Positions 1 through 64,000 of a stretch of 64,000 nt of DNA are shown here, piece after piece. Positions within the stretch are counted from its first letter, which is position 1, and each line of letters begins with the position of its first letter. This stretch comes from Rothia nasisuis. GTDB taxonomy: Bacteria; Actinomycetota; Actinomycetes; Actinomycetales; Micrococcaceae. The position numbers and the translations under genes are program-made. The notes under the pieces are model-generated. The model made no database searches and was not told the DNA's origin. It was given only the letters and a program-made list of their open reading frames with translations. The DNA is taken from positions 62,001-126,000 of the forward strand of contig NZ_CAKMSB010000002.1 in assembly GCF_928381405.1 (NCBI RefSeq), in the 5' to 3' direction.

Positions 1-252
1 AACAGCTGGCATACCTTGCTTACCCTCACCGTAGGGTGCAGATAGCACCTCAGCGGTTTCAAAGCCGGCATCAAGCGCCAGCTGTCGGACCTTCTCGGCG
101 CTGCGATGCACCTGGGTCAAGTCAAAGGATTCCCACGCAACCGAGGGAATAGCTACGAGCTCTGAAAGTAGCTCAAGTTCTGAGTCAAAGCGTGTTTCTA
201 GCGCGCGGGAAAGTTCTTTGCGCCGCGAAAAGTCAAAACCGTGTTCTGTCAT
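1..252 (-). CDS. M20-family dipeptidase, N-terminal part (continues past the left edge)
   Basis: Only the first 84 residues are inside the window. The reading frame begins at an ATG at 252 and is open to base 1. The N-terminus (ELLSELVAIPSVAWES, about residues 29-44) is the helix and IPS motif that opens M20/M25/M40 zinc peptidases of the dipeptidase type, which remove residues from short peptides in the cytoplasm. The metal ligands lie outside the window, so activity cannot be judged. A TATTCT hexamer seven bases before the ATG and the lack of a ribosome binding site suggest a leaderless transcript. The gene is divergent from the DUF3043 gene. The family call is from the N-terminal motif only; the exact substrate is unknown. 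Confidence 0.75.
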   Translation of the reverse strand, partial: MTEHGFDFSRRKELSRALETRFDSELELLSELVAIPSVAWESFDLTQVHRSAEKVRQLALDAGFETAEVLSAPYGEGKQGMPAV

Positions 253-259
253 ACATCTC

Positions 260-265
260 AGAATA
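260..265 (-). promoter_or_regulatory. Predicted -10 box of the M20 dipeptidase (leaderless)
   Basis: On the minus strand TATTCT is followed by seven bases and then the ATG of the dipeptidase. This spacing places the transcription start at or next to the start codon. No clear -35 box is visible. The call is inference from motif and spacing. Confidence 0.5.
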
Positions 266-298
266 CGCTCTAACTGTATATATCAGCACCTTCTTGGT

Positions 299-304
299 TA
301 TTCT
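299..304 (+). promoter_or_regulatory. Predicted -10 box of the DUF3043 gene (leaderless)
   Basis: TATTCT, six bases, then the GTG at 311. It mirrors the divergent -10 box at 260-265, so the short region between the two genes would hold two back-to-back promoters. No strong -35 box is seen. Confidence 0.5.
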
Positions 305-310
305 TAAGGG

Positions 311-922
311 GTGTTTGGTCGTAATAAGAAAACTAGTGAAAACGCCGGTTCTGCTGAGGCAGAATCCTCCCCCAACAAGGAAGCTGAGGTAGAGGTCGGT
401 CACCCTGGGTACACCGCACCCAAGGGACGCCCCACCCCCTCGCGCAAGGAGCGTGAGGCAGCGCGACGTACCCCTCTGGTTCCTGCTGACCGTAAGGCCG
501 CTAAGGAAGCTCAGCGTGAAGCCGACCGAGAGAACCGAGCAAAGCAACAGCATGCCCTACAAACCGGAGACGAGCGTTATCTGCCGGTCAACGACCGTGG
601 CCCTCAACGCCGCTACATCCGCGACTATGTGGACGCCCGCTTCAACCTGGGTGATGTGATGCTCATTGTGATCCTGGCAGCCTTCATTGTCGGTCTCCTT
701 GTTCCCGGGTGGACCCAGTATTCGTCACTCTTCATGTGGGCCATGATTCTGCTTTGGCTAGCCGACTACTGGGTCATGTGGCGCGGCCTCAAAAAGAAGC
801 TCCTGGCTAAATTCGGTTCGCTCGAACCTCGCTCGGCCTTCTACGCCTTTAACCGCGTCATGATGATTCGGCGCTTCCGCCTGCCCAAGCCTCAGGTTTC
901 CCGCGGGCAGTACCCTAGCTGA
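311..922 (+). CDS. DUF3043 domain membrane protein
   Basis: This 203-residue protein starts at a GTG and matches the actinobacterial DUF3043 family, whose function is unknown. Residues 1-90 are hydrophilic and highly charged (Lys, Arg, Glu, Pro), with the RPTPSRKEREAARRTPLVP stretch typical of the family near residues 37-55. Two transmembrane segments follow (about 116-133 and 138-156), then a basic tail. It is probably an inner-membrane protein with a long cytoplasmic N-terminus. It stands alone, divergent from a dipeptidase and convergent with pyrD, with a hairpin terminator after its stop. Family assignment is firm; no function can be stated. Confidence 0.85.
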   Translation: MFGRNKKTSENAGSAEAESSPNKEAEVEVGHPGYTAPKGRPTPSRKEREAARRTPLVPADRKAAKEAQREADRENRAKQQHALQTGDERYLPVNDRGPQRRYIRDYVDARFNLGDVMLIVILAAFIVGLLVPGWTQYSSLFMWAMILLWLADYWVMWRGLKKKLLAKFGSLEPRSAFYAFNRVMMIRRFRLPKPQVSRGQYPS

Positions 923-952
923 CTCAGCAACCGACTCACCTGAAAGACCGAA

Positions 953-985
953 GGGTCGCTACCAAAGCCCGGTAGCGACCCTTTT
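953..985 (+). terminator. Intrinsic terminator after the DUF3043 gene
   Basis: An 11-bp perfect stem (gggtcgctacc and ggtagcgaccc, seven-base loop) is followed by TTTT. It lies between the convergent DUF3043 and pyrD genes. The T-run is on the plus-strand side. Confidence 0.8.
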
Positions 986-1008
986 ACCCATAACGTCATA
1001 AGCCCGAC

Positions 1009-2094
1009 TTAGCGGGAACCTCTCACTGTAAAAAGCCCACGATTGATATGAGCTGCCCAGAGCGGCCCCTGATAGATAAACGCAGAGTAGCCCTGCACCA
1101 AATCGGCTCCTGCCTCTAACCGTTCTGCAACATCGTTAGCGGTTGAAACGCCCCCCACCGAGATAATGGCAAGCTGCTCCCCCACCTCGCGCTTGAGCAA
1201 ACGGAGCACGTCAAGAGATCTTTGTTGAAGCGGTGCCCCTGAGAGTCCGCCTGCGCCAATTTCACGAACTTTGCTCAAGGGGGTAATCAACCCCAACCCC
1301 TCACGCTTGATAGTGGTATTTGTCGCGATAATACCGTCAAGCCCCAACCTAAGGGCCATAGCGGCAACGTCCTTAATATCTTCATCTGCCAGGTCAGGTG
1401 CAATCTTGACCACCAGGGGCACGCGCCGCCCCGTTACCACTCGGTCAGCCTCCTCCCGTACAGCCTTGAGCAGTGGCTCTAGAGTTTCAATAGCCTGCAA
1501 GTCGCGGAGCCCCGGCGTATTAGGAGAACTGACATTGACAGCTAAATAGTCAGCTTGAGGAGCAAGGATGCGGGTACTGACCAGATAGTCGTCAATGGCA
1601 TCATCGAGCGCTACGACCTTAGTCTTGCCAATATTCACACCAATGATGGGGCGAACTTTACCGCGGTACTCAGCCTCAAGGTCGGCGCGGGCTGCTGCCA
1701 CCCGTGGCCCTACTACCGCAGCGCCGTCGTTGTTAAAACCCATACGGTTGATAATGGCCTCGTCTTCAACAAGGCGGAAGAGACGGGGCTGCGGGTTACC
1801 CGGCTGTGCTTGGCCTGTAACGGTACCAATTTCAATGTGCCCGAAGCCCAGGTTGCTCAGAGCAGCAATTGCCTTACCGCCCTTGTCGAAACCAGCTGCA
1901 AGGCCAAAAGGTGAAGGAAAAGTCAGGCCCATGACTTCGGTGCTCAAGGAGGGGGCTGGCGCGAGAAAGCGCCCCCCGAGACGGGTGATACCGGTGCGAC
2001 GTAAGGCCTGGACGCCCCACATACCCACGTGGTGTGCCTTTTCAGCGTCCATGGGTTTGAAGAATATCTTAAAAATGGTTGGGTAAATCCGCAT
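1009..2094 (-). CDS. pyrD: Quinone-dependent dihydroorotate dehydrogenase (class 2)
   Basis: PyrD oxidises dihydroorotate to orotate, passing electrons through FMN to membrane quinone, the fourth step of UMP synthesis. The 361-residue length and the N-terminal helical extension (about residues 1-45, DAEKAHHVGMWGVQALRR) mark the membrane-bound class 2 enzyme. FMN-barrel motifs are clear: AAGFDKGGKA (67-76), NRMGFNNDGA (116-125) and NVSSPNTPGLR (187-197), which carries the catalytic serine of class 2. VVKIAPDL, ATNTT and ISVGGV follow. A GAAAGGGG ribosome binding site precedes the ATG. The other pyrimidine genes lie 37-46 kb away, so pyrD is not in that operon. Confidence 0.96.
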   Translation of the reverse strand: MRIYPTIFKIFFKPMDAEKAHHVGMWGVQALRRTGITRLGGRFLAPAPSLSTEVMGLTFPSPFGLAAGFDKGGKAIAALSNLGFGHIEIGTVTGQAQPGNPQPRLFRLVEDEAIINRMGFNNDGAAVVGPRVAAARADLEAEYRGKVRPIIGVNIGKTKVVALDDAIDDYLVSTRILAPQADYLAVNVSSPNTPGLRDLQAIETLEPLLKAVREEADRVVTGRRVPLVVKIAPDLADEDIKDVAAMALRLGLDGIIATNTTIKREGLGLITPLSKVREIGAGGLSGAPLQQRSLDVLRLLKREVGEQLAIISVGGVSTANDVAERLEAGADLVQGYSAFIYQGPLWAAHINRGLFTVRGSR

Positions 2095-2118
2095 GCGGGA
2101 CCCCTTTCAGCAACGGCT

Positions 2119-2919
2119 TTAGCCTAGTGAGTGGGAAACTTCGGAGGTTTTCACCTGGTCGATAGCACCGCCGTAGCGGCGGTCACGGCGGGCATACTCT
2201 TCAACGGCCTGCCAGAGGGTACGCCGGTCGACATCGGGCCAGAGCACATTCATGAAAACCATTTCTGCGTAGGCGCTTTGCCAGAGTAAAAAGTTAGAGA
2301 AGCGCTGCTCGCCGCTGGTGCGCAGGAAGAGATCGACATCGGGTAGGTCAGGCTCGTCGAGGTAGCGCTGAAAGATTTTTTCGTTAACGTGCTTGGGTTT
2401 GAGGCGCCCCGCCGCGACCTCCTCGGCAATGAGGGAGGCGGCATCTGCGATTTCGGCGCGCCCGCCGTAGTTGACGCACATAGTGAGGGTACACAGAGTA
2501 TTACCCCTGGTCTCCTCTTCGCACTTCTCCAGTAGTTTAATTACCGACTTCCAGAGCTTAGGCCTACGGCCTGCCCAGCGGATACGGACTCCCCAGCTCT
2601 TGAGAGTTTCAAGCTGGCGTTCAAGAACCTCAGCAGAAAAACGCATCAGAAAGGCTACTTCGTCGGGGCTACGCTTCCAGTTCTCGGTGGAGAAAGCATA
2701 AGCCGAAACATAGGGTATACCCATCTCGATAGCGCCAGCGACGACGTCGAGCAGGGCAGCTTCACCCGCTCGGTGGCCCTCATTGCGGGGTAGCCCGCGT
2801 TCGTTGGCCCAGCGTCCGTTACCGTCCATCACTACAGCCACGTGCCGGGGTACAAACTTAGCCGGTATGGAAGGGGCAAGCGCCCCGGAGGGATGGGCGT
2901 AGGGCTTGACGAAGGTCAT
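2119..2919 (-). CDS. uppS: Isoprenyl transferase (long-chain cis-prenyl diphosphate synthase)
   Basis: This cytoplasmic enzyme adds isopentenyl diphosphate units in cis configuration to make the polyprenyl carrier lipid for cell-wall synthesis. The signature MDGNGRWA (residues 31-38, catalytic Asp32) is followed by [19 protein letters not shown] and [19 protein letters not shown], all family hallmarks. I chose the ATG at 2919, which gives 266 residues and a five-base gap after the recO stop with AAAAGGAAAA as ribosome binding site; an upstream ATG at 2979 would overlap recO by 55 bases. The recO-uppS pairing is conserved in actinobacteria and corresponds to the long-chain synthase of mycobacteria. 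Exact product chain length cannot be read from sequence. Confidence 0.93.
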
Positions 2920-2924
2920 AACGA

Positions 2925-3689
2925 TTAGTTTTCCTTTTCGAGAGTCGTCAGCGTCTTGAGCGGCCTGTCGAGTTGCCACTGTACATAGTCCATAATATGC
3001 CCGCTCATCCGCTGTCTAAAGGCTAGCGACGGAGTCGGGGTGAGAGCGTCCCAATGCCCGCTTGCAAGAGCCGCCAGATAGGCCGGGGACTGCGGTGGCA
3101 AGGGGGTGAGACGGGTAAAGGCTCCTGCGCGGGAGCAGGCGGTGCACAGCGCACCGACTTCCGGAGAAAAATAGTTAACAGCCTGCTCACCGCAGCTACC
3201 ACAGTAGGTGATTGCCATGCTCCAGCCCGCAGTATGCAGGGCTCGCAGAAGATAGGAATCAAGGACGCGGTGGGGCGGCAAAATACCTTTGGCTAGTGAG
3301 GAAAGCGCCCCGGCAAGCAGGGAAAACTGCTGTTGAACACGGTCAGTCTCATGATTGAGTACCTGCTCAGCCACCTCACTTATCACGGTGGCTACCGTGA
3401 ATCGCACATAGCTAGCTACGATGGGCCCCAGGTAGGCCCTCCGGGTGACAACCTGTGCAATGGTGGCTAGCTTCTTACCCTGAGCTGCCGAGATATCTAC
3501 CAGCATGAAGGGTTCGAGCCTGGCACCGACCTTAGAGGATGGCCTGCGCACCCCCTTAGCCACAGCGTGTAGCAGACCGTGATGCTGGGTAGCTAAGATG
3601 ACGATGCGGTCGTGCTCCCCCAAATCCTGGGTACGCAAAACAATAGCGCTATCACGAACTGTCTTGGTCGTTGAAAGCGCTGAAGTCAC
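2925..3689 (-). CDS. recO: DNA repair protein RecO
   Basis: RecO helps RecF and RecR load RecA on gapped DNA and anneals single strands. The N-terminal OB fold opens with [19 protein letters not shown], typical of the family. A zinc site of two CxxC pairs (CGSC and CTAC) is visible in the C-terminal half, as in other RecO proteins of Gram-positives. I chose the GTG at 3689 (254 residues) because a CACAAT box lies six bases upstream and family members start just before this motif; a GTG at 3707 is an alternative. The gene is five bases upstream of uppS, so the two are probably co-transcribed. Confidence 0.9.
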
Positions 3690-3746
3690 CCTTCTATTGT
3701 GCCACACCCCGCAGACTTTGAGCTTTTACCGGGCAAAAAGCTCAAA

Positions 3747-3905
3747 GAGGCTTATTCAAAAGTCTCTAAGATAGCTTCGGGCACGGCAACGGTGAACTAA
3801 CCTTCTTGCCTGGTTCGCTGACGTTCACTCGGCAATTCATGCCAGACCCAGCCAGTTCACCTTTCTGCCGCGCCCCTTAAGCTATCAGGCTTTTGAATAA
3901 GCCTC
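3747..3905. repeat. 159-bp imperfect palindromic element with 16-bp terminal inverted repeats
   Basis: The ends are GAGGCTTATTCAAAAG (3747-3762) and its exact inverse (3890-3905). Inside, gatagctt (3770-3777) pairs with 3879-3886 and ggtgaact (3791-3798) pairs with 3854-3861, so the whole segment can fold into one long interrupted hairpin. No open reading frame is evident. It sits in the gap between recO and leuA. Size, non-coding content and perfect terminal repeats resemble a miniature inverted-repeat element, but no target duplication is obvious. A related but degenerate end pair occurs near 36801-36886. Confidence 0.6.
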
Positions 3906-3928
3906 ACAACATCACCGAATATAGTTCA

Positions 3929-3959
3929 GGGCCAGCCACCCTGCCCAGGTGGCTGGCCC
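3929..3959 (-). terminator. Hairpin terminator of leuA
   Basis: A 12-bp perfect stem (gggccagccacc, 3929-3940, with 3948-3959) and seven-base loop lie just after the leuA stop. The following bases on the minus strand are only weakly T-rich. Confidence 0.65.
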
Positions 3960-3975
3960 ACAGATCTTGTGAGAG

Positions 3976-5727
<1,752 letters not shown>

Positions 5728-5765
5728 TTAGTCGGTGGTGAGGGGATAGCCCGGGTAGCACTGAC

Positions 5766-5801
5766 CCGTAGCGAAGCTACACCCGGGGCGCTTCGCTACG
5801 G
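5766..5801 (-). promoter_or_regulatory. Hairpin in the leuA leader (possible attenuator element)
   Basis: An 11-bp perfect stem (ccgtagcgaag, 5766-5776, with 5791-5801) and 14-base loop lie 48 bases upstream of the leuA ATG. The stop codon of a short candidate leader peptide falls at the edge of the loop. There is no T-run after the stem, so this is not a plain terminator. A role in attenuation is inference. Confidence 0.45.
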
Positions 5802-5824
5802 CAGATAAGCAACTTATGAGTCAT
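5777..5824 (-). CDS. Candidate 15-residue leuA leader peptide
   Basis: The short frame reads MTHKLLICRSEAPRV and ends inside the leader hairpin at 5766-5801. An in-frame ATG three codons upstream (5833) would add MRE. Leu-Leu-Ile near the N-terminus is what a branched-chain attenuator would contain, but only two leucines are present, fewer than in classical leu leaders. The ribosome binding site is weak. A leader peptide upstream of leuA is known in several actinobacteria; here it is a tentative call based on position, leucine codons and hairpin overlap. Confidence 0.3.
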   Translation of the reverse strand: MTHKLLICRSEAPRV

Positions 5825-5853
5825 CTCACGCATACACTCACGGTACCACGGAT

Positions 5854-5889
5854 GGAAAAGGGGCAGGACGCTTTAGCCCGCCCCCTTCC
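5854..5889 (-). terminator. Hairpin after the LCP gene
   Basis: On the minus strand GGAAGGGGGCGG pairs with CCTGCCCCTTTTCC, allowing G-T pairs and one bulge. It lies just beyond the stop of the LytR-CpsA-Psr gene and before the leuA leader, so it probably ends that transcript. Confidence 0.55.
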
Positions 5890-5906
5890 ATATGATGAAA
5901 TATTTT

Positions 5907-7376
5907 TTAGTAGCCGAAAGACTGCTGACAGGTCACCTGGTCAGCGGTTTGGCCGCTCGCTCCCCCGGCGATTTCTGTGCTGGAAGCCGAAGCCGAGCCG
6001 TCCTTGGCTACATCAGAGCCAAGTATCACCGCGACACCCGCGTACTGGTCAGAGGGGATGAGGTTGGTAATTCCGAAAAGATCAGCAATTGCCTGAGCCT
6101 CAGACTCATAGCCGTAGGGGTAGTAAATCTCTGAAGCCGTATATGTATCCTGCGCCTGTGCGGTCGTCACATTGGTAAAACCGGCCTCCTCAAGGGCTGA
6201 CACCAACTCGTCAGCTACACCCTGCTCGCCGGTGGCATCTGTGACGCTGACCCCAAGGTCGTAAGACAGGGCCGCGGCAGAGCTCGTTTCAGGGGTGGTT
6301 TCACTGGGCGTGGGTGTTTCTGAATCCACCAGTGACTGGTCATTCTGAAGCTTTGAGAAGAAGGTCTGAGCCTCAGCAGAAAGCTGTAGCTTATTCTCGT
6401 CATAGGCATAGGGCTCGTTAGGCACCGTGGCAAAAACAACCCTGCCCAAATCTACGGTTGCGAAGATGGAACCTATAGACACCAGGTTACCCAGGTTGGT
6501 CAATTCCTTATCTACGGTGGCGTTCTGAGTAATGGCCTCAGCAATACTGAGAAGCATACGCGGGTTGGAGAGGGTACCTTCTGACTGCACCTTGCGTAAA
6601 AGCGAAGCCAGGAAGCTCTGCTGGGCCTGAATACGGGCAGTATCAGAGCCGTCGCCAAAGCCGTGCCGTGAGCGGAGGAAGGCGAGGGCCTGCTCCCCCT
6701 CAACCGTGGAGGTCCCTGCAGGTAGCTTGAGACCGCTGTAGGTATCGTCGATTGGCTCAGTGACGCATACCTGAACACCCCCTACCACGGTAGAAAGTGC
6801 CTTAACCGCGTTGAAATCGACCAGCATAAAGTGGTCAATGGCCACACCGGTTAGATTGCTTATGGTGGCCACGGTGCATCCGGGGCCACCGCGGCCTAGG
6901 GATTCATTAATCTGAGTGTCGTCCGTAGCCTCGTATACCTCACCGGTCTCGGGGTCTGTGCACTTAGGAATGCTGACCATGAGGTCGCGAGGGAAGGAAA
7001 TCACATTGACCGTTGAGCGGTCTTGGCTGACCTGAACCAGCATCATCACGTCTGAGCGGGCTCCGGCATCTTCTGCATCGCCGTAGGCGCTATTGCTTCC
7101 CGAGCGTGTGTCAGAACCAATCACCAAAATATCTAAGGGCCCACTCGCCAAGTTTGAGGAGAGCTCACCAATATTCATTTCAGCCGTCTGCACATTGCTA
7201 CGTAAACGGAGAAGGGCAAAGCCACCAAGTGCCAGCACAAAAACCAGCAGGGCGACTAATGACAGTGCCATCCAGGTGTTACGCCGAGACTTGAGCGGTT
7301 CGTTGCTCATATGACGGCCAAGTGGCGCTACACCGGTGAGCGAAGTGGGGGTGGGTTGCTGACCCATGGTCGCCAT
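5907..7376 (-). CDS. LytR-CpsA-Psr family cell-wall polymer ligase
   Basis: LCP proteins move phosphate-linked glycopolymers from the lipid carrier to peptidoglycan on the outer face of the membrane. The 489-residue protein has a short cytoplasmic tail, one transmembrane helix (about 35-57) and the LCP domain (about 82-290), with DILVIGSDTRSGS, ISFPRDLMVSIP (conserved FPRD), INESLGRGGPGC and FLRSRHGFGDGSDTARIQAQQ; these carry the arginines and aspartates that bind the pyrophosphate lipid. A Ser/Thr/Pro linker leads to a C-terminal LytR_C domain (about 385-455). The start is the ATG at 7376 with a GGAG ten bases upstream; a later ATG at 7310 is possible. The polymer attached is unknown. Confidence 0.9.
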   Translation of the reverse strand: MATMGQQPTPTSLTGVAPLGRHMSNEPLKSRRNTWMALSLVALLVFVLALGGFALLRLRSNVQTAEMNIGELSSNLASGPLDILVIGSDTRSGSNSAYGDAEDAGARSDVMMLVQVSQDRSTVNVISFPRDLMVSIPKCTDPETGEVYEATDDTQINESLGRGGPGCTVATISNLTGVAIDHFMLVDFNAVKALSTVVGGVQVCVTEPIDDTYSGLKLPAGTSTVEGEQALAFLRSRHGFGDGSDTARIQAQQSFLASLLRKVQSEGTLSNPRMLLSIAEAITQNATVDKELTNLGNLVSIGSIFATVDLGRVVFATVPNEPYAYDENKLQLSAEAQTFFSKLQNDQSLVDSETPTPSETTPETSSAAALSYDLGVSVTDATGEQGVADELVSALEEAGFTNVTTAQAQDTYTASEIYYPYGYESEAQAIADLFGITNLIPSDQYAGVAVILGSDVAKDGSASASSTEIAGGASGQTADQVTCQQSFGY

Positions 7377-7480
7377 AGCAGCTTATCTCCGTTTCGGTGA
7401 CGATTGTGGGGGTGGGGTATCAAAATAGTCAGTGTAGTGCTGAAACTGAAAATTTGATGGGGAGGGGTCTGGGCAGAAGT

Positions 7481-8563
7481 TTAGAAACCTAACTTTCCCA
7501 AAGCGCGGGGGTCACGCTGCCAGTCCTTAGCTACCTTGACATGGATAGAAAGGAAAACCTTGGTTCCTAGCAACGCCTCGATATTCTGACGGGCGGTTCG
7601 TCCTATTTCCTTCAGACGAGCACCCCGCCTGCCGATAATGATGCCCTTTTGCGAATCACGCTCTACGTAAAGATTCACATGGATATCGAGTAGGGGGTTA
7701 TCTTGGCTACGGCCCTCGCGTAGTCCCATCTCCTCAACTGTCACAGCCACAGAGTGGGGTAGCTCGTCCTGAACGCCCTCAAGCGCTGCTTCGCGCACCA
7801 GTTCGGCCACGAGGGTTGCCTCTGGCTCGTCAGTGAGTTCACCGGTGGGATACAGCGGCGGAGAGGTCGGCAGATGGGAGGCAAGTAGCTGGGCTACCTC
7901 TTCAACCTGATAATCTTTCACAGCAGAAACGGGGATGATGTCTGCCCAGCCACCACGCCCGTCACTGACCGCTGGGGTCTGCTGAGTACCTTTGGCCCTG
8001 GACGCTGCGGGGCCGCTCCCCTTGCGGAAAGGGAGCTCTTGACCCTGAGCTTTACGCTCCAGCCGTTCACGGCGCTGAGCGCGAGTAGCACGCTCGGCGC
8101 TCATAATTTCATCGCCCAGGGCAGAAACGGCAAGCAACTGCTCGGCCAGTGCCTCGTGACTCACCGTATCGGCCTTGGTCACAATCGCCACGATGGGCTT
8201 ATTACCCGAGGCTGCAAGTTGCTGCGCGATGTAGCGGTCCCCGGGGCCAATTTTCTCATCGGCAGGAATGCAGAACCCAATAACATCGACCTCGGAGAGA
8301 GTTTGGGCCACCAAATCGTTAAGACGCTCACCCAGAAGGGTGCGGGGGCGGTGCAAACCTGGGGTATCTACAAGGACCAGCTGAAAATCATCCCTGTGCA
8401 CAATGCCGCGAATGGTGTGGCGGGTCGTCTGAGGACGGTTCGATGTAATTGCTACCTTCTGCCCGACCAGCGCGTTGGTCAGTGTTGACTTTCCGGCGTT
8501 GGGGCGCCCAACAAGCACAGCAAAGCCAGCGGTGTAATCATCGGGAAAAGGCGCAAAATCCAC
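7481..8563 (-). CDS. era: GTPase Era with an insertion between G4 and G5
   Basis: Era binds the 3' end of 16S rRNA and promotes small-subunit assembly. GTPase motifs are G1 GRPNAGKST (19-27), G3 DTPG (66-69), G4 TKAD (129-132) and G5 SAVK (213-216). The C-terminal KH domain has GIIIGRRGARLKEIG (about 307-321). At 360 residues it is longer than the usual 300 or so because about 50-55 charged, low-complexity residues (about 152-206, rich in Arg, Glu, Gly and Gln) separate G4 from G5; the distance is 80 residues against about 30 in E. coli Era. The GTG start has AGGAG eight bases upstream. It ends the hrcA-to-era conserved series. Confidence 0.95.
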   Translation of the reverse strand: MDFAPFPDDYTAGFAVLVGRPNAGKSTLTNALVGQKVAITSNRPQTTRHTIRGIVHRDDFQLVLVDTPGLHRPRTLLGERLNDLVAQTLSEVDVIGFCIPADEKIGPGDRYIAQQLAASGNKPIVAIVTKADTVSHEALAEQLLAVSALGDEIMSAERATRAQRRERLERKAQGQELPFRKGSGPAASRAKGTQQTPAVSDGRGGWADIIPVSAVKDYQVEEVAQLLASHLPTSPPLYPTGELTDEPEATLVAELVREAALEGVQDELPHSVAVTVEEMGLREGRSQDNPLLDIHVNLYVERDSQKGIIIGRRGARLKEIGRTARQNIEALLGTKVFLSIHVKVAKDWQRDPRALGKLGF

Positions 8564-8716
8564 TCAGCAGCTCCTGGGGTAGGTCTCTCGATTTCTCTAG
8601 CCATCACTTTACAGGCTGGCTGACTGTAGCGTTGGGTAAAACTCGCATCCTACCCACCCTTCGCGGCTCTATGTGACGAAACAGGCAGAGGATACCTCAG
8701 CCTACCTCACGGCATA

Positions 8717-10009
8717 CTAGCGGTCAGGCGCCGGTTCGCCAACGGCCACATCATGCGGCTGCGCCCAGACATGCAGGGTACCAATCTTATTACGGCGGCC
8801 GCGGGAACCGACCGCCCGAATGTGTATACCCTCAACCTCAACCTCGCTACCGATGATAGGGACGCGACCCAGATGCTTAGCGAGTAGCCCCCCGACTGTA
8901 TCGACGTCTTCGTCATCAATCTCTCTGCCAAAGAGATCACCTAGCTCCCAGATGCTGAGGCGGGAACTAATCTTGAACGTTCCGTCTTCCTGCATGGTGA
9001 TCTCGGGTTTTTCTTGGTCGTACTCATCTGAGATATCGCCGACCAGCTCCTCGATGAGATCTTCAAGAGTGACCAGACCAGCGGTGCCACCGTACTCATC
9101 AATCACGATAGCCACATGTGTAGACTCTCGCTGCATCTCCTTGAGCAAATCCATGACCCGTTTAGACTCGGGCTCGAACCTAGCCGGGCGCATCAGGTGT
9201 GATATTGCCGGGGTAAGAGTGCCCGAGCGAACCTCACGAATGGCCGCGACGGCGTCCTTGAGATAGAGTATGCCGCGCACATCATCGAAGGAATCTCCCA
9301 GAACCGGCACACGCGAATAACCTGACCGAAGAAAGAGCGAGAGCGCGTCGTCCAGGGGCTCATCAATGTTGATTGTCACCATGTCGATGCGAGGAACCAT
9401 CACGGAGCGTATACGGGTCTCGTCAAGCTCGAAGATAGATTGAACCATCTCGGCCTCATCGTTCTCAATCGCCTCAGAAGTACTGGCTCGATCAACAAAC
9501 TCGAGAATCTCATCCTCAGTGAAAATACCGACCACCCGCTCAGAATCACGGGGGCTGAACTTGCGAGAGAGAGCAGTGAGCACCGAGGAGAAAGGGCGGG
9601 TTAGCCTACCCAGAGCATAGACCACCCCGGCCATAGCCAAGAACACCTGTACGTGCTTAGTACGTCCCACCAGGCGGGGTGCCACACCAAAGAAGGCGAA
9701 AACCATTGCGGTCATCACCAGTAGTGTCACCAGTACACTCACCCAGGTTCGGTTGAAAAGACCCTGAATCATCACAAAGAAACAGACCACAGCAGAAACC
9801 TCTGCTAGCACACGCCAGATGCGAAGAGACCTGAAATAGGGTTCGGGGTCAGACAGGATGACCTGCACGCTCTTTTTACCCGACTCCTCGGCCAGTCCCT
9901 GGGCCTCAGAGCGGGGCAGGTAGGTATAGGACGATTCGACCGCTGTGAAAAGGTAGCCCACAAGCACCAGTCCAAGAACAGCAGCAGCAAGAAGAAAGGA
10001 CGTTACCAT
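8717..10009 (-). CDS. CNNM/CorC-type membrane protein with CBS pair
   Basis: The 430-residue protein has an N-terminal CNNM domain of about four membrane segments (near 4-24, 62-85, 90-112 and 121-140). A CBS-domain pair follows (about 200-330, starting MVPRIDMVTI and including YSRVPVLG and HVAIVIDEYGGTAGLVTLEDL). A CorC_HlyC domain closes the protein (about 340-415). Members are often called hemolysins for historical reasons; several are linked to magnesium or cobalt efflux and bind nucleotides in the CBS pair. The gene lies five bases after ybeY and upstream of era, a conserved actinobacterial arrangement. The transported ion is inferred, not shown. Confidence 0.9.
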   Translation of the reverse strand: MVTSFLLAAAVLGLVLVGYLFTAVESSYTYLPRSEAQGLAEESGKKSVQVILSDPEPYFRSLRIWRVLAEVSAVVCFFVMIQGLFNRTWVSVLVTLLVMTAMVFAFFGVAPRLVGRTKHVQVFLAMAGVVYALGRLTRPFSSVLTALSRKFSPRDSERVVGIFTEDEILEFVDRASTSEAIENDEAEMVQSIFELDETRIRSVMVPRIDMVTINIDEPLDDALSLFLRSGYSRVPVLGDSFDDVRGILYLKDAVAAIREVRSGTLTPAISHLMRPARFEPESKRVMDLLKEMQRESTHVAIVIDEYGGTAGLVTLEDLIEELVGDISDEYDQEKPEITMQEDGTFKISSRLSIWELGDLFGREIDDEDVDTVGGLLAKHLGRVPIIGSEVEVEGIHIRAVGSRGRRNKIGTLHVWAQPHDVAVGEPAPDR

Positions 10010-10014
10010 AGAGC

Positions 10015-10521
10015 CTAATGCCTCGTCTCAACGGGTGCAGGGCGCCCTAGGAATTCTTCGAGAATACTTCGCTGGATAGCGAACATCTCAGCCTCCTCTT
10101 CGGCTGTAGCGTGATCGTAACCTAGGCAATGCAAAATACCGTGCGTTGTGAGTAGACAGAGCTCATCGAGGGTCGAATGGCCAGCCTCAGCCCCCTGCCG
10201 GGCTGCAACGGGTGGGCAGAGCACAATATCACCCAAAACGCCGGTGGCCGGTTCTGCGGGAGTGCCCGGTGCAAGCTCATCCATAGGAAAACTCATCACA
10301 TCGGTGGGCCCAGACAAGCCCATCCATTCAAGGTGAAGCCGCTCCATTTCGCTCATACCCACCACGCTGATTGAGAGTTCAGTTTCGGGCGATACATGCA
10401 TCCGGTCAAAAGCGTGGGCGACCAGGCTTTCGAGCACCGTAATATCGACAGCTGCAAAGGATTCACGGACCTCCTGCGGAGCGTCCGCGCCTACCTCTTC
10501 AATCTCAAATTCCAGATTCAT
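10015..10521 (-). CDS. ybeY: Endoribonuclease YbeY (rRNA maturation factor)
   Basis: YbeY is a zinc-dependent enzyme needed for 16S rRNA 3' processing and ribosome quality control. The 168-residue protein has the motif THGILHCLGYDH, whose three histidines (127, 131 and 137) bind the metal. TDVMSFPMD and VLGDIVLCP, also conserved in the family, precede it. It sits five bases after phoH and five bases before the CNNM gene, in a likely operon ending with the 30S assembly GTPase era. Confidence 0.95.
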   Translation of the reverse strand: MNLEFEIEEVGADAPQEVRESFAAVDITVLESLVAHAFDRMHVSPETELSISVVGMSEMERLHLEWMGLSGPTDVMSFPMDELAPGTPAEPATGVLGDIVLCPPVAARQGAEAGHSTLDELCLLTTHGILHCLGYDHATAEEEAEMFAIQRSILEEFLGRPAPVETRH

Positions 10522-10526
10522 AGTTT

Positions 10527-11624
10527 TTAGGATTTCTCTTTATCAATGTCAATACCTGATTGTGCAAGCAGGCGCTCAGCAGCAGCCTCGATAGTTTGAC
10601 GCTTGACCTTGCGGTTACGGCGGCGTTCCATGGAGGCCTTAGCCCCGTCCCATTTATCATAGGCTGAGACGATATCAGAGACGAGAGAGTGGCGCACCAC
10701 GTCCTCAGAGGTCAGCAGGGAGAAATGAATATCGTCTAGGCCGTCAAGAATATTGCGTACCTGCTTGAGGCCCGAAGCCTGCCCGCCGGGGAGATCCACC
10801 TGGGTGATGTCGCCGGTAATCACCATTTTGGACCCAAAACCCAGACGGGTCAGGAACATCTTCATCTGCTCCACCGTGGTGTTCTGAGCTTCATCCAAAA
10901 TAATGAAGGCATCGTTGAGGGTACGGCCGCGCATATAGGCTAAGGGCGCTACTTCAATCGTGCCGGTCTCCATGAGTTTGGGGATGGTCTCGGGATCCAT
11001 CATGTCGTGTAGAGCATCGTAGAGAGGGCGCAGGTAGGGGTCAATCTTTTCGCTGAGAGAACCGGGCAGAAACCCCAGCCGCTCCCCTGCTTCAACCGCA
11101 GGTCGCGTGAGAATAATACGGTTGACCTCTTTGGCCTGCAGGGCCTGCACAGCCTTAGCCATAGCCAGATAGGTTTTACCGGTTCCTGCAGGACCGATAC
11201 CGAAAACCACGGTATTGGCATCAATCGCATCAACATAGGTTTTCTGATTAATGGTCTTGGGGCGAATATTCTTGCCGCGTGAACTCAGAATGTTCTGGCT
11301 GATAGCGGTAGCGGGGTGGCTGAGCGAATCCGTCATCATCCCCATGATGCGCTTGACAACCTCAGAGGTAACCTGGGTGTCATTCTCCACCAGTACGGTC
11401 AGCTCAGCAAGCAGGCGCAGAATGGTTGTTACCGCTTCTGATGGCCCAGTAACGACCACATCAAGGCCCTTAGGGTGCAAGGTCAGACCGGGGAAAGCCT
11501 GTTCAATGAGGGCGATATTGCCGTCATGGGGGCCAAGAACGGCGACCATTTCTTCGGTGGACCTGAACGAGAAGGTTCGGGCGACGGAGAGGGGGCGGCT
11601 GGTAGCGCTAGGTGCTGTAGTCAT
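10527..11624 (-). CDS. PhoH-family ATPase
   Basis: A 365-residue P-loop protein of the PhoH/PhoL type, a family tied to RNA metabolism and often next to ybeY. The Walker A motif GPAGTGKT is at 144-151 and Walker B with the family string FIILDEAQNTT is near 239-249. TRPAVEAGERLGFLPGSL is another PhoH hallmark. An N-terminal KH-like region (about 20-75) precedes the ATPase. The ATG has AAGGG upstream. It is separated from rsmE by 180 bases, so it may have its own promoter, and it is close-packed with ybeY. The precise RNA substrate is unknown. Confidence 0.93.
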   Translation of the reverse strand: MTTAPSATSRPLSVARTFSFRSTEEMVAVLGPHDGNIALIEQAFPGLTLHPKGLDVVVTGPSEAVTTILRLLAELTVLVENDTQVTSEVVKRIMGMMTDSLSHPATAISQNILSSRGKNIRPKTINQKTYVDAIDANTVVFGIGPAGTGKTYLAMAKAVQALQAKEVNRIILTRPAVEAGERLGFLPGSLSEKIDPYLRPLYDALHDMMDPETIPKLMETGTIEVAPLAYMRGRTLNDAFIILDEAQNTTVEQMKMFLTRLGFGSKMVITGDITQVDLPGGQASGLKQVRNILDGLDDIHFSLLTSEDVVRHSLVSDIVSAYDKWDGAKASMERRRNRKVKRQTIEAAAERLLAQSGIDIDKEKS

Positions 11625-11804
11625 AAGGCCCTTGAGCGGGCGTTCAGAGCTCCTTGGTCATCAAAAGGGTGGGCTACTGTTGAGCCCTACTCTACCTGCC
11701 ACAGTTTGGCACCGGACCGGTTTGAGCGGGCAGCGATTAAGAAGTTCAGGTTTTGTTCAGCTCATGACAACCGGGCGCTCCTTGAGCTATCTACCCCGTC
11801 CGCC
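11625..11804. other. Non-coding gap between rsmE and phoH
   Basis: No gene is seen. On the minus strand two small hairpins stand out: TGCCA/TGGCA and GGGCT/AGCCC, both upstream of phoH. A TAGAGT lies between them and could be a -10 box, but no matching -35 box is visible. Confidence 0.4.
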
Positions 11805-12566
11805 CTACCAGCGGCCCAAAGATACGTTGAGGACTGAAAGAGCGGCGGCACCGGCAGTTGAGCTACGGAGCACCTCACTGCCCAGCAGGACGGTGTGGGC
11901 ACCAACGTCCTCAAGAAGCTCAAGCTCCTGAGAGCTAATGCCACCCTCAGGCCCCACCACAAAGTAGACCTCGCGCACCGTCTCGGTCAGGTGCTCACTC
12001 AAAACTGCGGTCAGCCGGGAACTAGCCTGCTCATGCAACACAAGAAAGAGAGCACTGGACCCCAGCTCCAGGGCCAAAGCTGCCAGGTCGCGAGTGGAAT
12101 GCGCCTCGTAGACCTGCGGTAGAAAAGACCGGCGGGACTGCTTAGCGGCAGCTCGTACCGTATTTTGCCACTTGGCGTGGGCCTTTACGGCCCGTTCCTT
12201 CTTCCACCGAACGATAGAACGATCAGCGCTCCAGGGAACAACTCCATGCGCCCCGAGTTCGGTTGCCATCTCGATAGCCTGAATATCGCGGTCCCCTTTG
12301 GCCAGAGCCTGTACTAGATAAACCTGTACGTTCTCATCTTCCCGCTGGAGGGAGAGTACGGTGAGCCCCAAGCCGTCGCCCACCAGGTGGGTAACCACCG
12401 TGACAGCCCGGTTGCCCTGACCATCCACCACATCAATGTTCTCACCGAGCTCTGCCCGTTTGACGGTTTTGGCGTGGTGCCCCTCGTCCCCGGTGAGCTG
12501 GTAGACAACGCCCGGAGCGAGGGCAGAAAAATCAGCTGGGTCAATGTAATAGACAGGGTTGCTCAT
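11805..12566 (-). CDS. rsmE: 16S rRNA (uracil-1498-N3)-methyltransferase
   Basis: RsmE uses S-adenosylmethionine to methylate U1498 of 16S rRNA. The 253-residue length is normal. The N-terminal PUA-like domain holds TGDEGHHAKTVKRAELGE (about 24-41). The SPOUT knot at the C-terminus shows VGPEGGISSQEL (about 203-214) and LGSEVLRSSTAG (about 228-239), which form the cofactor pocket. It begins five bases after dnaJ. The dnaJ-rsmE pairing behind hrcA is standard in actinobacteria. Confidence 0.94.
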   Translation of the reverse strand: MSNPVYYIDPADFSALAPGVVYQLTGDEGHHAKTVKRAELGENIDVVDGQGNRAVTVVTHLVGDGLGLTVLSLQREDENVQVYLVQALAKGDRDIQAIEMATELGAHGVVPWSADRSIVRWKKERAVKAHAKWQNTVRAAAKQSRRSFLPQVYEAHSTRDLAALALELGSSALFLVLHEQASSRLTAVLSEHLTETVREVYFVVGPEGGISSQELELLEDVGAHTVLLGSEVLRSSTAGAAALSVLNVSLGRW

Positions 12567-12571
12567 AGGGC

Positions 12572-13699
12572 CTACTTGAGATGGTCCTTAAGACGTGAGA
12601 AAAAGCCGCCCTGCTTATGAGTAACGGTCTCGCTCACCTCCAGATCTTCACCCCGGAGCTGGGAGAATTGCATTAGCAGCTCCTTCTGCTCATCGCTCAA
12701 GTTAGTAGGGGTTCTCACCTCAACCTGAACACGCAAATCACCGCGGCCGACCCCGCGCAGGTGGGTGACCCCCAAATCTTTAAGAGTGATAACGTCACCG
12801 GCTTGGGTGCCGGTAGGAATCTGCACCTGCTGGGGGCCATCAAAGGTATCTAGGGTGACGGTAGTGCCCAGCGCTGCTGCGGTCATAGGGACACCAACCG
12901 TGGCAACCAAGTCGTCACCATCACGACTAAAGGTGGGATCGGGGTTCACCCGCAAGTCCACATAGAGATCCCCGTTGGGGCCACCTGCCGTACCAGCCTC
13001 CCCCTGGCCTGCCAGCCTAATACGGGCACCATTGGTGACACCGGCTGGAATCTTGATTGTGAGCGGCTTGCGCTCGCGTACGCGACCTTCGCCGTAGCAC
13101 TCCGCGCAGGGATGCGTGATGACGGTTCCAAAGCCACGGCAGGTAGGGCACTCAACGGGCTGTACAACAGTGCCCAGAATTGACTGAACCTGACGTTGCA
13201 TGTAGCCCTGCCCCTGGCAGGTCTGGCAGGTCTCGGGGTGGGTGCCCTCAGCAGTACCCTCGCCATGGCAGAGGTCGCAGGTCACCGCAGTATCGACAGT
13301 AATAGACTTGTTCGCGCCGAACACGGAATCCCTAAGGTCAATACGGACGTTGATCAGCGCGTCCTGCCCCTGGCGTACGCGAGATTGGGGGCCGCGCGGT
13401 GAAGTATTGAAGAAGGTATCGAAGATATCTTGGAAGCCACCAAACCCGCCGCTGAAGCCACCGGCGCTTCCATAGCCGCCTGCCGTACCGTTTTCGTTGC
13501 CGGTCTGGTCGTAGATACGGCGCTTATCGGGGTCAGAGAGAACATCATGTGCCAGGGAGACCCGTTTGAACTCCTCAGCAGCCTCTTGCGAAGGGTTAAT
13601 ATCTGGGTGGAGCTGGCGAGCCTTCTTACGGTAGGCCTTTTTGATTTCTTCGGGGCTGGCGTCGCGAGAAACGCCCAGGGTTTCGTAGTGGTTGCTCAC
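12572..13699 (-). CDS. dnaJ: Chaperone protein DnaJ
   Basis: DnaJ delivers unfolded substrates to DnaK and stimulates its ATPase. Domains in order are a J domain with HPD (31-33), a Gly/Phe-rich segment (about 72-95), four zinc repeats ([32 protein letters not shown], about 137-205) and the C-terminal peptide-binding domains. Length is 375 residues. Because it follows hrcA, this is probably the heat-regulated DnaJ2-type copy of actinobacteria, with a second dnaJ expected near dnaK elsewhere. The start is a GTG. Transcription is probably from the CIRCE-controlled promoter upstream of hrcA. Confidence 0.96.
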
Positions 13700-13748
13700 A
13701 GTGTTCTCTTTCAGATGTGTTCTTTGAACTGGTTGAGGGGCTAATAGG

Positions 13749-14744
13749 CTAGGCCTGATCCAGAATTTTGGAGAGGTAACGAGCCACAGCGTTGACCTTG
13801 GAAGCGGTTCGGGGGTAATCCATACGGGTAGGGCCCATCACTCCCACATGGGCCGTGCCCCCGGGGCCATAGCTGGCGGCAACCACCGAGGTTTCAGCCA
13901 GTGACCGATCCCGGTTCTCAGAACCAATAGATACCGCAAAACCGCGTTCGTCGTGGTCTAGGTCGGTGAGTAGTTTGAGAAGTACTACCTGCTCTTCAAG
14001 TGCATCAAGCACCGGAGCGATGGAGCCGGTGAAGTCGATGGTTGACTCAGCCAGATACGCCGTGCCTGCGATGACTACCTGCGACGATGCTGCCTCAGCA
14101 GCCAGGGCCAGCAAAGCTTCAATAACGGCATCTGCCAGTGTCTGCTCCACCGTGGAGTGCAATCCACCTGCTACCAGCTGTTCAAGAGGCCGCCCCACAG
14201 CGATCTCGAGAAGTTGCGCACGAAGAGTAGCTAAATCTTCGGGGGTGTGCCCGGCAGTAACCGTGCGCTGGCTGACCTGACCAGAGTCGGTTATGAGGAC
14301 CAGGAGTACGGTTGACGTAGCGAGCGAGATAAGTTCAATGTGACGCACTGATGCTCGTGGGCCGTTCGGATACTGCACCAAAGCTACCTGGTGGGTGAGC
14401 GTTGAAAGCAAACGAACGCTGTTTCTCATCATATCGTCTACTGATTCGGCGCTGTCGAGTAGCGTATGAATAGCGCGTTTTTCAGCCGGGGAAAGCGGCT
14501 GTAGGGCAGAAATCTGATCAACGAAAAGTCGGTAGCCCCTATCTGTGGGCACACGCCCTGCACTCGCGTGGGGTGCTTGGATTAGCCCCTGTTCCTCAAG
14601 CGCGGCCATATCATTACGCACCGTGGCGCTGGAAACCCCGAGCTGGTGCCGTTCAAGGAGGGTCTTAGAGCCGACAGGTTCACGCGTATGTACGTACTCT
14701 TCAACAATGGCTTGGAGTACCTGCAATCGCCTGGGGTGGTTCAC
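13749..14744 (-). CDS. hrcA: Heat-inducible transcription repressor HrcA
   Basis: HrcA represses heat-shock genes by binding CIRCE operators and depends on GroEL for folding. The winged-helix domain (about 1-70) includes [32 protein letters not shown] and [14 protein letters not shown], all diagnostic. The 331-residue length is typical. The start is a GTG with AGGAGGTG just upstream. A near-perfect CIRCE lies 45 bases before it, so the gene is probably autoregulated with dnaJ and rsmE downstream. Confidence 0.97.
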
Positions 14745-14788
14745 GGCACCTCCTAATCATTGCAATTCTTTGAGCTGGTTTCAGTCAG

Positions 14789-14815
14789 TTAGCACTGCTG
14801 TGATGGGAGTGCTAA
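14789..14815 (-). promoter_or_regulatory. CIRCE operator (HrcA binding site)
   Basis: The site is TTAGCACTG, nine bases, GAGTGCTAA, which differs from the TTAGCACTC-N9-GAGTGCTAA consensus by a single base. It lies 45 bases upstream of the hrcA start in the hrcA/DUF3097 divergent region and could affect both directions. Confidence 0.93.
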
Positions 14816-14921
14816 GTTACCCGATTAACTCTAATACTGAGTCGGTTAGAATCAGAACTTGGTACGCTCACGGCTAAGGTCACAGAGCGTGGTAACTACC
14901 GCTATGGGGTGAGGAGAAACA

Positions 14922-15782
14922 GTGGACTATAGAGACTCGTGGGGCCAAACTGATTTGGGGCGATCCCACCGCTCTACCCTACGGCAGGTTACCGTGGCTA
15001 GGGGTATGGTGCTTGAGGACGTTGCCACCGGTTTTGTGGGAATGGTAATCGGCCTGCGTGCGGCCGGGGCAGCTCTGCAGGTAGGCCTTGAAGACCGCCA
15101 CGGGCGCATCAAGGCTTTTCCCTTAGGGCCTGGGTTTCTCTTAGAAGGCCAGCCTATAGACTTAGTTCCCCCAGCCGCAAAACCGCAATCTGCCGCTACC
15201 CGACAAGTTTCTCGCTCAGGATCGATAGCGGTGGAGTCAGCCCCGGCACGAACCGCCCGAGCCAGTCGTATCTGGGTTGAGGGCATCCACGATGCTGAGC
15301 TACTTGAAAAAGTGTGGGGGCACGATCTGCGGCTTGAAGGCATTGTAGTCGAACCGCTCCACGGTGTGGATGACCTGGCCGGTGCGGTTGCGGCCTTTGG
15401 CCCTGCCCCGCACCGCAAGCTGGGTATCTTGGTTGACCACCTGGTTGATGGATCAAAAGAGTCCCGTATCGTGCAGCAGGCCATGTCACAAGCAGATGTG
15501 GCTGATAACGTCCTGATTGTTGGGCACCCCTTTGTCGATATTTGGCAGGCGGTAAGGCCCTCCGCCATAGGCATTACCGCCTGGCCAACCGTTCCCCGCA
15601 GCGAAGAGTGGAAACAGGGCGTGCTTAAACGATTGGGGCTCCCCCATGCCACACCTGAGGACGTACGTGCAGGCTGGGACAGCATCCTTGGCAGAGTCTC
15701 GACTTACACCGATTTAGAACCGGCCCTACTCGGTCCGGTCGAGCATTTAATTGACTTTGTGACCCTTGAACCAGAGAGCTAG
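14922..15782 (+). CDS. DUF3097 family protein
   Basis: A 286-residue actinobacterial protein of unknown function, conserved next to hrcA. The start is a GTG with GAGGAG six bases upstream. An N-terminal beta-rich segment (about 20-75, ending FPLGPGFLLEG) is followed by a variable linker. The main conserved block (about 115-235) contains RIWVEGIHDAELLEKVWG and ILVDHLVDGSKESR. The VEG-x-D-E and D-x-x-x-D spacing resembles a Toprim-type metal-binding fold, but that is my inference from motif shape. It is divergent from hrcA across a region that contains CIRCE. Confidence 0.88.
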   Translation: MDYRDSWGQTDLGRSHRSTLRQVTVARGMVLEDVATGFVGMVIGLRAAGAALQVGLEDRHGRIKAFPLGPGFLLEGQPIDLVPPAAKPQSAATRQVSRSGSIAVESAPARTARASRIWVEGIHDAELLEKVWGHDLRLEGIVVEPLHGVDDLAGAVAAFGPAPHRKLGILVDHLVDGSKESRIVQQAMSQADVADNVLIVGHPFVDIWQAVRPSAIGITAWPTVPRSEEWKQGVLKRLGLPHATPEDVRAGWDSILGRVSTYTDLEPALLGPVEHLIDFVTLEPES

Positions 15783-15956
15783 TGCACCGATGAGATACAT
15801 GTGACCGGCAGTGTGACCAACATCGTGTGCTTCAGATGCGCAAAACTGGTTTATCTCTATACCCAGCCTCCTAGGCTTTAGCTAAACTGGTGTGGTGTGG
15901 GCTTTGAGCCTTCCGGTTTTACACCACTTGTTTTTAACCCCAAAAAGAGAATTTTC

Positions 15957-16379
15957 TTGAAGACCGCAACAGCACCTTCTCAGACCGCATACAAGGGATC
16001 CCCCGCAACCGCCACCCACCTATCGGTGACCTCAGACCGTAACATTGCGACAGTCGCCCACTTTGGGGGTGTACTGGGGTGCATTCCTTCCGCCGTTATT
16101 TACTATCTTTACCGCGGCCGCGGCCCCTTTACTGAGCAGGAATCCCGTGAAGCTCTCGATTTCACCCTGCTACCTACTCTGGTTCTTGCCCTGGCAATTG
16201 CGCTCAGTAGCCTACCGGCCGTCGGCTGGTTTTTCGGTTTGACCGCCGCTTTGACCTGGACCTATCTTGCAGTCTCAGCTCTGATTGCTGGCATCAAGGT
16301 AAGCCGTAGCAACCCCCACCAATACAGAGGGAATACCCGTCTGTTCTCCAAGCTACTCGCTCGCAAGATGAAAAAGTAG
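15957..16379 (+). CDS. DUF4870-type small membrane protein
   Basis: The protein has about 140 residues from a TTG at 15957. SDRNIATVAHFGGVLGCIPS followed by EQESREALDFTLLPTL is the signature of the DUF4870 (Tic20-like) family, with three membrane segments (about 36-50, 71-88 and 93-112) and a basic tail. The function is unknown; the protein is integral to the membrane. The start is uncertain: a GTG at 15897, eight bases after a TAAACT box, keeps the same frame and would add 20 residues, while the TTG has AAAAAGAGA upstream. A strong hairpin follows the gene. Confidence 0.75.
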   Translation: MKTATAPSQTAYKGSPATATHLSVTSDRNIATVAHFGGVLGCIPSAVIYYLYRGRGPFTEQESREALDFTLLPTLVLALAIALSSLPAVGWFFGLTAALTWTYLAVSALIAGIKVSRSNPHQYRGNTRLFSKLLARKMKK

Positions 16380-16392
16380 TAGCTAGAACCTG

Positions 16393-16436
16393 GGTAGGGG
16401 GCCGGGCACGTATGGATACGTGCCCGGCCCCCTACC
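16393..16436. terminator. Strong 20-bp hairpin between convergent genes
   Basis: ggtagggggccgggcacgta (16393-16412) pairs perfectly with 16417-16436 across a four-base loop. It lies between the convergent DUF4870 and hemW genes and probably acts in both directions. There is no U-tract on either side, which is common for actinobacterial terminator hairpins. Confidence 0.7.
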
Positions 16437-16466
16437 GTTAAAAATCTACATTTGCGGCACAGGTTT

Positions 16467-17714
16467 TTAGTCTGTCTCAGGTAGTAGCTCGCGGGTCACG
16501 GCATCCCCCAGTAGCCTGCCTTGGAGGGTTAGCTGCACGCGGCCGTCCACGCGGGCATCAGTATCAATGAGCCCCTGAGCCTCTAGCCAGTCCAAGGACG
16601 CCGCAATCTGACTTTCATCGCCCCCCTCCAGCAGGCGGGCAATAGGCAGGCCGTCAATGACTCTAACCATGAGCATAATGTCTTCAAACCGTCTGCTTTC
16701 GGGGCTCAGTACTTCGCGGGCAGCAGCCGGGCTCAGCCCCTCCCGCACCCGGCTGGCATAGGGAACCGGGTGCTTGAGGTTCCACCAGCGGGTGCCATTC
16801 ACATGAGAATGGGCTCCGGGGCCAATGCCCCACCAGTCCTGGTTGCGCCAGTAGGCATAGTTATGGCGCGAGCGAGTCTGTGGGGTCTTAGAATAGTTTG
16901 AAACCTCGTACCACCGGTAGCCAGCCTCGGTCAAAATCTGCTCAGCCAGCAGATACATATCGGCCATCAAATCCTCATCGGGCATCTCATAGTCGCCCCT
17001 GCGAATCTGGGCAGCCAGTTTAGTTCCCTCCTCAACAATCAGGGAGTAAGCCGAAATATGATCGGGGTTGTAAGACACCGCTGCTCGTAGCGACTGTTCC
17101 CACTGAGCCAGAGACTCCCCCGGCGACCCATAAATGAGGTCAACCGAAACCTGAAGACCAGCCTCCCGAGCCCATGTAATCACCTTGGGCACATTGGCTG
17201 GCGTATGGGTGCGGTCAAGCACCTCAAGCACTTCTGGAACTACCGACTGCATACCGAATGACACCCGGGTAAACCCACCGGCCTTTAGCGTGAACAAATC
17301 CTCCCGTGTCACAGAATCGGGATTGGCCTCTGTCGTCACCTCAGCTCCTTCTTCAAGACCAAAAAGGTCTATAGCCTCACGCAGAATGCTCACCAAATCC
17401 ACAGCCGGCAGTTTAGTGGGGGTACCACCCCCGAAAAAAACCGTAAACAGCTTACGACTCGGTGCCCCTGACTCTCGCAATACCCGCCGGGCAAAGCGAA
17501 GCTCGGCCATGGCGTCCTGGGCATAGGTACCCAAGCCCACGCCGTTACCGAAATCCTCGGTAGCGTAGGTATTGAAATCACAGTAGCCACACCGCACCGA
17601 ACAAAAGGGCACGTGCACGTACAAAGAAAAATCGCGCTCTAACAGGCAGACGGCAGAATCAAGAGGGATTCTGCCGTCCAAAGGAGCCGGAGCGCCCAGA
17701 GGCTGGGCTGGCAT
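16467..17714 (-). CDS. hemW: Radical SAM heme chaperone HemW
   Basis: HemW is a heme-binding relative of the anaerobic coproporphyrinogen oxidase HemN and is thought to insert heme into target proteins. The 415-residue protein has the iron-sulfur motif CSVRCGYCDF (CxxxCxxC at residues 38, 42 and 45), then FFGGGTPT and TTEANPDS, typical of the radical SAM core, and a HemN C-terminal domain. Start and stop overlap: the ATG shares one base with the lepA stop (TAATG), implying translational coupling. The lepA-hemW order is common in actinobacteria. Confidence 0.9.
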   Translation of the reverse strand: MPAQPLGAPAPLDGRIPLDSAVCLLERDFSLYVHVPFCSVRCGYCDFNTYATEDFGNGVGLGTYAQDAMAELRFARRVLRESGAPSRKLFTVFFGGGTPTKLPAVDLVSILREAIDLFGLEEGAEVTTEANPDSVTREDLFTLKAGGFTRVSFGMQSVVPEVLEVLDRTHTPANVPKVITWAREAGLQVSVDLIYGSPGESLAQWEQSLRAAVSYNPDHISAYSLIVEEGTKLAAQIRRGDYEMPDEDLMADMYLLAEQILTEAGYRWYEVSNYSKTPQTRSRHNYAYWRNQDWWGIGPGAHSHVNGTRWWNLKHPVPYASRVREGLSPAAAREVLSPESRRFEDIMLMVRVIDGLPIARLLEGGDESQIAASLDWLEAQGLIDTDARVDGRVQLTLQGRLLGDAVTRELLPETD

Positions 17715-19570
17715 TACTTCTTGCCCTTGTCCTTAGACTCTTCACCCGAAGACAGGGCAGCGATGAAGGCCTCCTGGGGAACCTCAACACGACCCACCAT
17801 CTTCATACGCTTCTTACCTTCCTTCTGCTTCTCTAGCAGCTTACGCTTACGCGAAATATCGCCACCGTAACACTTGGACAGAACGTCCTTACGCATGGCT
17901 CGGATGTTTTCACGAGCAATAATGCGGGAGCCTATAGCGGCCTGAATCGGCACCTCGAACTGCTGACGAGGGATCAGCTCACGCAGCTTACCGGTCATCA
18001 TCACGCCGTAGGAGTAGGCCTTATCGCGGTGGGTAATCGCCGAAAAGGCATCAACCTTCTCGCCCTGCAAGAGGATATCGACCTTAACCAAATCAGCCTC
18101 TTCCTCACCGTCAAACTTCCAGTCCAGCGAGGCGTAACCGCGGGTCTTGGACTTGAGCTGGTCGAAGAAGTCAAAGACAATTTCGGCCAGGGGCAGGCGA
18201 TAGCGCAGCTCCACGCGATCCTGGGAGAGGTAGTCCATGCCACCCATGGTGCCGCGACGGGACTGGCACAGCTCCATAATGGCACCCACAAATTCGTTGG
18301 GAGCAATGATGGTACAGGCCACCATGGGTTCACGGATGGTGGCGACCTTGCCCTCGGGGAACTCAGACGGGTTGGTCACTCGCTGGGCGGTGCCGTCCTC
18401 GGCTACAACATCATAGATGACGTTGGGGGCCGTAGAAATCAGGTCGAGGTTAAACTCACGTTCCAGACGTTCGCGCACAATCTCAAGGTGCAACAGGCCC
18501 AAAAAGCCGCAACGGAAACCAAAGCCCAGAGCTGCTGAAGTTTCAGGCTCGTAAATCAGCGCGGCATCGTTAAGCTGGAGCTTATCGAGAGCATCGCGCA
18601 GGGCCGGGTAGTCAGAGCCGTCAATGGGGAAGAGGCCCGAGAAAACCATGGGCTTGGGGTCCTCATAGCCGCCCAGCTCCTCGGCGGCGGGCCTATGGGC
18701 TCCGGTAACGGTATCACCCACCCGGGAAAGGCGGACGTCCTTCACACCGGTAATCAGGTAGCCCACCTCGCCCACACCCAGGCCTTCGGTGGGTCTGGGC
18801 TCCGGAGAAATCACACCAATTTCGAGCAAATCATGCTCAGCGCCGGTCGACATCATCTTAATCTTCTGGCGGGGCTGTAGCTTACCGTCCACCACGCGAA
18901 CGTACGTGACAACGCCGCGGTAAGAATCGTAGACCGAGTCAAAAATCATGGCGCGGGCGGGGGCATCGGCGTGCCCCTCAGGGGCAGGTAGCAACTCAAC
19001 AATCCGGTCAAGGAGTTCGGGCACCCCCTCGCCGGTCTTACCTGACACGCGCAGAACGTCCTCGGGGGCAACTCCAATCAGATTGGCTAGTTCTTCGGCA
19101 TACTTATCGGGCTGGGCAGCGGGGAGATCTATTTTGTTGAGCACCGGAATAATGGTCAAATCATTTTCCATGGCCAGATAAAGATTGGCCAGGGTCTGGG
19201 CCTCAATCCCCTGAGCAGCGTCGACCAGCAACAGCGCACCCTCACAGGCAGCCAACGAACGTGAAACTTCATAGGTGAAGTCCACGTGACCGGGGGTATC
19301 TATCATGTTCAGCGCGTAGTTGACACCGCCCACTTCCCAGGGCATACGCACAGCCTGAGACTTGATAGTGATGCCCCGCTCACGCTCAATATCCATACGA
19401 TCCAGGTACTGAGCCTTCATCTCGCGGGGAGTTACCACACCGGTTGCCTGCAACATGCGGTCTGCCAGAGTGGACTTGCCGTGGTCAATGTGCGCAATGA
19501 TGCAGAAGTTACGGATGATAGACGGGTCAGTCGCCGCAGGTTTGGGCGGATTGGTCGCCATGGGTGACAC
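17714..19570 (-). CDS. lepA: Elongation factor 4 (LepA), ribosomal back-translocase
   Basis: LepA is a translational GTPase that acts on stalled or mistranslocated ribosomes. The 618-residue protein shows G1 [12 protein letters not shown] (about 26-37), G3 DTPGHVDF and G4 NKIDLP, then EF-G-like domains and the LepA-specific C-terminal domain with [20 protein letters not shown]. The start taken is a GTG with AAAGGAC about ten bases upstream; an internal ATG at 19561 is an alternative. It is divergent from the PemK-like gene. Confidence 0.96.
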
Positions 19571-19701
19571 GTGGGTGTTGTCCTTTCACGACAGCAACAG
19601 GCAGTACCTATCTGCCAAGTCTCAGACGGTGTAGAAATCGATTAACCAGTTTCTCATACTCTTGCCAGTGTGTGTCAGTGCCCGCGCCGGGGCTAAGCGA
19701 T

Positions 19702-19707
19702 TATTCT
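19702..19707 (+). promoter_or_regulatory. Predicted -10 box of the PemK-like gene (leaderless)
   Basis: TATTCT followed by seven bases and the ATG at 19715. The hexamer and spacing repeat those at 260-265 and 299-304. Confidence 0.5.
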
Positions 19708-19714
19708 AGTGACC

Positions 19715-20410
19715 ATGAAGATCAATATGAGAACTATCAGTCAGGCGCTCAATCTGGGCCAGAAAGTCTACCGGGAATGGAACAAGTACCAGAAAAAGAA
19801 AAATGGCCAGCAAACCTCGCCGCGTACCTCTGAGCCTCAGGCTGGCAGGGACGCCGGAGCCCGTTCCAACGGACAGGGGGACTTTGGTGCTTTTGGCACC
19901 CAGGCCGAGCAACAACGTCCTGCCGAAACAGCCCGCCCAGCGCCTCCTTCTAACCCGTACGCCAGCGGTAGCCCCTATGGAGAAGCCCAGCCTTCCTCTG
20001 ATAGCGGTAGCTGGCAAAACGGTGGCTACCCTGGTGACTACTTTGGCTCTGTAGCCTTCGACTACTCCCCCGCTCTTGACGGGGACGCCGACCCCGGTGA
20101 GATTGTGTGGGCCTGGGTTCCCTTTGAAGAAGACTATAGCCAGGGCAAGGATCGCCCTGTGCTGATTGTTGGCCGTTCAGATAGCTACCTGCTTGGCCTG
20201 ATGTTGACCAGCAAGGACCACACCGAAGGTCGCGGGGCTGACTCTAACTACCTCGATATCGGCTCCGGGGTGTGGGACAAAGAAGGCCGAGACTCCGAGG
20301 TCAAACTTGACCGTGTCATCCAGCTGAACCCGGGAGGGATTCGCCGCGAAGGGGCCGTGATGGATCGAGCCATCTTTGATGCTATCGCCCAGGCCTTTCA
20401 ACAGCGTTGA
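19715..20410 (+). CDS. PemK/MazF-fold protein with a long N-terminal extension
   Basis: The C-terminal half (about residues 115-228) has the MazF/PemK fold: PGEIVWAWVPFEEDYSQGKD, RPVLIVGRSD and VKLDRVIQLNPGGIRREG match toxin strands. Residues 1-30 are basic and helical, and about 40-110 are low-complexity (Gly, Pro, Ser, Gln). MazF proteins are RNA interferases, but no antitoxin gene is adjacent. The gene stands alone between lepA and rpsT, a position I associate with conserved actinobacterial copies. I chose the ATG at 19715, seven bases after a TATTCT box; a GTG at 19709 is in frame. Whether it cuts RNA is unknown. Confidence 0.75.
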   Translation: MKINMRTISQALNLGQKVYREWNKYQKKKNGQQTSPRTSEPQAGRDAGARSNGQGDFGAFGTQAEQQRPAETARPAPPSNPYASGSPYGEAQPSSDSGSWQNGGYPGDYFGSVAFDYSPALDGDADPGEIVWAWVPFEEDYSQGKDRPVLIVGRSDSYLLGLMLTSKDHTEGRGADSNYLDIGSGVWDKEGRDSEVKLDRVIQLNPGGIRREGAVMDRAIFDAIAQAFQQR

Positions 20411-20599
20411 TCCCAGCTAAATTGTTGCCTATATCTCTGCTCTTATCTTGATACTAGCTGGTACAGTTAATGTTTGTGTGTCCGATGGTCATCGGGCACT
20501 GCTGAACCGGTTGCCATAGGCATCCCCACGCCGCTCAGTCGATAACCGGTCAGCGTAGCCCTCACCGACCAATTAGACAAAAACAGAAAGTTTTCAATC

Positions 20600-20863
20600 G
20601 TGGCTAACATCAAGTCCCAGAAGAAGCGCATCCTCACCAATGAAAAGGCTCGTCTGCGTAACAACGCAATCAAGTCAGATCTCAAGACCTCCATCCGTAA
20701 GGTCAACGAGGCAGTTGCAGCTCAAAACGTCGAGGCAGCAACTGACGCCCTTCGTGTTGCGAACCGCAAGCTGGACAAGGCTGTTTCTAAAGGTGTACTG
20801 CACAAGAAGAACGCAGCCAACAAGAAGTCCGGCCTGACCGTACTCGTTAACAAGCTTTCCTAA
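20600..20863 (+). CDS. rpsT: 30S ribosomal protein S20
   Basis: S20 binds 16S rRNA early in small-subunit assembly. The 87-residue, highly basic protein begins [20 protein letters not shown] after a GTG start and ends [20 protein letters not shown], matching the family throughout. The ribosome binding site (AGAAAG) is weak and distant, which fits a protein whose synthesis is often autoregulated at initiation. A strong terminator follows. The gene is transcribed opposite to holA, its usual neighbour. Confidence 0.97.
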
Positions 20864-20909
20864 GTTCTGGTTTCCGGCCCCTCTAGCCGGTGTCTAAGAG
20901 CGAAGTGAC

Positions 20910-20941
20910 ACAGCGCCCGCCCCTTAAGGGGCGGGCGCTGT
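20910..20941 (+). terminator. Terminator between rpsT and holA
   Basis: acagcgcccgcccctt is followed directly by its inverse, giving a GC-rich hairpin with a minimal loop. It lies between convergent rpsT and holA and could serve both. Only a short T-rich stretch (tgcttt) follows on the plus strand. Confidence 0.8.
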
Positions 20942-20950
20942 GCTTTATGG

Positions 20951-21961
20951 CTATGAGGAGGCGCGTGCTGCTTGAGAAATTGCTAAAACAGCTTTTTCGA
21001 GCGGGTAGAACGAGTCAACGTTCTCACCTTTGAGCTGAGCGTCTGTATCTGCCAGAAGGGCAAGGACGCGGGCTAGATCGGCCGGTGCAAAGCGGCGTGA
21101 ATCTCGCTGGGCGGCTTCAATCTGCCAGGGAGCCATTTTGAGGTCCCCCGCTAACTGATGTGCGTTCCCCCGAACCCCGTAAACTCGCGCGATGTTGCGC
21201 ATCCGCATAGCCAAAGCGCCCAGTATAGGAATGGGGTCGCTGCCGGTATCAAGGGCCTGACGCAGGAGCTTGATGGCCTCACGGCGGTTCCCGGCTGCCG
21301 CTGCATCGCCCACTTTGAAGGCAGTGACTTCGGTTCGGCCACCAAAATAGCGGTCGATGGTATCAACTGTGATGTTACCGGGTTCATCGGCGATGAGTTG
21401 GCGGGCGGCTGAGGCTAGCTCAGCGATATCACTTGAGGCCATAGCGAGAGCCTGTGCTGCCGATGAATCAATGGTGCGGCCGGTTGCCCGGAACTCATGG
21501 ATGACAAAGTCCAGGCGGTCGCGCTCGTTTTTGAGGGCTTTACACTCGACAACCGGGTAGGCCTTGTTTGCTTTGATGGAGTCGATGAGCTTTTTACCCC
21601 GATTGCCCCCCGCATGGTGCAGAATAATCAGGGTTGAGTCGTGTGGTGCCTGCAGGTAGGTCAGGGCATCGGCAAGAAAGGCCTCACTCATCTGAGCTAC
21701 GTTTTCTACTTCGATGATTTTGGGCTCGTCAAAGAGGGAGGGGCTGGCGACCACCTCCAGCTGACCTATTCGGTAGTCCTTAGCTGAGAGCGTTGTTAAC
21801 TCGTAAGTGCCGTTAGTTTCTGCAAAGAGTCCGCGTAGACGCTGCCTGGCGCGGGAGACAAAATATTCTTCGGGCCCATAGAGCAGGACGACCGGGGCTG
21901 GGGTGACGGTGCGCCATCCGGTGGTGGAGCCGGTTGAGCGAGTGCGGGGTGAGCGAGCCAT
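20951..21961 (-). CDS. holA: DNA polymerase III subunit delta
   Basis: The delta subunit opens the beta sliding clamp in the clamp loader. The 336-residue length is typical. PVVLLYGPEEYFVSRA near the N-terminus is the degenerate P-loop region of the family. SLFDEPKIIEVENV, DSTLIILHH and the C-terminal collar with WQIEAAQRDSRRF follow. The ATG has an AAGGAGG ribosome binding site. The gene is downstream of the comEA-comEC locus, as in many Gram-positives, and convergent with rpsT. Confidence 0.92.
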   Translation of the reverse strand: MARSPRTRSTGSTTGWRTVTPAPVVLLYGPEEYFVSRARQRLRGLFAETNGTYELTTLSAKDYRIGQLEVVASPSLFDEPKIIEVENVAQMSEAFLADALTYLQAPHDSTLIILHHAGGNRGKKLIDSIKANKAYPVVECKALKNERDRLDFVIHEFRATGRTIDSSAAQALAMASSDIAELASAARQLIADEPGNITVDTIDRYFGGRTEVTAFKVGDAAAAGNRREAIKLLRQALDTGSDPIPILGALAMRMRNIARVYGVRGNAHQLAGDLKMAPWQIEAAQRDSRRFAPADLARVLALLADTDAQLKGENVDSFYPLEKAVLAISQAARASS

Positions 21962-22014
21962 GTTCCTCCTTGTATGCTCTCCTATCTTGTCAGATTCTGG
22001 GAGCTTGTGCAGGT

Positions 22015-22980
22015 TCAGCGACTGGTCGCAACAGTGAGCCCCTGGTGGCCAGAAGTGACAGCTATATGCCCGTGGGTGTCGGTTCGCAGTGCGGTCAACT
22101 GCCGCTCGGCCAGGTAATCGGTGATCTCATGGTGGGGGTGGCCGTGGGGGTTATCCCTACCGACCGGAATCAGGGTGAGAACAGGTTGGGTAGCGGTGAT
22201 GAGGTCTGTTCCGCTACTCGCTGACCCGTGATGGGCTATTTTCAGGACGTTAGCCTCAAGGTCACCGGCCGATAGTGAGAGCAGACGGTGGGCAGCGTCC
22301 GCCTCAAGGTCACCGGTAGAGAGCACGGTGAGGGAGCGCTGCCCCGGGCCACGAGGTTTCACCGTCCAGTAAATGACCAGAGAGGTATTGTTAATTCGGG
22401 ATGACGAGCCAGTTTTCCCTGGAACCTGCTGGGGTTCTGCCGGTGGCCATAACACCGTACCGTGGGTGTTGGATTCCTGATCAGCAGACTCTGGGTAACC
22501 GTGGGGGCTACCGCTATGACCGGGCCCGCTGTGGCCCTGCTGTTGAGAACTCTGCTCTTCCGTGCCCCCTATGCGGCGATGGTTGCCGTCTCGACTCAGT
22601 TGCAGAGCCCCCATCAGTTGCCCATCGTAGTGGGCTGAGGTCATAACGGGTGCTGAGGGGAACCGCTGGCTGATGTGCTGAACAGCTCCGTCGTGATCGC
22701 TGTGGGCATGAGTGAGTACGATGGCATCGAGCTCTCTGACACCTGCCCAGCTGAGACACTCTGTCAGAGCAGAGTAGTTATTACCGGTGTCGAGCAGGTA
22801 GGCAGATTCAGGCCCGGTCCTGATAAGGTGGGCATCCCCCTGCCCCACATCACAGCTGATCCACTGCCAGGTCGTTGGCGCTACAAGCTGGCTACCCGCC
22901 TGCCGTTGAGCCAGTAGTAGCACCAGCAACAGGCCTATGGCCGCTAGGAGCAGGTTACGAAGTAGCTTCTGGTATCTCAC
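22015..22980 (-). CDS. Separate ComEC-type metallo-beta-lactamase domain protein, membrane-anchored
   Basis: In most bacteria this domain is the C-terminus of ComEC, where it is thought to degrade the non-transported DNA strand. Here it is its own 321-residue protein. A hydrophobic segment (about 8-24) would export or anchor it. ISCDVGQGDA (41-50) and THAHSDHDG (90-98) with its metal-binding histidines and aspartates are intact, as is LKIAHHGSASSG further on. A Ser/Gly/Gln-rich insertion lies in the middle. The GTG start overlaps the upstream membrane ComEC stop by four bases (GTGA), so the two are coupled and probably form one complex. The family is certain; the nuclease role is inferred. 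Confidence 0.88.
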   Translation of the reverse strand: MRYQKLLRNLLLAAIGLLLVLLLAQRQAGSQLVAPTTWQWISCDVGQGDAHLIRTGPESAYLLDTGNNYSALTECLSWAGVRELDAIVLTHAHSDHDGAVQHISQRFPSAPVMTSAHYDGQLMGALQLSRDGNHRRIGGTEEQSSQQQGHSGPGHSGSPHGYPESADQESNTHGTVLWPPAEPQQVPGKTGSSSRINNTSLVIYWTVKPRGPGQRSLTVLSTGDLEADAAHRLLSLSAGDLEANVLKIAHHGSASSGTDLITATQPVLTLIPVGRDNPHGHPHHEITDYLAERQLTALRTDTHGHIAVTSGHQGLTVATSR

Positions 22981-24599
22981 AGGGACTCCCCTCCCTGCAC
23001 CGTCATCAGCTGAGGTCTGCGATAGTGCTTCTGACCATTGACTCGGTGGTCGTAGATTAATAGAGCTACAGTGAGACCCGCAACAACTAATCCAGTAGCG
23101 GTAAGGGTAGCCGGATTAGTCTGTAAGGCTAGCTGGCTTGCGGGTAGCCCCCAACAAAAGTCTGCGACGCTCTGCACCGCTCTGCCTCCCAGGGCACCAA
23201 GCTCACAGAGAAACATAATCATACCCTCGGGAAACCCAAGCGCGGTTGCTACAAGCACAGCCAGCCCGAACAGGGTGACCGGTGCAACCCAGGGTGCTGC
23301 CAGTACATTTGCGAGCACAGTGTAGGGGTACAGTGAATCTGAAAGAAGCAGGACGACCGGGGCGCACCAGAGTGAAGCCGCTAGAGGCATAGCAACCAGG
23401 TCGGACAGAAGCAGAGGGAGCCTATGACTGAACAAGCGCGAAATAGCTGGTGCAAGAATCAGAAGTGACGCGGTGGCAACCACAGAGAGCACAAACCCAA
23501 AAGAGGTAGCCAGCGGAGGCGAGAGAATGACCAGGGCTACAACGCAGGTGGCAAGTAAGGCTGTGCGGTAGGTACCGTGGCCCAGAACCATACCTAATGC
23601 CCCCAGCACCCCCATGGTCCAGGCTCTCACCACAGAGCCGTCGGGGCCCACCAAGAGTGCATACACACCGGTAGCAGCGAGCGAAAACAAAATGAGCATG
23701 CTTCTGCGACTTACCAGTGGGTACAAGGTACGGTAGATCAGCACAAAAATAAGCGTGATATTAGAGCCTGATACAGCAGTCAGATGGGTTAGACCAGCTG
23801 CACGCAACGACGTTAAAGCTTCGGGGCTCAAACTGGAATCATCACCATAGCCCATGCCCAGCAAAAGCCCTGCTGAGTCAGGGCCGATTCGAGCGACTGC
23901 ATTTTCTCTGACCTGGCGCTTAAGACTGAAGGCAGCCGGCTCCCGGTCAGGAGGTGCTACGAGATGAATATTCCCTTTGAGCCGATAGTAGGTTCCACTG
24001 GCCTGTAGGGTTCCCGTACCAGATATCTGAGTGCCGGGGGTTACTAGCGAATCTGTATAGACATGGACCGTCACCGTCAAACTGTAGTCATGCCCTCGAT
24101 GACTGATACCCTCTGTTTTCACCGTGGTGAGGTGACCACCCAGAGGTGCCAGTTCAGAATCCACCACGCTACCCTTGATACGGACTCCCTGCCCATTGAG
24201 GTTGGTGAGAGTCTGCCACTGGCTACTGTAGCCCCGAGCAGTGATATTGACTCCTTGTAAGGAGCAGAGTAGAAGAGCTAAGAGGCTAATAGAAACCGTA
24301 TTCTGAGCCAGCGTTCGTAGCCACTCGGGGGAACCTGCCGGTCGCAGAAGGCTAATACTACAGGCCAGAGCACAAGCTAGAACTAAACAGATAACCACCA
24401 TCAGGGTGCTGACCACTCCGCAGAGAATCCACAGGGAGGTCAGTACCCAGGCACAACCTACTGGAATGAGAAGACGGGCATCTAAGTGGCGGGGCTGTAG
24501 GCGGCGGTGTTCAGCTTTTTCTTGAGCACTGTGCCACCGCCTTAACAGCGCGTGATGGGCCTTTCTCCATCGAAACGAGAGACCCGTTAGCGGGCTCAT
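22977..24599 (-). CDS. comEC: ComEC/Rec2 DNA-uptake channel, membrane part only
   Basis: ComEC forms the membrane channel for single-stranded DNA in natural transformation. This 540-residue protein has early membrane segments, a DUF4131/OB-like region (about 100-230, with GVRIKGSVVDSELAPLG and SGTGTLQASGTYY) and the Competence domain (about 235-520), including GLTHLTAVSGSNITLI and RAWTMGVLGALG. It ends before the metallo-beta-lactamase domain that normally follows, which is encoded by the next gene. It overlaps comEA by four bases (ATGA) and the nuclease-domain gene by four bases. I see no sign that the break is a frameshift error. Confidence 0.9.
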   Translation of the reverse strand: MSPLTGLSFRWRKAHHALLRRWHSAQEKAEHRRLQPRHLDARLLIPVGCAWVLTSLWILCGVVSTLMVVICLVLACALACSISLLRPAGSPEWLRTLAQNTVSISLLALLLCSLQGVNITARGYSSQWQTLTNLNGQGVRIKGSVVDSELAPLGGHLTTVKTEGISHRGHDYSLTVTVHVYTDSLVTPGTQISGTGTLQASGTYYRLKGNIHLVAPPDREPAAFSLKRQVRENAVARIGPDSAGLLLGMGYGDDSSLSPEALTSLRAAGLTHLTAVSGSNITLIFVLIYRTLYPLVSRRSMLILFSLAATGVYALLVGPDGSVVRAWTMGVLGALGMVLGHGTYRTALLATCVVALVILSPPLATSFGFVLSVVATASLLILAPAISRLFSHRLPLLLSDLVAMPLAASLWCAPVVLLLSDSLYPYTVLANVLAAPWVAPVTLFGLAVLVATALGFPEGMIMFLCELGALGGRAVQSVADFCWGLPASQLALQTNPATLTATGLVVAGLTVALLIYDHRVNGQKHYRRPQLMTVQGGESL

Positions 24600-25636
24600 A
24601 CTGTCACCAGGGGTCGCAGGGCCTCAAGGGTTGCCGGCCCAATCCCTGAAACCTGGTCAAGCTCGTCCACGCTGGTAAAACCGCCGTATTCCTCCCGCCA
24701 GCTAATAATAGCCTGGGCTAGTACAGGCCCAACCTTAGGCAGGGTTTGAAGCTCTTCGGCAGTAGCTGTGTTGATATTCACCATACCGCCTGCACCCTGA
24801 TTCTGAGGGGCGGTTGCAGCACCTGACTGAACCCGCCCAGGGTTCTGAGACAGATTTGTGGTGTCTTCACCCTGTACAGGAATGTATACCTGGGTGCCGT
24901 CCTCAACCTGACCGGCCAGGTTGATAGCTCCGGTGTTGGCCTCAGGCAGCGGCCCACCGGCAGCCTCAACGGCCTGGTGGAGCCTGCTACCTGCAGGCAC
25001 TTCGTACACGCCGGGGCTAACTACTGCTCCGGTGATGTGTACAACGATTACCGGGGGTGGAGACCCCAAGGCCGAAGCTGACACAGGGGCGGTAACCGGT
25101 GATCGATCGGCCTCCTGCCCACCATCTGAACCACCCATAAACTGAGTGCCATCCCCCTCGGTAGAGGGAGCCGGTATTGGCAGGGTCTGCTGGCTACCTG
25201 CTGACCCAGGCACTGTTCCACCTGCACCAAAGCCTCCTGTCAGTAGGGGCCAGGCCAGCACACCTGCCAATATAACCACAAGGACGATGAGTGCCCCGGT
25301 CGGCACCTGCCAGCGGGTCACGGAGCGGTGAGGATCGGCTAAAGACTTGTTAGTGTGCTTAGGTGTAGCCTCGAGAGCCCGCTCCAGTAGAGCGCGGTGC
25401 CGTGGTGAGCCAGATTTACTCCCCGCAACAGCTGTCGTGGACACGCCTGAGGATGTCTCTTCACTCTTGCGTGAGCTAGCTTCGGCTAAAGGCCCGTCTT
25501 CCTGCTCTTGCGAGGCTGCTCTTTGGGGCCCCCGACTAGCCAGCAAATAGTCAAGCTGCTGGCTCAGCCCAGGGGGCGAAACAGCCCCTGAACGAGGGAG
25601 CGAGTCATATGAGGTAGTAGGCTGACGGTGCTTCAT
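24596..25636 (-). CDS. comEA: ComEA-family DNA receptor
   Basis: ComEA binds double-stranded DNA outside the membrane and passes it to ComEC. From the ATG at 25636 the protein has 346 residues: a long charged cytoplasmic tail (about 1-105), one membrane helix (about 110-130), a Ser/Gly/Pro linker, an SLBB domain (about 195-255, VHITGAVVSPGVYEVPAGSR) and a helix-hairpin-helix DNA-binding domain at the C-terminus (NINTATAEELQTLPKVG and SGIGPATLEAL). The start is favoured by TACCCT six bases upstream; an upstream ATG at 25738 would add 34 residues unlike the family. The 100-residue tail is long for ComEA. Confidence 0.88.
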   Translation of the reverse strand: MKHRQPTTSYDSLPRSGAVSPPGLSQQLDYLLASRGPQRAASQEQEDGPLAEASSRKSEETSSGVSTTAVAGSKSGSPRHRALLERALEATPKHTNKSLADPHRSVTRWQVPTGALIVLVVILAGVLAWPLLTGGFGAGGTVPGSAGSQQTLPIPAPSTEGDGTQFMGGSDGGQEADRSPVTAPVSASALGSPPPVIVVHITGAVVSPGVYEVPAGSRLHQAVEAAGGPLPEANTGAINLAGQVEDGTQVYIPVQGEDTTNLSQNPGRVQSGAATAPQNQGAGGMVNINTATAEELQTLPKVGPVLAQAIISWREEYGGFTSVDELDQVSGIGPATLEALRPLVTV

Positions 25637-25638
25637 GC

Positions 25639-25793
25639 CCTCAGGGTAGGACTCTAAAGCTACCAGCGCGAGCTTAAACCCGGTTGTGGATAAGTGGCCC
25701 CGCGCTATAACAGTGGTTAGCCCCGTAATCAGGGCCATATCGGTGCAGTAATGACACGTCTATGACGGACTTGTCCACACCCCTTGTTAGCGG
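25639..25793 (-). promoter_or_regulatory. comEA upstream region with two DnaA-box sequences
   Basis: TTATCCACA reads on the minus strand at 25685-25693 and TTGTCCACA on the plus strand at 25771-25779, the classical and the actinobacterial forms of the DnaA box. They lie about 50 and 135 bases upstream of the comEA ATG, in opposite orientation. A TACCCT -10 box ends seven bases from the ATG. No gene is seen here. DnaA control of comEA is inference. Confidence 0.5.
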
Positions 25794-25812
25794 AGAGGTA
25801 CAACTGATAGCG

Positions 25813-26721
25813 CTAAAAAATAACAGTAGCTAAGGCCCCTAAACCGGCATGAGCCGAAAGAACGGCTGGTAGCGGAGTGAGCTGGGCATCGTGAGCGATG
25901 GGGCCAAGGTCTTGCTTGAGCTTCTGGGCCTGCTTGTAGTTGCCTGAGTAATGAATGGCGACAACCTGCCCAGCGCGCTGGAGCAAAGCCGGAGCGTCCC
26001 TGTGTTCTAAGGGTGCATCCAAGGGTAGCTCCCCGTATCGGGAGGCACAAGCCTTTTGAGTAATAGCAACCAGGCGTTCTATGGCCTTTGCCGTAGTACG
26101 CGGGCGCTCAATGTAATGTAAACGACCGTCAAGCACCGTAGCCACCGGTCGAATCTGGAACATTTGCCCCACCATAGCTAGAGCCGGGCTAACCCGCCCA
26201 CCCCGTTTCAGCGCGTCCAGGGTAGGGATAAAGAAGTAAAGGTCAGTGGTAGCGCAGAGCTCCTCAGCCAGAGCGATAGCTTTCTCAAGATTATTCTCGT
26301 GGGCCAGCAAGCGGTGCAGGCGTACCACCGGCTCCCCCAGCCCCATCGCCAGGTTCAAAGAATCAACCACGGCCACAGGAATATCGACCATATTGGCTGC
26401 CACCCGGGCAGCGTCACAGGTACCCGAAAGCTGCCCTGATAAGTGCATAGATACAACGCCGCTATAACCCTGCTCAGCTAGCTGCTCGTAGAGATCAACA
26501 AACTGCCCAGGTGACGCCCCCGAGGTCGTCACCTGCTGGCCCTGCACGTGAGCCATGGCGATAGCTTCATCAAGCTGGTCAGCAGACAGAGTATCAAGGT
26601 GACGGCCCCCAACCGTAACCGGAAGGTGGGCAACAGCAAAACCACCCTCAGCTTTAAGTGATGCAACGAGGGCAGCTGGTATGGCGGCCGAAGAATCGGT
26701 GACCAAAGCTAATGAACGCAC
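25813..26721 (-). CDS. DegV-family fatty-acid-binding protein
   Basis: DegV proteins bind a fatty acid, and several act as FakB partners of the fatty acid kinase FakA. The 302-residue form starts at the GTG at 26721, so that SLALVTDSSAAIP lies at the N-terminus as in the family. TSGASPGQF (about 66-74) and VVSMHLSGQLSGTCDAAR (about 91-108) are lipid-contact motifs, and GGRVSPALAMVG is also conserved. A TACAGT box seven bases upstream suggests a leaderless transcript; a GTG at 26790 would lie inside the leuS terminator hairpin. It sits between leuS and comEA, as in many actinobacteria. Confidence 0.9.
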   Translation of the reverse strand: MRSLALVTDSSAAIPAALVASLKAEGGFAVAHLPVTVGGRHLDTLSADQLDEAIAMAHVQGQQVTTSGASPGQFVDLYEQLAEQGYSGVVSMHLSGQLSGTCDAARVAANMVDIPVAVVDSLNLAMGLGEPVVRLHRLLAHENNLEKAIALAEELCATTDLYFFIPTLDALKRGGRVSPALAMVGQMFQIRPVATVLDGRLHYIERPRTTAKAIERLVAITQKACASRYGELPLDAPLEHRDAPALLQRAGQVVAIHYSGNYKQAQKLKQDLGPIAHDAQLTPLPAVLSAHAGLGALATVIF

Positions 26722-26776
26722 CCTATCAACTGTACAGGCCAAAAAGCTCACCTTACCCGTATGACAGCTCCTAAAG

Positions 26777-26814
26777 ATAGGGTGCCCCACCGATTTCTCG
26801 GTGGGGCACCCTAT
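26777..26814 (-). terminator. leuS terminator
   Basis: A 17-bp perfect stem (atagggtgccccaccga with its inverse) and a TTTC loop begin about 20 bases beyond the leuS stop. CTTT follows on the minus strand. It separates leuS from the degV gene. Confidence 0.85.
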
Positions 26815-26834
26815 TATTCCTTACCCCTGGGGAT

Positions 26835-29330
26835 TTAGATAACGATATTCACCAGTTTGGGTGCTCGCACAATAACTTTGAGGATATCTGCGCCCCCCAG
26901 GGCACGCTGCACGGCCTCAGATTCCAGGGCCAGAGTCTCAAGGTCGGCCTCGGAAATATCTTTGGCTACCTCCAAACGATCCTTAACCTTGCCCCTGACC
27001 TGAACGATGGCGGTGACGGTATCGTCAATCAGCTGAGCGGGGTCTACGTTGGGCCAGCCTGCGGTGAGCACCGGAGTATCGTGACCGAGCAGGTGCCAGG
27101 CGTCCTCAGCAGTGTAGGGGGCGTAAAGGGAAAGCAAAATGGCGATAGCCTCGGCCGCTTCTCGCACGGCAGGGTCTGCTGAACCTGTACCTGAATCAAT
27201 AGCCTTTCGGGTGGCGTTGACTAGTTCCATGGTTCTGGCAACAGCAACGTTGAACTTGCCGTTTTCAACCAGTGAATCAACATCATGAATAGTGCGGTGT
27301 ACCAGTTTGTGCAGGGTCGCGTCGCCGGTTGCCCCGTCCGCACCCACCTGACTGGTAACGTCATTGGCTACGCGCCAGGCGCGGGCCAGGAACTTCTGCA
27401 TACCCGCTGGGGAAACATCTGCCCAGTCAACGTCGTCCTCAGGCGGGGAGGCAAACACCATTACGGTGCGGATAGCGTCAACACCGAACTCATCAAGCTG
27501 CTGGCCGAGATCAACACCATTACCTAGAGACTTAGACATAGCCTTGCCCTGATTCAGCACCTGCCCCTGATTCATCAAGGCCTTAAAGGGCTCGGAGTGC
27601 TCAATCAGACCCAGGTCACGAATCACTTTGGTGAAAAAGCGAGCGTACAGCAGGTGCAAAATTGCGTGCTCAACGCCACCGACATACATGTCGACCTGGT
27701 TCCACTTTTTCATCTGTGCAGGGTCGAAGATTTCCCGGTCATCATGGGGCGAGACGTAGCGCATAAAGTACCAGGAGGAGTCCACGAAGGTGTCCATGGT
27801 ATCTGAGTCACGCTGAGCGTCTCTGCCGCAGACGGGGCAGGGAACGGTGTTCCACTCGGTGGTTGCAGCAAGGGGTGATTGGCCCCTGGGAGCTAAATCC
27901 TCACCGGAAAGGTTATCGGGCAACAGCACGGGCAGCTGGTCCTCGGGCACCAGCTGTTCGCCGTGTTCTTCGCAGTGAATGACGGGAATGGGGCAACCCC
28001 AGAAACGCTGGCGGGAAAGGAGCCAGTCGCGCAGGCGGTAGTTGACCTTACCGGTTCCAATACCTTTTTCTTCGAGTATGCCAACCACCTTGGTGATGGC
28101 TTCGGTTTTGTTGAGGCCGTTAAGGGGGCCGGAGTTGATATGCAGGCCGTCGCCGGTGGTTGCCACGCCGGTTTCGGCGGGGTCGCCTTCGCCGGTATCA
28201 ACAACAGTGATGACGGGAATATCGAAGGTACGGGCAAAGTCAAGGTCGCGCTGGTCGTGGGCGGGAACTGCCATGAGGGCACCGGTGCCGTAGTCGGCCA
28301 GGGCGTAGTCGGAGGCCCACAGGGGCAGCTTGGCCCCGGTCAGCGGGTTAATGGCGTAACGGCCCAGGAAGACGCCGGTCTTCTCGCGGTCGGTGGACTG
28401 GCGGTCGATGTCCGAGAGAACCTTAATCTCTTCACGGTAGGCCTCGAGGGCTTCACGTTGCTCATCGGTCACCAGCTCAAGGGCCAGATTAGCGTCAGCC
28501 GCGACAATAAAGAAAGTAGCGCCGTAGAGGGTATCGGGGCGGGTGGTGAAGACGTCCACGGTGGTTGCGGGCTTTTCCTCAGTAGCTTCAACCTGAAAGG
28601 TTACTTCTGCACCCTCGGAACGACCAATCCAGTTACGCTGCATAGCCAGAACACGGTCGGGCCAGTGGCCCTCCAGCTCCTTCATGTCATCCAGTAGCTC
28701 CTGGGCATAGTCGGTGATTTTGAAGTACCACTGGTTCAGTGACTTTTTAGTGACGGTAGTGCCGCAACGCTCGCAGGCTCCGTTGACGACCTGCTCGTTA
28801 GCGAGAACGGTCTGATCTTTGGGGCACCAGTTGACCTGGGAGTACTTACGATAGGCCAGACCCTTCTTATAGAACTGCTGAAAGAGCCACTGGGTCCACC
28901 TGTAGTACTCAGGGTCTGAAGTGTGCAAGCGGCGTGACCAATCGACCATGATGCCGTACCGTTTGAATGAGTCCGCCTGGGTTGCGATGTTTTTGTAGGT
29001 CCACTCTTTCGGGTGGGTATTGTTTTTGATTGCTGCGTTTTCCGCGGGTAGACCGAAGGAGTCCCAGCCGATGGGGTGCAACACATTAAACCCCTTCTGC
29101 TTCCAGAAACGGGCAATAACGTCGCCGATAGCGAAAGCTTCGGCGTGGCCCATGTGTAGATCACCTGAGGGGTAGGGGAACATGTCCGCTACGTAGCGGG
29201 TCTCCCTACCTTCTTCGTTGGTGGGTTCGAAGACCTTGGTCTCTTCCCAGTAGGGCTGCCATTTGGCTTCCATAGCTGAAAAGTCCCAGGTGGTTTCGTT
29301 CTGTTCGGTAGGCTCTACCTGACCAGTCAC
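26835..29330 (-). CDS. leuS: Leucyl-tRNA synthetase
   Basis: LeuRS charges tRNA-Leu and edits misacylated products. The 831-residue class I enzyme has the HIGH-type motif [14 protein letters not shown] (about 53-66), the editing domain CP1 with [12 protein letters not shown] and [16 protein letters not shown], a zinc-binding region, and the KMSKS motif [10 protein letters not shown] (about 597-606). The start is a GTG with AGGAAA six bases upstream. No T-box is visible in the short upstream region. A TTGACA hexamer reads on the minus strand at 29393-29398, but a convincing -10 box is not seen. Confidence 0.97.
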
Positions 29331-29482
29331 GGTGTTTCCTGTCTGTTGCGGTTTTGCTGTAGCCCGGTTTTTGGGCGCGCAAAAGTCAAAACTGTCAATG
29401 GTTTGTTCTCTAGTGTACCGTGCCTAGCCTGACTGCGCCCGATGGCCGCTTGGGCTGGCGGAGAGCTAGCGGGTCAAGGCGG

Positions 29483-29488
29483 TACAGT
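29483..29488 (+). promoter_or_regulatory. Predicted -10 box of the alpha/beta hydrolase gene (leaderless)
   Basis: TACAGT, six bases, then the GTG at 29495. It is the same hexamer and nearly the same spacing as before the degV gene. Confidence 0.5.
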
Positions 29489-29494
29489 GGTTGT

Positions 29495-30433
29495 GTGAAG
29501 AAGTTGGATATAAAGCAGCACACCTTGCCCACGCAGGAGTCTGTGTTCGAACCGGTTCCGGCTTGTGTGCCTGCGGGTTCCTTGCGGGAGGGGCTGGTAG
29601 GCGGTACACGGAGCCGCTGGTGGGTTTACGGGCAGTCAGATAACCCTGGCACCGCTCCCCTACTTTTAGTGCACGGTTTCAGAGGCGATCATCACGGACT
29701 TGAGATTATTGCCTCTGGTCTACAGGAGTTTGAGGTTTATATCCCTGATTTGCCCGGTTTTGGGCGCTCTGAACCGATTCCGGATGCGGAGCATACGGTT
29801 TCAACCTACGCTGCCTGGCTGATTGACTTTATTGAAACCGCAGTGGGTAGGCCGGTACACCTGGTCGGTCATTCTTTTGGGTCCATAGTGGTTGCGTACC
29901 TGGCGCTGGTTCGCCCGCAACTGGTGGAGCGCTTAACCCTCATTAATCCCATCTGCCAGCCCGCTCTGGAGGGCCAGCAGAAGGTGATGATTCGCCTGGC
30001 TGAGTTCTACTACGGGGCAGGGGCTGCCTTGCCTGCTTCTGTGGGATTTGCCCTTCTTCGATCACGCCTGATTACTCGGGTGTCGAGCGAGTTCATGATG
30101 AAAACTACCGATCCACAACTACGCACCTTCATCAATGGTCAGCATGACGCCTATTTTGGGGCTTTTGCCTCTCGCGATGCGGTGTTACAAGCCTACCGAG
30201 CATCAATTTCTGCAACTGCTGCTGAGTTTGTGGCGGCTCTGCCGCTCCCGGTTCAGATGATTGTGGCTGAGAAGGACGACTTGGGAACGCTTGAGCTTCA
30301 ACATGAGATGGCTACTTCGCTACAGCACGGACGCCTCGATATAATTCCGCGGGTGGGTCATCTGATTCACTACGAAGCTCCTCTCCGTGCTGCTTCGCTC
30401 ATTTCTGACTTTCACCGCCAGGAGGGCCCGTGA
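29495..30433 (+). CDS. Alpha/beta-fold hydrolase
   Basis: A 312-residue cytoplasmic hydrolase of unknown substrate. LLLVHGFRGDHHG (oxyanion loop) and LVGHSFGS (nucleophile elbow with the catalytic serine) are clear. IVAEKDD probably supplies the acid and RVGHLIHYE the catalytic histidine. I chose the GTG at 29495, six bases after TACAGT; an ATG or upstream frame from 29420 would add 25 unlikely residues. The stop overlaps the next start (GTGA), so it is translated with the glycosyltransferase. Tight coupling suggests both act on one lipid or glycan, which is inference. Confidence 0.85.
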   Translation: MKKLDIKQHTLPTQESVFEPVPACVPAGSLREGLVGGTRSRWWVYGQSDNPGTAPLLLVHGFRGDHHGLEIIASGLQEFEVYIPDLPGFGRSEPIPDAEHTVSTYAAWLIDFIETAVGRPVHLVGHSFGSIVVAYLALVRPQLVERLTLINPICQPALEGQQKVMIRLAEFYYGAGAALPASVGFALLRSRLITRVSSEFMMKTTDPQLRTFINGQHDAYFGAFASRDAVLQAYRASISATAAEFVAALPLPVQMIVAEKDDLGTLELQHEMATSLQHGRLDIIPRVGHLIHYEAPLRAASLISDFHRQEGP

Positions 30434-31548
30434 AACTTTGTGTAGATGCCCGCTATACACGCATTGGTTTCCACGATGGGATTAGCCGTTACACGGCATC
30501 CTTGCTGTCAGCCTTAAAAAATCTGATCGACGCCCGTGACCCGCGCCTGCCTGACGGGCTTGAGTTAACGATGGTCATCTCTGATGAGCGCCAGCTGCAG
30601 ATGCTCCCTGATCTGCCGCACGTGGTAATTTGTTCGCCGACCTCACCCCTGGAGCCCACCGCTGCGTTACAGCTCAATCGCTTTTCACCCGATGTAGTCT
30701 TCTCCCCCATGCAGACACTGGGGTTGGGCGGGTTAGGCCGTCGTTTCAAACTGATACTCACCCTGCACGACCTCATTTACTATTCTCACCCAACCCCTCC
30801 GGGCTTTCTACCGGCACAGGTGCGCGCGGGGTGGCGGCTTTTTCACACCACCTACACCCCGCAGCGGTATTTGCTCAATTCTGCGGACGCCGTGGCCACA
30901 GTCTCGCAGACCACGGCGGAGCTCATGAGAGAGCGCACCCTGACGAAACGGCCCATCACAGTAATTCCCAACGCCCCCCAGCCCGAGGGCTTCGTTTCAT
31001 CAGCACAGGCTGTGGAGCTGGCCGGTAGCCGCATGAAGGACCTGCTGTACATGGGCTCCTTTATGCCCTACAAGAACGTAGAGACGCTATTGGGAGCTAT
31101 GAAGTTTCTGCCGGACTACCGCCTGCACCTCCTGTCAAAAATTTCTCCCGCACGCCTGGCAGAGCTTCAACCCCTGGCCGGGGAGAACGTGGTTTTCCAT
31201 CAGGGGATCAGCGATGAGGACTATCGAAGACTCTTGGGTAGAGCCGCTGCCCTGCTCACTGCCAGCCGAGAGGAAGGCTACGGTCTGCCAGTGGTAGAGG
31301 CCCAGTCAGCGGGGTGCCCGGTGATACTCGCTGATATTCCGATTTTCCGGGAAATCGCTCCCAGTGCCCGCTTCGCTGAAACCGATTCACCTTTCGCTTT
31401 TGCTCAGGCAGTACGCGATCTTGAAAACCGAGAAGTACAATTACGGGCGATACACGCTGGTTTAGAGGACGCCTCCCGCTACAGCTGGGAAAGTAGCGCC
31501 TTGACTCTGGTTGGCCTTGCCAGCTCCCTGACTTCAACGAAAAGTTGA
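30430..31548 (+). CDS. Glycosyltransferase family 4 protein
   Basis: The 372-residue protein has two Rossmann domains (GT-B fold). The N-terminus CVDARYTRIGFHDGISRYTA is typical of an actinobacterial GT4 group. LLYMGSFMPYKNVETLLGA and SREEGYGLPVVEAQSAGCPV (about 275-294) provide the nucleotide-sugar site and the E-x7-E motif. It has no signal or membrane segment, so it acts at the inner face of the membrane. It overlaps the hydrolase gene by four bases. Donor and acceptor cannot be deduced; cell-surface glycolipid or polysaccharide synthesis is likely. It is convergent with priA. Confidence 0.85.
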   Translation: MKLCVDARYTRIGFHDGISRYTASLLSALKNLIDARDPRLPDGLELTMVISDERQLQMLPDLPHVVICSPTSPLEPTAALQLNRFSPDVVFSPMQTLGLGGLGRRFKLILTLHDLIYYSHPTPPGFLPAQVRAGWRLFHTTYTPQRYLLNSADAVATVSQTTAELMRERTLTKRPITVIPNAPQPEGFVSSAQAVELAGSRMKDLLYMGSFMPYKNVETLLGAMKFLPDYRLHLLSKISPARLAELQPLAGENVVFHQGISDEDYRRLLGRAAALLTASREEGYGLPVVEAQSAGCPVILADIPIFREIAPSARFAETDSPFAFAQAVRDLENREVQLRAIHAGLEDASRYSWESSALTLVGLASSLTSTKS

Positions 31549-31606
31549 GGTCAGGCTGGGAGCAGTGAAACGTCCAGCCAGCGCCCTTTCGACTATTCCC
31601 GGTACT

Positions 31607-33706
31607 CTAGAGAATATCGAGCCCGTCGCAGCGTATCTGCACGGGTTCGCTTTTTTTCAGGGCAGAGAGTGAGGCTTTAAGGGAGCGTAGATGGTGGGTC
31701 AGGGTTGGGCCTTGGGCGTAGGTGAAAAAGATGATGGCACGGTATAGTTGGCCGTCAGCTTCGCCTTCGTAGTAGCCAGTGGGGTCACCCAACGGTACAG
31801 GGCCACTGACGCGGGCTCCGTCGGGGATTTCGATGAAGTCAAGATAGGTACGCACAGCACTTTCGCTGCCGGTAATGGCCGCGGTGCGCACGGCTGGTGG
31901 CAGGCCTATTTCAGCGCGCTCTTCCATTTCCCAGTGTGCAAATCCGGCGGGATCCCAACGGATGAGAGCTTCGAGCGCGGGTGAGGGCGAGGCCGTGGTC
32001 ACGACTTGGCCGCCCTGGGCAAAGGGGCGTACGAGGGCGGCGGAGTTGAACCAGCGGCGGAGGGCTGTTTCAGGGGCTCGGAGTGAGTCGAAGTGAAGCA
32101 TCCGATCTGCGTCAAGCAGAAGGGCGGCGGCGTAGCCCCCTGCTGCAACCGGTTCACCCCCGGGCGTTGCGATGACCAGGGCGGGCTCAGGCCCAACGGT
32201 AGTTTTAATGTTTTCGCCGCTGGAGGTAATCACGGGGACGTCAGGAAAAGCGCGGCCAAGTTCTTCGGCAGTGCGGAGAGCTCCTGCTGCACCGGTGCGC
32301 CAGCGGTCGTAGCCGCAGTCGAAGCAGTGCCAGTGGTGAGCGAGATGGCCGCACCAGCCGCATTGGGGGGCCGAGCCACCGGCAGGTTGGGTTAGGGGGC
32401 CGCGGCAGGTGTCGCACCGGGCTGGCATACGGCAACGTTGGCAGGCTAGGGCAGGTATGTAGCCTGCACGGGCAACCTGGACGAGAACCGGGCCGTGCTT
32501 GAGGGCATCTTGGGCAACAGCAAAGGCCTGGTGAGGTATACGTGCGATGGCAGCGAGGGGGTCACGGGCAAGTTGGAAGTTATCTCCGGTAGGCATGATG
32601 CGGGGGGTACGGGCACGGAGGGTGGGACGGTCCGGGCCGATGAAAGAGGCCCATCGGGTGCGTACAAGGCGGGCAGCTTCGCTGGAGACCGTGTAGCCCA
32701 TAAAAAGAGCCGCGGTCTTTTCGCGAGTTGCACGGAGCAATAGCACGTCTCGGGCATGGCAGTAAGGGGCACGCTGTTCAATAAGGGAGAAGTCACCGTC
32801 GTCCCAGCAGGCTACCAGCCCAAGGTGAGCTACGGGAGCATAGGCTGCGGAGCGAGTACCGACCACGATCTTAGCCTGCCCGGTAAGTGCCTTGAGGTAG
32901 TTGGTGTAGCGTGGGGTCGGCTTATCAGTGGCTGTCAGGCGCACGTAGGTGTCAGCAGGAACAAGAGCGTGGAGGGCGGCACAGAGCCTGTCGAGGCTCT
33001 TATGATCGGGTACAACGGCCAGAGCTCCCCTGCCGGTAGAAGCTGTGGCCGCCAGCGCAGCGGCAAGCAGATGTTCCCAAGAGTGCTCGGGGTGAGAAGG
33101 CAGTACGGCCATAACGCCCCTAGCTTCAGCTCCTGCTAGGAGATCATCACAGAATTCAGGGCCGCCGGTGTAGTCGTTAAAGTCTGTGAGGTCAGGGCAG
33201 ATGAGCTCATCTTCCTGTGCGGGGTCAGGTTCTGCGGTGTGAGTACTCGATAGGTAGGGTTCTTCTGCTGAGGCAACCCGGGAGGGTACAGCCAGTCGGA
33301 GTACATCGGGCACTAAACCTGCATAGCGGTTGGCTAGGTCGTCTGCCAGCTCGAAAACTTCTGGGCTGACCACGGGCAGGGGCGAGATAACCTTATGTAG
33401 AGGTATCAGGCGGGCAGGGGCGTCTGAACGTTCGCTCCGTTCACGCAACCAGCCGTTGACCTCACGGGCACCGAATTTGACACGCACGCGCACGCCCGGC
33501 TGGGCCGCTTCGTCGAGTGCGGCGGGTACCGTGTAGTCAAAGAGACGGTCCAGGTGCGGCACATGGGTGTCAATATGCACCCGTGCGATAGGGCGCACCA
33601 CGCTAGCGTCCTCGGCGGCAGTGGAGCCGACGAGCTTGGGCTCGGGTACAGAGAACCCCTGCAACAGATCGGGTTGCAGGGATTCGGTGGTGGGCTCGCC
33701 AGTCAT
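31607..33706 (-). CDS. priA: Primosomal protein N' (PriA) lacking ATPase motifs
   Basis: PriA recognises stalled forks and restarts replication. This 699-residue protein keeps the DNA-binding N-terminus (RVHIDTHVPHLDRLFDYTVP) and the eight-cysteine zinc region (CQRCRMPARCDTC and CGWCGHLAHHWHCFDCG). The Walker A motif is absent: the region near 215-235 reads AALAATASTGRGALAVVPDH with no GKT. The DEAH-type Walker B position reads ACWDDGDFS. Such helicase-dead PriA proteins are known in actinobacteria, so it is probably a structural restart factor. A perfect TATAAT six bases before the ATG suggests a leaderless transcript. Confidence 0.93.
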   Translation of the reverse strand: MTGEPTTESLQPDLLQGFSVPEPKLVGSTAAEDASVVRPIARVHIDTHVPHLDRLFDYTVPAALDEAAQPGVRVRVKFGAREVNGWLRERSERSDAPARLIPLHKVISPLPVVSPEVFELADDLANRYAGLVPDVLRLAVPSRVASAEEPYLSSTHTAEPDPAQEDELICPDLTDFNDYTGGPEFCDDLLAGAEARGVMAVLPSHPEHSWEHLLAAALAATASTGRGALAVVPDHKSLDRLCAALHALVPADTYVRLTATDKPTPRYTNYLKALTGQAKIVVGTRSAAYAPVAHLGLVACWDDGDFSLIEQRAPYCHARDVLLLRATREKTAALFMGYTVSSEAARLVRTRWASFIGPDRPTLRARTPRIMPTGDNFQLARDPLAAIARIPHQAFAVAQDALKHGPVLVQVARAGYIPALACQRCRMPARCDTCRGPLTQPAGGSAPQCGWCGHLAHHWHCFDCGYDRWRTGAAGALRTAEELGRAFPDVPVITSSGENIKTTVGPEPALVIATPGGEPVAAGGYAAALLLDADRMLHFDSLRAPETALRRWFNSAALVRPFAQGGQVVTTASPSPALEALIRWDPAGFAHWEMEERAEIGLPPAVRTAAITGSESAVRTYLDFIEIPDGARVSGPVPLGDPTGYYEGEADGQLYRAIIFFTYAQGPTLTHHLRSLKASLSALKKSEPVQIRCDGLDIL

Positions 33707-33712
33707 ACACCC

Positions 33713-33718
33713 ATTATA
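33713..33718 (-). promoter_or_regulatory. Predicted -10 box of priA (leaderless)
   Basis: On the minus strand a consensus TATAAT is followed by six bases and the priA ATG. It lies in the 24-base gap between metK and priA, so priA can have its own start. Confidence 0.6.
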
Positions 33719-33730
33719 GAGAAAACCGGC

Positions 33731-34936
33731 TTAGAGGCCTACGGCTGCTTTGAGCTCACTGACGCGGTTGGTCTGCTCCCAGGTGAACTCGTGTTCTTCT
33801 CGGCCGAAATGGCCGTTGGCTGCTGTTTTAGCATAGATGGGGCGGCGCAGTTCAAGGTCACGAATAATAGCCAGAGGGCGCAAGTCAAAGACTTCACGAA
33901 TGGCCCGTTCAATCGAGTGAACCTCCACCTTTTCAGTGCCAAAGGTCTCTACGTAGATACCGACCGGAGCGGCCTGACCAATGGCATAGGCAACCTGGAC
34001 CTCTGCGCGGTCGGCCAGCCCTGCTGCCACAATGTTCTTGGCGACCCAGCGCATAGCGTAGGCTGCAGAGCGGTCGACTTTGGAGGGGTCTTTACCGGAG
34101 AAGGCGCCGCCACCGTGGCGAGCCATACCGCCGTAGGTATCAACGATAATCTTGCGACCGGTCAGGCCGGCATCACCTACGGGGCCACCCTGTACGAAGC
34201 GGCCTGCGGGGTTAATGATGAACGTGGCCTTCGAGGAATCGAAGTCAACGCTAGCTAGCACAGGCTCAATTACATGCTTCTTGATATCGGCTGCTAGCTG
34301 GTCTAGGTCATAATCAGCGGTGTGCTGGGTAGAGACTACTACGGTGTCAATCATGACGGGCTTGAAGTTTTCATCGTAACCCAGGGTGACCTGAGTCTTA
34401 CCGTCGGGTCGCAGATTCGGAAGCGTGCCGTCCTTGCGTACCTTGGTTAACTGTTCAGCCAGGCGGTGGGCCACATAGATGGGGGCAGGCATCAGCACGT
34501 CAGTCTCGTTGGTGGCGTAACCGAACATAATGCCCTGGTCACCGGCACCCTGGCGGTCGAGGTCGTCAGTGGCAGTGCCCTGGCGTGCTTCCAGCGAATT
34601 ATACACGCCGGAGTTGATGTCGGATGACTGCTCGCCGATGGATACCGAGACACCGCAGAACTCGCCGTCGAACCCGTGGGTTGAGGAGTTATAGCCGATA
34701 TCGAGAATGGTTTGGCGTACGATGCGAGGGATATCGACGTAGCCTTTGGTAGTTACCTCACCGGCAACGTGAACCTGACCGGTAGTTACTAGAGTCTCAA
34801 CTGCTACGTTGGAGAGTGGATCAACGGTCAGCAGAGCATCTAGGATTGAATCTGAGATTTGGTCACAGATCTTGTCAGGGTGCCCCTCGGTCACCGATTC
34901 TGATGTAAAGAGTCGAAGATGGTTTGTTTCAGTCAC
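33731..34936 (-). CDS. metK: S-adenosylmethionine synthetase
   Basis: MetK makes S-adenosylmethionine from ATP and methionine. The 401-residue length and the motifs [20 protein letters not shown] (about 17-36), [12 protein letters not shown] (about 130-141) and [19 protein letters not shown] (about 275-293) cover the ATP, methionine and P-loop sites. The start is a GTG. TACCCT lies six bases upstream, overlapping the end of coaBC, so an internal leaderless promoter is possible alongside read-through from coaBC. No SAM riboswitch is present in the four-base gap. Confidence 0.97.
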
Positions 34937-34940
34937 TGTT

Positions 34941-36248
34941 CTAGGGTACTTCTCTCGGTGGCGTGCGGTCTATCAATGGCCGTTTGTTGAGCCGCGTTGC
35001 GATGTGACGCAACATGTCTTCAGCTACTCTCGCCTTACTTCCTTCGGTCACCAGAGGGTCTGCACCGTCGGAGGCAAGCAGCGTGATGCGGTTGGTGTCG
35101 GTGCCAAACCCCTGGGATTCGCTGACGGTGTTAACGGCCAGCCAGTCGCACCCCTTACGCGCTAGTTTGGTCTTGCCATAGTCTAGCGGGCTACTTGTCT
35201 CGTCGCCGGTTTCGGCTGCAAAACCCACGATTGTGTGCGGGGACGCTGCCGGGTTGGACTGGCGGTGTAGTACAGCTTCGCGCAGGATATCGGGGTTACG
35301 CACTAGCTTAATGACCGGGTCTGAAGCTGGGTCTTCTGTTTTTTTAATTTTAGAAGTTTCATAGCTAGCTGGGCGAAAGTCCGCGACAGCGGCAGTCATC
35401 ACCAGAATATCGGTTTCAGCCAGCCGCTCGAAGACTGCCTGCTTAAGATCCTGCGCACTAGATACCCGGGTAACGGCAGTCAACTGACCAGGTAACGGAA
35501 CCTCAAGGTGGGCGGCGACCACATGCACCTCAGCTCCGAGATCTTGAGCGGCCAAAGCCAAGGCAAGCCCCTGCTTACCGGAGGAGCGGTTACCTAGAAA
35601 ACGAACCGGATCGAGGGCTTCTCTAGTTCCACCGGCGGTTACTAGCAGGCGTTGCCCTGCCAGTGGCAGGGCGTCGGCCCCGGCGTCCTGCCGGAGCTGA
35701 TTCATGGGGCTACTCCCCTGTTCCCAGCTCAGAATCTCAAGTGCCTGTGTAAAAATATCTTCGGGTTCAGGGAGGCGGCCTACACCCGAATCAGGGCCGG
35801 TCAGCCGGCCAACAGCGGGCTCAATTACGTGATAGCCAAAACCACGCAAAGTCGCCACGTTGGCCCGTGTCGCGGGATGCTCCCACATTTGCGTATGCAT
35901 AGCGGGGGCAAGGACGACCGGTGCGTGAGTAGTCAGCACCGTAGCAGTCAAAAGGTCGTTGGCCCGGCCCACAGCCAGACGAGCCAGTAGGTCGGCGGTA
36001 GCCGGTGCGATAATTACCGCGTCAGCCAGTTCAGCCTGGCGCACATGGTTGACCTCGGGCACCCGCTCGAAGACGTCTACTGATACGGCGTTGCCGCTGA
36101 GCGCCTCAAGAGTCGGGGCTCCCACAAATTTCAAAGCTGCCTCGGTGGGGATGGCGATAACCTCGTGACCGGCTTTGCTAAAAAGACGAAGGAGCATCGC
36201 TGCCTTATACGCAGCGATGCCCCCTCCAATACCAATAACAACTCGCAT
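34941..36248 (-). CDS. coaBC: Bifunctional phosphopantothenoylcysteine decarboxylase / phosphopantothenate-cysteine ligase
   Basis: CoaBC catalyses two successive steps of coenzyme A synthesis. The 435-residue protein has the FMN-dependent CoaC half (about 1-185) with [16 protein letters not shown], the catalytic histidine in [12 protein letters not shown], and [17 protein letters not shown]. The CoaB half (about 205-425) has [19 protein letters not shown] (nucleotide site) and the KIKK motif. It is preceded by rpoZ (14 bases) and followed by metK (four bases), the standard actinobacterial order gmk-rpoZ-coaBC-metK-priA. Confidence 0.96.
34943..34948 (-). promoter_or_regulatory. Predicted -10 box of metK inside the end of coaBC
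   Basis: TACCCT, six bases, then the metK GTG. It overlaps the coaBC stop codon. Single-site evidence is weak, but it fits the series of similar boxes in this window. Confidence 0.35.
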
Positions 36249-36262
36249 GAGTTTAGAGTGCT

Positions 36263-36661
36263 TTACGCCTGGTCTGCGTCTTCGGCATCAACATACTCGA
36301 CGTAGGGCTCGTCCATGTAGAAATCACCGCCAGCGAGGAAGGCGCTGGGCTCTTCATCGTGAACCAGGGAGCCGTTTTCATCAAACTGGCCGTCCTGGAT
36401 GTGGCGGGCTTCAATCAGTCCCTCATTAATTTCGCGCATGGCTACTGAGAGTGACTTCTCGTTGGGCTCTGAATCAACCAGTGGGCCTACATAATCATAG
36501 AGATTCTCGTGAAGTTGCGCGTAGTAGGCGTTAATCTGGCGGGCACGGCGAGCACCGAAAATCACCAAACCGTACTTCGACTCAGCTTTTTGAATGAGAG
36601 CGTCTGCGCTGGGATTGATGATACCTTCATCGTTGTGTGCGTTGGCCACGTAAGACTCCAT
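36263..36661 (-). CDS. rpoZ: RNA polymerase omega subunit
   Basis: Omega stabilises the beta' subunit during polymerase assembly. KYGLVIFGARRARQINAYY (about 29-47) and EKSLSVAMREI (about 68-78) are the core family motifs. At 132 residues the protein is longer than the usual 90-110 because of a C-terminal acidic tail (about 90-132, rich in Asp and Glu) after the omega core. The ATG at 36661 lacks a clear ribosome binding site. A TTGACA reads on the minus strand at 36724-36729, so rpoZ may have its own promoter as well as read-through from gmk. Confidence 0.93.
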   Translation of the reverse strand: MESYVANAHNDEGIINPSADALIQKAESKYGLVIFGARRARQINAYYAQLHENLYDYVGPLVDSEPNEKSLSVAMREINEGLIEARHIQDGQFDENGSLVHDEEPSAFLAGGDFYMDEPYVEYVDAEDADQA

Positions 36662-36800
36662 GTTTGACTGTGCTTGCTCGCCACCGGCGCTTCCGGCGGC
36701 ATAAAACTCTACCTAATACTAGCTGTCAACTGTTTCTTTGTCACGCACAAGGGCGGTGGCGCCGGTGACACCGGCCCACCCACCTTGCTACCCCTTGCGG

Positions 36801-36886
36801 TTATTCAAAAATGCAACAAGGCGCCCCGGGCTCGTGTTTGAACACGAGCCCGGGGCGCCAAGGATAAGAGCCTTTGAACAAGCCTC
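36801..36886. repeat. Second, degenerate element with TTATTCAAAA ends around a terminator
   Basis: TTATTCAAAA at 36801-36810 and the inverse of GAGGCTTGTTCAAAGG at 36871-36886 resemble the 16-bp ends of the element at 3747-3905. Between them is an unrelated 40-base GC-rich hairpin. The ends match imperfectly, so common descent is inference. Confidence 0.4.
36820..36859 (-). terminator. Strong gmk terminator hairpin
   Basis: ggcgccccgggctcgtgtt and its exact inverse form a 40-base palindrome with 19-base arms. It lies 40 bases beyond the gmk stop. No T-run follows. Confidence 0.75.
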
Positions 36887-36898
36887 CCAACAACCGGT

Positions 36899-37471
36899 CT
36901 AGCGATTTATACCCATGAGACGAACAATCTCTTGGGCAGCTTCGTCTACTGTCTGGTTGACTACAGTGTGGTCAAATTCGGGTTCGGCGGCTAGCTCAAT
37001 CTTTGCGGTATCGAGGCGAGCCTCCTGCTCCTGAGGTGATTCAGTGCCACGGCCAGCAAGCCGTGAGACTAATTCATCCCAGCTCGGTGGTGCCAAGAAG
37101 ATGAGCTGGGCCTCGGGCATAGCATTGCGTACCTGACGGGCACCCTGCAGGTCAATTTCAAGTAGAACGTGCTTGCCGGCGTCCAGCTGCTTCTGCACCA
37201 TAGAGCGAATGGTGCCGTACTTATAGGAGTTGTGCACGGTAGCCCATTCCAGCATCTGGCGGTTCTCTACCATTGAGTCAAACTCTTCGTCTGATACGAA
37301 GTAGTAGTGGACGCCGTCCTCTTCGCCTGGGCGGGGGTCGCGAGTAGTGGCAGAAACAGAAAACCAAACCTGGGGGTAATGCTCACGGATGTAGGCCGAC
37401 ACAGTGCCCTTACCTACAGCGGTGGGGCCGGCAAGTACGGTGAGCATAGGAGCGGTTGTCTGTTCTGCCAT
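36899..37471 (-). CDS. gmk: Guanylate kinase
   Basis: Gmk phosphorylates GMP to GDP. The 190-residue protein has the P-loop GPTAVGKGT (15-23), the GMP-binding [20 protein letters not shown] (about 42-61) and the lid region with [12 protein letters not shown]. It lies nine bases after mihF, an actinobacterial signature pairing. TAGGGT lies six bases before the ATG, overlapping the mihF stop, so an internal leaderless promoter is possible. It ends at a strong hairpin. Confidence 0.97.
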
Positions 37472-37480
37472 GGTTCTACC

Positions 37481-37795
37481 CTATCGGTCGAGAAGGTTAA
37501 TCAAAGCCTTACGCTGGTGGATTCCAAGACCACGCAAACGACGTGAGGCTGCGATGTTAAGTTCGTTCAAGATGTTTTCGGTCCGAACCTCACCCACACC
37601 CGGCAGGGAAGTGAGCAGGTCAGTTACCTTAAGTCTAGCGATTGCTTCATCGCTTTCGGAACGCTTGAGAACTTCAGCGATGGTGATTTTCTTGTTCTTC
37701 ACGGCATCTTTGACTTCAGCGCGGGCAACTCGGGCTTTCTTGGCCTTTTCGCGGGCTGCGGCGCGCTGTTCTTCGGTGAGGGGCTTAAGAGGCAT
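37481..37795 (-). CDS. mihF: Actinobacterial integration host factor
   Basis: mIHF is a nucleoid protein found only in actinobacteria; it is a single-chain, helical DNA binder unrelated to E. coli IHF. The 104-residue protein has a basic N-terminal helix (about 8-35) and the helix-two-turn-helix core with LLTSLPGVGEVRTENILNEL (about 60-79) and RRLRGLGIHQRKALI. AGAAGGAT lies upstream of the ATG. The gene is close-packed with gmk. Confidence 0.95.
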   Translation of the reverse strand: MPLKPLTEEQRAAAREKAKKARVARAEVKDAVKNKKITIAEVLKRSESDEAIARLKVTDLLTSLPGVGEVRTENILNELNIAASRRLRGLGIHQRKALINLLDR

Positions 37796-37893
37796 ATTTA
37801 GATCCTTCTGTGCGAGAAGCCGGGTTCGGCTTGTAATTGAGTAGTGTTGGGAGAACGCACCTGAGGTAAAACAAAGGTTTGCTCACCTCTATT

Positions 37894-37902
37894 GGGGGGG
37901 GG
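37894..37902. repeat. Run of nine G residues upstream of mihF
   Basis: A G9 homopolymer (C9 on the coding strand of mihF) lies about 100 bases upstream of the mihF ATG in the pyrF-mihF gap. Such tracts can slip during replication. It could also be a sequencing artefact in length. Confidence 0.6.
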
Positions 37903-37990
37903 TGTGCGAACTTCTTGCGAACCAACACTTACAAAATAGCATGTCAGAAACAGTTAGGGAAGTATGTTACTGGTGAGTAACCAAATATTT

Positions 37991-38031
37991 AAAAGAAAAT
38001 GGTGAGATTCCTCCCAAAACCCCACCATTTT
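37991..38031 (-). terminator. pyrF terminator, end of the pyrimidine operon
   Basis: A nine-bp stem (aaaatggtg, 37996-38004, with 38023-38031) has an 18-base loop and is followed on the minus strand by CTTTT, a classical intrinsic terminator just beyond the pyrF stop. Confidence 0.75.
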
Positions 38032-38047
38032 TACCTGAAATTTATGC

Positions 38048-38890
38048 TTAGAGCGTGGTTACCAGCTGGTCACGTGCCCTTTTTGCTGTGTTACGTACAT
38101 TACCTACGTGCGGCCCGGCGGAAAGCACTCCGCGAGAGGAATTAACCAGTACCTGGCTCTCGATTCCAGCAAAGACCCGGTGCAGGTCTGCTGCCGTTGC
38201 CCCCTGGGCCCCATAACCGGGAGCCAGGATGGGGCCGTTGAAGGTTGATAAATCAATCTCTAGCGCCTTGATCGCATCACCGACCGTTGCGCCAATAACC
38301 AAGCCGGTAGGGCCCATGGCCTGCCAGGAGCAGGTCTCATTCTCGATGCGAGCCGCCTCAATAATGGACTTGGCAACAGAGCTGCTCCCACCCACATGCT
38401 GAACGCTCTTGCCCTCCGGGTTAGAGGTTAGAGCCAGCACAAAGATGCCCCGATTATTACGGTCTGCCAGGTCCAGGGCCGGGCGCAGGGACTCAAAACC
38501 CAGATAGGGGCTGAGGGTTACTGAGTCGGTACCCAAAGGTGAAGTCTCCCCCAGCCAGGCGTCCGCATAGGCGGCCATCGTGGAGCCAATATCGCCGCGC
38601 TTGGCGTCGGCAACCACCAGCACGCCAGCGTCCGCAGCATCCCGCTGCAGTTGCTCCAGAGCAGCTAAGCCCGCCGAGCCGTGGCGTTCAAAGAGTGCCA
38701 CCTGGGGCTTGAGGGCGGCGGCCACCGGGCCGCAGGCTTCAAGCACGGCCGAGGCAAAGGTGCTTAAGGACGCCGCCGCATCGGGTAGCCCCCACGCCTC
38801 AAGCAGGGCGGGGTGGGGGTCAATTCCCACGCACAGGGGCCCCTTCTCCCCCATGGCCGCAGCCAGGCGATCACCAAAACCGCGTGACAT
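38048..38890 (-). CDS. pyrF: Orotidine 5'-phosphate decarboxylase (actinobacterial type)
   Basis: PyrF decarboxylates OMP to UMP, the last step of the pathway. The 280-residue length and the motif VVADAKRGDIGSTMAAYADA (about 95-114), holding the catalytic Lys and Asp residues, mark the longer type used in mycobacteria. GPLCVGIDPH near the start and LAPGYGAQG near the end bind the nucleotide. The ATG shares one base with the carB stop (TAATG), so translation is coupled. pyrE is not in the window. Confidence 0.96.
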   Translation of the reverse strand: MSRGFGDRLAAAMGEKGPLCVGIDPHPALLEAWGLPDAAASLSTFASAVLEACGPVAAALKPQVALFERHGSAGLAALEQLQRDAADAGVLVVADAKRGDIGSTMAAYADAWLGETSPLGTDSVTLSPYLGFESLRPALDLADRNNRGIFVLALTSNPEGKSVQHVGGSSSVAKSIIEAARIENETCSWQAMGPTGLVIGATVGDAIKALEIDLSTFNGPILAPGYGAQGATAADLHRVFAGIESQVLVNSSRGVLSAGPHVGNVRNTAKRARDQLVTTL

Positions 38891-41800
38891 TAGGCCTCCC
38901 GCGCTTCCAGGGCAGCTTCAATTGAAGCACCGTGTTCCTGCAGGCTCATCACATCCCAGCTGTATTCGCGCAGTGCGTTGATACCCTGAACTGCGGCACC
39001 GAACTCAGAGACGGTGGTCATCACGGGGCAGCCCACCGAGGTGGCTGCTGCCCGAATTTCATAGCCATCACCGCGAGCCTGACCGCCAGAGGGAGTGTTG
39101 AAAATCAGGTCGATGTCGCCATCGCGTATCATGTCGACGATAGAACGCTCCCCCTCCTTGGTCTCTGCAATCTTGGGGACCACCAGCGACTCAACCCCGT
39201 TACGGCGTAGCACATCAGCGGTACCGCCGGTGGAGACTATCTCAAAGCCCAGCTGCTGCAACATCTTCACGTAGATAATCGAATTGCGCTTATCGCGGTT
39301 GGCAACCGAGACGAAGACCTTGCCCTCGGTCGGCAGCTTGGAACCAGCCGATGCTTCGGCCTTGGCAAAGGCAGTGTCGAAGTGGCGATCCAGGCCCATG
39401 ACCTCGCCGGTGGAGCGCATTTCTGGGCCGAGCAGGGAGTCAACCACAACGCCCTCAGGGGTGCGGAAGCGGCTAAAGGGCAGCACAGCTTCCTTGACAG
39501 CAATAGCGGTCTCAGCGGGCAGAGTGGCGCCATCCATGTTAACAGGCAGGTAGTCTTCGCCCTTGAGATCGGCAAGGGACTTGCCGGTACCAATGAGGGC
39601 AGCTGCCTTAGCCAGCTGCACACCGGTTGCCTTAGAGACAAAGGGCACGGTGCGAGAGGCACGGGGGTTAGCCTCAATCACGTAGAGAATCTCTGAAGCT
39701 ACAGCGAACTGAATGTTAATCAGACCGCGCACGCCCACACCGGCGGCAATCTTGTAGGTCGCCTCCTTGACCTGCTCGATGACATCCGGGCCCAGGGTAA
39801 TGGGAGGCAGGGTGCAGGCGGAGTCACCCGAGTGAATACCGGCCTCTTCGATGTGCTCCATGACGCCGCCCAGGTAGAGCTCTTCACCGTCAAAGAGGGC
39901 ATCAACGTCAATTTCAACGGCGTCTTCGAGGAACTTATCAATGAGAGCGGGTTGGGAGGGGGAAACCTCGGTTGCGTTCTCTAGGTAGCGGGCCAGCTGG
40001 GCTTCTGAGTAGACAATTTCCATGCCGCGGCCGCCCAGCACGTAAGAGGGGCGTACCAGCACGGGGTAGCCGATCTCGTCCGCAATCTTCTTGGCATTCT
40101 CGAAGGTGTAGGCGGTGCCGTTCTTGGGAGAAAGCAAACCAGCTTCTTCGAGCACCCGGGAGAATTCGCCGCGGTCCTCAGCCAGGTCGATCGCCTCGGG
40201 TGAGGTACCCAGAATCGGGATACCGGCTACCTTAAGTTCCTGAGCAAGCTTGAGCGGGGTCTGACCACCGAGCTGAACGAAGACGCCCAGCAGGCCACCG
40301 GTACGGCGCTCGGCCTCAACAATTTCAAGCACATCTTCTAGGGTGAGGGGCTCAAAATAGAGGCGGGTTGAGATGTCGTAGTCGGTAGATACGGTCTCGG
40401 GGTTGCAGTTGACCATCACGGTCTCATAGCCGGCTTCACGCAACACCATGGAGGCGTGAACACAGGAGTAGTCAAATTCGATACCCTGACCGATTCGGTT
40501 GGGGCCGGAACCCAGAATCATGATGGAGGGCTTCTCATGGTGGGCTACCTCGTCCTCCTGGTCGTAGGAGGAGTAGTGGTAGGGGGTGAAGGCCTCAAAC
40601 TCGGCGGCGCAGGTATCAACGGTCTTGAAGACGGGGCGGATGTTCAGGGCGTGGCGGATACCGCGCACTACTGCCTCGTTCATGCCCAGAATCTCACCAA
40701 TCTGGGCGTCGGAGAAACCGTGACGCTTGGCCAGGCGCAGGGTGCGCTCGTCCAAGGTCTTGGAGGCAGCGATTTCTGCGGCTACCTCGTTGAGTAGCAC
40801 CAGCTGATCCAGGAACCAGGGGTCGATGGCGGTTGCCTCGTACATCTCTTCAACAGTGGCACCTGCCAGCAGGGCTCGCTGTACCTGGAAGATGCGGTTA
40901 GTGGTCGCGGTCTTGGTCTGCTCAATCAGGGCAGCCAGCTGGTCTGCGCCCAGCTCGGGGTTGTCGAAACGGAAGGTTGAGCCCTTCTGCTCCATAGAGC
41001 GCATGGCCTTCTGCAGGGCCTCGGTGAAGTTACGGCCCAGGGCCATGGCCTCACCTACTGACTTCATGGTGGTGGTCAGGGTGGGGTCTGCCGCGGGGAA
41101 CTTTTCAAAGGCAAAGCGGGGTACCTTGACCACAACATAGTCGAGGGTGGGCTCGAAGGAGGCCGGGGTCTTCTGGGTGATATCGTTGGGAATTTCATCC
41201 AGAGTGTAGCCCAGGGAGAGCTTGGTAGCGATCTTGGCAATGGGAAAACCGGTTGCCTTAGAGGCCAGAGCGGACGAGCGGGAGACACGGGGGTTCATCT
41301 CAATGACGATGACGCGGCCGGTTGCCGGGTCGATAGCGAACTGGATGTTGCAGCCACCGGTATCGACGCCAACTTCGCGAATCACGTTGATAGCGATGTC
41401 GCGTAGCTTCTGGTACTCGCGGTCGGTTAGGGTCAGAGCAGGGGCTACGGTGATGGAGTCGCCGGTGTGCACACCTACGGGGTCGAAGTTTTCGATGGAG
41501 CAGACGACAACCACGTTGTCGTTCTTATCTCGCATCATTTCCAGTTCGTATTCCTTCCAGCCCAGGATGGATTCTTCGAGCAGAACCTCGCTGGTGGGGC
41601 TGTACTGGATACCGGCACCTGCGATGCGGTGCAGGTCTTCTTCGTTGTAGGCCATACCCGAGCCCAGGCCGCCCATAGTGAAGGAGGGGCGCACTACCAT
41701 GGGGTAGCCCAGTTCCTTGGCGGCTTCGAGGGCTTCGTCCATGGTGTGGACGATGACGGAGCGGGCAGACTCGCCACCGGCACGTTCGACAACCCCCTTG

Positions 41801-42195
41801 AAGGCCTCGCGGTCTTCGCCCAGGTTGATGGCTTCGATGTTGGCACCGATCAGCTCAACCCCGTATCTATCGAGAATGCCCTGCTCATCGAGGGCGATAG
41901 CGGCGTTGAGGGCGGTCTGACCACCGAGGGTGGGCAGAATGGCGTCCGGCTTTTCCTTGGCGATAATCTTTTCGATGACCTCGGGGGTAATCGGTTCGAT
42001 GTAGGTGGCATCGGCAAACTCGGGGTCGGTCATGATAGTGGCCGGGTTGGAGTTGACCAGAATAACGCGCACGCCTTCTTCCTTGAGCACGCGTAGGGCC
42101 TGGGTGCCCGAGTAGTCGAATTCGGCGGCCTGACCAATGACAATCGGGCCGGAACCTATGACGAGAATTGAGTTGAGATCGTTACGCTTGGGCAT
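38890..42195 (-). CDS. carB: Carbamoyl-phosphate synthase large subunit
   Basis: CarB makes carbamoyl phosphate from bicarbonate, two ATP and ammonia delivered by CarA; it feeds both pyrimidine and arginine synthesis. The 1101-residue protein has two ATP-grasp halves, each opened by a GSGPxxIGQ motif ([16 protein letters not shown] and [16 protein letters not shown]), an oligomerisation domain between, and a C-terminal methylglyoxal synthase-like regulatory domain (about 950-1090, [15 protein letters not shown]) where UMP and ornithine act in other species. It follows carA by 12 bases. Confidence 0.97.
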
Positions 42196-42207
42196 GGTTC
42201 GGTGTCC

Positions 42208-43380
42208 TTAGTTCTTCTTCTCGAGCATGAGGTCGATGAAACGGTCAAAGAGGTAGGCAGCGTCATGAGGTCCTGCGGCTGCCTCGGGGTGGTACTGCAC
42301 GGAGAAAGCAGGAATATCAAGGCAGCGCAGCCCCTCGACTACCCGGTCGTTGAGTCCTACGTGGGAAACTTCGACGCGACCGAATTCAGCATTGGGTGCG
42401 GTGACGGCTCCATCAAGGGGGGCGTCTACGGCGAAGCCGTGGTTCTGGGCGGTGATTTCTACCTTGCCTGTGGTGCGGTCCATGACGGGCTGGTTGATGC
42501 CGCGGTGACCGAAAGGCAGCTTGTAGGTGCCAAATCCCAGTGCCCGGCCCAGTAGCTGGTTGCCAAAGCAGATGCCGAAGAAGGGGGTGCCGGTACGCAG
42601 CACTGACCGGAGTAGCTGAACCTGGTCGTCCGCAGTCGCGGGGTCGCCGGGCCCGTTGGAGAAGAAGACCCCGTCGGGGTTCAGGGCGGTGATGTCCTCC
42701 AAGGCGGCGGTTGCGGGCAGTACGTGCACGCGGACGCCGCGCTCGGCAAAGCGCTTAGGAGTCATGGCCTTGATGCCCAGGTCGAGGGCAACTAGGGTGG
42801 CTTTAATCTCTCCCTCCCACCCATGGTCAGCAGGCTCTACAACGTAGGCTTCCTCGATAGACACCGAGTCAGCTAGCTTCTGGCCCTTCATTTCTGCTGA
42901 GGCCTGGACTTTTGCTACGAGTTCAGCTACAGGAAGTTCAGCCTCAGCGCCGGTGAAGATGCCGGCACGCATGGCACCGGCGCTACGCAGGTGGCGGGTA
43001 AGGGCGCGGGTGTCGATACCCTGAATGCCAACAATCCCCTGTTCGACCAGTTCGTCATCGAGTGAACGCTCAGAACGCCAGTTAGAGGGGCGGCGGGCGG
43101 CATCACGTACAGCATAACCGGCAACCCAAATTTTGCGGGACTCGGCGTCCTCGTCATTTACCCCGGTATTACCGATGTGGGGCGCAGTCTGCACGACAAT
43201 CTGACCGGCATAGGAGGGGTCTGTCAGAGTTTCCTGGTAACCGGTCATACCGGTGGAGAAAACCGCTTCGCCCAGGGTACAGCCACGAGCTCCGTAGCTT
43301 TCACCGCGATAGTAGGTGCCATCTTCAAGGACCAGGATGGCGGCATTCTGGGTAGAGTCTAGGTGGAACAATTCACACAC
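42208..43380 (-). CDS. carA: Carbamoyl-phosphate synthase small subunit
   Basis: CarA hydrolyses glutamine and channels ammonia to CarB. The 390-residue protein has the N-terminal CarA domain ([31 protein letters not shown]) and the class I glutamine amidotransferase domain with the nucleophile in [12 protein letters not shown] and the catalytic His-Glu pair in [12 protein letters not shown]. The GTG start at 43380 has AGGAA directly adjacent, so a TTG nine bases downstream, better spaced from that site, may be used instead; the difference is three residues. Confidence 0.96.
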
Positions 43381-43418
43381 TTCCTGTGGGTTGGTTCGCC
43401 GGTGAACCGGCGGAAAAC

Positions 43419-43943
43419 TTAGGGGTGGGCTGGTAGCTGGTCAGCTGCGGCGGGTGCTATGTGGTGAAGGGCTTGAGTGAGGGACGCCTTGTCGGCAGCG
43501 AACTGGGTGCGGAAGCCGGTATCGACCGGGGTGCCTGCCAGCGACCATGTGACGACCACCAGGCCGTCCTTTTCTACGAACTTGCCACTCATACCGGCTT
43601 CGGTGCGCACAGCAAGAATATCGGTAGCGGGAATAAAGACGTCTTCGGCCCCATCACGGGCAATAATGGCAGCGTCGTCAAAGATGAAGAAGGTGCCAGT
43701 GGCCTTCACGCCCAGGGTATGGGTGGCGATGCGATCGAGCCAGTCTCCCATAGCGGTGGTGGCAATATACACACCTGGAACGGCCAGGGCTGACTCGGCA
43801 TCCTCATACTGATTCGGAACCGGTGCCAGCTCCCCCACCCCTGCCTGACGGGTTTGGCGGCCACGCCAGCCCCTGCGCATAGCCCAGAAAATCAGGACGC
43901 AGAGCAGAGCAAGAATCAGGGTGGGTATCAGCTTGTCAGTCAC
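43419..43943 (-). CDS. Membrane-anchored PH-like domain protein in the pyrimidine operon
   Basis: A 174-residue protein with one N-terminal membrane helix (about 5-22) and a basic stop-transfer ([11 protein letters not shown]). The rest (about 50-165) is a beta-rich bacterial PH-like domain. A homologous gene occupies the same place between pyrC and carA in mycobacteria and other actinobacteria, where it is annotated only as a membrane or exported protein. The start is a GTG with GGAGAA six bases upstream. Synteny suggests a link to pyrimidine synthesis or to its membrane association, but no function is known. Confidence 0.8.
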
Positions 43944-43970
43944 GGGTTTCTCCTACCAGACGTGAGAGGT

Positions 43971-45281
43971 TTAGGACCGGTTTACGGGGGTGTTGAGTTT
44001 GCCGTCAAGCACTGTTGGGTGGCCGCCAAAGAAGGTAGCCACGACCGAACCGGGTACTTCGAGGCCTCGGTAGGGGTTATTCTTGCCCTTGGTGGCCTGA
44101 GTGGCAGGGTCGATGACGCGGACGGCTGAGGGATCAACCAGCACCAGGTGGGCGGGTTCGCCCTCTTCGAGCGGCCGCCCCTGATCAGCTGCCAACCCAA
44201 TCTCGGCGGGCCTGGTGCTCATGATGCGCGCAACATCAGACCAGGTGATGTACCCGGTATCGACCAGGGTCTTCTGAACGATGGACAGAGCCTGCTCCAG
44301 ACCGGTCATACCGTTGGCTGCACAGGCCCACTCGCAGTCTTTAGATTCAGCGGGATGGGGTGCATGGTCGGTACCGATAATGTCGATGATGCCGTCAGCA
44401 ACAGCCTGGCGCAGAGCCAGCACGTCCTCCTCGGTGCGCAGGGGCGGGTTGACCTTATACACGGGGTCATAGGTGCGTACCAGCTCATCGGTCAGGAGCA
44501 GGTGATGAGGGGTTACCTCAGCAGTCACCTCGATACCGCGCTCCTTAGCCCAGCGCACAATCTCAACCGACCCCTTGGTAGACAAGTGGCAGATGTGCAG
44601 GCGGGAGCCAACGTGCTCGGCCAGCAGAACGTCGCGGGCGATAATAGACTCCTCGGCTACTGCGGGCCAGCCAGCTAGGCCCAGCTCAGCCGATACCCTG
44701 CCCTCATTCATCTGAGCGCCCTCGGTCAGGCGGGGCTCCTGAGCGTGCTGGGCAATGACGCCTTTGAAGGTCTTCACGTATTCGAGGGCCCGGCGCATGA
44801 GGGCCGGGTCCCAGACACACATACCATCGTCAGAGAAGACACGCACCTGGGCGCGAGACTCCGCCATAGCACCAATCTCACTCAACCGCTCCCCCGCCAG
44901 GCCAACAGTCACAGCGCCAATGGGCTGCACCTTGACCCAGCCAGAATTCTTACCCAGCTCGTAGACCTGTTCCACCACACCTGCTGTATCTGCCACAGGG
45001 TTAGAGTTAGCCATCGCAAAGACTGCGGTGTAGCCGCCCAGGGCCGCCGCCCGGGTACCGGTTTCAACGGTCTCGGCATCTTCTTGACCGGGCTCGCGCA
45101 GGTGGGTGTGCAGATCAACCAACCCAGGCAAAGCGATTAGCCCTCCAGCCTCGATGACCTGTGCGGTGTCGTCCTGGAGGTTCTCACCAACCTGCGCAAT
45201 AAGCCCAGCGCTAATCAGGATATCGGCGGTTTTCTCGCCCAGCAGTGAGGCGCCCTTGATGAGGTACGCAGTTTCAGTCAT
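43971..45281 (-). CDS. pyrC: Dihydroorotase
   Basis: PyrC cyclises carbamoyl aspartate to dihydroorotate. The 436-residue amidohydrolase shows the metal-binding VDLHTHLREPG (about 55-65), further His ligands in IAQHAQEPRLTEGA and HICHLSTKGS, and the catalytic Asp in IGTDHAPH (about 301-308). Length and motifs fit the class I type. I chose the ATG at 45281 because AGAGAAG lies just upstream; an ATG at 45296 is in frame. It follows pyrB by 18 bases. Confidence 0.96.
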   Translation of the reverse strand: MTETAYLIKGASLLGEKTADILISAGLIAQVGENLQDDTAQVIEAGGLIALPGLVDLHTHLREPGQEDAETVETGTRAAALGGYTAVFAMANSNPVADTAGVVEQVYELGKNSGWVKVQPIGAVTVGLAGERLSEIGAMAESRAQVRVFSDDGMCVWDPALMRRALEYVKTFKGVIAQHAQEPRLTEGAQMNEGRVSAELGLAGWPAVAEESIIARDVLLAEHVGSRLHICHLSTKGSVEIVRWAKERGIEVTAEVTPHHLLLTDELVRTYDPVYKVNPPLRTEEDVLALRQAVADGIIDIIGTDHAPHPAESKDCEWACAANGMTGLEQALSIVQKTLVDTGYITWSDVARIMSTRPAEIGLAADQGRPLEEGEPAHLVLVDPSAVRVIDPATQATKGKNNPYRGLEVPGSVVATFFGGHPTVLDGKLNTPVNRS

Positions 45282-45299
45282 GTTCTTCTCTTTCATCGC

Positions 45300-46283
45300 T
45301 TAGATGCCGGGGTAAAAGTCGGCGGCAGAACCACCGGTCATGAGCAGGTAAAGCACAGCCATACGCACAGAGACACCGTTAGTGACCTGGCGCAGTACCC
45401 AGGAGCGGGGTGAGTCAGCAGCCTCAGCACAAATCTCGAGGCCTCGGTTCATCGGGCCCGGGTGCAAAATTGCGGTTTCGTGGCCCGCTGTATCAAGGGC
45501 GGAAAAACGCTCGGGCGTCAGCCCCCACAGGCGAGAGTATTCCTGAGATGACGGGAAAAAGGCTGAGTTCATGCGCTCCTTTTGAATACGGAGCATCATC
45601 ACCGCATCCACACCAGACTCGATGGCATCATCAAGACTGTAGTAGACCTCAGCAGGCCAGTGTGCAATGTCAACGGGTAGCAGGGTGGGAGGAGCAACAA
45701 ACTTTACAGCGGCCCCCAGGGTATGAAGTAACCAAAGGTTTGAACGCGCCACACGGGAGTGCAGAATATCCCCCACGATTGCCACACGCATACCTTCAAG
45801 GGTGAGCCCCCGGGTCGCTACGCCCTCGACCTGAGCCTTGAACTGGCGCAGAGTCATGGCATCCAGCAGGGCCTGGGTTGGGTGGGCATGGGTACCATCA
45901 CCAGCGTTGAGTACGGGAACATCAATCCAGGCGGTTTCTGCCAACCGTTGCGGAGCGCCCGAAGCCGAATGCCGAATGACGACAGCGTCGGCGTTAATAG
46001 CGGCCAAAGTCTGAGCGGTGTCTTTCAGCGACTCACCCTTTGATACCGAAGAACCCTTGGCTGAAAAGTTAATAATGTCGGCTGACAAGCGCTTTTCTGC
46101 GGCTTCAAAGGAAAGCCTCGTGCGGGTGGAGTCTTCAAAGAAGAGGTTGACCACGGTACGGCCCTGCAGTACGGGTAGCTTCTTAACCTCGCGCCTGCCA
46201 ACCTCGCCCATATAGTCGGCGGTGTCAAGAATGTTGAGGGCATCGCCCAGGGTCAGGTCTTTAGTGTCAAGTAAATGGCGCAC
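45300..46283 (-). CDS. pyrB: Aspartate carbamoyltransferase catalytic subunit
   Basis: PyrB joins carbamoyl phosphate and aspartate, the committed step. The 327-residue protein has [19 protein letters not shown] (carbamoyl phosphate site), [26 protein letters not shown] (about 139-153) and [12 protein letters not shown] chose the GTG at 46283, four bases after the pyrR stop with GGGGGAG eight bases upstream, so that the protein begins [10 protein letters not shown] as in the family. No regulatory subunit gene (pyrI) is present. Confidence 0.97.
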
Positions 46284-46287
46284 GGAA

Positions 46288-46917
46288 CTACTCCCCCGAT
46301 TGCTGGTCGGTGATCTGGGCTGTCGCGTGTTCGGCTTGGGCAATGATGACGCGATCGCTGACCCCGTCAATGGATTCAAGGAGAACTTTGACTGCCTCGT
46401 CAGAGCTCGTGGGGAGGTTTTTACCCACATGATCTGCCCTGATGGGAAGTTGTCGGTGCCCCCGGTCAACCAAAACCGCAAGGCGGACTACAGCCGGGCG
46501 TCCGTAATCTTTCAGGGCGTCGAGGGCCGAACGAATCGTACGCCCGGAGTAAAGAACGTCGTCAACCAGTACGACTCTTTTGCCTTCCAGACCGGATGCC
46601 GGCAGGCGGGTGGGTTCGGGGGTTCGCCCGGGCTTAGTGCGTAGGTCATCCCGGTACATGGTGATATCAAGCTGCCCGAGAGAAAAAGCTGGGTCAAAGT
46701 CTGAGTCAGTCTGGGCAATCTTTGCCGCTAGACGCTGCGCTAAAGGAAAACCACGGCGCGGAATACCGAGAAGAACCAGGCCCTGGCTACCCTTGTTAGC
46801 CTCTAGAATTTCGTGGGCAATACGGGTAAGCGCACGCTCGATATCGGCTGCTTCGAGAATAGTCCGCTGGGTCGCATCTGATGCGCTGGGTGTGGGTACA
46901 CCGGTGGTATCGGTCAT
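46288..46917 (-). CDS. pyrR: Pyrimidine operon regulator PyrR / uracil phosphoribosyltransferase
   Basis: PyrR binds pyr mRNA when UMP is abundant and also has uracil phosphoribosyltransferase activity. The 209-residue protein has the PRPP motif [20 protein letters not shown] (about 114-133) and [19 protein letters not shown], which are diagnostic of PyrR. AAAGGAGG lies seven bases before the ATG and a PyrR-type RNA hairpin lies directly before it. pyrR heads the operon pyrR-pyrB-pyrC-bPH-carA-carB-pyrF. Confidence 0.97.
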
Positions 46918-46924
46918 ATGCCGG

Positions 46925-46949
46925 CCTCCTTTCCCGCCTCACAGGACGG
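46925..46949 (-). promoter_or_regulatory. PyrR RNA-binding hairpin next to the pyrR ribosome binding site
   Basis: In the mRNA CCGUCC-UGUGA-GGCGG (46934-46949) folds with a bulged U and a five-base loop, the same architecture as the Bacillus binding loop CAGUCC-AGAGA-GGCUG. One base later comes the ribosome binding site AAAGGAGG (46925-46932). Binding would block translation initiation, as described for mycobacteria. There is no competing terminator before pyrR, which favours translational control. Confidence 0.8.
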
Positions 46950-47022
46950 ACTTAAAGGTTGCTGTCACCACACAATTTACCACGTCCACCCTCACGACGG
47001 CTAAATTTGAGACACATTTCAG

Positions 47023-47087
47023 TAGGTACCATCTAAGTCAGAAAAACCCACCTAGTTGGTGGGTTTTTCTGACTTAGATGGTACCTA
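47023..47087 (-). terminator. 30-bp perfect palindrome after nusB (repeat copy 1)
   Basis: Two 30-base arms (47023-47052 and 47058-47087) are perfectly complementary around a five-base loop. The core, AAAAACCCACC and GGTGGGTTTTT, is a bidirectional intrinsic terminator. The outer part carries TAGGTACCATCTAA at each end. It starts six bases beyond the nusB stop. A related copy follows aspS at 60787-60839. Confidence 0.85.
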
Positions 47088-47092
47088 TGGGT

Positions 47093-47503
47093 CTAGGCCA
47101 GCAGGGTCGGCTTGACCTGACGCAGACGGTCGAGCAGGCCGTTGACGAACTTGGGTGAGTCACCCGTTGACAGCAGCCGAACCAGCCCGGTGGCTTCTGA
47201 AATAGCTACCGCATCAGGAATCTCGTCGTTAAAAAGTAGCTCCCAGGCACCTAAGCGCAGGGCAACGCGATCAACGGAGGGCATGCGATCCATAGTCCAG
47301 TCCTGGGCATATGTTTCTATGTACTCTCGAATCTCTTCATCATGGTCACGCACTCCACGAACAATCTGCTCAGAATAGAGGGAAATCTGCGCGGCAGTGT
47401 AGGCACGGCGACGAACCAGAACGTCGATGATATCGTCGCCCCGCTGATCTGCCTCAAACAGAACTTCGAGGGCGCGAAGTCGAGCTTTAGTTCTTGAATT
47501 CAC
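47093..47503 (-). CDS. nusB: Transcription antitermination factor NusB
   Basis: NusB binds boxA RNA with S10 to keep rRNA transcription processive. The 136-residue helical protein begins RTKARLRALEVLFEADQRGD and ends FVNGLLDRLRQ, as the family does, with MDRMPSVDRVALRLGAWELL in between. The start is a GTG. It lies five bases after efp. A long palindromic terminator follows, separating it from pyrR. Confidence 0.95.
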   Translation of the reverse strand: MNSRTKARLRALEVLFEADQRGDDIIDVLVRRRAYTAAQISLYSEQIVRGVRDHDEEIREYIETYAQDWTMDRMPSVDRVALRLGAWELLFNDEIPDAVAISEATGLVRLLSTGDSPKFVNGLLDRLRQVKPTLLA

Positions 47504-47508
47504 GGTGC

Positions 47509-48072
47509 TTAGTCGTTGACGCGGCCGAGGTAGTCGCCTGTGCGGGTATCGACCTTGACCCTGGTGCCGGTCTCAAGGAAAAGGGGAACCTGAATTTCGG
47601 CGCCGGTTTCAACGGTCGCTGGCTTGGTTCCGCCTGTGGAGCGATCACCCTGCAGGCCGGGTTCGGTGTAGGTGATTTCGAGGACGACAGAGGCAGGTAG
47701 CTCGATGTAGAGGGGTGAACCTTCGTGCATGGCGATGGTTGCGGTCTGATTTTCGAGCATGTATTTGGCGGCATCACCGACGGTGACCTCAGATACATTA
47801 ATCTGGTCGTAGGTCTTCATATCCATAAAGACATAGTCGGTGCCGTCCTGGTAGAGGTACTGGTAGTCGGAGCGGTCGACGGTTGCGGTCTCAACCTTAG
47901 CGCCTGCGTTGAAGGTCTTATCGACGACCTTACCGGAGGTGACGTTGCGCAGCTTGGTGCGCACAAAAGCACCGCCCTTACCGGGCTTGACATGCTGAAA
48001 TTCAATGACAGACCAGAGATTTCCGTCAATCTTGAGTACGACACCGTTCTTGATATCTGCGGTAGTAGCCAA
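47509..48072 (-). CDS. efp: Elongation factor P
   Basis: EF-P helps ribosomes through consecutive prolines. The 187-residue protein has the three beta-barrel domains: [19 protein letters not shown] (about 25-43) carries the loop whose lysine-region tip contacts the P-site tRNA, and GDYLGR is the conserved C-terminal signature. The start is a TTG, with AGAGGAGAG upstream. A run of nine T residues on the coding strand sits just before the ribosome binding site. No EF-P modification enzyme gene is in the window. Confidence 0.97.
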
Positions 48073-48227
48073 CAGACTCTCCTCTAAAAAAAAATTTAAG
48101 TTTTCAATAATCGTTGCGGGGCTTCCCGCGATAAACCGTAGACAAGTCTACCGTGTGCTCCACGCCTTTGCGGGGTTTCTTGGTGAGACTCACACGAGAT
48201 ATTGGGAGGACGGCTTTCGCCGAAGGG

Positions 48228-49322
48228 TTAGGCGGCGATCTCTTGGTAGGTCATAAAGAGAATAGAGTCATCGGGTACCTCATAGATGCGGGGGCGGCCG
48301 ACGCCTTCGAGCACAACGAACCGGAGCATATTGCCGCGAGCTTTTTTGTCACGGCGCATGGTTTCAAGCAGCTTGGGCCAGCGGTCTGCGGGGTAGGACG
48401 TGGGCAGGTCCAGGGCGGCGCAAATGGTGCGGGTTCGCTCAACAGTGGCCTCGTCCAGGTAGCCAGCGGCCAAAGAAAGCTCCGCTGCGAAAACCATGCC
48501 CACAGCAACAGCGGCACCGTGTCGCCACTGGTAGCGCTCTGCGTGTTCGATAGCGTGGCCCAGAGTATGGCCGTAGTTGAGGAACTCTCGGCGGCCTGAC
48601 TCCTTGAGGTCTTCTGAGACGACCTTAGCCTTAACACGGATGGACCTTTCAATCAGTTCACGCACCACGTCAGACTGAGAATCACGAATCTCGCCAGGTT
48701 TAGCCTCCAGCAGGTCAAGAATGACCGGGTCGGCAATAAAGCCGCATTTAATCACCTCGGCCATACCGGTCAACAGCTCATTGAGAGGCAGGGTACGTAA
48801 CACACCCAGTTCGCACAGCACAGCGGCGGGCGGGTGGAAGGCCCCCACCAGATTCTTGCCCTCGGCGGTATTGATACCGGTTTTACCACCCACAGCCGCA
48901 TCGACCATACCCAGCAGGGTGGTGGGGACGTGAATGACGCGGACGCCGCGCAACCAGGTGGCTGCTACAAAGCCTGCGAGGTCGGTGACGGCGCCGCCGC
49001 CTACAGCGATGATAGCGTCGGTGCGGGTGAAGTCGTTTTGGCCCAGCACCTGCCAGCAGAAGGCTGCGACCTGAATATGTTTACCTTCTTCAGCATCCGG
49101 AATTTCAGCCGAAAAGGCATCAAACCCCGCAGTGCGCATCTGGTCCATAACCAGCTCACCGGTCGAACGCAGGGCCCGGGGATGAATCACGAGAATCCGC
49201 TGGGTGCGTGGCCCGAGTATGCCGGGGATTTCACCGAGCAAATTATGGCCAACTAAAACGTCGTAGTTCTCAGAAGGCTGATTGCCGGTGACGGAAATGA
49301 CGGTGGTTGGGGCTTCGCTCAT
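48228..49322 (-). CDS. aroB: 3-dehydroquinate synthase
   Basis: AroB converts DAHP to 3-dehydroquinate, the second shikimate step, using NAD and a metal. The 364-residue protein has AVGGGAVTDLAGFVAATWLR, HVPTTLLGMVDAAVGGKTG and LNYGHTLGHAIEH (metal-binding histidines). I chose the ATG at 49322, which overlaps the aroK stop by four bases (ATGA); frames upstream extend into aroK and are unlike the family. It is the last gene of the aroC-aroK-aroB group, 155 bases from efp. Confidence 0.96.
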   Translation of the reverse strand: MSEAPTTVISVTGNQPSENYDVLVGHNLLGEIPGILGPRTQRILVIHPRALRSTGELVMDQMRTAGFDAFSAEIPDAEEGKHIQVAAFCWQVLGQNDFTRTDAIIAVGGGAVTDLAGFVAATWLRGVRVIHVPTTLLGMVDAAVGGKTGINTAEGKNLVGAFHPPAAVLCELGVLRTLPLNELLTGMAEVIKCGFIADPVILDLLEAKPGEIRDSQSDVVRELIERSIRVKAKVVSEDLKESGRREFLNYGHTLGHAIEHAERYQWRHGAAVAVGMVFAAELSLAAGYLDEATVERTRTICAALDLPTSYPADRWPKLLETMRRDKKARGNMLRFVVLEGVGRPRIYEVPDDSILFMTYQEIAA

Positions 49323-49939
49323 GCCGTCTCCTTGCGACTGTTGATGATGAAGTTCTGAATTTCTGCGGCCATATCTGCGATACCGCGGCCACCGCAAGCA
49401 TCTAGGGTATAGCTGGCGAGCTCTTCGTAGCGGTGGCGGCGGGCCTCGAAAATCTGGGTCCATTTTTCAATTGGGTTGGGTTGCAGCAGGGGCCGGGTCT
49501 TGCTGTTTTGAATGCGAGGTGCCACGGTTTCAGCGTCAACCTTAATGTAGATAACGGTTTCGGCGGCCAGCATATCAGCGACGGCCGGGGTCATAGGCGC
49601 TCCCCCTCCCAGGGAGAAAATGGTGTTGCGGCGGGAGGGCGAGGTGAGCACGTCCTTGATAATCTCCGCCTCAATGCGTCTAAACTCGGCTTCACCGTAG
49701 TCAACGAAAAGCTGCGATACCTCACCGTATTTCTCGACGATGAGATAGTCAGAGTCGAGGAATTCGTAGCCGTAGAAGCGCGCCAGATGCGTACCTATGT
49801 AGGATTTACCCGCTGCCATAGGGCCGATAATCACGACCGGGCGAGATTTTTCGATATAGGTTTCTTGCACCTCGCGCACCTGGTTGGGCGCGAGCGCCTC
49901 GGTCATGTCGATCGCGCGGTCACGTGATCGGTTGGGCAT
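49319..49939 (-). CDS. aroK: Shikimate kinase
   Basis: AroK phosphorylates shikimate. The 206-residue form from the ATG at 49939 has the P-loop GPMAAGKS, the shikimate-binding Asp in FLDSDYLIVEKYGE, FRRIEAEII, SLGGGAPM and the lid arginine in KTRPLLQPNP. The N-terminal extension (about 33 residues before the P-loop strand) is longer than usual, and a downstream ATG at 49906 is a possible start. It begins two bases after aroC and overlaps aroB by four. Confidence 0.93.
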   Translation of the reverse strand: MPNRSRDRAIDMTEALAPNQVREVQETYIEKSRPVVIIGPMAAGKSYIGTHLARFYGYEFLDSDYLIVEKYGEVSQLFVDYGEAEFRRIEAEIIKDVLTSPSRRNTIFSLGGGAPMTPAVADMLAAETVIYIKVDAETVAPRIQNSKTRPLLQPNPIEKWTQIFEARRHRYEELASYTLDACGGRGIADMAAEIQNFIINSRKETA

Positions 49940-49941
49940 CT

Positions 49942-51156
49942 CTAGTCGTTCCACCCTGCTACGTTTGATTCCCAGGCAAGGGACTCAGGGATGGCTGCCA
50001 GGTAGGAATCCATATTACGGCGGGTTTCGGTGATGGAGTCTCCGCCAAACTTTTCGAGGGCGGCTTCGGCCAGCACCAGGGCGACCATGGCTTCTGCAAC
50101 GACGCCGGCTGCTGGCACCGCACATACATCTGAGCGCTGATGGTGGGCTCGGGCCACCTCACCGGTAGAGGTGTCGATGGTGGCCAAAGCCTTAGGTACG
50201 GTGGCGATAGGCTTCATGGCCGCGCGAACGCGGAGAAGGTCACCGATGGTCATGCCACCTTCAATGCCTCCTGCGCGGTTAGAGACGCGGTGTACCCCGT
50301 GTTCGCCGGGTACAATTTCGTCGTGGGCGCGGGTGCCGGGGCGCTTGGCGGTTTCAAAGCCGTCGCCAACTTCTACACCCTTGATGGCTTGAATACCCAT
50401 GAGGGCCGCGGCTAAACGCGCGTCAAGGCGGCGGTCCCAGTGCACGTAGGAGCCAAGGCCCGGGGGCAGGCCGTAGGCCAGAACTTCAACCACACCGCCC
50501 AGGGTTTCACCGTCCTTGTGAGCCTTATCGACAGTAGCTACCATAGCTTCAGAGGTAGCTGCGTCGAAGCAGCGCAGGGGGTCAGCATCGAGGGCGGCTA
50601 CATCGCGAGGGGTAGGACGCGGCGCGTCAATCGGCGCTGCCACCTCGGCAATAGCGGTGGTGTGGCTGACCAGCTCTACTCCTAGAGCCTTGAGGATCTG
50701 GGCCGCGACAACACCCAGGGCTACGCGGGTTGCGGTCTCGCGGGCACTGGCGCGTTCCAATACGGGGCGGGATTCGTCAAAGCCGTACTTCTGCATACCG
50801 GCAAAGTCGGCGTGGCCCGGGCGGGGGCGGGTCAGCGCCGCATTGCGGGCACGGTTCTCGATGAGAGCTGGATCTACGGGATCAGATGACATAACATCAA
50901 CCCACTTGGGCCACTCCGTGTTGGCGATTTCAAGAGCAACGGGCCCGCCCTGGGTAAGACCGTGGCGCACGCCGCCAAGGATGCGGACGCGGTCCTCTTC
51001 AAACTTCATGCGGGCACCGCGGCCGTAACCGAGACGGCGGCGGGCCAGGGCATCGCGGACCATCTCACTGGTCAGTTCGACGCCTGCGGGTACACCTTCA
51101 ATAATTCCGACCAGAGCTTCACCGTGTGATTCCCCGGCTGTGAGCCAACGCAGCAT
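49942..51156 (-). CDS. aroC: Chorismate synthase
   Basis: AroC removes phosphate from EPSP to give chorismate and needs reduced FMN. The 404-residue protein starts [20 protein letters not shown] and shows [26 protein letters not shown] and [11 protein letters not shown], the three FMN and substrate signatures. AAGAAGG precedes the ATG. It heads the aroC-aroK-aroB cluster, 107 bases downstream of aroE. Confidence 0.97.
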
Positions 51157-51263
51157 CTCTAACCTTCTTTGTTGTGCCGTTACTTTGTGGGTCTAGTGTT
51201 CTAAGATTGGCAAATCTGGGCGCTGATAGCAAACCTTGGCTTCACCATGCGAGAGATTTCGTA

Positions 51264-52190
51264 TTAGCGGGTGAGCTTGGCGGGATCGCTCACGAGTTCG
51301 GGGGCAAAACCAGTTACAGCTAACCCGATAGCCTGGCGCATAGCGGCTAGAACCTCAGCCTGGTTCGGTAACCGCTCCTCCAGGGTGCGCCCGGTAAAGA
51401 GCTTAACCTGGTCGACGGCCTGGTACATGAGCATCTCTAGCCCACTGGTGACCGCCCCTCCTCGCTGTTGCCAGGCGCTGGCAAGCGGTGAGGGCCAGGG
51501 GTCATACGAGACATCAAGGAGCACTTTGGCCGGGTGCCGGGGAGCTCCCATCAGTAAGGCATCGGCTGCCCCGGAGGGTAGGGTGGATACGGTCACATCA
51601 AAGCTCTGGTAAAGCTGGCTGAAACTGGCGATATTGGCAAAGTTGATGTTCAGGCCCAGACGGGCCGCAGCATCCGATACGCCGAGGGCTCGTGCTGGGT
51701 CACGTACGAAGACCAGGACGTTTTCCGTGCCCAGGTAGGCTAAGGCAGCTAGTGCTGCTGTTGCGGTACCCCCGCCACCAATAATGGCTGCAGAACGGGG
51801 TGCTCCTTCCACTCCGGCCTGACGCAGGGCATTGACGATACCCGATACGTCCGTGTTGTGCCCGTAGGCTCGTCTATTCCCCTCGGCGTTCTTGCGCCAG
51901 AAGACGGTGTTGACCACTCCCACGGCCTGCGCGAAAGGGGTCAGCTCGTCTAGGTGTTCCATGACCACGGTCTTGAGCGGCATAGTGACCGAAAAACCGC
52001 AGGTGCCCGCATCTGGGCCAAGCTCGTCGAAAACGGCCGCTACCTGCTCCTCCGTAGTGTCACGCCGCTCATAGATGATGTGCTCATTGAGCTGCTGGTA
52101 GGCGGCCCGGTGCAGCAGGGGTGACTTGCTGTGCTTAATGGGGTGCCCCAAGACAAAAGCCTTGGGGCACGCAATCGGTTCACACGTCAT
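51264..52190 (-). CDS. aroE: Shikimate dehydrogenase
   Basis: AroE reduces 3-dehydroshikimate to shikimate. The 308-residue protein has the substrate site VLGHPIKHSKSPLLHRAAY, the catalytic lysine in SVTMPLKTVVMEHLDELT, GHNTDVSGIVNALR, and the dinucleotide loop IIGGGGTATAALAAL. Cofactor preference cannot be fixed by eye. The ATG overlaps the mltG stop by one base (TAATG), so the two are coupled; this mltG-aroE pairing is common in actinobacteria. Confidence 0.93.
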   Translation of the reverse strand: MTCEPIACPKAFVLGHPIKHSKSPLLHRAAYQQLNEHIIYERRDTTEEQVAAVFDELGPDAGTCGFSVTMPLKTVVMEHLDELTPFAQAVGVVNTVFWRKNAEGNRRAYGHNTDVSGIVNALRQAGVEGAPRSAAIIGGGGTATAALAALAYLGTENVLVFVRDPARALGVSDAAARLGLNINFANIASFSQLYQSFDVTVSTLPSGAADALLMGAPRHPAKVLLDVSYDPWPSPLASAWQQRGGAVTSGLEMLMYQAVDQVKLFTGRTLEERLPNQAEVLAAMRQAIGLAVTGFAPELVSDPAKLTR

Positions 52191-53407
52191 TAGGAACAGA
52201 CGCCTTCGTGAGTCTCACAGAACCTATCGTAGATCTCTACGTTCTGGAGGTGCTCTTCATAGGTCTCGGCAAAGAGGGTCTCACCGGTGAAAAGATCAAC
52301 TGTCACCCAGAAGTAGTAATTATTCTTTTCTGGATCAGCTGCCGCCTTGATGGCTGCTGCACCGGGTGAACCAATGGGGCCAGCCGGTAGTCCCTTGTAG
52401 TAGAAGGTGTTGTATTTGTTGCTGGCGTCCTGCTTCTGCTCATTCGAGATATGGTAGCTCTGAATACCCAGACCGTAGGCTACAGTAGCGTCTGACTGCA
52501 AGAAGCCGCTGGTTTCACCGTCGGGATTATTCATACGATTTTCAATAGCACCAGCGATGGGTTTGTAGTCAGCCTCTCTACCCTCAAACTCCAGAATAGA
52601 CGCGACTGTAATGACATGGAAGATACGGTCGTCACCGGTTACACCATCAGCCTCAAGCTGCTGCTTGGTGTTATCGACCATCATCTGCAGGATTTCCTTG
52701 GCACCTGCGTCCTTGGGGAATCTGTACTCACCCGGGTAGAGGAAGCCCTCTATCGTGGGGAACTGGGAGGGAATACCAAATTCCTCGGGGTTCTCCCCCA
52801 GAGACTTAAATTCTTGCACGCTAATACCGGTGCCGGTGGCCAAGGCCTCGAAGGTCTTGTCCATACGCCAGGTACGGTCAACGGCTACGTAGTTTGTGTT
52901 GGCATCGTCAAAGCGCAGGAGCTTGCTTAGGGCGGATGAGCTACTCATCTCTTCTTGGAGCTTGTATTCACCGGGTTGGAAGTACTGGCCGGGCGCGGTC
53001 TCACTGTAGACATCAAGGAAGCGGTCAGCGTTGGCAATGATGCCCTGCTCTTCGAGGGCAGCAGCGATGGAAATAGCTCCCTCGCCTTCCTTAACAACAA
53101 AGGTCACTTCAGTTCCGTTACCTTCACCGGCGTAATCTTTCCGCTCGAACCAGCCAAATTGAGGGGCTAGCACAGAGAGCACCAAGATGAGAGCCACGGT
53201 GAAAAGGATACCTGCGGAAATGAGGAAGTTACGTGAGCGGCGCTTTCGTTGCTCTCTCGGATCAGCTCTGGTGCCGTGTTCGTACTCAACTTCGGTAAAG
53301 AATCCACTCCCAGAGCCACCGTCCGCTGGCCCAAGAATACCGCTAAGATCTGTCTGCTGGTTTCTGGTGCGGCGAGGGCGGCGGCTAGAACTCGTGTTCT
53401 CAGACAT
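52190..53407 (-). CDS. mltG: Endolytic transglycosylase MltG
   Basis: MltG cuts nascent peptidoglycan strands outside the membrane and helps set glycan length. The 405-residue protein has a basic cytoplasmic tail, one membrane helix (about 70-88), and the YceG domain (about 105-400) with SILEFEGREADYKPIAGAIENR, which carries the catalytic glutamate region, and GPIGSPGAAAIKAA. I chose the ATG at 53407, with GGAGAA six bases upstream; it overlaps ruvX by eight bases. Confidence 0.94.
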   Translation of the reverse strand: MSENTSSSRRPRRTRNQQTDLSGILGPADGGSGSGFFTEVEYEHGTRADPREQRKRRSRNFLISAGILFTVALILVLSVLAPQFGWFERKDYAGEGNGTEVTFVVKEGEGAISIAAALEEQGIIANADRFLDVYSETAPGQYFQPGEYKLQEEMSSSSALSKLLRFDDANTNYVAVDRTWRMDKTFEALATGTGISVQEFKSLGENPEEFGIPSQFPTIEGFLYPGEYRFPKDAGAKEILQMMVDNTKQQLEADGVTGDDRIFHVITVASILEFEGREADYKPIAGAIENRMNNPDGETSGFLQSDATVAYGLGIQSYHISNEQKQDASNKYNTFYYKGLPAGPIGSPGAAAIKAAADPEKNNYYFWVTVDLFTGETLFAETYEEHLQNVEIYDRFCETHEGVCS

Positions 53408-53942
53408 GCGGGTTCTCCGTTTCGTCGTTGAAGGTCGGCTGGGCAGGGTTGGCGGTGTTCTTGGTATCTTCAACCAGGTAACCAGCTAGATGCTGCCCCG
53501 CTTTGAGGGTATCGACCGCATGCTGCAGGATATTGACCGCAGCAACCTGATCGACCATAGTTTTAAAGTCTCTGCTCGATACCCCTGCCTCATGTAGGGA
53601 GCGGTGAGCGCTCACCGTGGTGAGTCGCTCGTCCACCAACCACACGGGCAAGGGGGTACCATCATCGGCAAGTTCTTGAACCAGGGCCTCGGCGTAGTCA
53701 CGAGCCATCACGGTTGAAGGGCTCTCTCCCCCACCCATGGTTCGAGGGAGCCCCACAAACACCTCGGTCACGTCGTTAACCTCGATAAGTTTACGGAGCA
53801 CACGCCGATCTGAGTTCTTTTTCATATCGCGACGTAGGGTTTTGAGCGGGGTTGCGAGTATGCCGTCGGGGTCGCACAGGGCTAGGCCGACGCGAGCATT
53901 CCCCACGTCGACTCCCATGCGGCGGCCTCTGGTGAAGGTCAC
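53400..53942 (-). CDS. ruvX: Holliday junction resolvase-like protein RuvX/YqgF
   Basis: An RNase H-fold nuclease proposed to act on Holliday junctions or to process 16S rRNA ends. The catalytic acids lie in MGVDVGNARVGLALCDPDG, VWLVDERLTT and VDQVAAVNILQ. From the GTG at 53942, four bases after the alaS stop, it has 180 residues; an ATG at 53918 with AGAGG upstream is equally possible. The C-terminal 30 residues are a low-complexity tail. The order alaS-ruvX-mltG-aroE is conserved. Confidence 0.92.
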   Translation of the reverse strand: MTFTRGRRMGVDVGNARVGLALCDPDGILATPLKTLRRDMKKNSDRRVLRKLIEVNDVTEVFVGLPRTMGGGESPSTVMARDYAEALVQELADDGTPLPVWLVDERLTTVSAHRSLHEAGVSSRDFKTMVDQVAAVNILQHAVDTLKAGQHLAGYLVEDTKNTANPAQPTFNDETENPHV

Positions 53943-53946
53943 GGTG

Positions 53947-56634
53947 CTAGGCTCCCAGCTCGGAAATCGCGGAGCGAATTGCGGTAAAAGCTGCGTCAAT
54001 TGCGGTGGGATCCTGCCCGCCGCCCTGGGCGACGTCGTCTTTACCGCCACCGCCACCGCCCAGTACACCTGCGGCGATGCGGACGAGAGCGCCCGCCTTC
54101 ACACCCGCATCGCGAGCTGCCTGGTTGGTAGCTACCAGAATGACAGGGCGGCCGTTGTTTACACCGGCTACAGCCACGGTAGCGGCCTCTTCGCCCAGGC
54201 GGCCACGCAGGTCAAGGGCCAGTTCACGCACGGCATTGGCGTCCAGCTCGCCAGCGTTGTGTAGCAGAGTGCGTACGGAACCAACCGTCTGGGCTGACTC
54301 GGTCAGCTTACCGGCCTCCGCCTGTAGCTTTTCCTTGCGGAGCTTGGCCAGTTCTTTCTCAGCTTCCTTGAGCTTGGTCAGGGTCTGGTTAATCTTCTCG
54401 GGCAGTTCAGCCGAGGACTGAACCTTCATCAGACCGGTCAGCTGGTTGACCAGGGTGCGCTCAGCTGCCAGGTGGTTGAAGGAGTCTAAGCCCACCAGCG
54501 CTTCAACGCGGCGGTTGCCGGAGCCGACAGACTGCTCGGTGAGCAGGGTCAGCGAACCAATCTGGGCGGTTGAACTAACGTGAGTGCCGCCGCAGAGCTC
54601 GCGGGAGAACTCGCCGCCCATTTCGACCACGCGCACGGTATCGCCATACTTCTCGCCGAAGAGGCTCATGGCACCCAGCTTCTTAGCCTCGTCCAGGGGC
54701 ATGGTGCGGGTGATGGTCTCGAAGTTGTCGCGAATTGCGGTGTTAGCAACTTCTTCGACCTCCTGCTTTGCCGAGTTTGAGAGACCCTCGCTCCAGGCGA
54801 AGTCGAAGCGTAGGTAGCCCTCCTTGTTGAAAGAGCCGCGCTGGGTTGCCTCATTGCCGAGTACTTGGTGGAGGGCAGCATGGATGATGTGGGTACCAGA
54901 GTGAGCCTTTTCGCCGTCGCGGCGGCGCTGAACGTCCACCTGGGCAATCACAGGAGCGCCAGCTACTGCCTCACCCTCACGCACCACAGCACGGTGTACA
55001 GAAAGACCTTTAACGGGTTGCTGTACGTCTGACACATCGATGGTGAAGCCGTTACCAGAAATCACTCCGGTGTCAGCGGCCTGGCCACCTGCCTCGGCGT
55101 AGAAAGGGGTCTTGTCAAGTACAACTTCGACCTTCTGACCAGCAGACGCTACCGGAACGCTCACACCGTCAATGAGAACGGCGCGCAGGGTGGTTTCGGT
55201 GCGCAGCTCATCATAACCGGTGAAGATAGAGCCGCGCTCATCAGCCATCTCTCGAAAGACAGAGAGGTCAGCCATTCCGCCCTTCTTGGCCTTGGCGTCG
55301 GCCTGGGCACGGTGGCGCTGCTCTTCCATGAGGGCGCGGAACTGGGCCTCATCAACCTTTACACCGGCTTCTTCTGCCATTTCTAGGGTCAGGTCAATGG
55401 GGAAGCCGTAGGTATCGTGTAGGGCAAAGGCATCTGCGCCAGAAACCTCACCCTTACCGGCTGCCTTGGCAGAGGCAACTGCCTCCTCAAGGCGGGAGGT
55501 ACCGGACTCAATGGTCTTGAGGAAGGCCTTCTCTTCGGCGTAGGCAATACGGGAGATACGCTCAAAGTCTTCGGCGACCACAGGGTAGGCACCTGCCATA
55601 GCGTCACGCGAGGCCGGGAAGAGCACGGGCAGGCAGGGTTCAGTGACGCCCAAGAGGCGCATAGCGCGAATGGCGCGGCGCATAAGGCGTCGAAGAATAT
55701 AGCCCCGGCCTTCATTGGAGGGAGTAACCCCGTCGGCAATCAGCATGAGTGAGGAGCGGACGTGGTCGGCAACCACGCGCATACGCACATCGTCCTCGTA
55801 TCCCTCATCTGAGGCGTTCTCAGACCCGTGGTACTTCTTTCCTGAGAGCTGCGAGGCCGCATCAAGCACAGGGCGCACCTGGTCGGTTTCATAGAAGTTC
55901 TCAACGTTCTGCAGGAGCATGGCCAGGCGCTCTACGCCCAGGCCGGTGTCAATATTCTTTGTGGGAAGATCACCCAGAATCTCGAAGGAATCTTTGCCAG
56001 TGCCCTCACCACGCTGGTACTGCATAAAGACCAGGTTCCAGATTTCAATGTAGCGATCATCATCAGCCGCGGGGCCGCCCTCTTTACCATATTCGGGGCC
56101 GCGGTCGTAGAAAATCTCGGAATCGGGGCCTGCGGGGCCGGGTTGGCCGGTGGACCAGTAGTTTTCTGACATGCCCATCTTCTGGATCCGCTCGGCGGGG
56201 AACTTTACGTCATTAACCCAGATGTTGTAGGCCTCGTCGTCGCCCTCATACACAGTAACCCAAAGACGGTCGGGGTCAAGGCCGTAGCCGCCTTCCTCAA
56301 GGGACGAGGTCAGCAGCTCGTAGGCCCAGGGAATGACCTCCTTCTTGAAGTAATCACCAAAAGAGAAGTTACCGGCCATCTGAAAGAAGGTGCCGTGGCG
56401 GGCGGTCTTACCGACCTCGTCAATATCCAGGGTACGGATACATTTCTGTACGCTCACGGCGCGAGAAAAGGGGGGAGTTTCACGGCCTAGGAAGTAAGGA
56501 ATAAAGGGCACCATGCCAGCGATAGTGAACATAGCACCGGGCTCATGAGAGACAAGAGAAGCCGAAGGTACCACGGTGTGCCCGCGCTTTTCGAAAAAGC
56601 TAATCCAGCGCTGTGAGATTTCCTGTGAAAGCAT
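53947..56634 (-). CDS. alaS: Alanyl-tRNA synthetase
   Basis: AlaRS charges tRNA-Ala and clears mischarged Ser and Gly. The 895-residue class II enzyme has the catalytic core (about 1-250, MFTIAGMVPFIPYFLGRE, WNLVFMQYQRG), the editing domain with zinc ligands HSGTHIIHAALH and CGGTHVSSTAQIG, and a C-terminal C-Ala domain with the glycine-rich VLGGGGGGKDDVAQGGG. AGGAAG lies about 11 bases before the ATG. No T-box is seen in the 60-base upstream gap. Confidence 0.97.
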   Translation of the reverse strand: MLSQEISQRWISFFEKRGHTVVPSASLVSHEPGAMFTIAGMVPFIPYFLGRETPPFSRAVSVQKCIRTLDIDEVGKTARHGTFFQMAGNFSFGDYFKKEVIPWAYELLTSSLEEGGYGLDPDRLWVTVYEGDDEAYNIWVNDVKFPAERIQKMGMSENYWSTGQPGPAGPDSEIFYDRGPEYGKEGGPAADDDRYIEIWNLVFMQYQRGEGTGKDSFEILGDLPTKNIDTGLGVERLAMLLQNVENFYETDQVRPVLDAASQLSGKKYHGSENASDEGYEDDVRMRVVADHVRSSLMLIADGVTPSNEGRGYILRRLMRRAIRAMRLLGVTEPCLPVLFPASRDAMAGAYPVVAEDFERISRIAYAEEKAFLKTIESGTSRLEEAVASAKAAGKGEVSGADAFALHDTYGFPIDLTLEMAEEAGVKVDEAQFRALMEEQRHRAQADAKAKKGGMADLSVFREMADERGSIFTGYDELRTETTLRAVLIDGVSVPVASAGQKVEVVLDKTPFYAEAGGQAADTGVISGNGFTIDVSDVQQPVKGLSVHRAVVREGEAVAGAPVIAQVDVQRRRDGEKAHSGTHIIHAALHQVLGNEATQRGSFNKEGYLRFDFAWSEGLSNSAKQEVEEVANTAIRDNFETITRTMPLDEAKKLGAMSLFGEKYGDTVRVVEMGGEFSRELCGGTHVSSTAQIGSLTLLTEQSVGSGNRRVEALVGLDSFNHLAAERTLVNQLTGLMKVQSSAELPEKINQTLTKLKEAEKELAKLRKEKLQAEAGKLTESAQTVGSVRTLLHNAGELDANAVRELALDLRGRLGEEAATVAVAGVNNGRPVILVATNQAARDAGVKAGALVRIAAGVLGGGGGGKDDVAQGGGQDPTAIDAAFTAIRSAISELGA

Positions 56635-56694
56635 CGAGGAGTATCTTCCTTTGGTTTGGGTTTAAATCTGGGGGCCTGCTAGAGGCTAAAAGTT

Positions 56695-57159
56695 TTAGGC
56701 GAAGAAGTCTTTGCCGAGCTCTGCATCGCGGGCCAGACGCTTGCGAACCTCCGCTTCGCGGCCCTCACGGCTAACTGCTGAGGGCAGGGCATCGGAATCC
56801 ATGACGCCGGTGGGCGAGTTATCGGGTGGTAGTTGCTGCCAGGTGTCTAAGGAGCCGGGGCGGACGTCCTGTGTCTGGGCATCAAAGCGGTTCTTAAGTT
56901 CGGCTTCTTTTTCGTCCATACCAGCCTTGACGGTGGCTGCAAACCCCAATGCCTTAAGGGCCGCATTCTTGAAGGGAGCCCCGTAGGTGGAATCGAAGAA
57001 TCGAGCCATGGTACCGCCTTCGCTGGTGAACCGTTCAAGGGTGGTTTTGGTTTTAACTTCCACATCGGTGCGAGCGGGTTTCGCCACCCTGGTGCGGGTG
57101 GCCAGGAAGCCTGCTGCTGCTCCACCGGTGATGAGTAGAACGTTTTTGAGCAGACCCAT
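56695..57159 (-). CDS. Small DUF6167-like membrane-anchored protein
   Basis: A 154-residue protein with one N-terminal hydrophobic segment (about 4-21), then a mostly helical, charged body. Actinobacteria carry such a protein between the DUF948 gene and alaS. The function is unknown. The ATG follows the DUF948 stop with no gap, so the two are almost certainly co-translated and may interact. The family name is assigned from position and general shape, not from a diagnostic motif. Confidence 0.65.
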   Translation of the reverse strand: MGLLKNVLLITGGAAAGFLATRTRVAKPARTDVEVKTKTTLERFTSEGGTMARFFDSTYGAPFKNAALKALGFAATVKAGMDEKEAELKNRFDAQTQDVRPGSLDTWQQLPPDNSPTGVMDSDALPSAVSREGREAEVRKRLARDAELGKDFFA

Positions 57160-57567
57160 TTAGAACTCCTCAGCGGCGCTGGCCTCAGCCTGGCTACGCG
57201 GTGGAACGGGTGAAGGCCCAGCCGCGTCACCCCTGACAGCCTTGCGAATGCCGTGCGAGAAAGCTGCGACTTTAATGAGGGGTTGCCCAACGGTCGAGGT
57301 GACCAGTGACGAGAGAGCTGACACATTAGCTGAGGCATCTGAGACGTTGGAGGTAATGCTGTCAACCTTCTCAATCTGCGCATTGGTAGAGGTCACTGTC
57401 TTGGTGACTTCGCCGATAAGCGGGGCCGTCTCGTCGTTCAGCGATTTGATGGTGGTCGTGAGTTCGTCAAAGACCCTGCCCAGCTTGATGATGGGTAGAG
57501 CCAACAGGGCAACGAGTACGGCAAAGACCCCTGCGGCAATAAGACCTGCGATGTCTGCTCCACTCAT
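57160..57567 (-). CDS. DUF948 domain protein
   Basis: A 135-residue protein with an N-terminal membrane helix (about 4-27) followed by a helical stretch (about 33-90, FDELTTTIKSLNDETAPLIG) typical of DUF948, whose members resemble methyl-accepting or phasin-like coiled coils. It is probably anchored in the membrane with the coil outside or at the surface. The function is unknown. I chose the ATG at 57567; upstream sequence in frame is unlike the family. It lies between rpsD and the DUF6167-like gene. Confidence 0.82.
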   Translation of the reverse strand: MSGADIAGLIAAGVFAVLVALLALPIIKLGRVFDELTTTIKSLNDETAPLIGEVTKTVTSTNAQIEKVDSITSNVSDASANVSALSSLVTSTVGQPLIKVAAFSHGIRKAVRGDAAGPSPVPPRSQAEASAAEEF

Positions 57568-57799
57568 GGGGCACCTGCTTTCTGGTAGGCATCGTCTACC
57601 CTTAAGAACACGATTTGGTAACAATCTTACTTGACGTATGGGGATGCACGGAATTTTTTGCACATTTTGCCCGGTCGAACCTATCACATCTGAGCCTGTC
57701 ACTGCGTTTACCTAACCCAGCCGCACCGGTAGTCTGTGCCCCCATCTTCTTGCGGTGGCACAGCAAAAATGACACCGACTGAGGAGAGCCTTAAAGGGG

Positions 57800-57842
57800 C
57801 CAGCCCGCACCTTCTCCCCGGAACAGGGTGGGTGCGGGCTGG
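57800..57842 (-). terminator. rpsD terminator
   Basis: ccagcccgcacc (57800-57811) pairs with 57831-57842 across a 19-base loop, just after the rpsD stop. No long T-run follows. Confidence 0.75.
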
Positions 57843-57858
57843 CTAATGCTCGGCGTGA

Positions 57859-58491
57859 TTAGGCCAGGCGTGAGTAGTATTCAACCACGAGCTGCTCTTC
57901 GCAAGTGACGGGAATTTCTTCACGCTTGGGCGCGCGCTCAAGCTTAGCGTGGAGCTTCTCAATCTCTACATTCAGGTAAGCGGGGGTGTCGGGCAGGACG
58001 TCCTGGTGCGCACCGGTGGCTGCAACCTGGAAGGGCGCCATCTTCTCGCTCTTGGGGTGAACGTGGATGAGCTGGCCGGGCTTGACGCGGAAGGAGGGGC
58101 GGTCAACGCGGATGCCGTCTACCATGATGTGGCGGTGAACGACGAGCTGACGAGCCTGCGCGATGGTGCGAGCGAAACCTGAGCGCAAGACGAGGGCGTC
58201 CAGGCGGGTTTCGAGAATCTCGACCAGGTTCTTACCGGTCTGGCCTTCGATGCGCTTAGCTTCGAGGTAGGCGCGGCGCATCTGTGCTTCACGGATGTTG
58301 TACTGTGCGCGCAGACGCTGCTTTTCACGCAGCTGAACAGCGTAGTTTGAGTCTGCCTTCTTGCGGCTACGGCCGTGCTGGCCGGGGCCGTAGGGACGGC
58401 GCTCGAGGTACTTTTCAGCCTTGGGGGTCAGCGCGATGCCGAGGGCACGTGACTGACGCACGGTACGGCGGGTACGGTTGTGGTTTGCCAC
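57859..58491 (-). CDS. rpsD: 30S ribosomal protein S4
   Basis: S4 nucleates assembly of the 30S body by binding 16S rRNA. The 210-residue basic protein has the S4 RNA-binding domain (RLDALVLRSGFARTIAQARQ and VHRHIMVDG, about 90-150). The GTG start has AAGGAA eight bases upstream. It stands apart from the S10/alpha operons, as usual in actinobacteria where rpsD is sometimes separate. The N-terminus has no CxxC zinc motif, so it is the zinc-free type. Confidence 0.97.
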   Translation of the reverse strand: MANHNRTRRTVRQSRALGIALTPKAEKYLERRPYGPGQHGRSRKKADSNYAVQLREKQRLRAQYNIREAQMRRAYLEAKRIEGQTGKNLVEILETRLDALVLRSGFARTIAQARQLVVHRHIMVDGIRVDRPSFRVKPGQLIHVHPKSEKMAPFQVAATGAHQDVLPDTPAYLNVEIEKLHAKLERAPKREEIPVTCEEQLVVEYYSRLA

Positions 58492-58849
58492 AGTTCGTAT
58501 TCCTTTTCTTTAGCGGTTGGCACGGCTCGTAACGCATAAACGGTGGTGTGCTGAGCTTTCCTCTCACGCGCGGTGAGGGGTGCCATTCTTCTGGTGGTCT
58601 GGCCTCCGTATGTGCCACCCACGGATTTGGGTGGTGGAGAGTATAGAGCAGCCGCACTCTTGGTACTACGAGCTACCCGGTGATCGATTGCCCTTTCCCT
58701 GCCCCAGGTCAGAACGCACGGGCACAGGCGGGTCACTGCGTTTTGGGTAGTCTGCCAGCCAAGTTAATAGTGTACAGCCCCGAGCACGTGAAGTCTGTAG
58801 CGAATATGGCGGCTTGATGTGGGTTTGTGCACATCAGGAATCTGCTGCT
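58492..58849 (-). promoter_or_regulatory. Non-coding rpsD leader region with promoter and two hairpins
   Basis: No gene is seen in these 358 bases. On the minus strand a near-consensus TATACT (58640-58645) would start transcription at about 58633. At that point lies a hairpin of CCACCCA and TGGGTGG (58615-58634). A second, CCCCTCACCGCGCGTGAGAGG (58559-58580), follows. The leader is about 140 bases long, which is long for this genome and could allow S4 autoregulation. The rest, up to rarA at 58850, shows no clear signal. Confidence 0.45.
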
Positions 58850-60253
58850 CTAGTGCGTCCTGGTATGTAGCAGGGACTTTATGCGGGCAAGGCGCTCCCC
58901 TAATTCCCGCTCCCCACCGAAGGCTGTGGGTTGAAAGTAGGTCTTACCCACCAGTCCCTCAGGTGCGTATACCTGCTGGGCCACCCCGTTCTTTTCATGG
59001 TGAGGGTAAACATAGCCCTTGCCGTGCCCCAAGCCACTCGCACCTGGGTAGTGAGCATCACGCAGATGTAGGGGAACCGGCCCTGCCAAACCTGCACGGA
59101 CGTCCGCCAGGGCTCCATCAATAGCCTTGTACACGGCATTAGATTTTGGTGCCGTGGCGAGGTGCACCGTCGCCTGCGCCAGATTAAGCCGGGCCTCCGG
59201 TAGGCCCACCAGCTGCACTGCCTGCGCAGCATTTACCGCAGCTGTCAGAGCGGTGGGGTCGGCCATACCGATATCCTCACTAGCATGTACAACTAGGCGG
59301 CGGGCAATAAACCGTGGATCCTCCCCCGCTTCGATCATGCGCGCCAGGTAATGCAAGGCCGCATCGACATCAGAACCACGAATTGACTTGATAAAGGCAC
59401 TGATAACGTCATAGTGTTGATCGCCCTTCTTGTCGTAGCGAACCACCGACTGGGTCAGCGCCTGCTGGGCGTGTTCCTGTGTGACGGTCACCGGGTGCTC
59501 AGCGGAAAAGACGGTACCGGCACCTGTGGCCTCTCCAAAAGCCACAGCTGCAGCCGCCTCCAAAGACGTGAGAGCCTTGCGGGCATCTCCCGCAGCTAGC
59601 TTCACCAGGTGCTCCTGAGCGTCGGCTTCTAGTTTTACCTGACCGGCCAGACCTCGTGAATCAGTAACCGCCCTGTCAAGTAGTTCTTCAATATCGGCAT
59701 CGGTCAGCCCCTGGAGTGTGAGCAGAATCGAGCGTGACAGTAACGGAGAGATTACGGAAAAGGAGGGATTCTCGGTTGTTGCTGCCACCAAAACCACCCA
59801 CCGGTTCTCGACCCCCGGCAAAAGGGCATCCTGCTGGGCCTTGGTAAACCGGTGAATCTCATCAAGAAACAGCACCGTGGTCAGTCCGCGAAAGTCGCGA
59901 TCTTCAAGGGCCTGTTCCATGACCGCACGAACGTCCTTGACCCCGGCTGTGATGGCTGAAAGCTCCACGAACTTCCGCCCCGTACCCTGAGCAATCACGT
60001 TCGCAAGGGTGGTTTTGCCTGTTCCAGGAGGGCCCCAGAGAATCACCGAACTCGGCCCGGCAGGGCCACCGCCCTCACCTGCTAACACACGTAGCGGTGA
60101 TCCCAGACCCAGCAGGTGTTTCTGCCCCACCACCTCGTCCAAAGACCGCGGCCGCATACGTACTGCAAGAGGGGCACGTTCCCGGGTGCGCTTGATGTGA
60201 TGAGATTCCTGCTCAGGCTGGCTGTCATCAAAGAAGAAAAGTGAGGGTTCCAT
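58850..60253 (-). CDS. rarA: Replication-associated recombination protein RarA
   Basis: RarA (MgsA) is an AAA+ ATPase that acts at stalled replication forks. The 467-residue protein has Walker [17 protein letters not shown], Walker B FLDEIHRF, and the C-terminal MgsA domain with [25 protein letters not shown] and [17 protein letters not shown] lies just before the ATG. It is downstream of dtd by about 30 bases. Confidence 0.94.
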
Positions 60254-60285
60254 GGCGACCTCTCAGGTGTCGGTAGGTAGTGGGG

Positions 60286-60720
60286 CTAGAGGGCGTCGGT
60301 GTCAAGAATCAGAGTCACCGGGCCATCATTGACCAGACTGACCTGCATGTATGCGCCGAACCGGCCAGTTTCGACTCTGACGCCCGCATCTCGCAGGGCC
60401 TGCACATAGTCGTTAAAGAGTGGTTCGCTCACCGGTCCGGGAGCTGCCGCAGACCAGGACGGACGCCGCCCCTTCTTCGCATCTCCATAGAGGGTAAATT
60501 GGCTGACGGCCAGCACGGGGGCAGCGGCGTCCACCACAGACCGTTCCCCCTCCAGCAGGCGCAGGTTGGCTGTTTTCTCAGCCAGTTTAGTCACTTGAGC
60601 GGGGCCGTCCTCGTGGGTTATGCCGACCAGGACCAGCAGGCCGGGCCGGTCAATTGCCCCTACCGTTTGGCCCTCTACGGTAACGGTTGCTGAGGTAACC
60701 CGTTGAAGAACTGCGCGCAT
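60286..60720 (-). CDS. dtd: D-aminoacyl-tRNA deacylase
   Basis: Dtd hydrolyses D-aminoacyl-tRNA and Gly-tRNA-Ala, protecting translation. The 144-residue length is usual. The two active-site motifs are SQFTLYGDAKKGRRPSW (about 79-95) and the VNDGPVT cross-subunit Gly-Pro motif near residue 130. GGAG lies upstream of the ATG. It is placed between the aspS terminator repeat and rarA. Confidence 0.94.
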   Translation of the reverse strand: MRAVLQRVTSATVTVEGQTVGAIDRPGLLVLVGITHEDGPAQVTKLAEKTANLRLLEGERSVVDAAAPVLAVSQFTLYGDAKKGRRPSWSAAAPGPVSEPLFNDYVQALRDAGVRVETGRFGAYMQVSLVNDGPVTLILDTDAL

Positions 60721-60786
60721 GGGTGCTCCTATATATGTAGGGGGCTGACGGTTCTAGCCTATCAACTGCCCTAGAAAAGACCAGAA

Positions 60787-60839
60787 AAACCAGAAATACC
60801 CACCTAGTTCGTGGGTATTTCTGGTTTAGATGGTACCTA
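60787..60839 (-). repeat. Palindromic terminator-like repeat after aspS (copy 2)
   Basis: A 17-bp perfect stem (60787-60803 with 60811-60827) and seven-base loop contain CCCAC and GTGGG around ctagttc, close to copy 1 at 47023-47087. On the aspS side it keeps TAGGTACCATCTAA (minus strand of 60826-60839) exactly, while the other outer arm is degraded. It lies about 15 bases beyond the aspS stop and is followed by T-rich sequence. Confidence 0.75.
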
Positions 60840-60853
60840 CCGGGAAGGGATGC

Positions 60854-62626
60854 TTACTTCTCGCCGTCCTTCTTGGGCTTGAAGTCCACACCGGCTTCCT
60901 TACGCTGCTGGGCAGTGATGGGGGCAGGGGCCGCAGTCAGCGGATCGTAGCCACCACCGGTCTTGGGGAAGGCAATGACGTCACGGATGGAGTCGGTGCC
61001 GCCGATCAGCTGCAGAACACGGTCCCAGCCGAAGGCGATACCGCCCATAGGGGGCGCACCGAAGCTGAAAGCCTCCAGTAAGAAGCCGAACTTCTCCTGG
61101 GCCTCTTCTTCGGTAATACCCATGACCTTGAAGACTCGTTCCTGTACGTCGCGCTGGTGGATACGAATTGAACCGCCACCAATTTCGTTACCGTTGCAGA
61201 CAATATCGTAGGCGTAGGCCAGGGCCTCGCCGGGGTTCTTGTCGAAGGAATCCAGGAAGTCAGGCTTGGGCGAGGTGAAGGCGTGGTGCACGGCCGTCCA
61301 AGCGGAGTGGCCCAGGGCGACGTCGCCGGAGGCGGTCGCGTCAGCGGCAGACTCAAACATGGGGGCGTCCACAACCCAGACGAAGGACCAGTCGCCGTCC
61401 TTAATCAGACCGGTGCGGTGACCAATCTCAACGCGGGCTGCACCCAGCAGGGCGCGGGAGGCCTTGGCTTCACCGGCTGCAAAGAAGATGCAGTCGCCGG
61501 GCTTGGCGCCAGTAGCTGCCGCCAGGCCCTCGCGTTCAGCGTCGGTGATGTTCTTAGCAACGGGGCCGGTCAGCTCACCGTCCTCCTGAATCAGCACGTA
61601 GGCTAGACCCTTAGCGCCTCGTTGCTTGGCCCATTCTTGCCAGGCATCCAGGGTGCGGCGGGCCTGGGATGCACCGCCGGGCATCACAACAGCACCCACA
61701 TAGGGAGCCTTGAATACGCGGAAGGTGGTGTCTTTAAAGTAGTCGGTCAGCTCGGTGAGCTCCAGATCGAAGCGCAGGTCGGGTTTGTCCGAACCGTACT
61801 TCTCCATGGCCTCCCTGTATGTAATGCGTTCAATGGGGCGGGGAACCTTAACATCAATTAGAGCCCACACGGCCTCAACGATCCGCTCTCCAAGGTCGAT
61901 GATGTCTTCCTGATCAACGAAAGAGGCCTCGATGTCGAGCTGGGTGAACTCGGGCTGACGGTCGGCACGGAAGTCCTCGTCGCGGTAGCAACGAGCAAGC
62001 TGGTAGTATTTCTCAATGCCGCCCACCTGTAGCAACTGCTTGAAGAGCTGGGGGGATTGGGGCAGAGCGTACCAGGAGCCAGGTGCCAGGCGTGCGGGAA
62101 CCAGGAAGTCCCGAGCACCTTCGGGGGTAGAGCGGGTGAGAGTAGGAGTTTCAACTTCTGTAAAGCTCTGGCTGTGCAGCACCTCGCGGGCAGCCCGGTT
62201 AGCCTCGGAGCGCAGGCGCATCAGGCGGGCCGGTTCTGGGCGGCGCAAATCCAGGTAGCGGTATTTGAGGCGGGCTTCTTCACCGACTTCAACATGCTCA
62301 TCAATTTGGAAGGGTAGGGGCACTGAGGTATTCAGCACCGTGGTTTCCTTGACCATAACCTCAACCTCACCGGTGGTTAGATTGGGGTTTTCGTTGCCCT
62401 CGGGGCGGCGAGTGACCTCACCAACAACCTGCAATACGTACTCATTGCGCAGGTGCTCAAAATCAGCTTCGTTATGGAAAACAACCTGGGTGACGCCTTC
62501 GCGGTCACGTAGGTCAACGAAAGCAACGCCACCGTGGTCGCGGCGCCGGGCTACCCAGCCTGCGAGGGTGACAGTTTCTCCGATGTTTTTGGCGGTGAGT
62601 TCACCAAGGGTATGAGTGCGTAGCAC
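60854..62626 (-). CDS. aspS: Aspartyl-tRNA synthetase
   Basis: AspRS charges tRNA-Asp, and in many actinobacteria also tRNA-Asn. The 590-residue bacterial-type class IIb enzyme has the OB-fold anticodon domain ([20 protein letters not shown], about 21-40), [17 protein letters not shown] (motif 2), the bacterial GAD insertion and [15 protein letters not shown] (motif 3, near 530). The GTG start has AAAGGAAAC upstream. It lies about 140 bases after hisS. Whether it is discriminating cannot be told by eye. Confidence 0.96.
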
Positions 62627-62770
62627 TGGTTTCCTTTCGATGGGGCACGGTGCCCGCTAGGCACCGTCAGTCAATCTGTTCCCGATTTTACCCTGCGCCG
62701 GGGGCAGTATCGCGGGAGGGACTCTGTGAATTAGAGGGCAGAGCGCCGGTGCGACCACCCGCAAGTCAGG

Positions 62771-64000
62771 CTAGTTAACGCCAGTAGGTAGCACACGCAC
62801 GTGCAAATCTTCTGCCGGTGGCTCCCAGTTGGCAGGATTAGCGGCCACCTGTTCGCCGGAGCGGATGTCTTTGACTTCATGGGCCATCTTGCCTCCCTCA
62901 CCCGCCGAGGTGAACCAGACAAAGGGGATTCCCCGTTTTTCGGCGTACTTAATCTGCTTGCCAAACTTGGTGGCGGTTGCTGATACCTCGCAGGCAATAC
63001 CGCGGGCGCGCAGGGCGTCGGCAACGTCCTGGGCGCCGGACCAGGCCTCGTCGTTGGTCAGGGCAATCAGGACGGCGGTGGGCACCTTGCGGGTTGCCTC
63101 GGCAAACCTCTGGGAAAGGATGCGGGCCACCAGACGAGTCACACCTATGGAGAGGCCCACACCGGGGTAGGTTTTCTTACCGTTGGAGGCCAACGACTCG
63201 TAGCGGCCACCGGAGCAGATAGAACCCAGCTGCTCGTGCCCCACCAGCACGGTTTCATACACGGTGCCGGTGTAGTAGTCGAGACCGCGAGCAATAGAAA
63301 GGTCTGCAACAACCTTGCCGGGGGCCCGCTTGGCAGCTTCACCGATGACCTCGGTCAGTTCGTTTAAGCCTTCATCGAGCAGTTCGTGGGTGACGCCCAG
63401 GGCACGCACCTGGTCGGCAAAAGAAACATCTTCAGCGCGGATAGATGCCAGGGCTAGGGCAGCAGCAGCCTGCTCATCGGTAGCGCCAACTTCATCTTTC
63501 AGAAGCTGGGCGACAGCGTCTGCCCCAATCTTCTCAAGCTTGTCGATGTTGCGCAGAACCCCCGCAGTGTCACTCAGGCCCAGACCCAGGTAGAACCCCT
63601 CAGAGAGCTTGCGGTTATTGACGCGCAGTTTGAAATCAGGGATGGGCAGCTGGGAGAGCGCATCAACCATGACAAGAGCCAGCTCCACATCGTAGCGGAA
63701 GGGCAGGGAGCCGTCGCCGACCACGTCCACGTCAGCCTGGGTGAACTCTCGGGCTCGACCCTCCTGGGGGCGCTCCCCGCGCCAGACTTTCTGAACCTGG
63801 TAGCGCATAAAGGGAAAAGAAAGATAGCCTGCGTTCTCTACCACATAGCGGGCAAAGGGCACGGTGAGATCAAAATGCAGAGCCAGTTTTTCTTTCGAAC
63901 CGCCACGGCCCTCATTGGTATCATCCATCAGTCGCGAAACAGCGTAAACCTCTTTATCAATCTCGCCTTTGCGGAGTAGCTGCTCAATGGTCTCTACCGA
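62771..64000 (-). CDS. hisS: Histidyl-tRNA synthetase, C-terminal part (continues past the right edge)
   Basis: HisRS charges tRNA-His. The open frame runs to base 64000 with no start in the window, so only the last 409 residues are seen. Motif 2 (RYQVQKVWRGERPQEGRARE), the HisA motif GLDYYTGTVYE, motif 3 (GVGLSIGVTRL) and the C-terminal anticodon-binding domain are present. The order hisS-aspS is conserved in Gram-positives. An ATG at 63928 is internal to the protein, as 24 upstream codons read on in frame with synthetase sequence. Confidence 0.95.
   Translation of the reverse strand, partial: SVETIEQLLRKGEIDKEVYAVSRLMDDTNEGRGGSKEKLALHFDLTVPFARYVVENAGYLSFPFMRYQVQKVWRGERPQEGRAREFTQADVDVVGDGSLPFRYDVELALVMVDALSQLPIPDFKLRVNNRKLSEGFYLGLGLSDTAGVLRNIDKLEKIGADAVAQLLKDEVGATDEQAAAALALASIRAEDVSFADQVRALGVTHELLDEGLNELTEVIGEAAKRAPGKVVADLSIARGLDYYTGTVYETVLVGHEQLGSICSGGRYESLASNGKKTYPGVGLSIGVTRLVARILSQRFAEATRKVPTAVLIALTNDEAWSGAQDVADALRARGIACEVSATATKFGKQIKYAEKRGIPFVWFTSAGEGGKMAHEVKDIRSGEQVAANPANWEPPAEDLHVRVLPTGVN

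Follow-up and report, generated by a model that had tools for sequence, protein, structure and literature searches.

The window analyzed here, a stretch of 64,000 nucleotides from the genome of Rothia nasisuis (G000; other G numbers denote other Rothia genomes), contains two copies of a palindromic element that we name K. Copy 1 lies between nusB and a phosphoribosyltransferase-domain gene, which is probably pyrR, and copy 2 lies between aspS and the D-aminoacyl-tRNA deacylase gene dtd (Table 1). No Rfam family matched the region from 46900 to 61000 of the window above its gathering score.

Table 1. Genes and parts of the two K copies, in coordinates of the window.
Feature	Position	Strand	Remarks
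Copy 1 of K	47023..47087		Symmetric, both ends GGTACC; perfect palindrome of 65 bp
Left-arm conserved end of copy 1	47023..47036	+	TAGGTACCATCTAA
Inner core of copy 1	47042..47068		AAAAACCCACC-TAGTT-GGTGGGTTTTT; from sequence and rule-based check
Loop of copy 1	47053-47057		TAGTT
Right-arm conserved end of copy 1	47074..47087	-	TAGGTACCATCTAA; nusB ORF 6 nt away
Copy 2 of K	60774..60839	-	Asymmetric, 66 bp; GGTACC end beside the aspS stop, GGTCTTTTC end distal
T-type end of copy 2	60774..60783	-	TGGTCTTTTC on the minus strand
Conserved end of copy 2	60826..60839	-	TAGGTACCATCTAA; aspS ORF about 15 nt away
Phosphoribosyltransferase-domain gene, downstream of copy 1	46288..46917	-	Pfam Pribosyltran
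nusB, upstream gene of copy 1	47093..47503	-	Pfam NusB; ORF
dtd, downstream of copy 2	60286..60720	-	Pfam Tyr_Deacylase
aspS, upstream gene of copy 2	60854..62626	-	Pfam tRNA-synt_2, GAD, tRNA_anti-codon

Copy 1 is built of TAGGTACCATCTAAGTCAGAAAAACCCACC, the loop and the exact reverse complement of TAGGTACCATCTAAGTCAGAAAAACCCACC, in agreement with the initial annotation, which had placed two perfect 30-bp arms directly after nusB. Its inner core is a GC stem with A5 on one side and T5 on the other, and according to a rule-based check either strand can be read as a terminator. The RNA fold of copy 1 reached -54.8 kcal/mol (z -13.5 against shuffled sequences) and that of copy 2 -35 kcal/mol (z -5.9). 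Copy 2 had been described as sharing the core, the loop and the 14-base end of copy 1, and all three are present along with the far arm, the conserved end being on the minus strand. The limit drawn for it at 60787 was too short, because the sense (minus) strand runs on to GGTCTTTTC, and the outer arm that had been called degraded is instead a recurrent end type, T, which 14 of the 29 retrieved G000 copies share.

The whole genome of G000 contains about 30 copies of K, so that the dispersed hairpin repeat with a conserved end proposed from the first two copies is borne out. Within the window the exact 14-mer TAGGTACCATCTAA occurs three times, always inside copies 1 and 2. When up to three mismatches were allowed six matches were found (shuffle mean 2.45), a number that 5 of 100 shuffles reached, and therefore only the exact matches are telling at this scale. 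The genome-wide search that the initial annotation had called for returned 14 exact 14-mers, all in hairpin copies: 13 in strong BLAST copies and one elsewhere (C1:135579), which forms the outer end of a nested copy in L040. The end GGTACCA is identical in all 28 copies of alignment A2, which come from G000, the one genome in which this was scored, and it was mostly retained among the nusB orthologues. All 14 asymmetric (K/T) copies of G000 carry their GGTACC end toward the stop of the upstream gene.

For a view of position and anatomy 77 copies were fetched, 29 from G000, 15 from G020 and 33 from G005. A gene 3′ end was located at most 60 nt away in 73 of the 77, compared with a chance expectation of 34%, since 1262 of the 3694 intergenic positions that a copy could take in the window are that close to one. 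Under a strict rule, a GC stem with a T-run was present on both strands in 62 copies, on one strand in a single copy and on neither in 14. The assertion that K is not a simple terminator was thus half right, as the inner part of most copies is built like an intrinsic terminator. A generic scan for simple terminators listed neither window copy, possibly because its stem rule runs through the T-run. Terminators also do not require an unvarying GGTACC about 30 bases away from their loop, which counts against the terminator reading.

Among 30 Rothia genomes in which the loci were seen, K is present after both nusB and aspS in the same ten, all of which belong to one branch, the R. nasimurium complex (complex genomes). 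In the other 20 seen at each locus K was absent from both sites, one nusB locus being cut by a contig end. The initial annotation had named, as a result that would speak against it, that only the two copies exist and that related species have unrelated terminators here; copies turned out to be many, and 20 other Rothia genomes do lack K at both places. Across the nusB orthologues 97% of the cells of the stem are paired, and the stem shows some compensatory changes: four pairs are altered on both sides, which 3 of 500 shuffles attained. The covariation score of 0.080 is nearly equal to the 0.072 of a control slid by +1, and the outer six stem pairs are invariable.

Together, the copy number, the 3′-end position, the two-strand anatomy and the occurrence in one branch point to a lineage-specific family of mostly bidirectional intrinsic terminators. 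We consider it rather probable that K is a lineage-specific set of palindromes, near-perfect, dispersed and roughly 65 bp long, that act as intrinsic terminators at gene 3′ ends, in most cases two-sided, and that are spread and kept by recombination. Termination itself is predicted from anatomy, position and retention. A polymerase running past the gene would transcribe the inner GC hairpin (CCCAC...GTGGG or GACCAC...GTGGTC), which would fold and be followed by a U-run, and the mirrored A-run would provide the equivalent signal for a convergent gene. The conserved outer end may be upheld by sequence exchange together with the long stem.

Evidence for such exchange comes from comparison of the copies between genomes. 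G005 has a dialect of its own: 16 of its 33 copies have CGG/CCG in both arms, a trait shown by 1 of 29 copies in G000 and by 1 of 15 in G020. Copies within G005 are more similar to each other (0.845) than G005 copies are to their G000 orthologues (0.828), yet orthologous copies are still closer than non-orthologous ones. No excess of within-genome similarity was found in G020, and homogenisation is therefore clear in only one genome. In G042 an ABC-F-like gene lies between two K copies; its sister G041 has neither the gene nor the copies, and the DNA around the gene in G042 is nearer to that of the complex genomes than to that of G041, a pattern that suggests import. Dispersal and upkeep would most simply be explained by recombination, in which strains swap gene ends along with the hairpin and copies inside one genome, as the G005 dialect suggests, trade sequence.

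A second, unrelated palindrome family, F2, occupies part of the K sites in crown genomes. Both families have lengths of 65-67 bp. At 11 of 41 gene ends some genomes carry K and others F2; these ends lie in six intergenic regions, so that there are fewer than 11 independent swaps. The spacers at swapped ends are related (permutation p 0.011 over 10 ends, which are partly non-independent). Copy numbers of K and F2 are opposed (Spearman -0.78), and the combined hairpins number 24-40 per complex genome, with a mean of 35. A 15-mer search had suggested that F2 is missing from G000 and G005; this was wrong, as an F2 model gave 7 and 10 two-strand matches, respectively. Somewhat unlikely, but worth stating, is the idea that complex genomes hold a near-constant total of interchangeable gene-end hairpins, in which the older K is being replaced at shared sites by the non-homologous F2 of similar length and layout. 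If true, terminators would be mobile, competing modules, moved by a replacement process acting on gene-end palindromes. Recombination from copy to copy leaves the mutual replacement of non-homologous K and F2 unexplained.

The initial annotation had also raised a mobile hairpin or a binding element. Transposition found no firm support: G000 has neither a RAYT (Y1 transposase, PF01797) nor a Tn3 transposase, and target duplications were not clear. A REP/RAYT system is accordingly ruled out for G000; RAYT genes are present in two of seven sampled complex genomes (G002 and G012). K and F2 might instead be degenerate miniature transposons, that is, paired Tn3-type terminal inverted repeats with nothing between them (TIME/MITE-like), once moved by a foreign transposase and kept as terminators. 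We regard this as quite unlikely, even if it fits the constant length, the two-armed build, the conservation of the outermost bases, the dispersal and the existence of two families. Half-elements of K resembled what we take to be the Tn4430-type repeat better than shuffles did (p 0.0015-0.011 over two dialects and two shuffle kinds), and one F2 arm resembled the presumed Tn21-type repeat (p 0.018-0.038); both comparisons are post hoc, picked after a resemblance was noticed, and the other F2 arm did not match (p 0.14). Duplications of 5 bp showed no clear excess for either family (best of 81 offsets against shuffled pairings: 4 versus 1.5 for 49 K/K pairs, 4 versus 1.3 for 51 K/T and 5 versus 2.9 for 29 F2). 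A Tn3 transposase is found in one of ten carriers, G002, the repeat beside the transposase in G002 and G042 (L265, L266) matches neither family, and K is almost confined to gene 3′ ends. It is unlikely that GGTACC, or the long duplex RNA, serves at gene ends as the target of a protein that, for instance, insulates convergent genes, processes 3′ ends or organises DNA, with selection holding the sequence. Such a reading would account for the invariant end, the fixed outer pairs at nusB and the orientation of the asymmetric copies. However, the invariance comes from one genome, the GGTACC end is missing in 2 of 33 G005 and 1 of 15 G020 copies, and F2, whose end is different, sits at these sites too, so that a single fixed recognition sequence is unnecessary there.

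That the 14-mer directs uptake of same-species DNA is extremely improbable. Its inverted pairs at gene ends and its species dialects do resemble the uptake-sequence terminators of Neisseria and Pasteurellaceae as described in PMC1852404 and PMC3630211, but uptake signals are there given as generally at least 1,000 per genome (Kingsford 2007, PMC1852404), against about 30 copies of K, and every exact 14-mer of G000 lies inside a hairpin, with no single copies; we therefore rejected this candidate. The palindrome could also be a recombination site for gain and loss of accessory genes, which would explain genes lying between two copies. Several such genes have relatives with one hairpin (K or F2) in their place: an XRE/153-aa pair, HipBA, two G005 genes, a 279/299-aa ORF without Pfam match and an aspS insert of 845 or 466 bp. 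Six of seven G005 copies with a common loop are at bracketing sites, but at least five further bracketing G005 copies do not have that loop (the right copy of L186, two of L173, and those of L178 and L192), and relatives carrying a single hairpin were not encountered for either CorA or the ABC-F-like gene. In contiguous blocks, junctions with an element had changed in 3 of 12, 2 of 8 and 3 of 8 cases, versus 9 of 90, 9 of 80 and 4 of 77 without (p 0.15, 0.26 and 0.016; 0.42, 0.66 and 0.053 with a 40-bp gap filter). A gene that imported its own terminator from a common gene pool would moreover look identical, and we hold a cassette boundary to be very unlikely. An insertion hotspot, suggested by single loci, was dropped when this controlled comparison gave no firm excess; a tally under looser criteria, 20 of 43 at ends with an element against 6 of 26 at others (p 0.07), was set aside for gene-calling errors and sites selected by variation.

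Terminators are usually regarded as locus-specific and independently evolved. If K is the terminator family that we favour, one branch of Rothia has, at many genes unrelated to one another, terminators that are nearly the same in sequence and in most cases bidirectional, and the genome-specific dialect and the second family at some shared sites take it beyond an ordinary terminator. Because relatives keep K at its sites or carry the unrelated F2 there, the bacterial “full stop” would be dispersible and swappable like a module. The family offers a natural experiment on the spread and homogenisation of 3′ ends as well as a set of long palindromes whose stability can be studied, and crossovers between strains may take place at such gene-end repeats of 65 bp.

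We found no publication on the K repeat in a literature search that covered in part only top-ranked matches and few subscription journals. In the minimal mobile elements of Neisseria, accessory genes differ between conserved neighbours across strains. The K-bracketed loci resemble these in that accessory genes vary between fixed neighbours; unlike them, the K boundaries share one hairpin, and excess change at these boundaries is not firmly supported. Like the Tn3-derived TIMEs presented in PMC4133298, K and F2 are short, non-coding and composed of inverted repeats without a transposase, but they measure only 65-67 bp and have no clear duplications, whereas the simplest TIMEs reported there reach 262 bp, their repeats being 38 bp long, and the non-autonomous elements make target duplications of 5-6 bp. 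With REP/BIME and stem-loop repeats, as treated in PMC12306157 and PMC2267715, K shares the character of dispersed intergenic palindromes, and gene conversion is raised for REP evolution in the title of a 1988 review cited in the RepRanger article (PMC12306157). Unlike REP sequences, K has terminator T-runs, the mark by which RepRanger separates terminators (PMC12306157), and its host G000 has no RAYT transposase. Unlike uptake-sequence terminators, K is limited to about 30 near-perfect palindromes of 65 bp whose 14-mer is never found outside hairpins; as in those terminators, one repeat makes terminator hairpins at many gene ends (PMC1852404), and just as uptake sequences differ in dialect between species (PMC3630211), K differs in dialect between genomes.

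Both palindromes of the window belong to a dispersed family of ~65 bp, the K element (see table). The perfect 30-bp arms noted for copy 1 in the initial annotation were confirmed on either side of its loop; this copy is flanked by two minus-strand genes, nusB and one for a phosphoribosyltransferase-domain protein (probably pyrR). Copy 2 had been correctly placed directly after aspS, and dtd was identified on its other side; its limits had to be extended, and its far end is not decayed as had been proposed, since this end, GGTCTTTTC, recurs among copies. Predicted RNA folding energies were -54.8 kcal/mol (z -13.5) for copy 1 and -35 kcal/mol (z -5.9) for copy 2; a generic terminator scan reported neither. 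The window contains a further long hairpin (16393-16436; 20-bp arms, GGTAGGGGGCCGGGCACGTA), the sequence of which is unlike K and unlike F2, a second palindrome family of relatives.

K copies of the window and genes or inserts found between two hairpins in Rothia genomes
Feature	Position in window	Description
Copy 1 (K element)	47023-47087	two perfect 30-bp arms, loop TAGTT
Copy 2 (K element)	60774-60839	minus strand is the sense strand, reads TAGGTACCATCTAAACCAGAAATACCCACGAACTAGGTGGGTATTTCTGGTTTTTCTGGTCTTTTC; between aspS and dtd
Bracketed genes, site 1		XRE-type regulator and 153-aa ORF
Bracketed gene, site 2		279/299-aa ORF, no Pfam match
Bracketed genes, site 3		HipB/HipA
Bracketed genes, site 4		184-aa ORF and DHDPS-family gene
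Bracketed insert, site 5 (aspS)		845 bp (G002, G014) or 466 bp (G012), short reading frames

Searching the 2.72 Mb genome of origin (G000) for the conserved 14-base outer end (14-mer), as the initial annotation had suggested, returned 14 exact occurrences; up to two mismatches gave 24 + 24, compared with 5 + 6 when the pattern was reversed. A BLAST query of the entire palindrome produced 60 match rows over both strands, a few being weak 14-base pieces, and a covariance model (R1), built from 28 K copies, gave 60 two-strand matches, corresponding to about 30 copies. Twenty-nine copies were fetched and re-found by profile, and a weaker model match at C1:144044 was left out of the set. Thirteen of the exact 14-mers lie inside strong BLAST copies and the remaining one is the outer end of a nested copy (locus L040); as all of them belong to K copies, the conserved end and the hairpin core occur together.

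K has an outer end, (T)AGGTACCA; moving inwards, AT-rich sequence gives way to an A-rich run and then to a GC stem of ~5 pairs, and beyond a short loop the same order is mirrored. GGTACCA shows no variation across an alignment of 28 G000 copies. Ends are of two types, 'K' (GGTACC) and 'T' (GGTCTTTTC or a near variant): of the 29 G000 copies, 13 have K at both ends (K/K), 14 have one of each (K/T), and in the other two one end is irregular. In all 14 K/T copies it is the K end that points toward the stop codon of the gene upstream; the loop is seen in both orientations relative to the ends. A reversed copy in G005 (L190:3599-3664), with its T end toward the upstream gene and its K end away, follows the second gene of a tandem pair of paralogues, presumably NhaA-like. 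Nested or tandem elements (L040:2010-2093, L049, L053, L171) carry an additional GGTACC end ~15-35 nt past the palindrome, a layout resembling the insertion of a hairpin within or next to another.

Position relative to stop codons, a check proposed in the initial annotation, was determined for 77 copies (29 from G000 and, from among the matches listed, 15 from G020 and 33 from G005), with genes called by codon usage. A gene 3' end lies within 60 nt of 73 copies, and at least one K end faces it in 68; the same distance was found for 1262 of 3694 random intergenic 65-bp placements in the window. Under a strict terminator rule (GC stem, then at least four T in five), 62 of the 77 copies qualified on both strands, one on a single strand and 14 on neither. 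Positional exceptions include the reversed L190 copy and the region upstream of an ABC-F-like gene with two ABC_tran domains. The copies in the latter region (L173:2005-2069 in G005, L164:1957-2021 in G020, L223 in G042), among the few not at 3' ends, immediately precede a TTGACA-N17-TACAAT-like promoter and also lie upstream of a divergently read gene, putatively FAH-type as judged by eye.

An exact 34-base pattern was found in 25 stretches among 84,980 species genomes (exact matching; the window's own records were possibly left out), all in Rothia: R. nasimurium strains, Candidatus Rothia avicola, one further Rothia and one R. endophytica. R1 matched 12 of 35 genomes in a genus search, with 16-66 two-strand matches (about 8-33 copies) in each of ten genomes of one branch, the complex, seven in G042 and two weak ones in G004. 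Outside the genus, the 14-mer gave one single-mismatch match (39 relatives sampled, including 14 other genera). When the aspS and nusB loci were compared by eye, the related-species check of the initial annotation gave a divided answer: K is kept at both 3' ends in the same ten complex genomes (10/30 with loci returned at each site) and is absent from the other 20 per site, many of which show other hairpins; the nusB locus of G023 ends at a contig edge. In a quick aspS + nusB tree, eight genomes formed a crown that excluded G000 and G005 (split support 0.98); how these two branch with respect to the outgroups had low support (0.22). From these matches we infer that the window's genome belongs to the R. 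nasimurium complex.

Sites without K in G020 and G045 are occupied by F2, a 65-67 bp palindrome (AAGGGGACC-KCAAAACCT-AAAA-GGGACCGC-loop-mirror, two arm types) that has no homology to K and would take its place there. A model (R2) built from 21 F2 copies gave 19-50 two-strand matches per genome across the crown of eight, seven in G000, ten in G005 and 1-4 in six others (G023, E 1e-12; G007, G039, G041, G042 and G048, weaker). Forty-one gene 3' ends were visible in two or more complex genomes and had an element in one of them (ends of convergent genes sharing a hairpin counted twice). Of these, 24 had K in all genomes seen, six K or neither and 11 K or F2; the zero 'F2 only' ends are uninformative because the sample was picked mainly via K sites. 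The 11 swapped ends represent six intergenic regions (tandem c11 paralogues counted once), and their stop-to-hairpin spacers resemble each other more than those of shuffled ends do (0.341 versus 0.234, p 0.011; 10 ends, partly non-independent). K and F2 half-counts are anticorrelated (Spearman -0.78, p 0.008; ten genomes, uncorrected for relatedness) and sum to a mean of 34.6 per genome (s.d. 4.8, range 24-40), counts that may be low since 147-150 first-look candidates were scored per genome. The two outer lineages are K-rich and F2-poor, which suggests that K is older. Apparent deletions were seen in G045, where an F2 hairpin at one convergent junction is reduced to its last bases (L205), and in G020, from which a hairpin flanked by two C-runs in G045 is missing (L201).

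The 30-pair stem is kept among the ten nusB orthologues (nine distinct): 97% of cells are paired, a value matched by one of 500 shuffles. Four pairs are altered on both sides (3/500 shuffles), and seven both-side-changed cells together with the covariation score were reached by none. A control slid by +1 nearly equals the covariation (0.072 versus 0.080), so that the paired percentage (97 versus 49) is the clearer signal; 23 of the 30 pairs show no variation. CGG/CCG occurs in both arms of 16/33 G005 copies, 1/29 in G000 and 1/15 in G020 (G005 and G020 among the matches listed). Similarity within G005 was 0.845 versus 0.828 to G000 orthologues (23 pairs), and these orthologues are closer than non-orthologues (0.784; 0/5000 permutations reach the observed mean). 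No homogenisation was detected in G020 versus G000, 0/14 copies being closer on average to own-genome copies. Seven G005 copies have the common loop; six of these sit where two copies bracket genes, and five or more further bracketing copies of G005 lack it.

Five sites have a lone hairpin, K or F2, in some genomes and a pair of hairpins enclosing genes in others (see table). CorA and ABC-F-like genes are also bracketed; no single-hairpin counterpart was seen in relatives. In G005, hipBA lies between ~122-bp direct repeats made up of the element and the 3' end of the next gene (L064:1345-3115); a hipA remnant and one element remain in G000 (L054, C3:104500-107500). G042 has an ABC-F-like gene between two K copies, and its sister G041 has neither gene nor copies there. 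Parts of this segment match complex genomes at 98-99% identity, and its left flank is closest to G041; we read this as an apparent import by recombination with flanking DNA. When three contiguous blocks were compared (191 kb in G000, with the corresponding DNA of G020 and G005), one of the three comparisons gave a significant excess of gene-content change at element junctions; once a gap filter was applied, none did.

Most likely, K is a family of intrinsic terminators, most of them usable in both directions, that exchange has dispersed and kept alike. The analysis showed their anatomy and position, retention at orthologous gene ends, some changes on both sides of a pair, one genome-wide dialect and one apparent import. 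The hairpins would end transcription, and exchange of gene ends between strains, together with exchange of sequence between copies, would account for dispersal and similarity. The outermost GGTACC is strictly kept. In a post hoc comparison, K showed a weak resemblance to Tn3-type ends; no clear target duplications were found, and Tn3 transposase is absent from nine of the ten carrier genomes. REP/RAYT was rejected in the sense tested. The best-ranked matches of a literature search held no account of the K repeat. Copy number and placement do not fit a DNA uptake sequence, a candidate we rejected, and in this K is unlike the repeats of Neisseria and Pasteurellaceae; as a repeated hairpin terminator, it would work like them.
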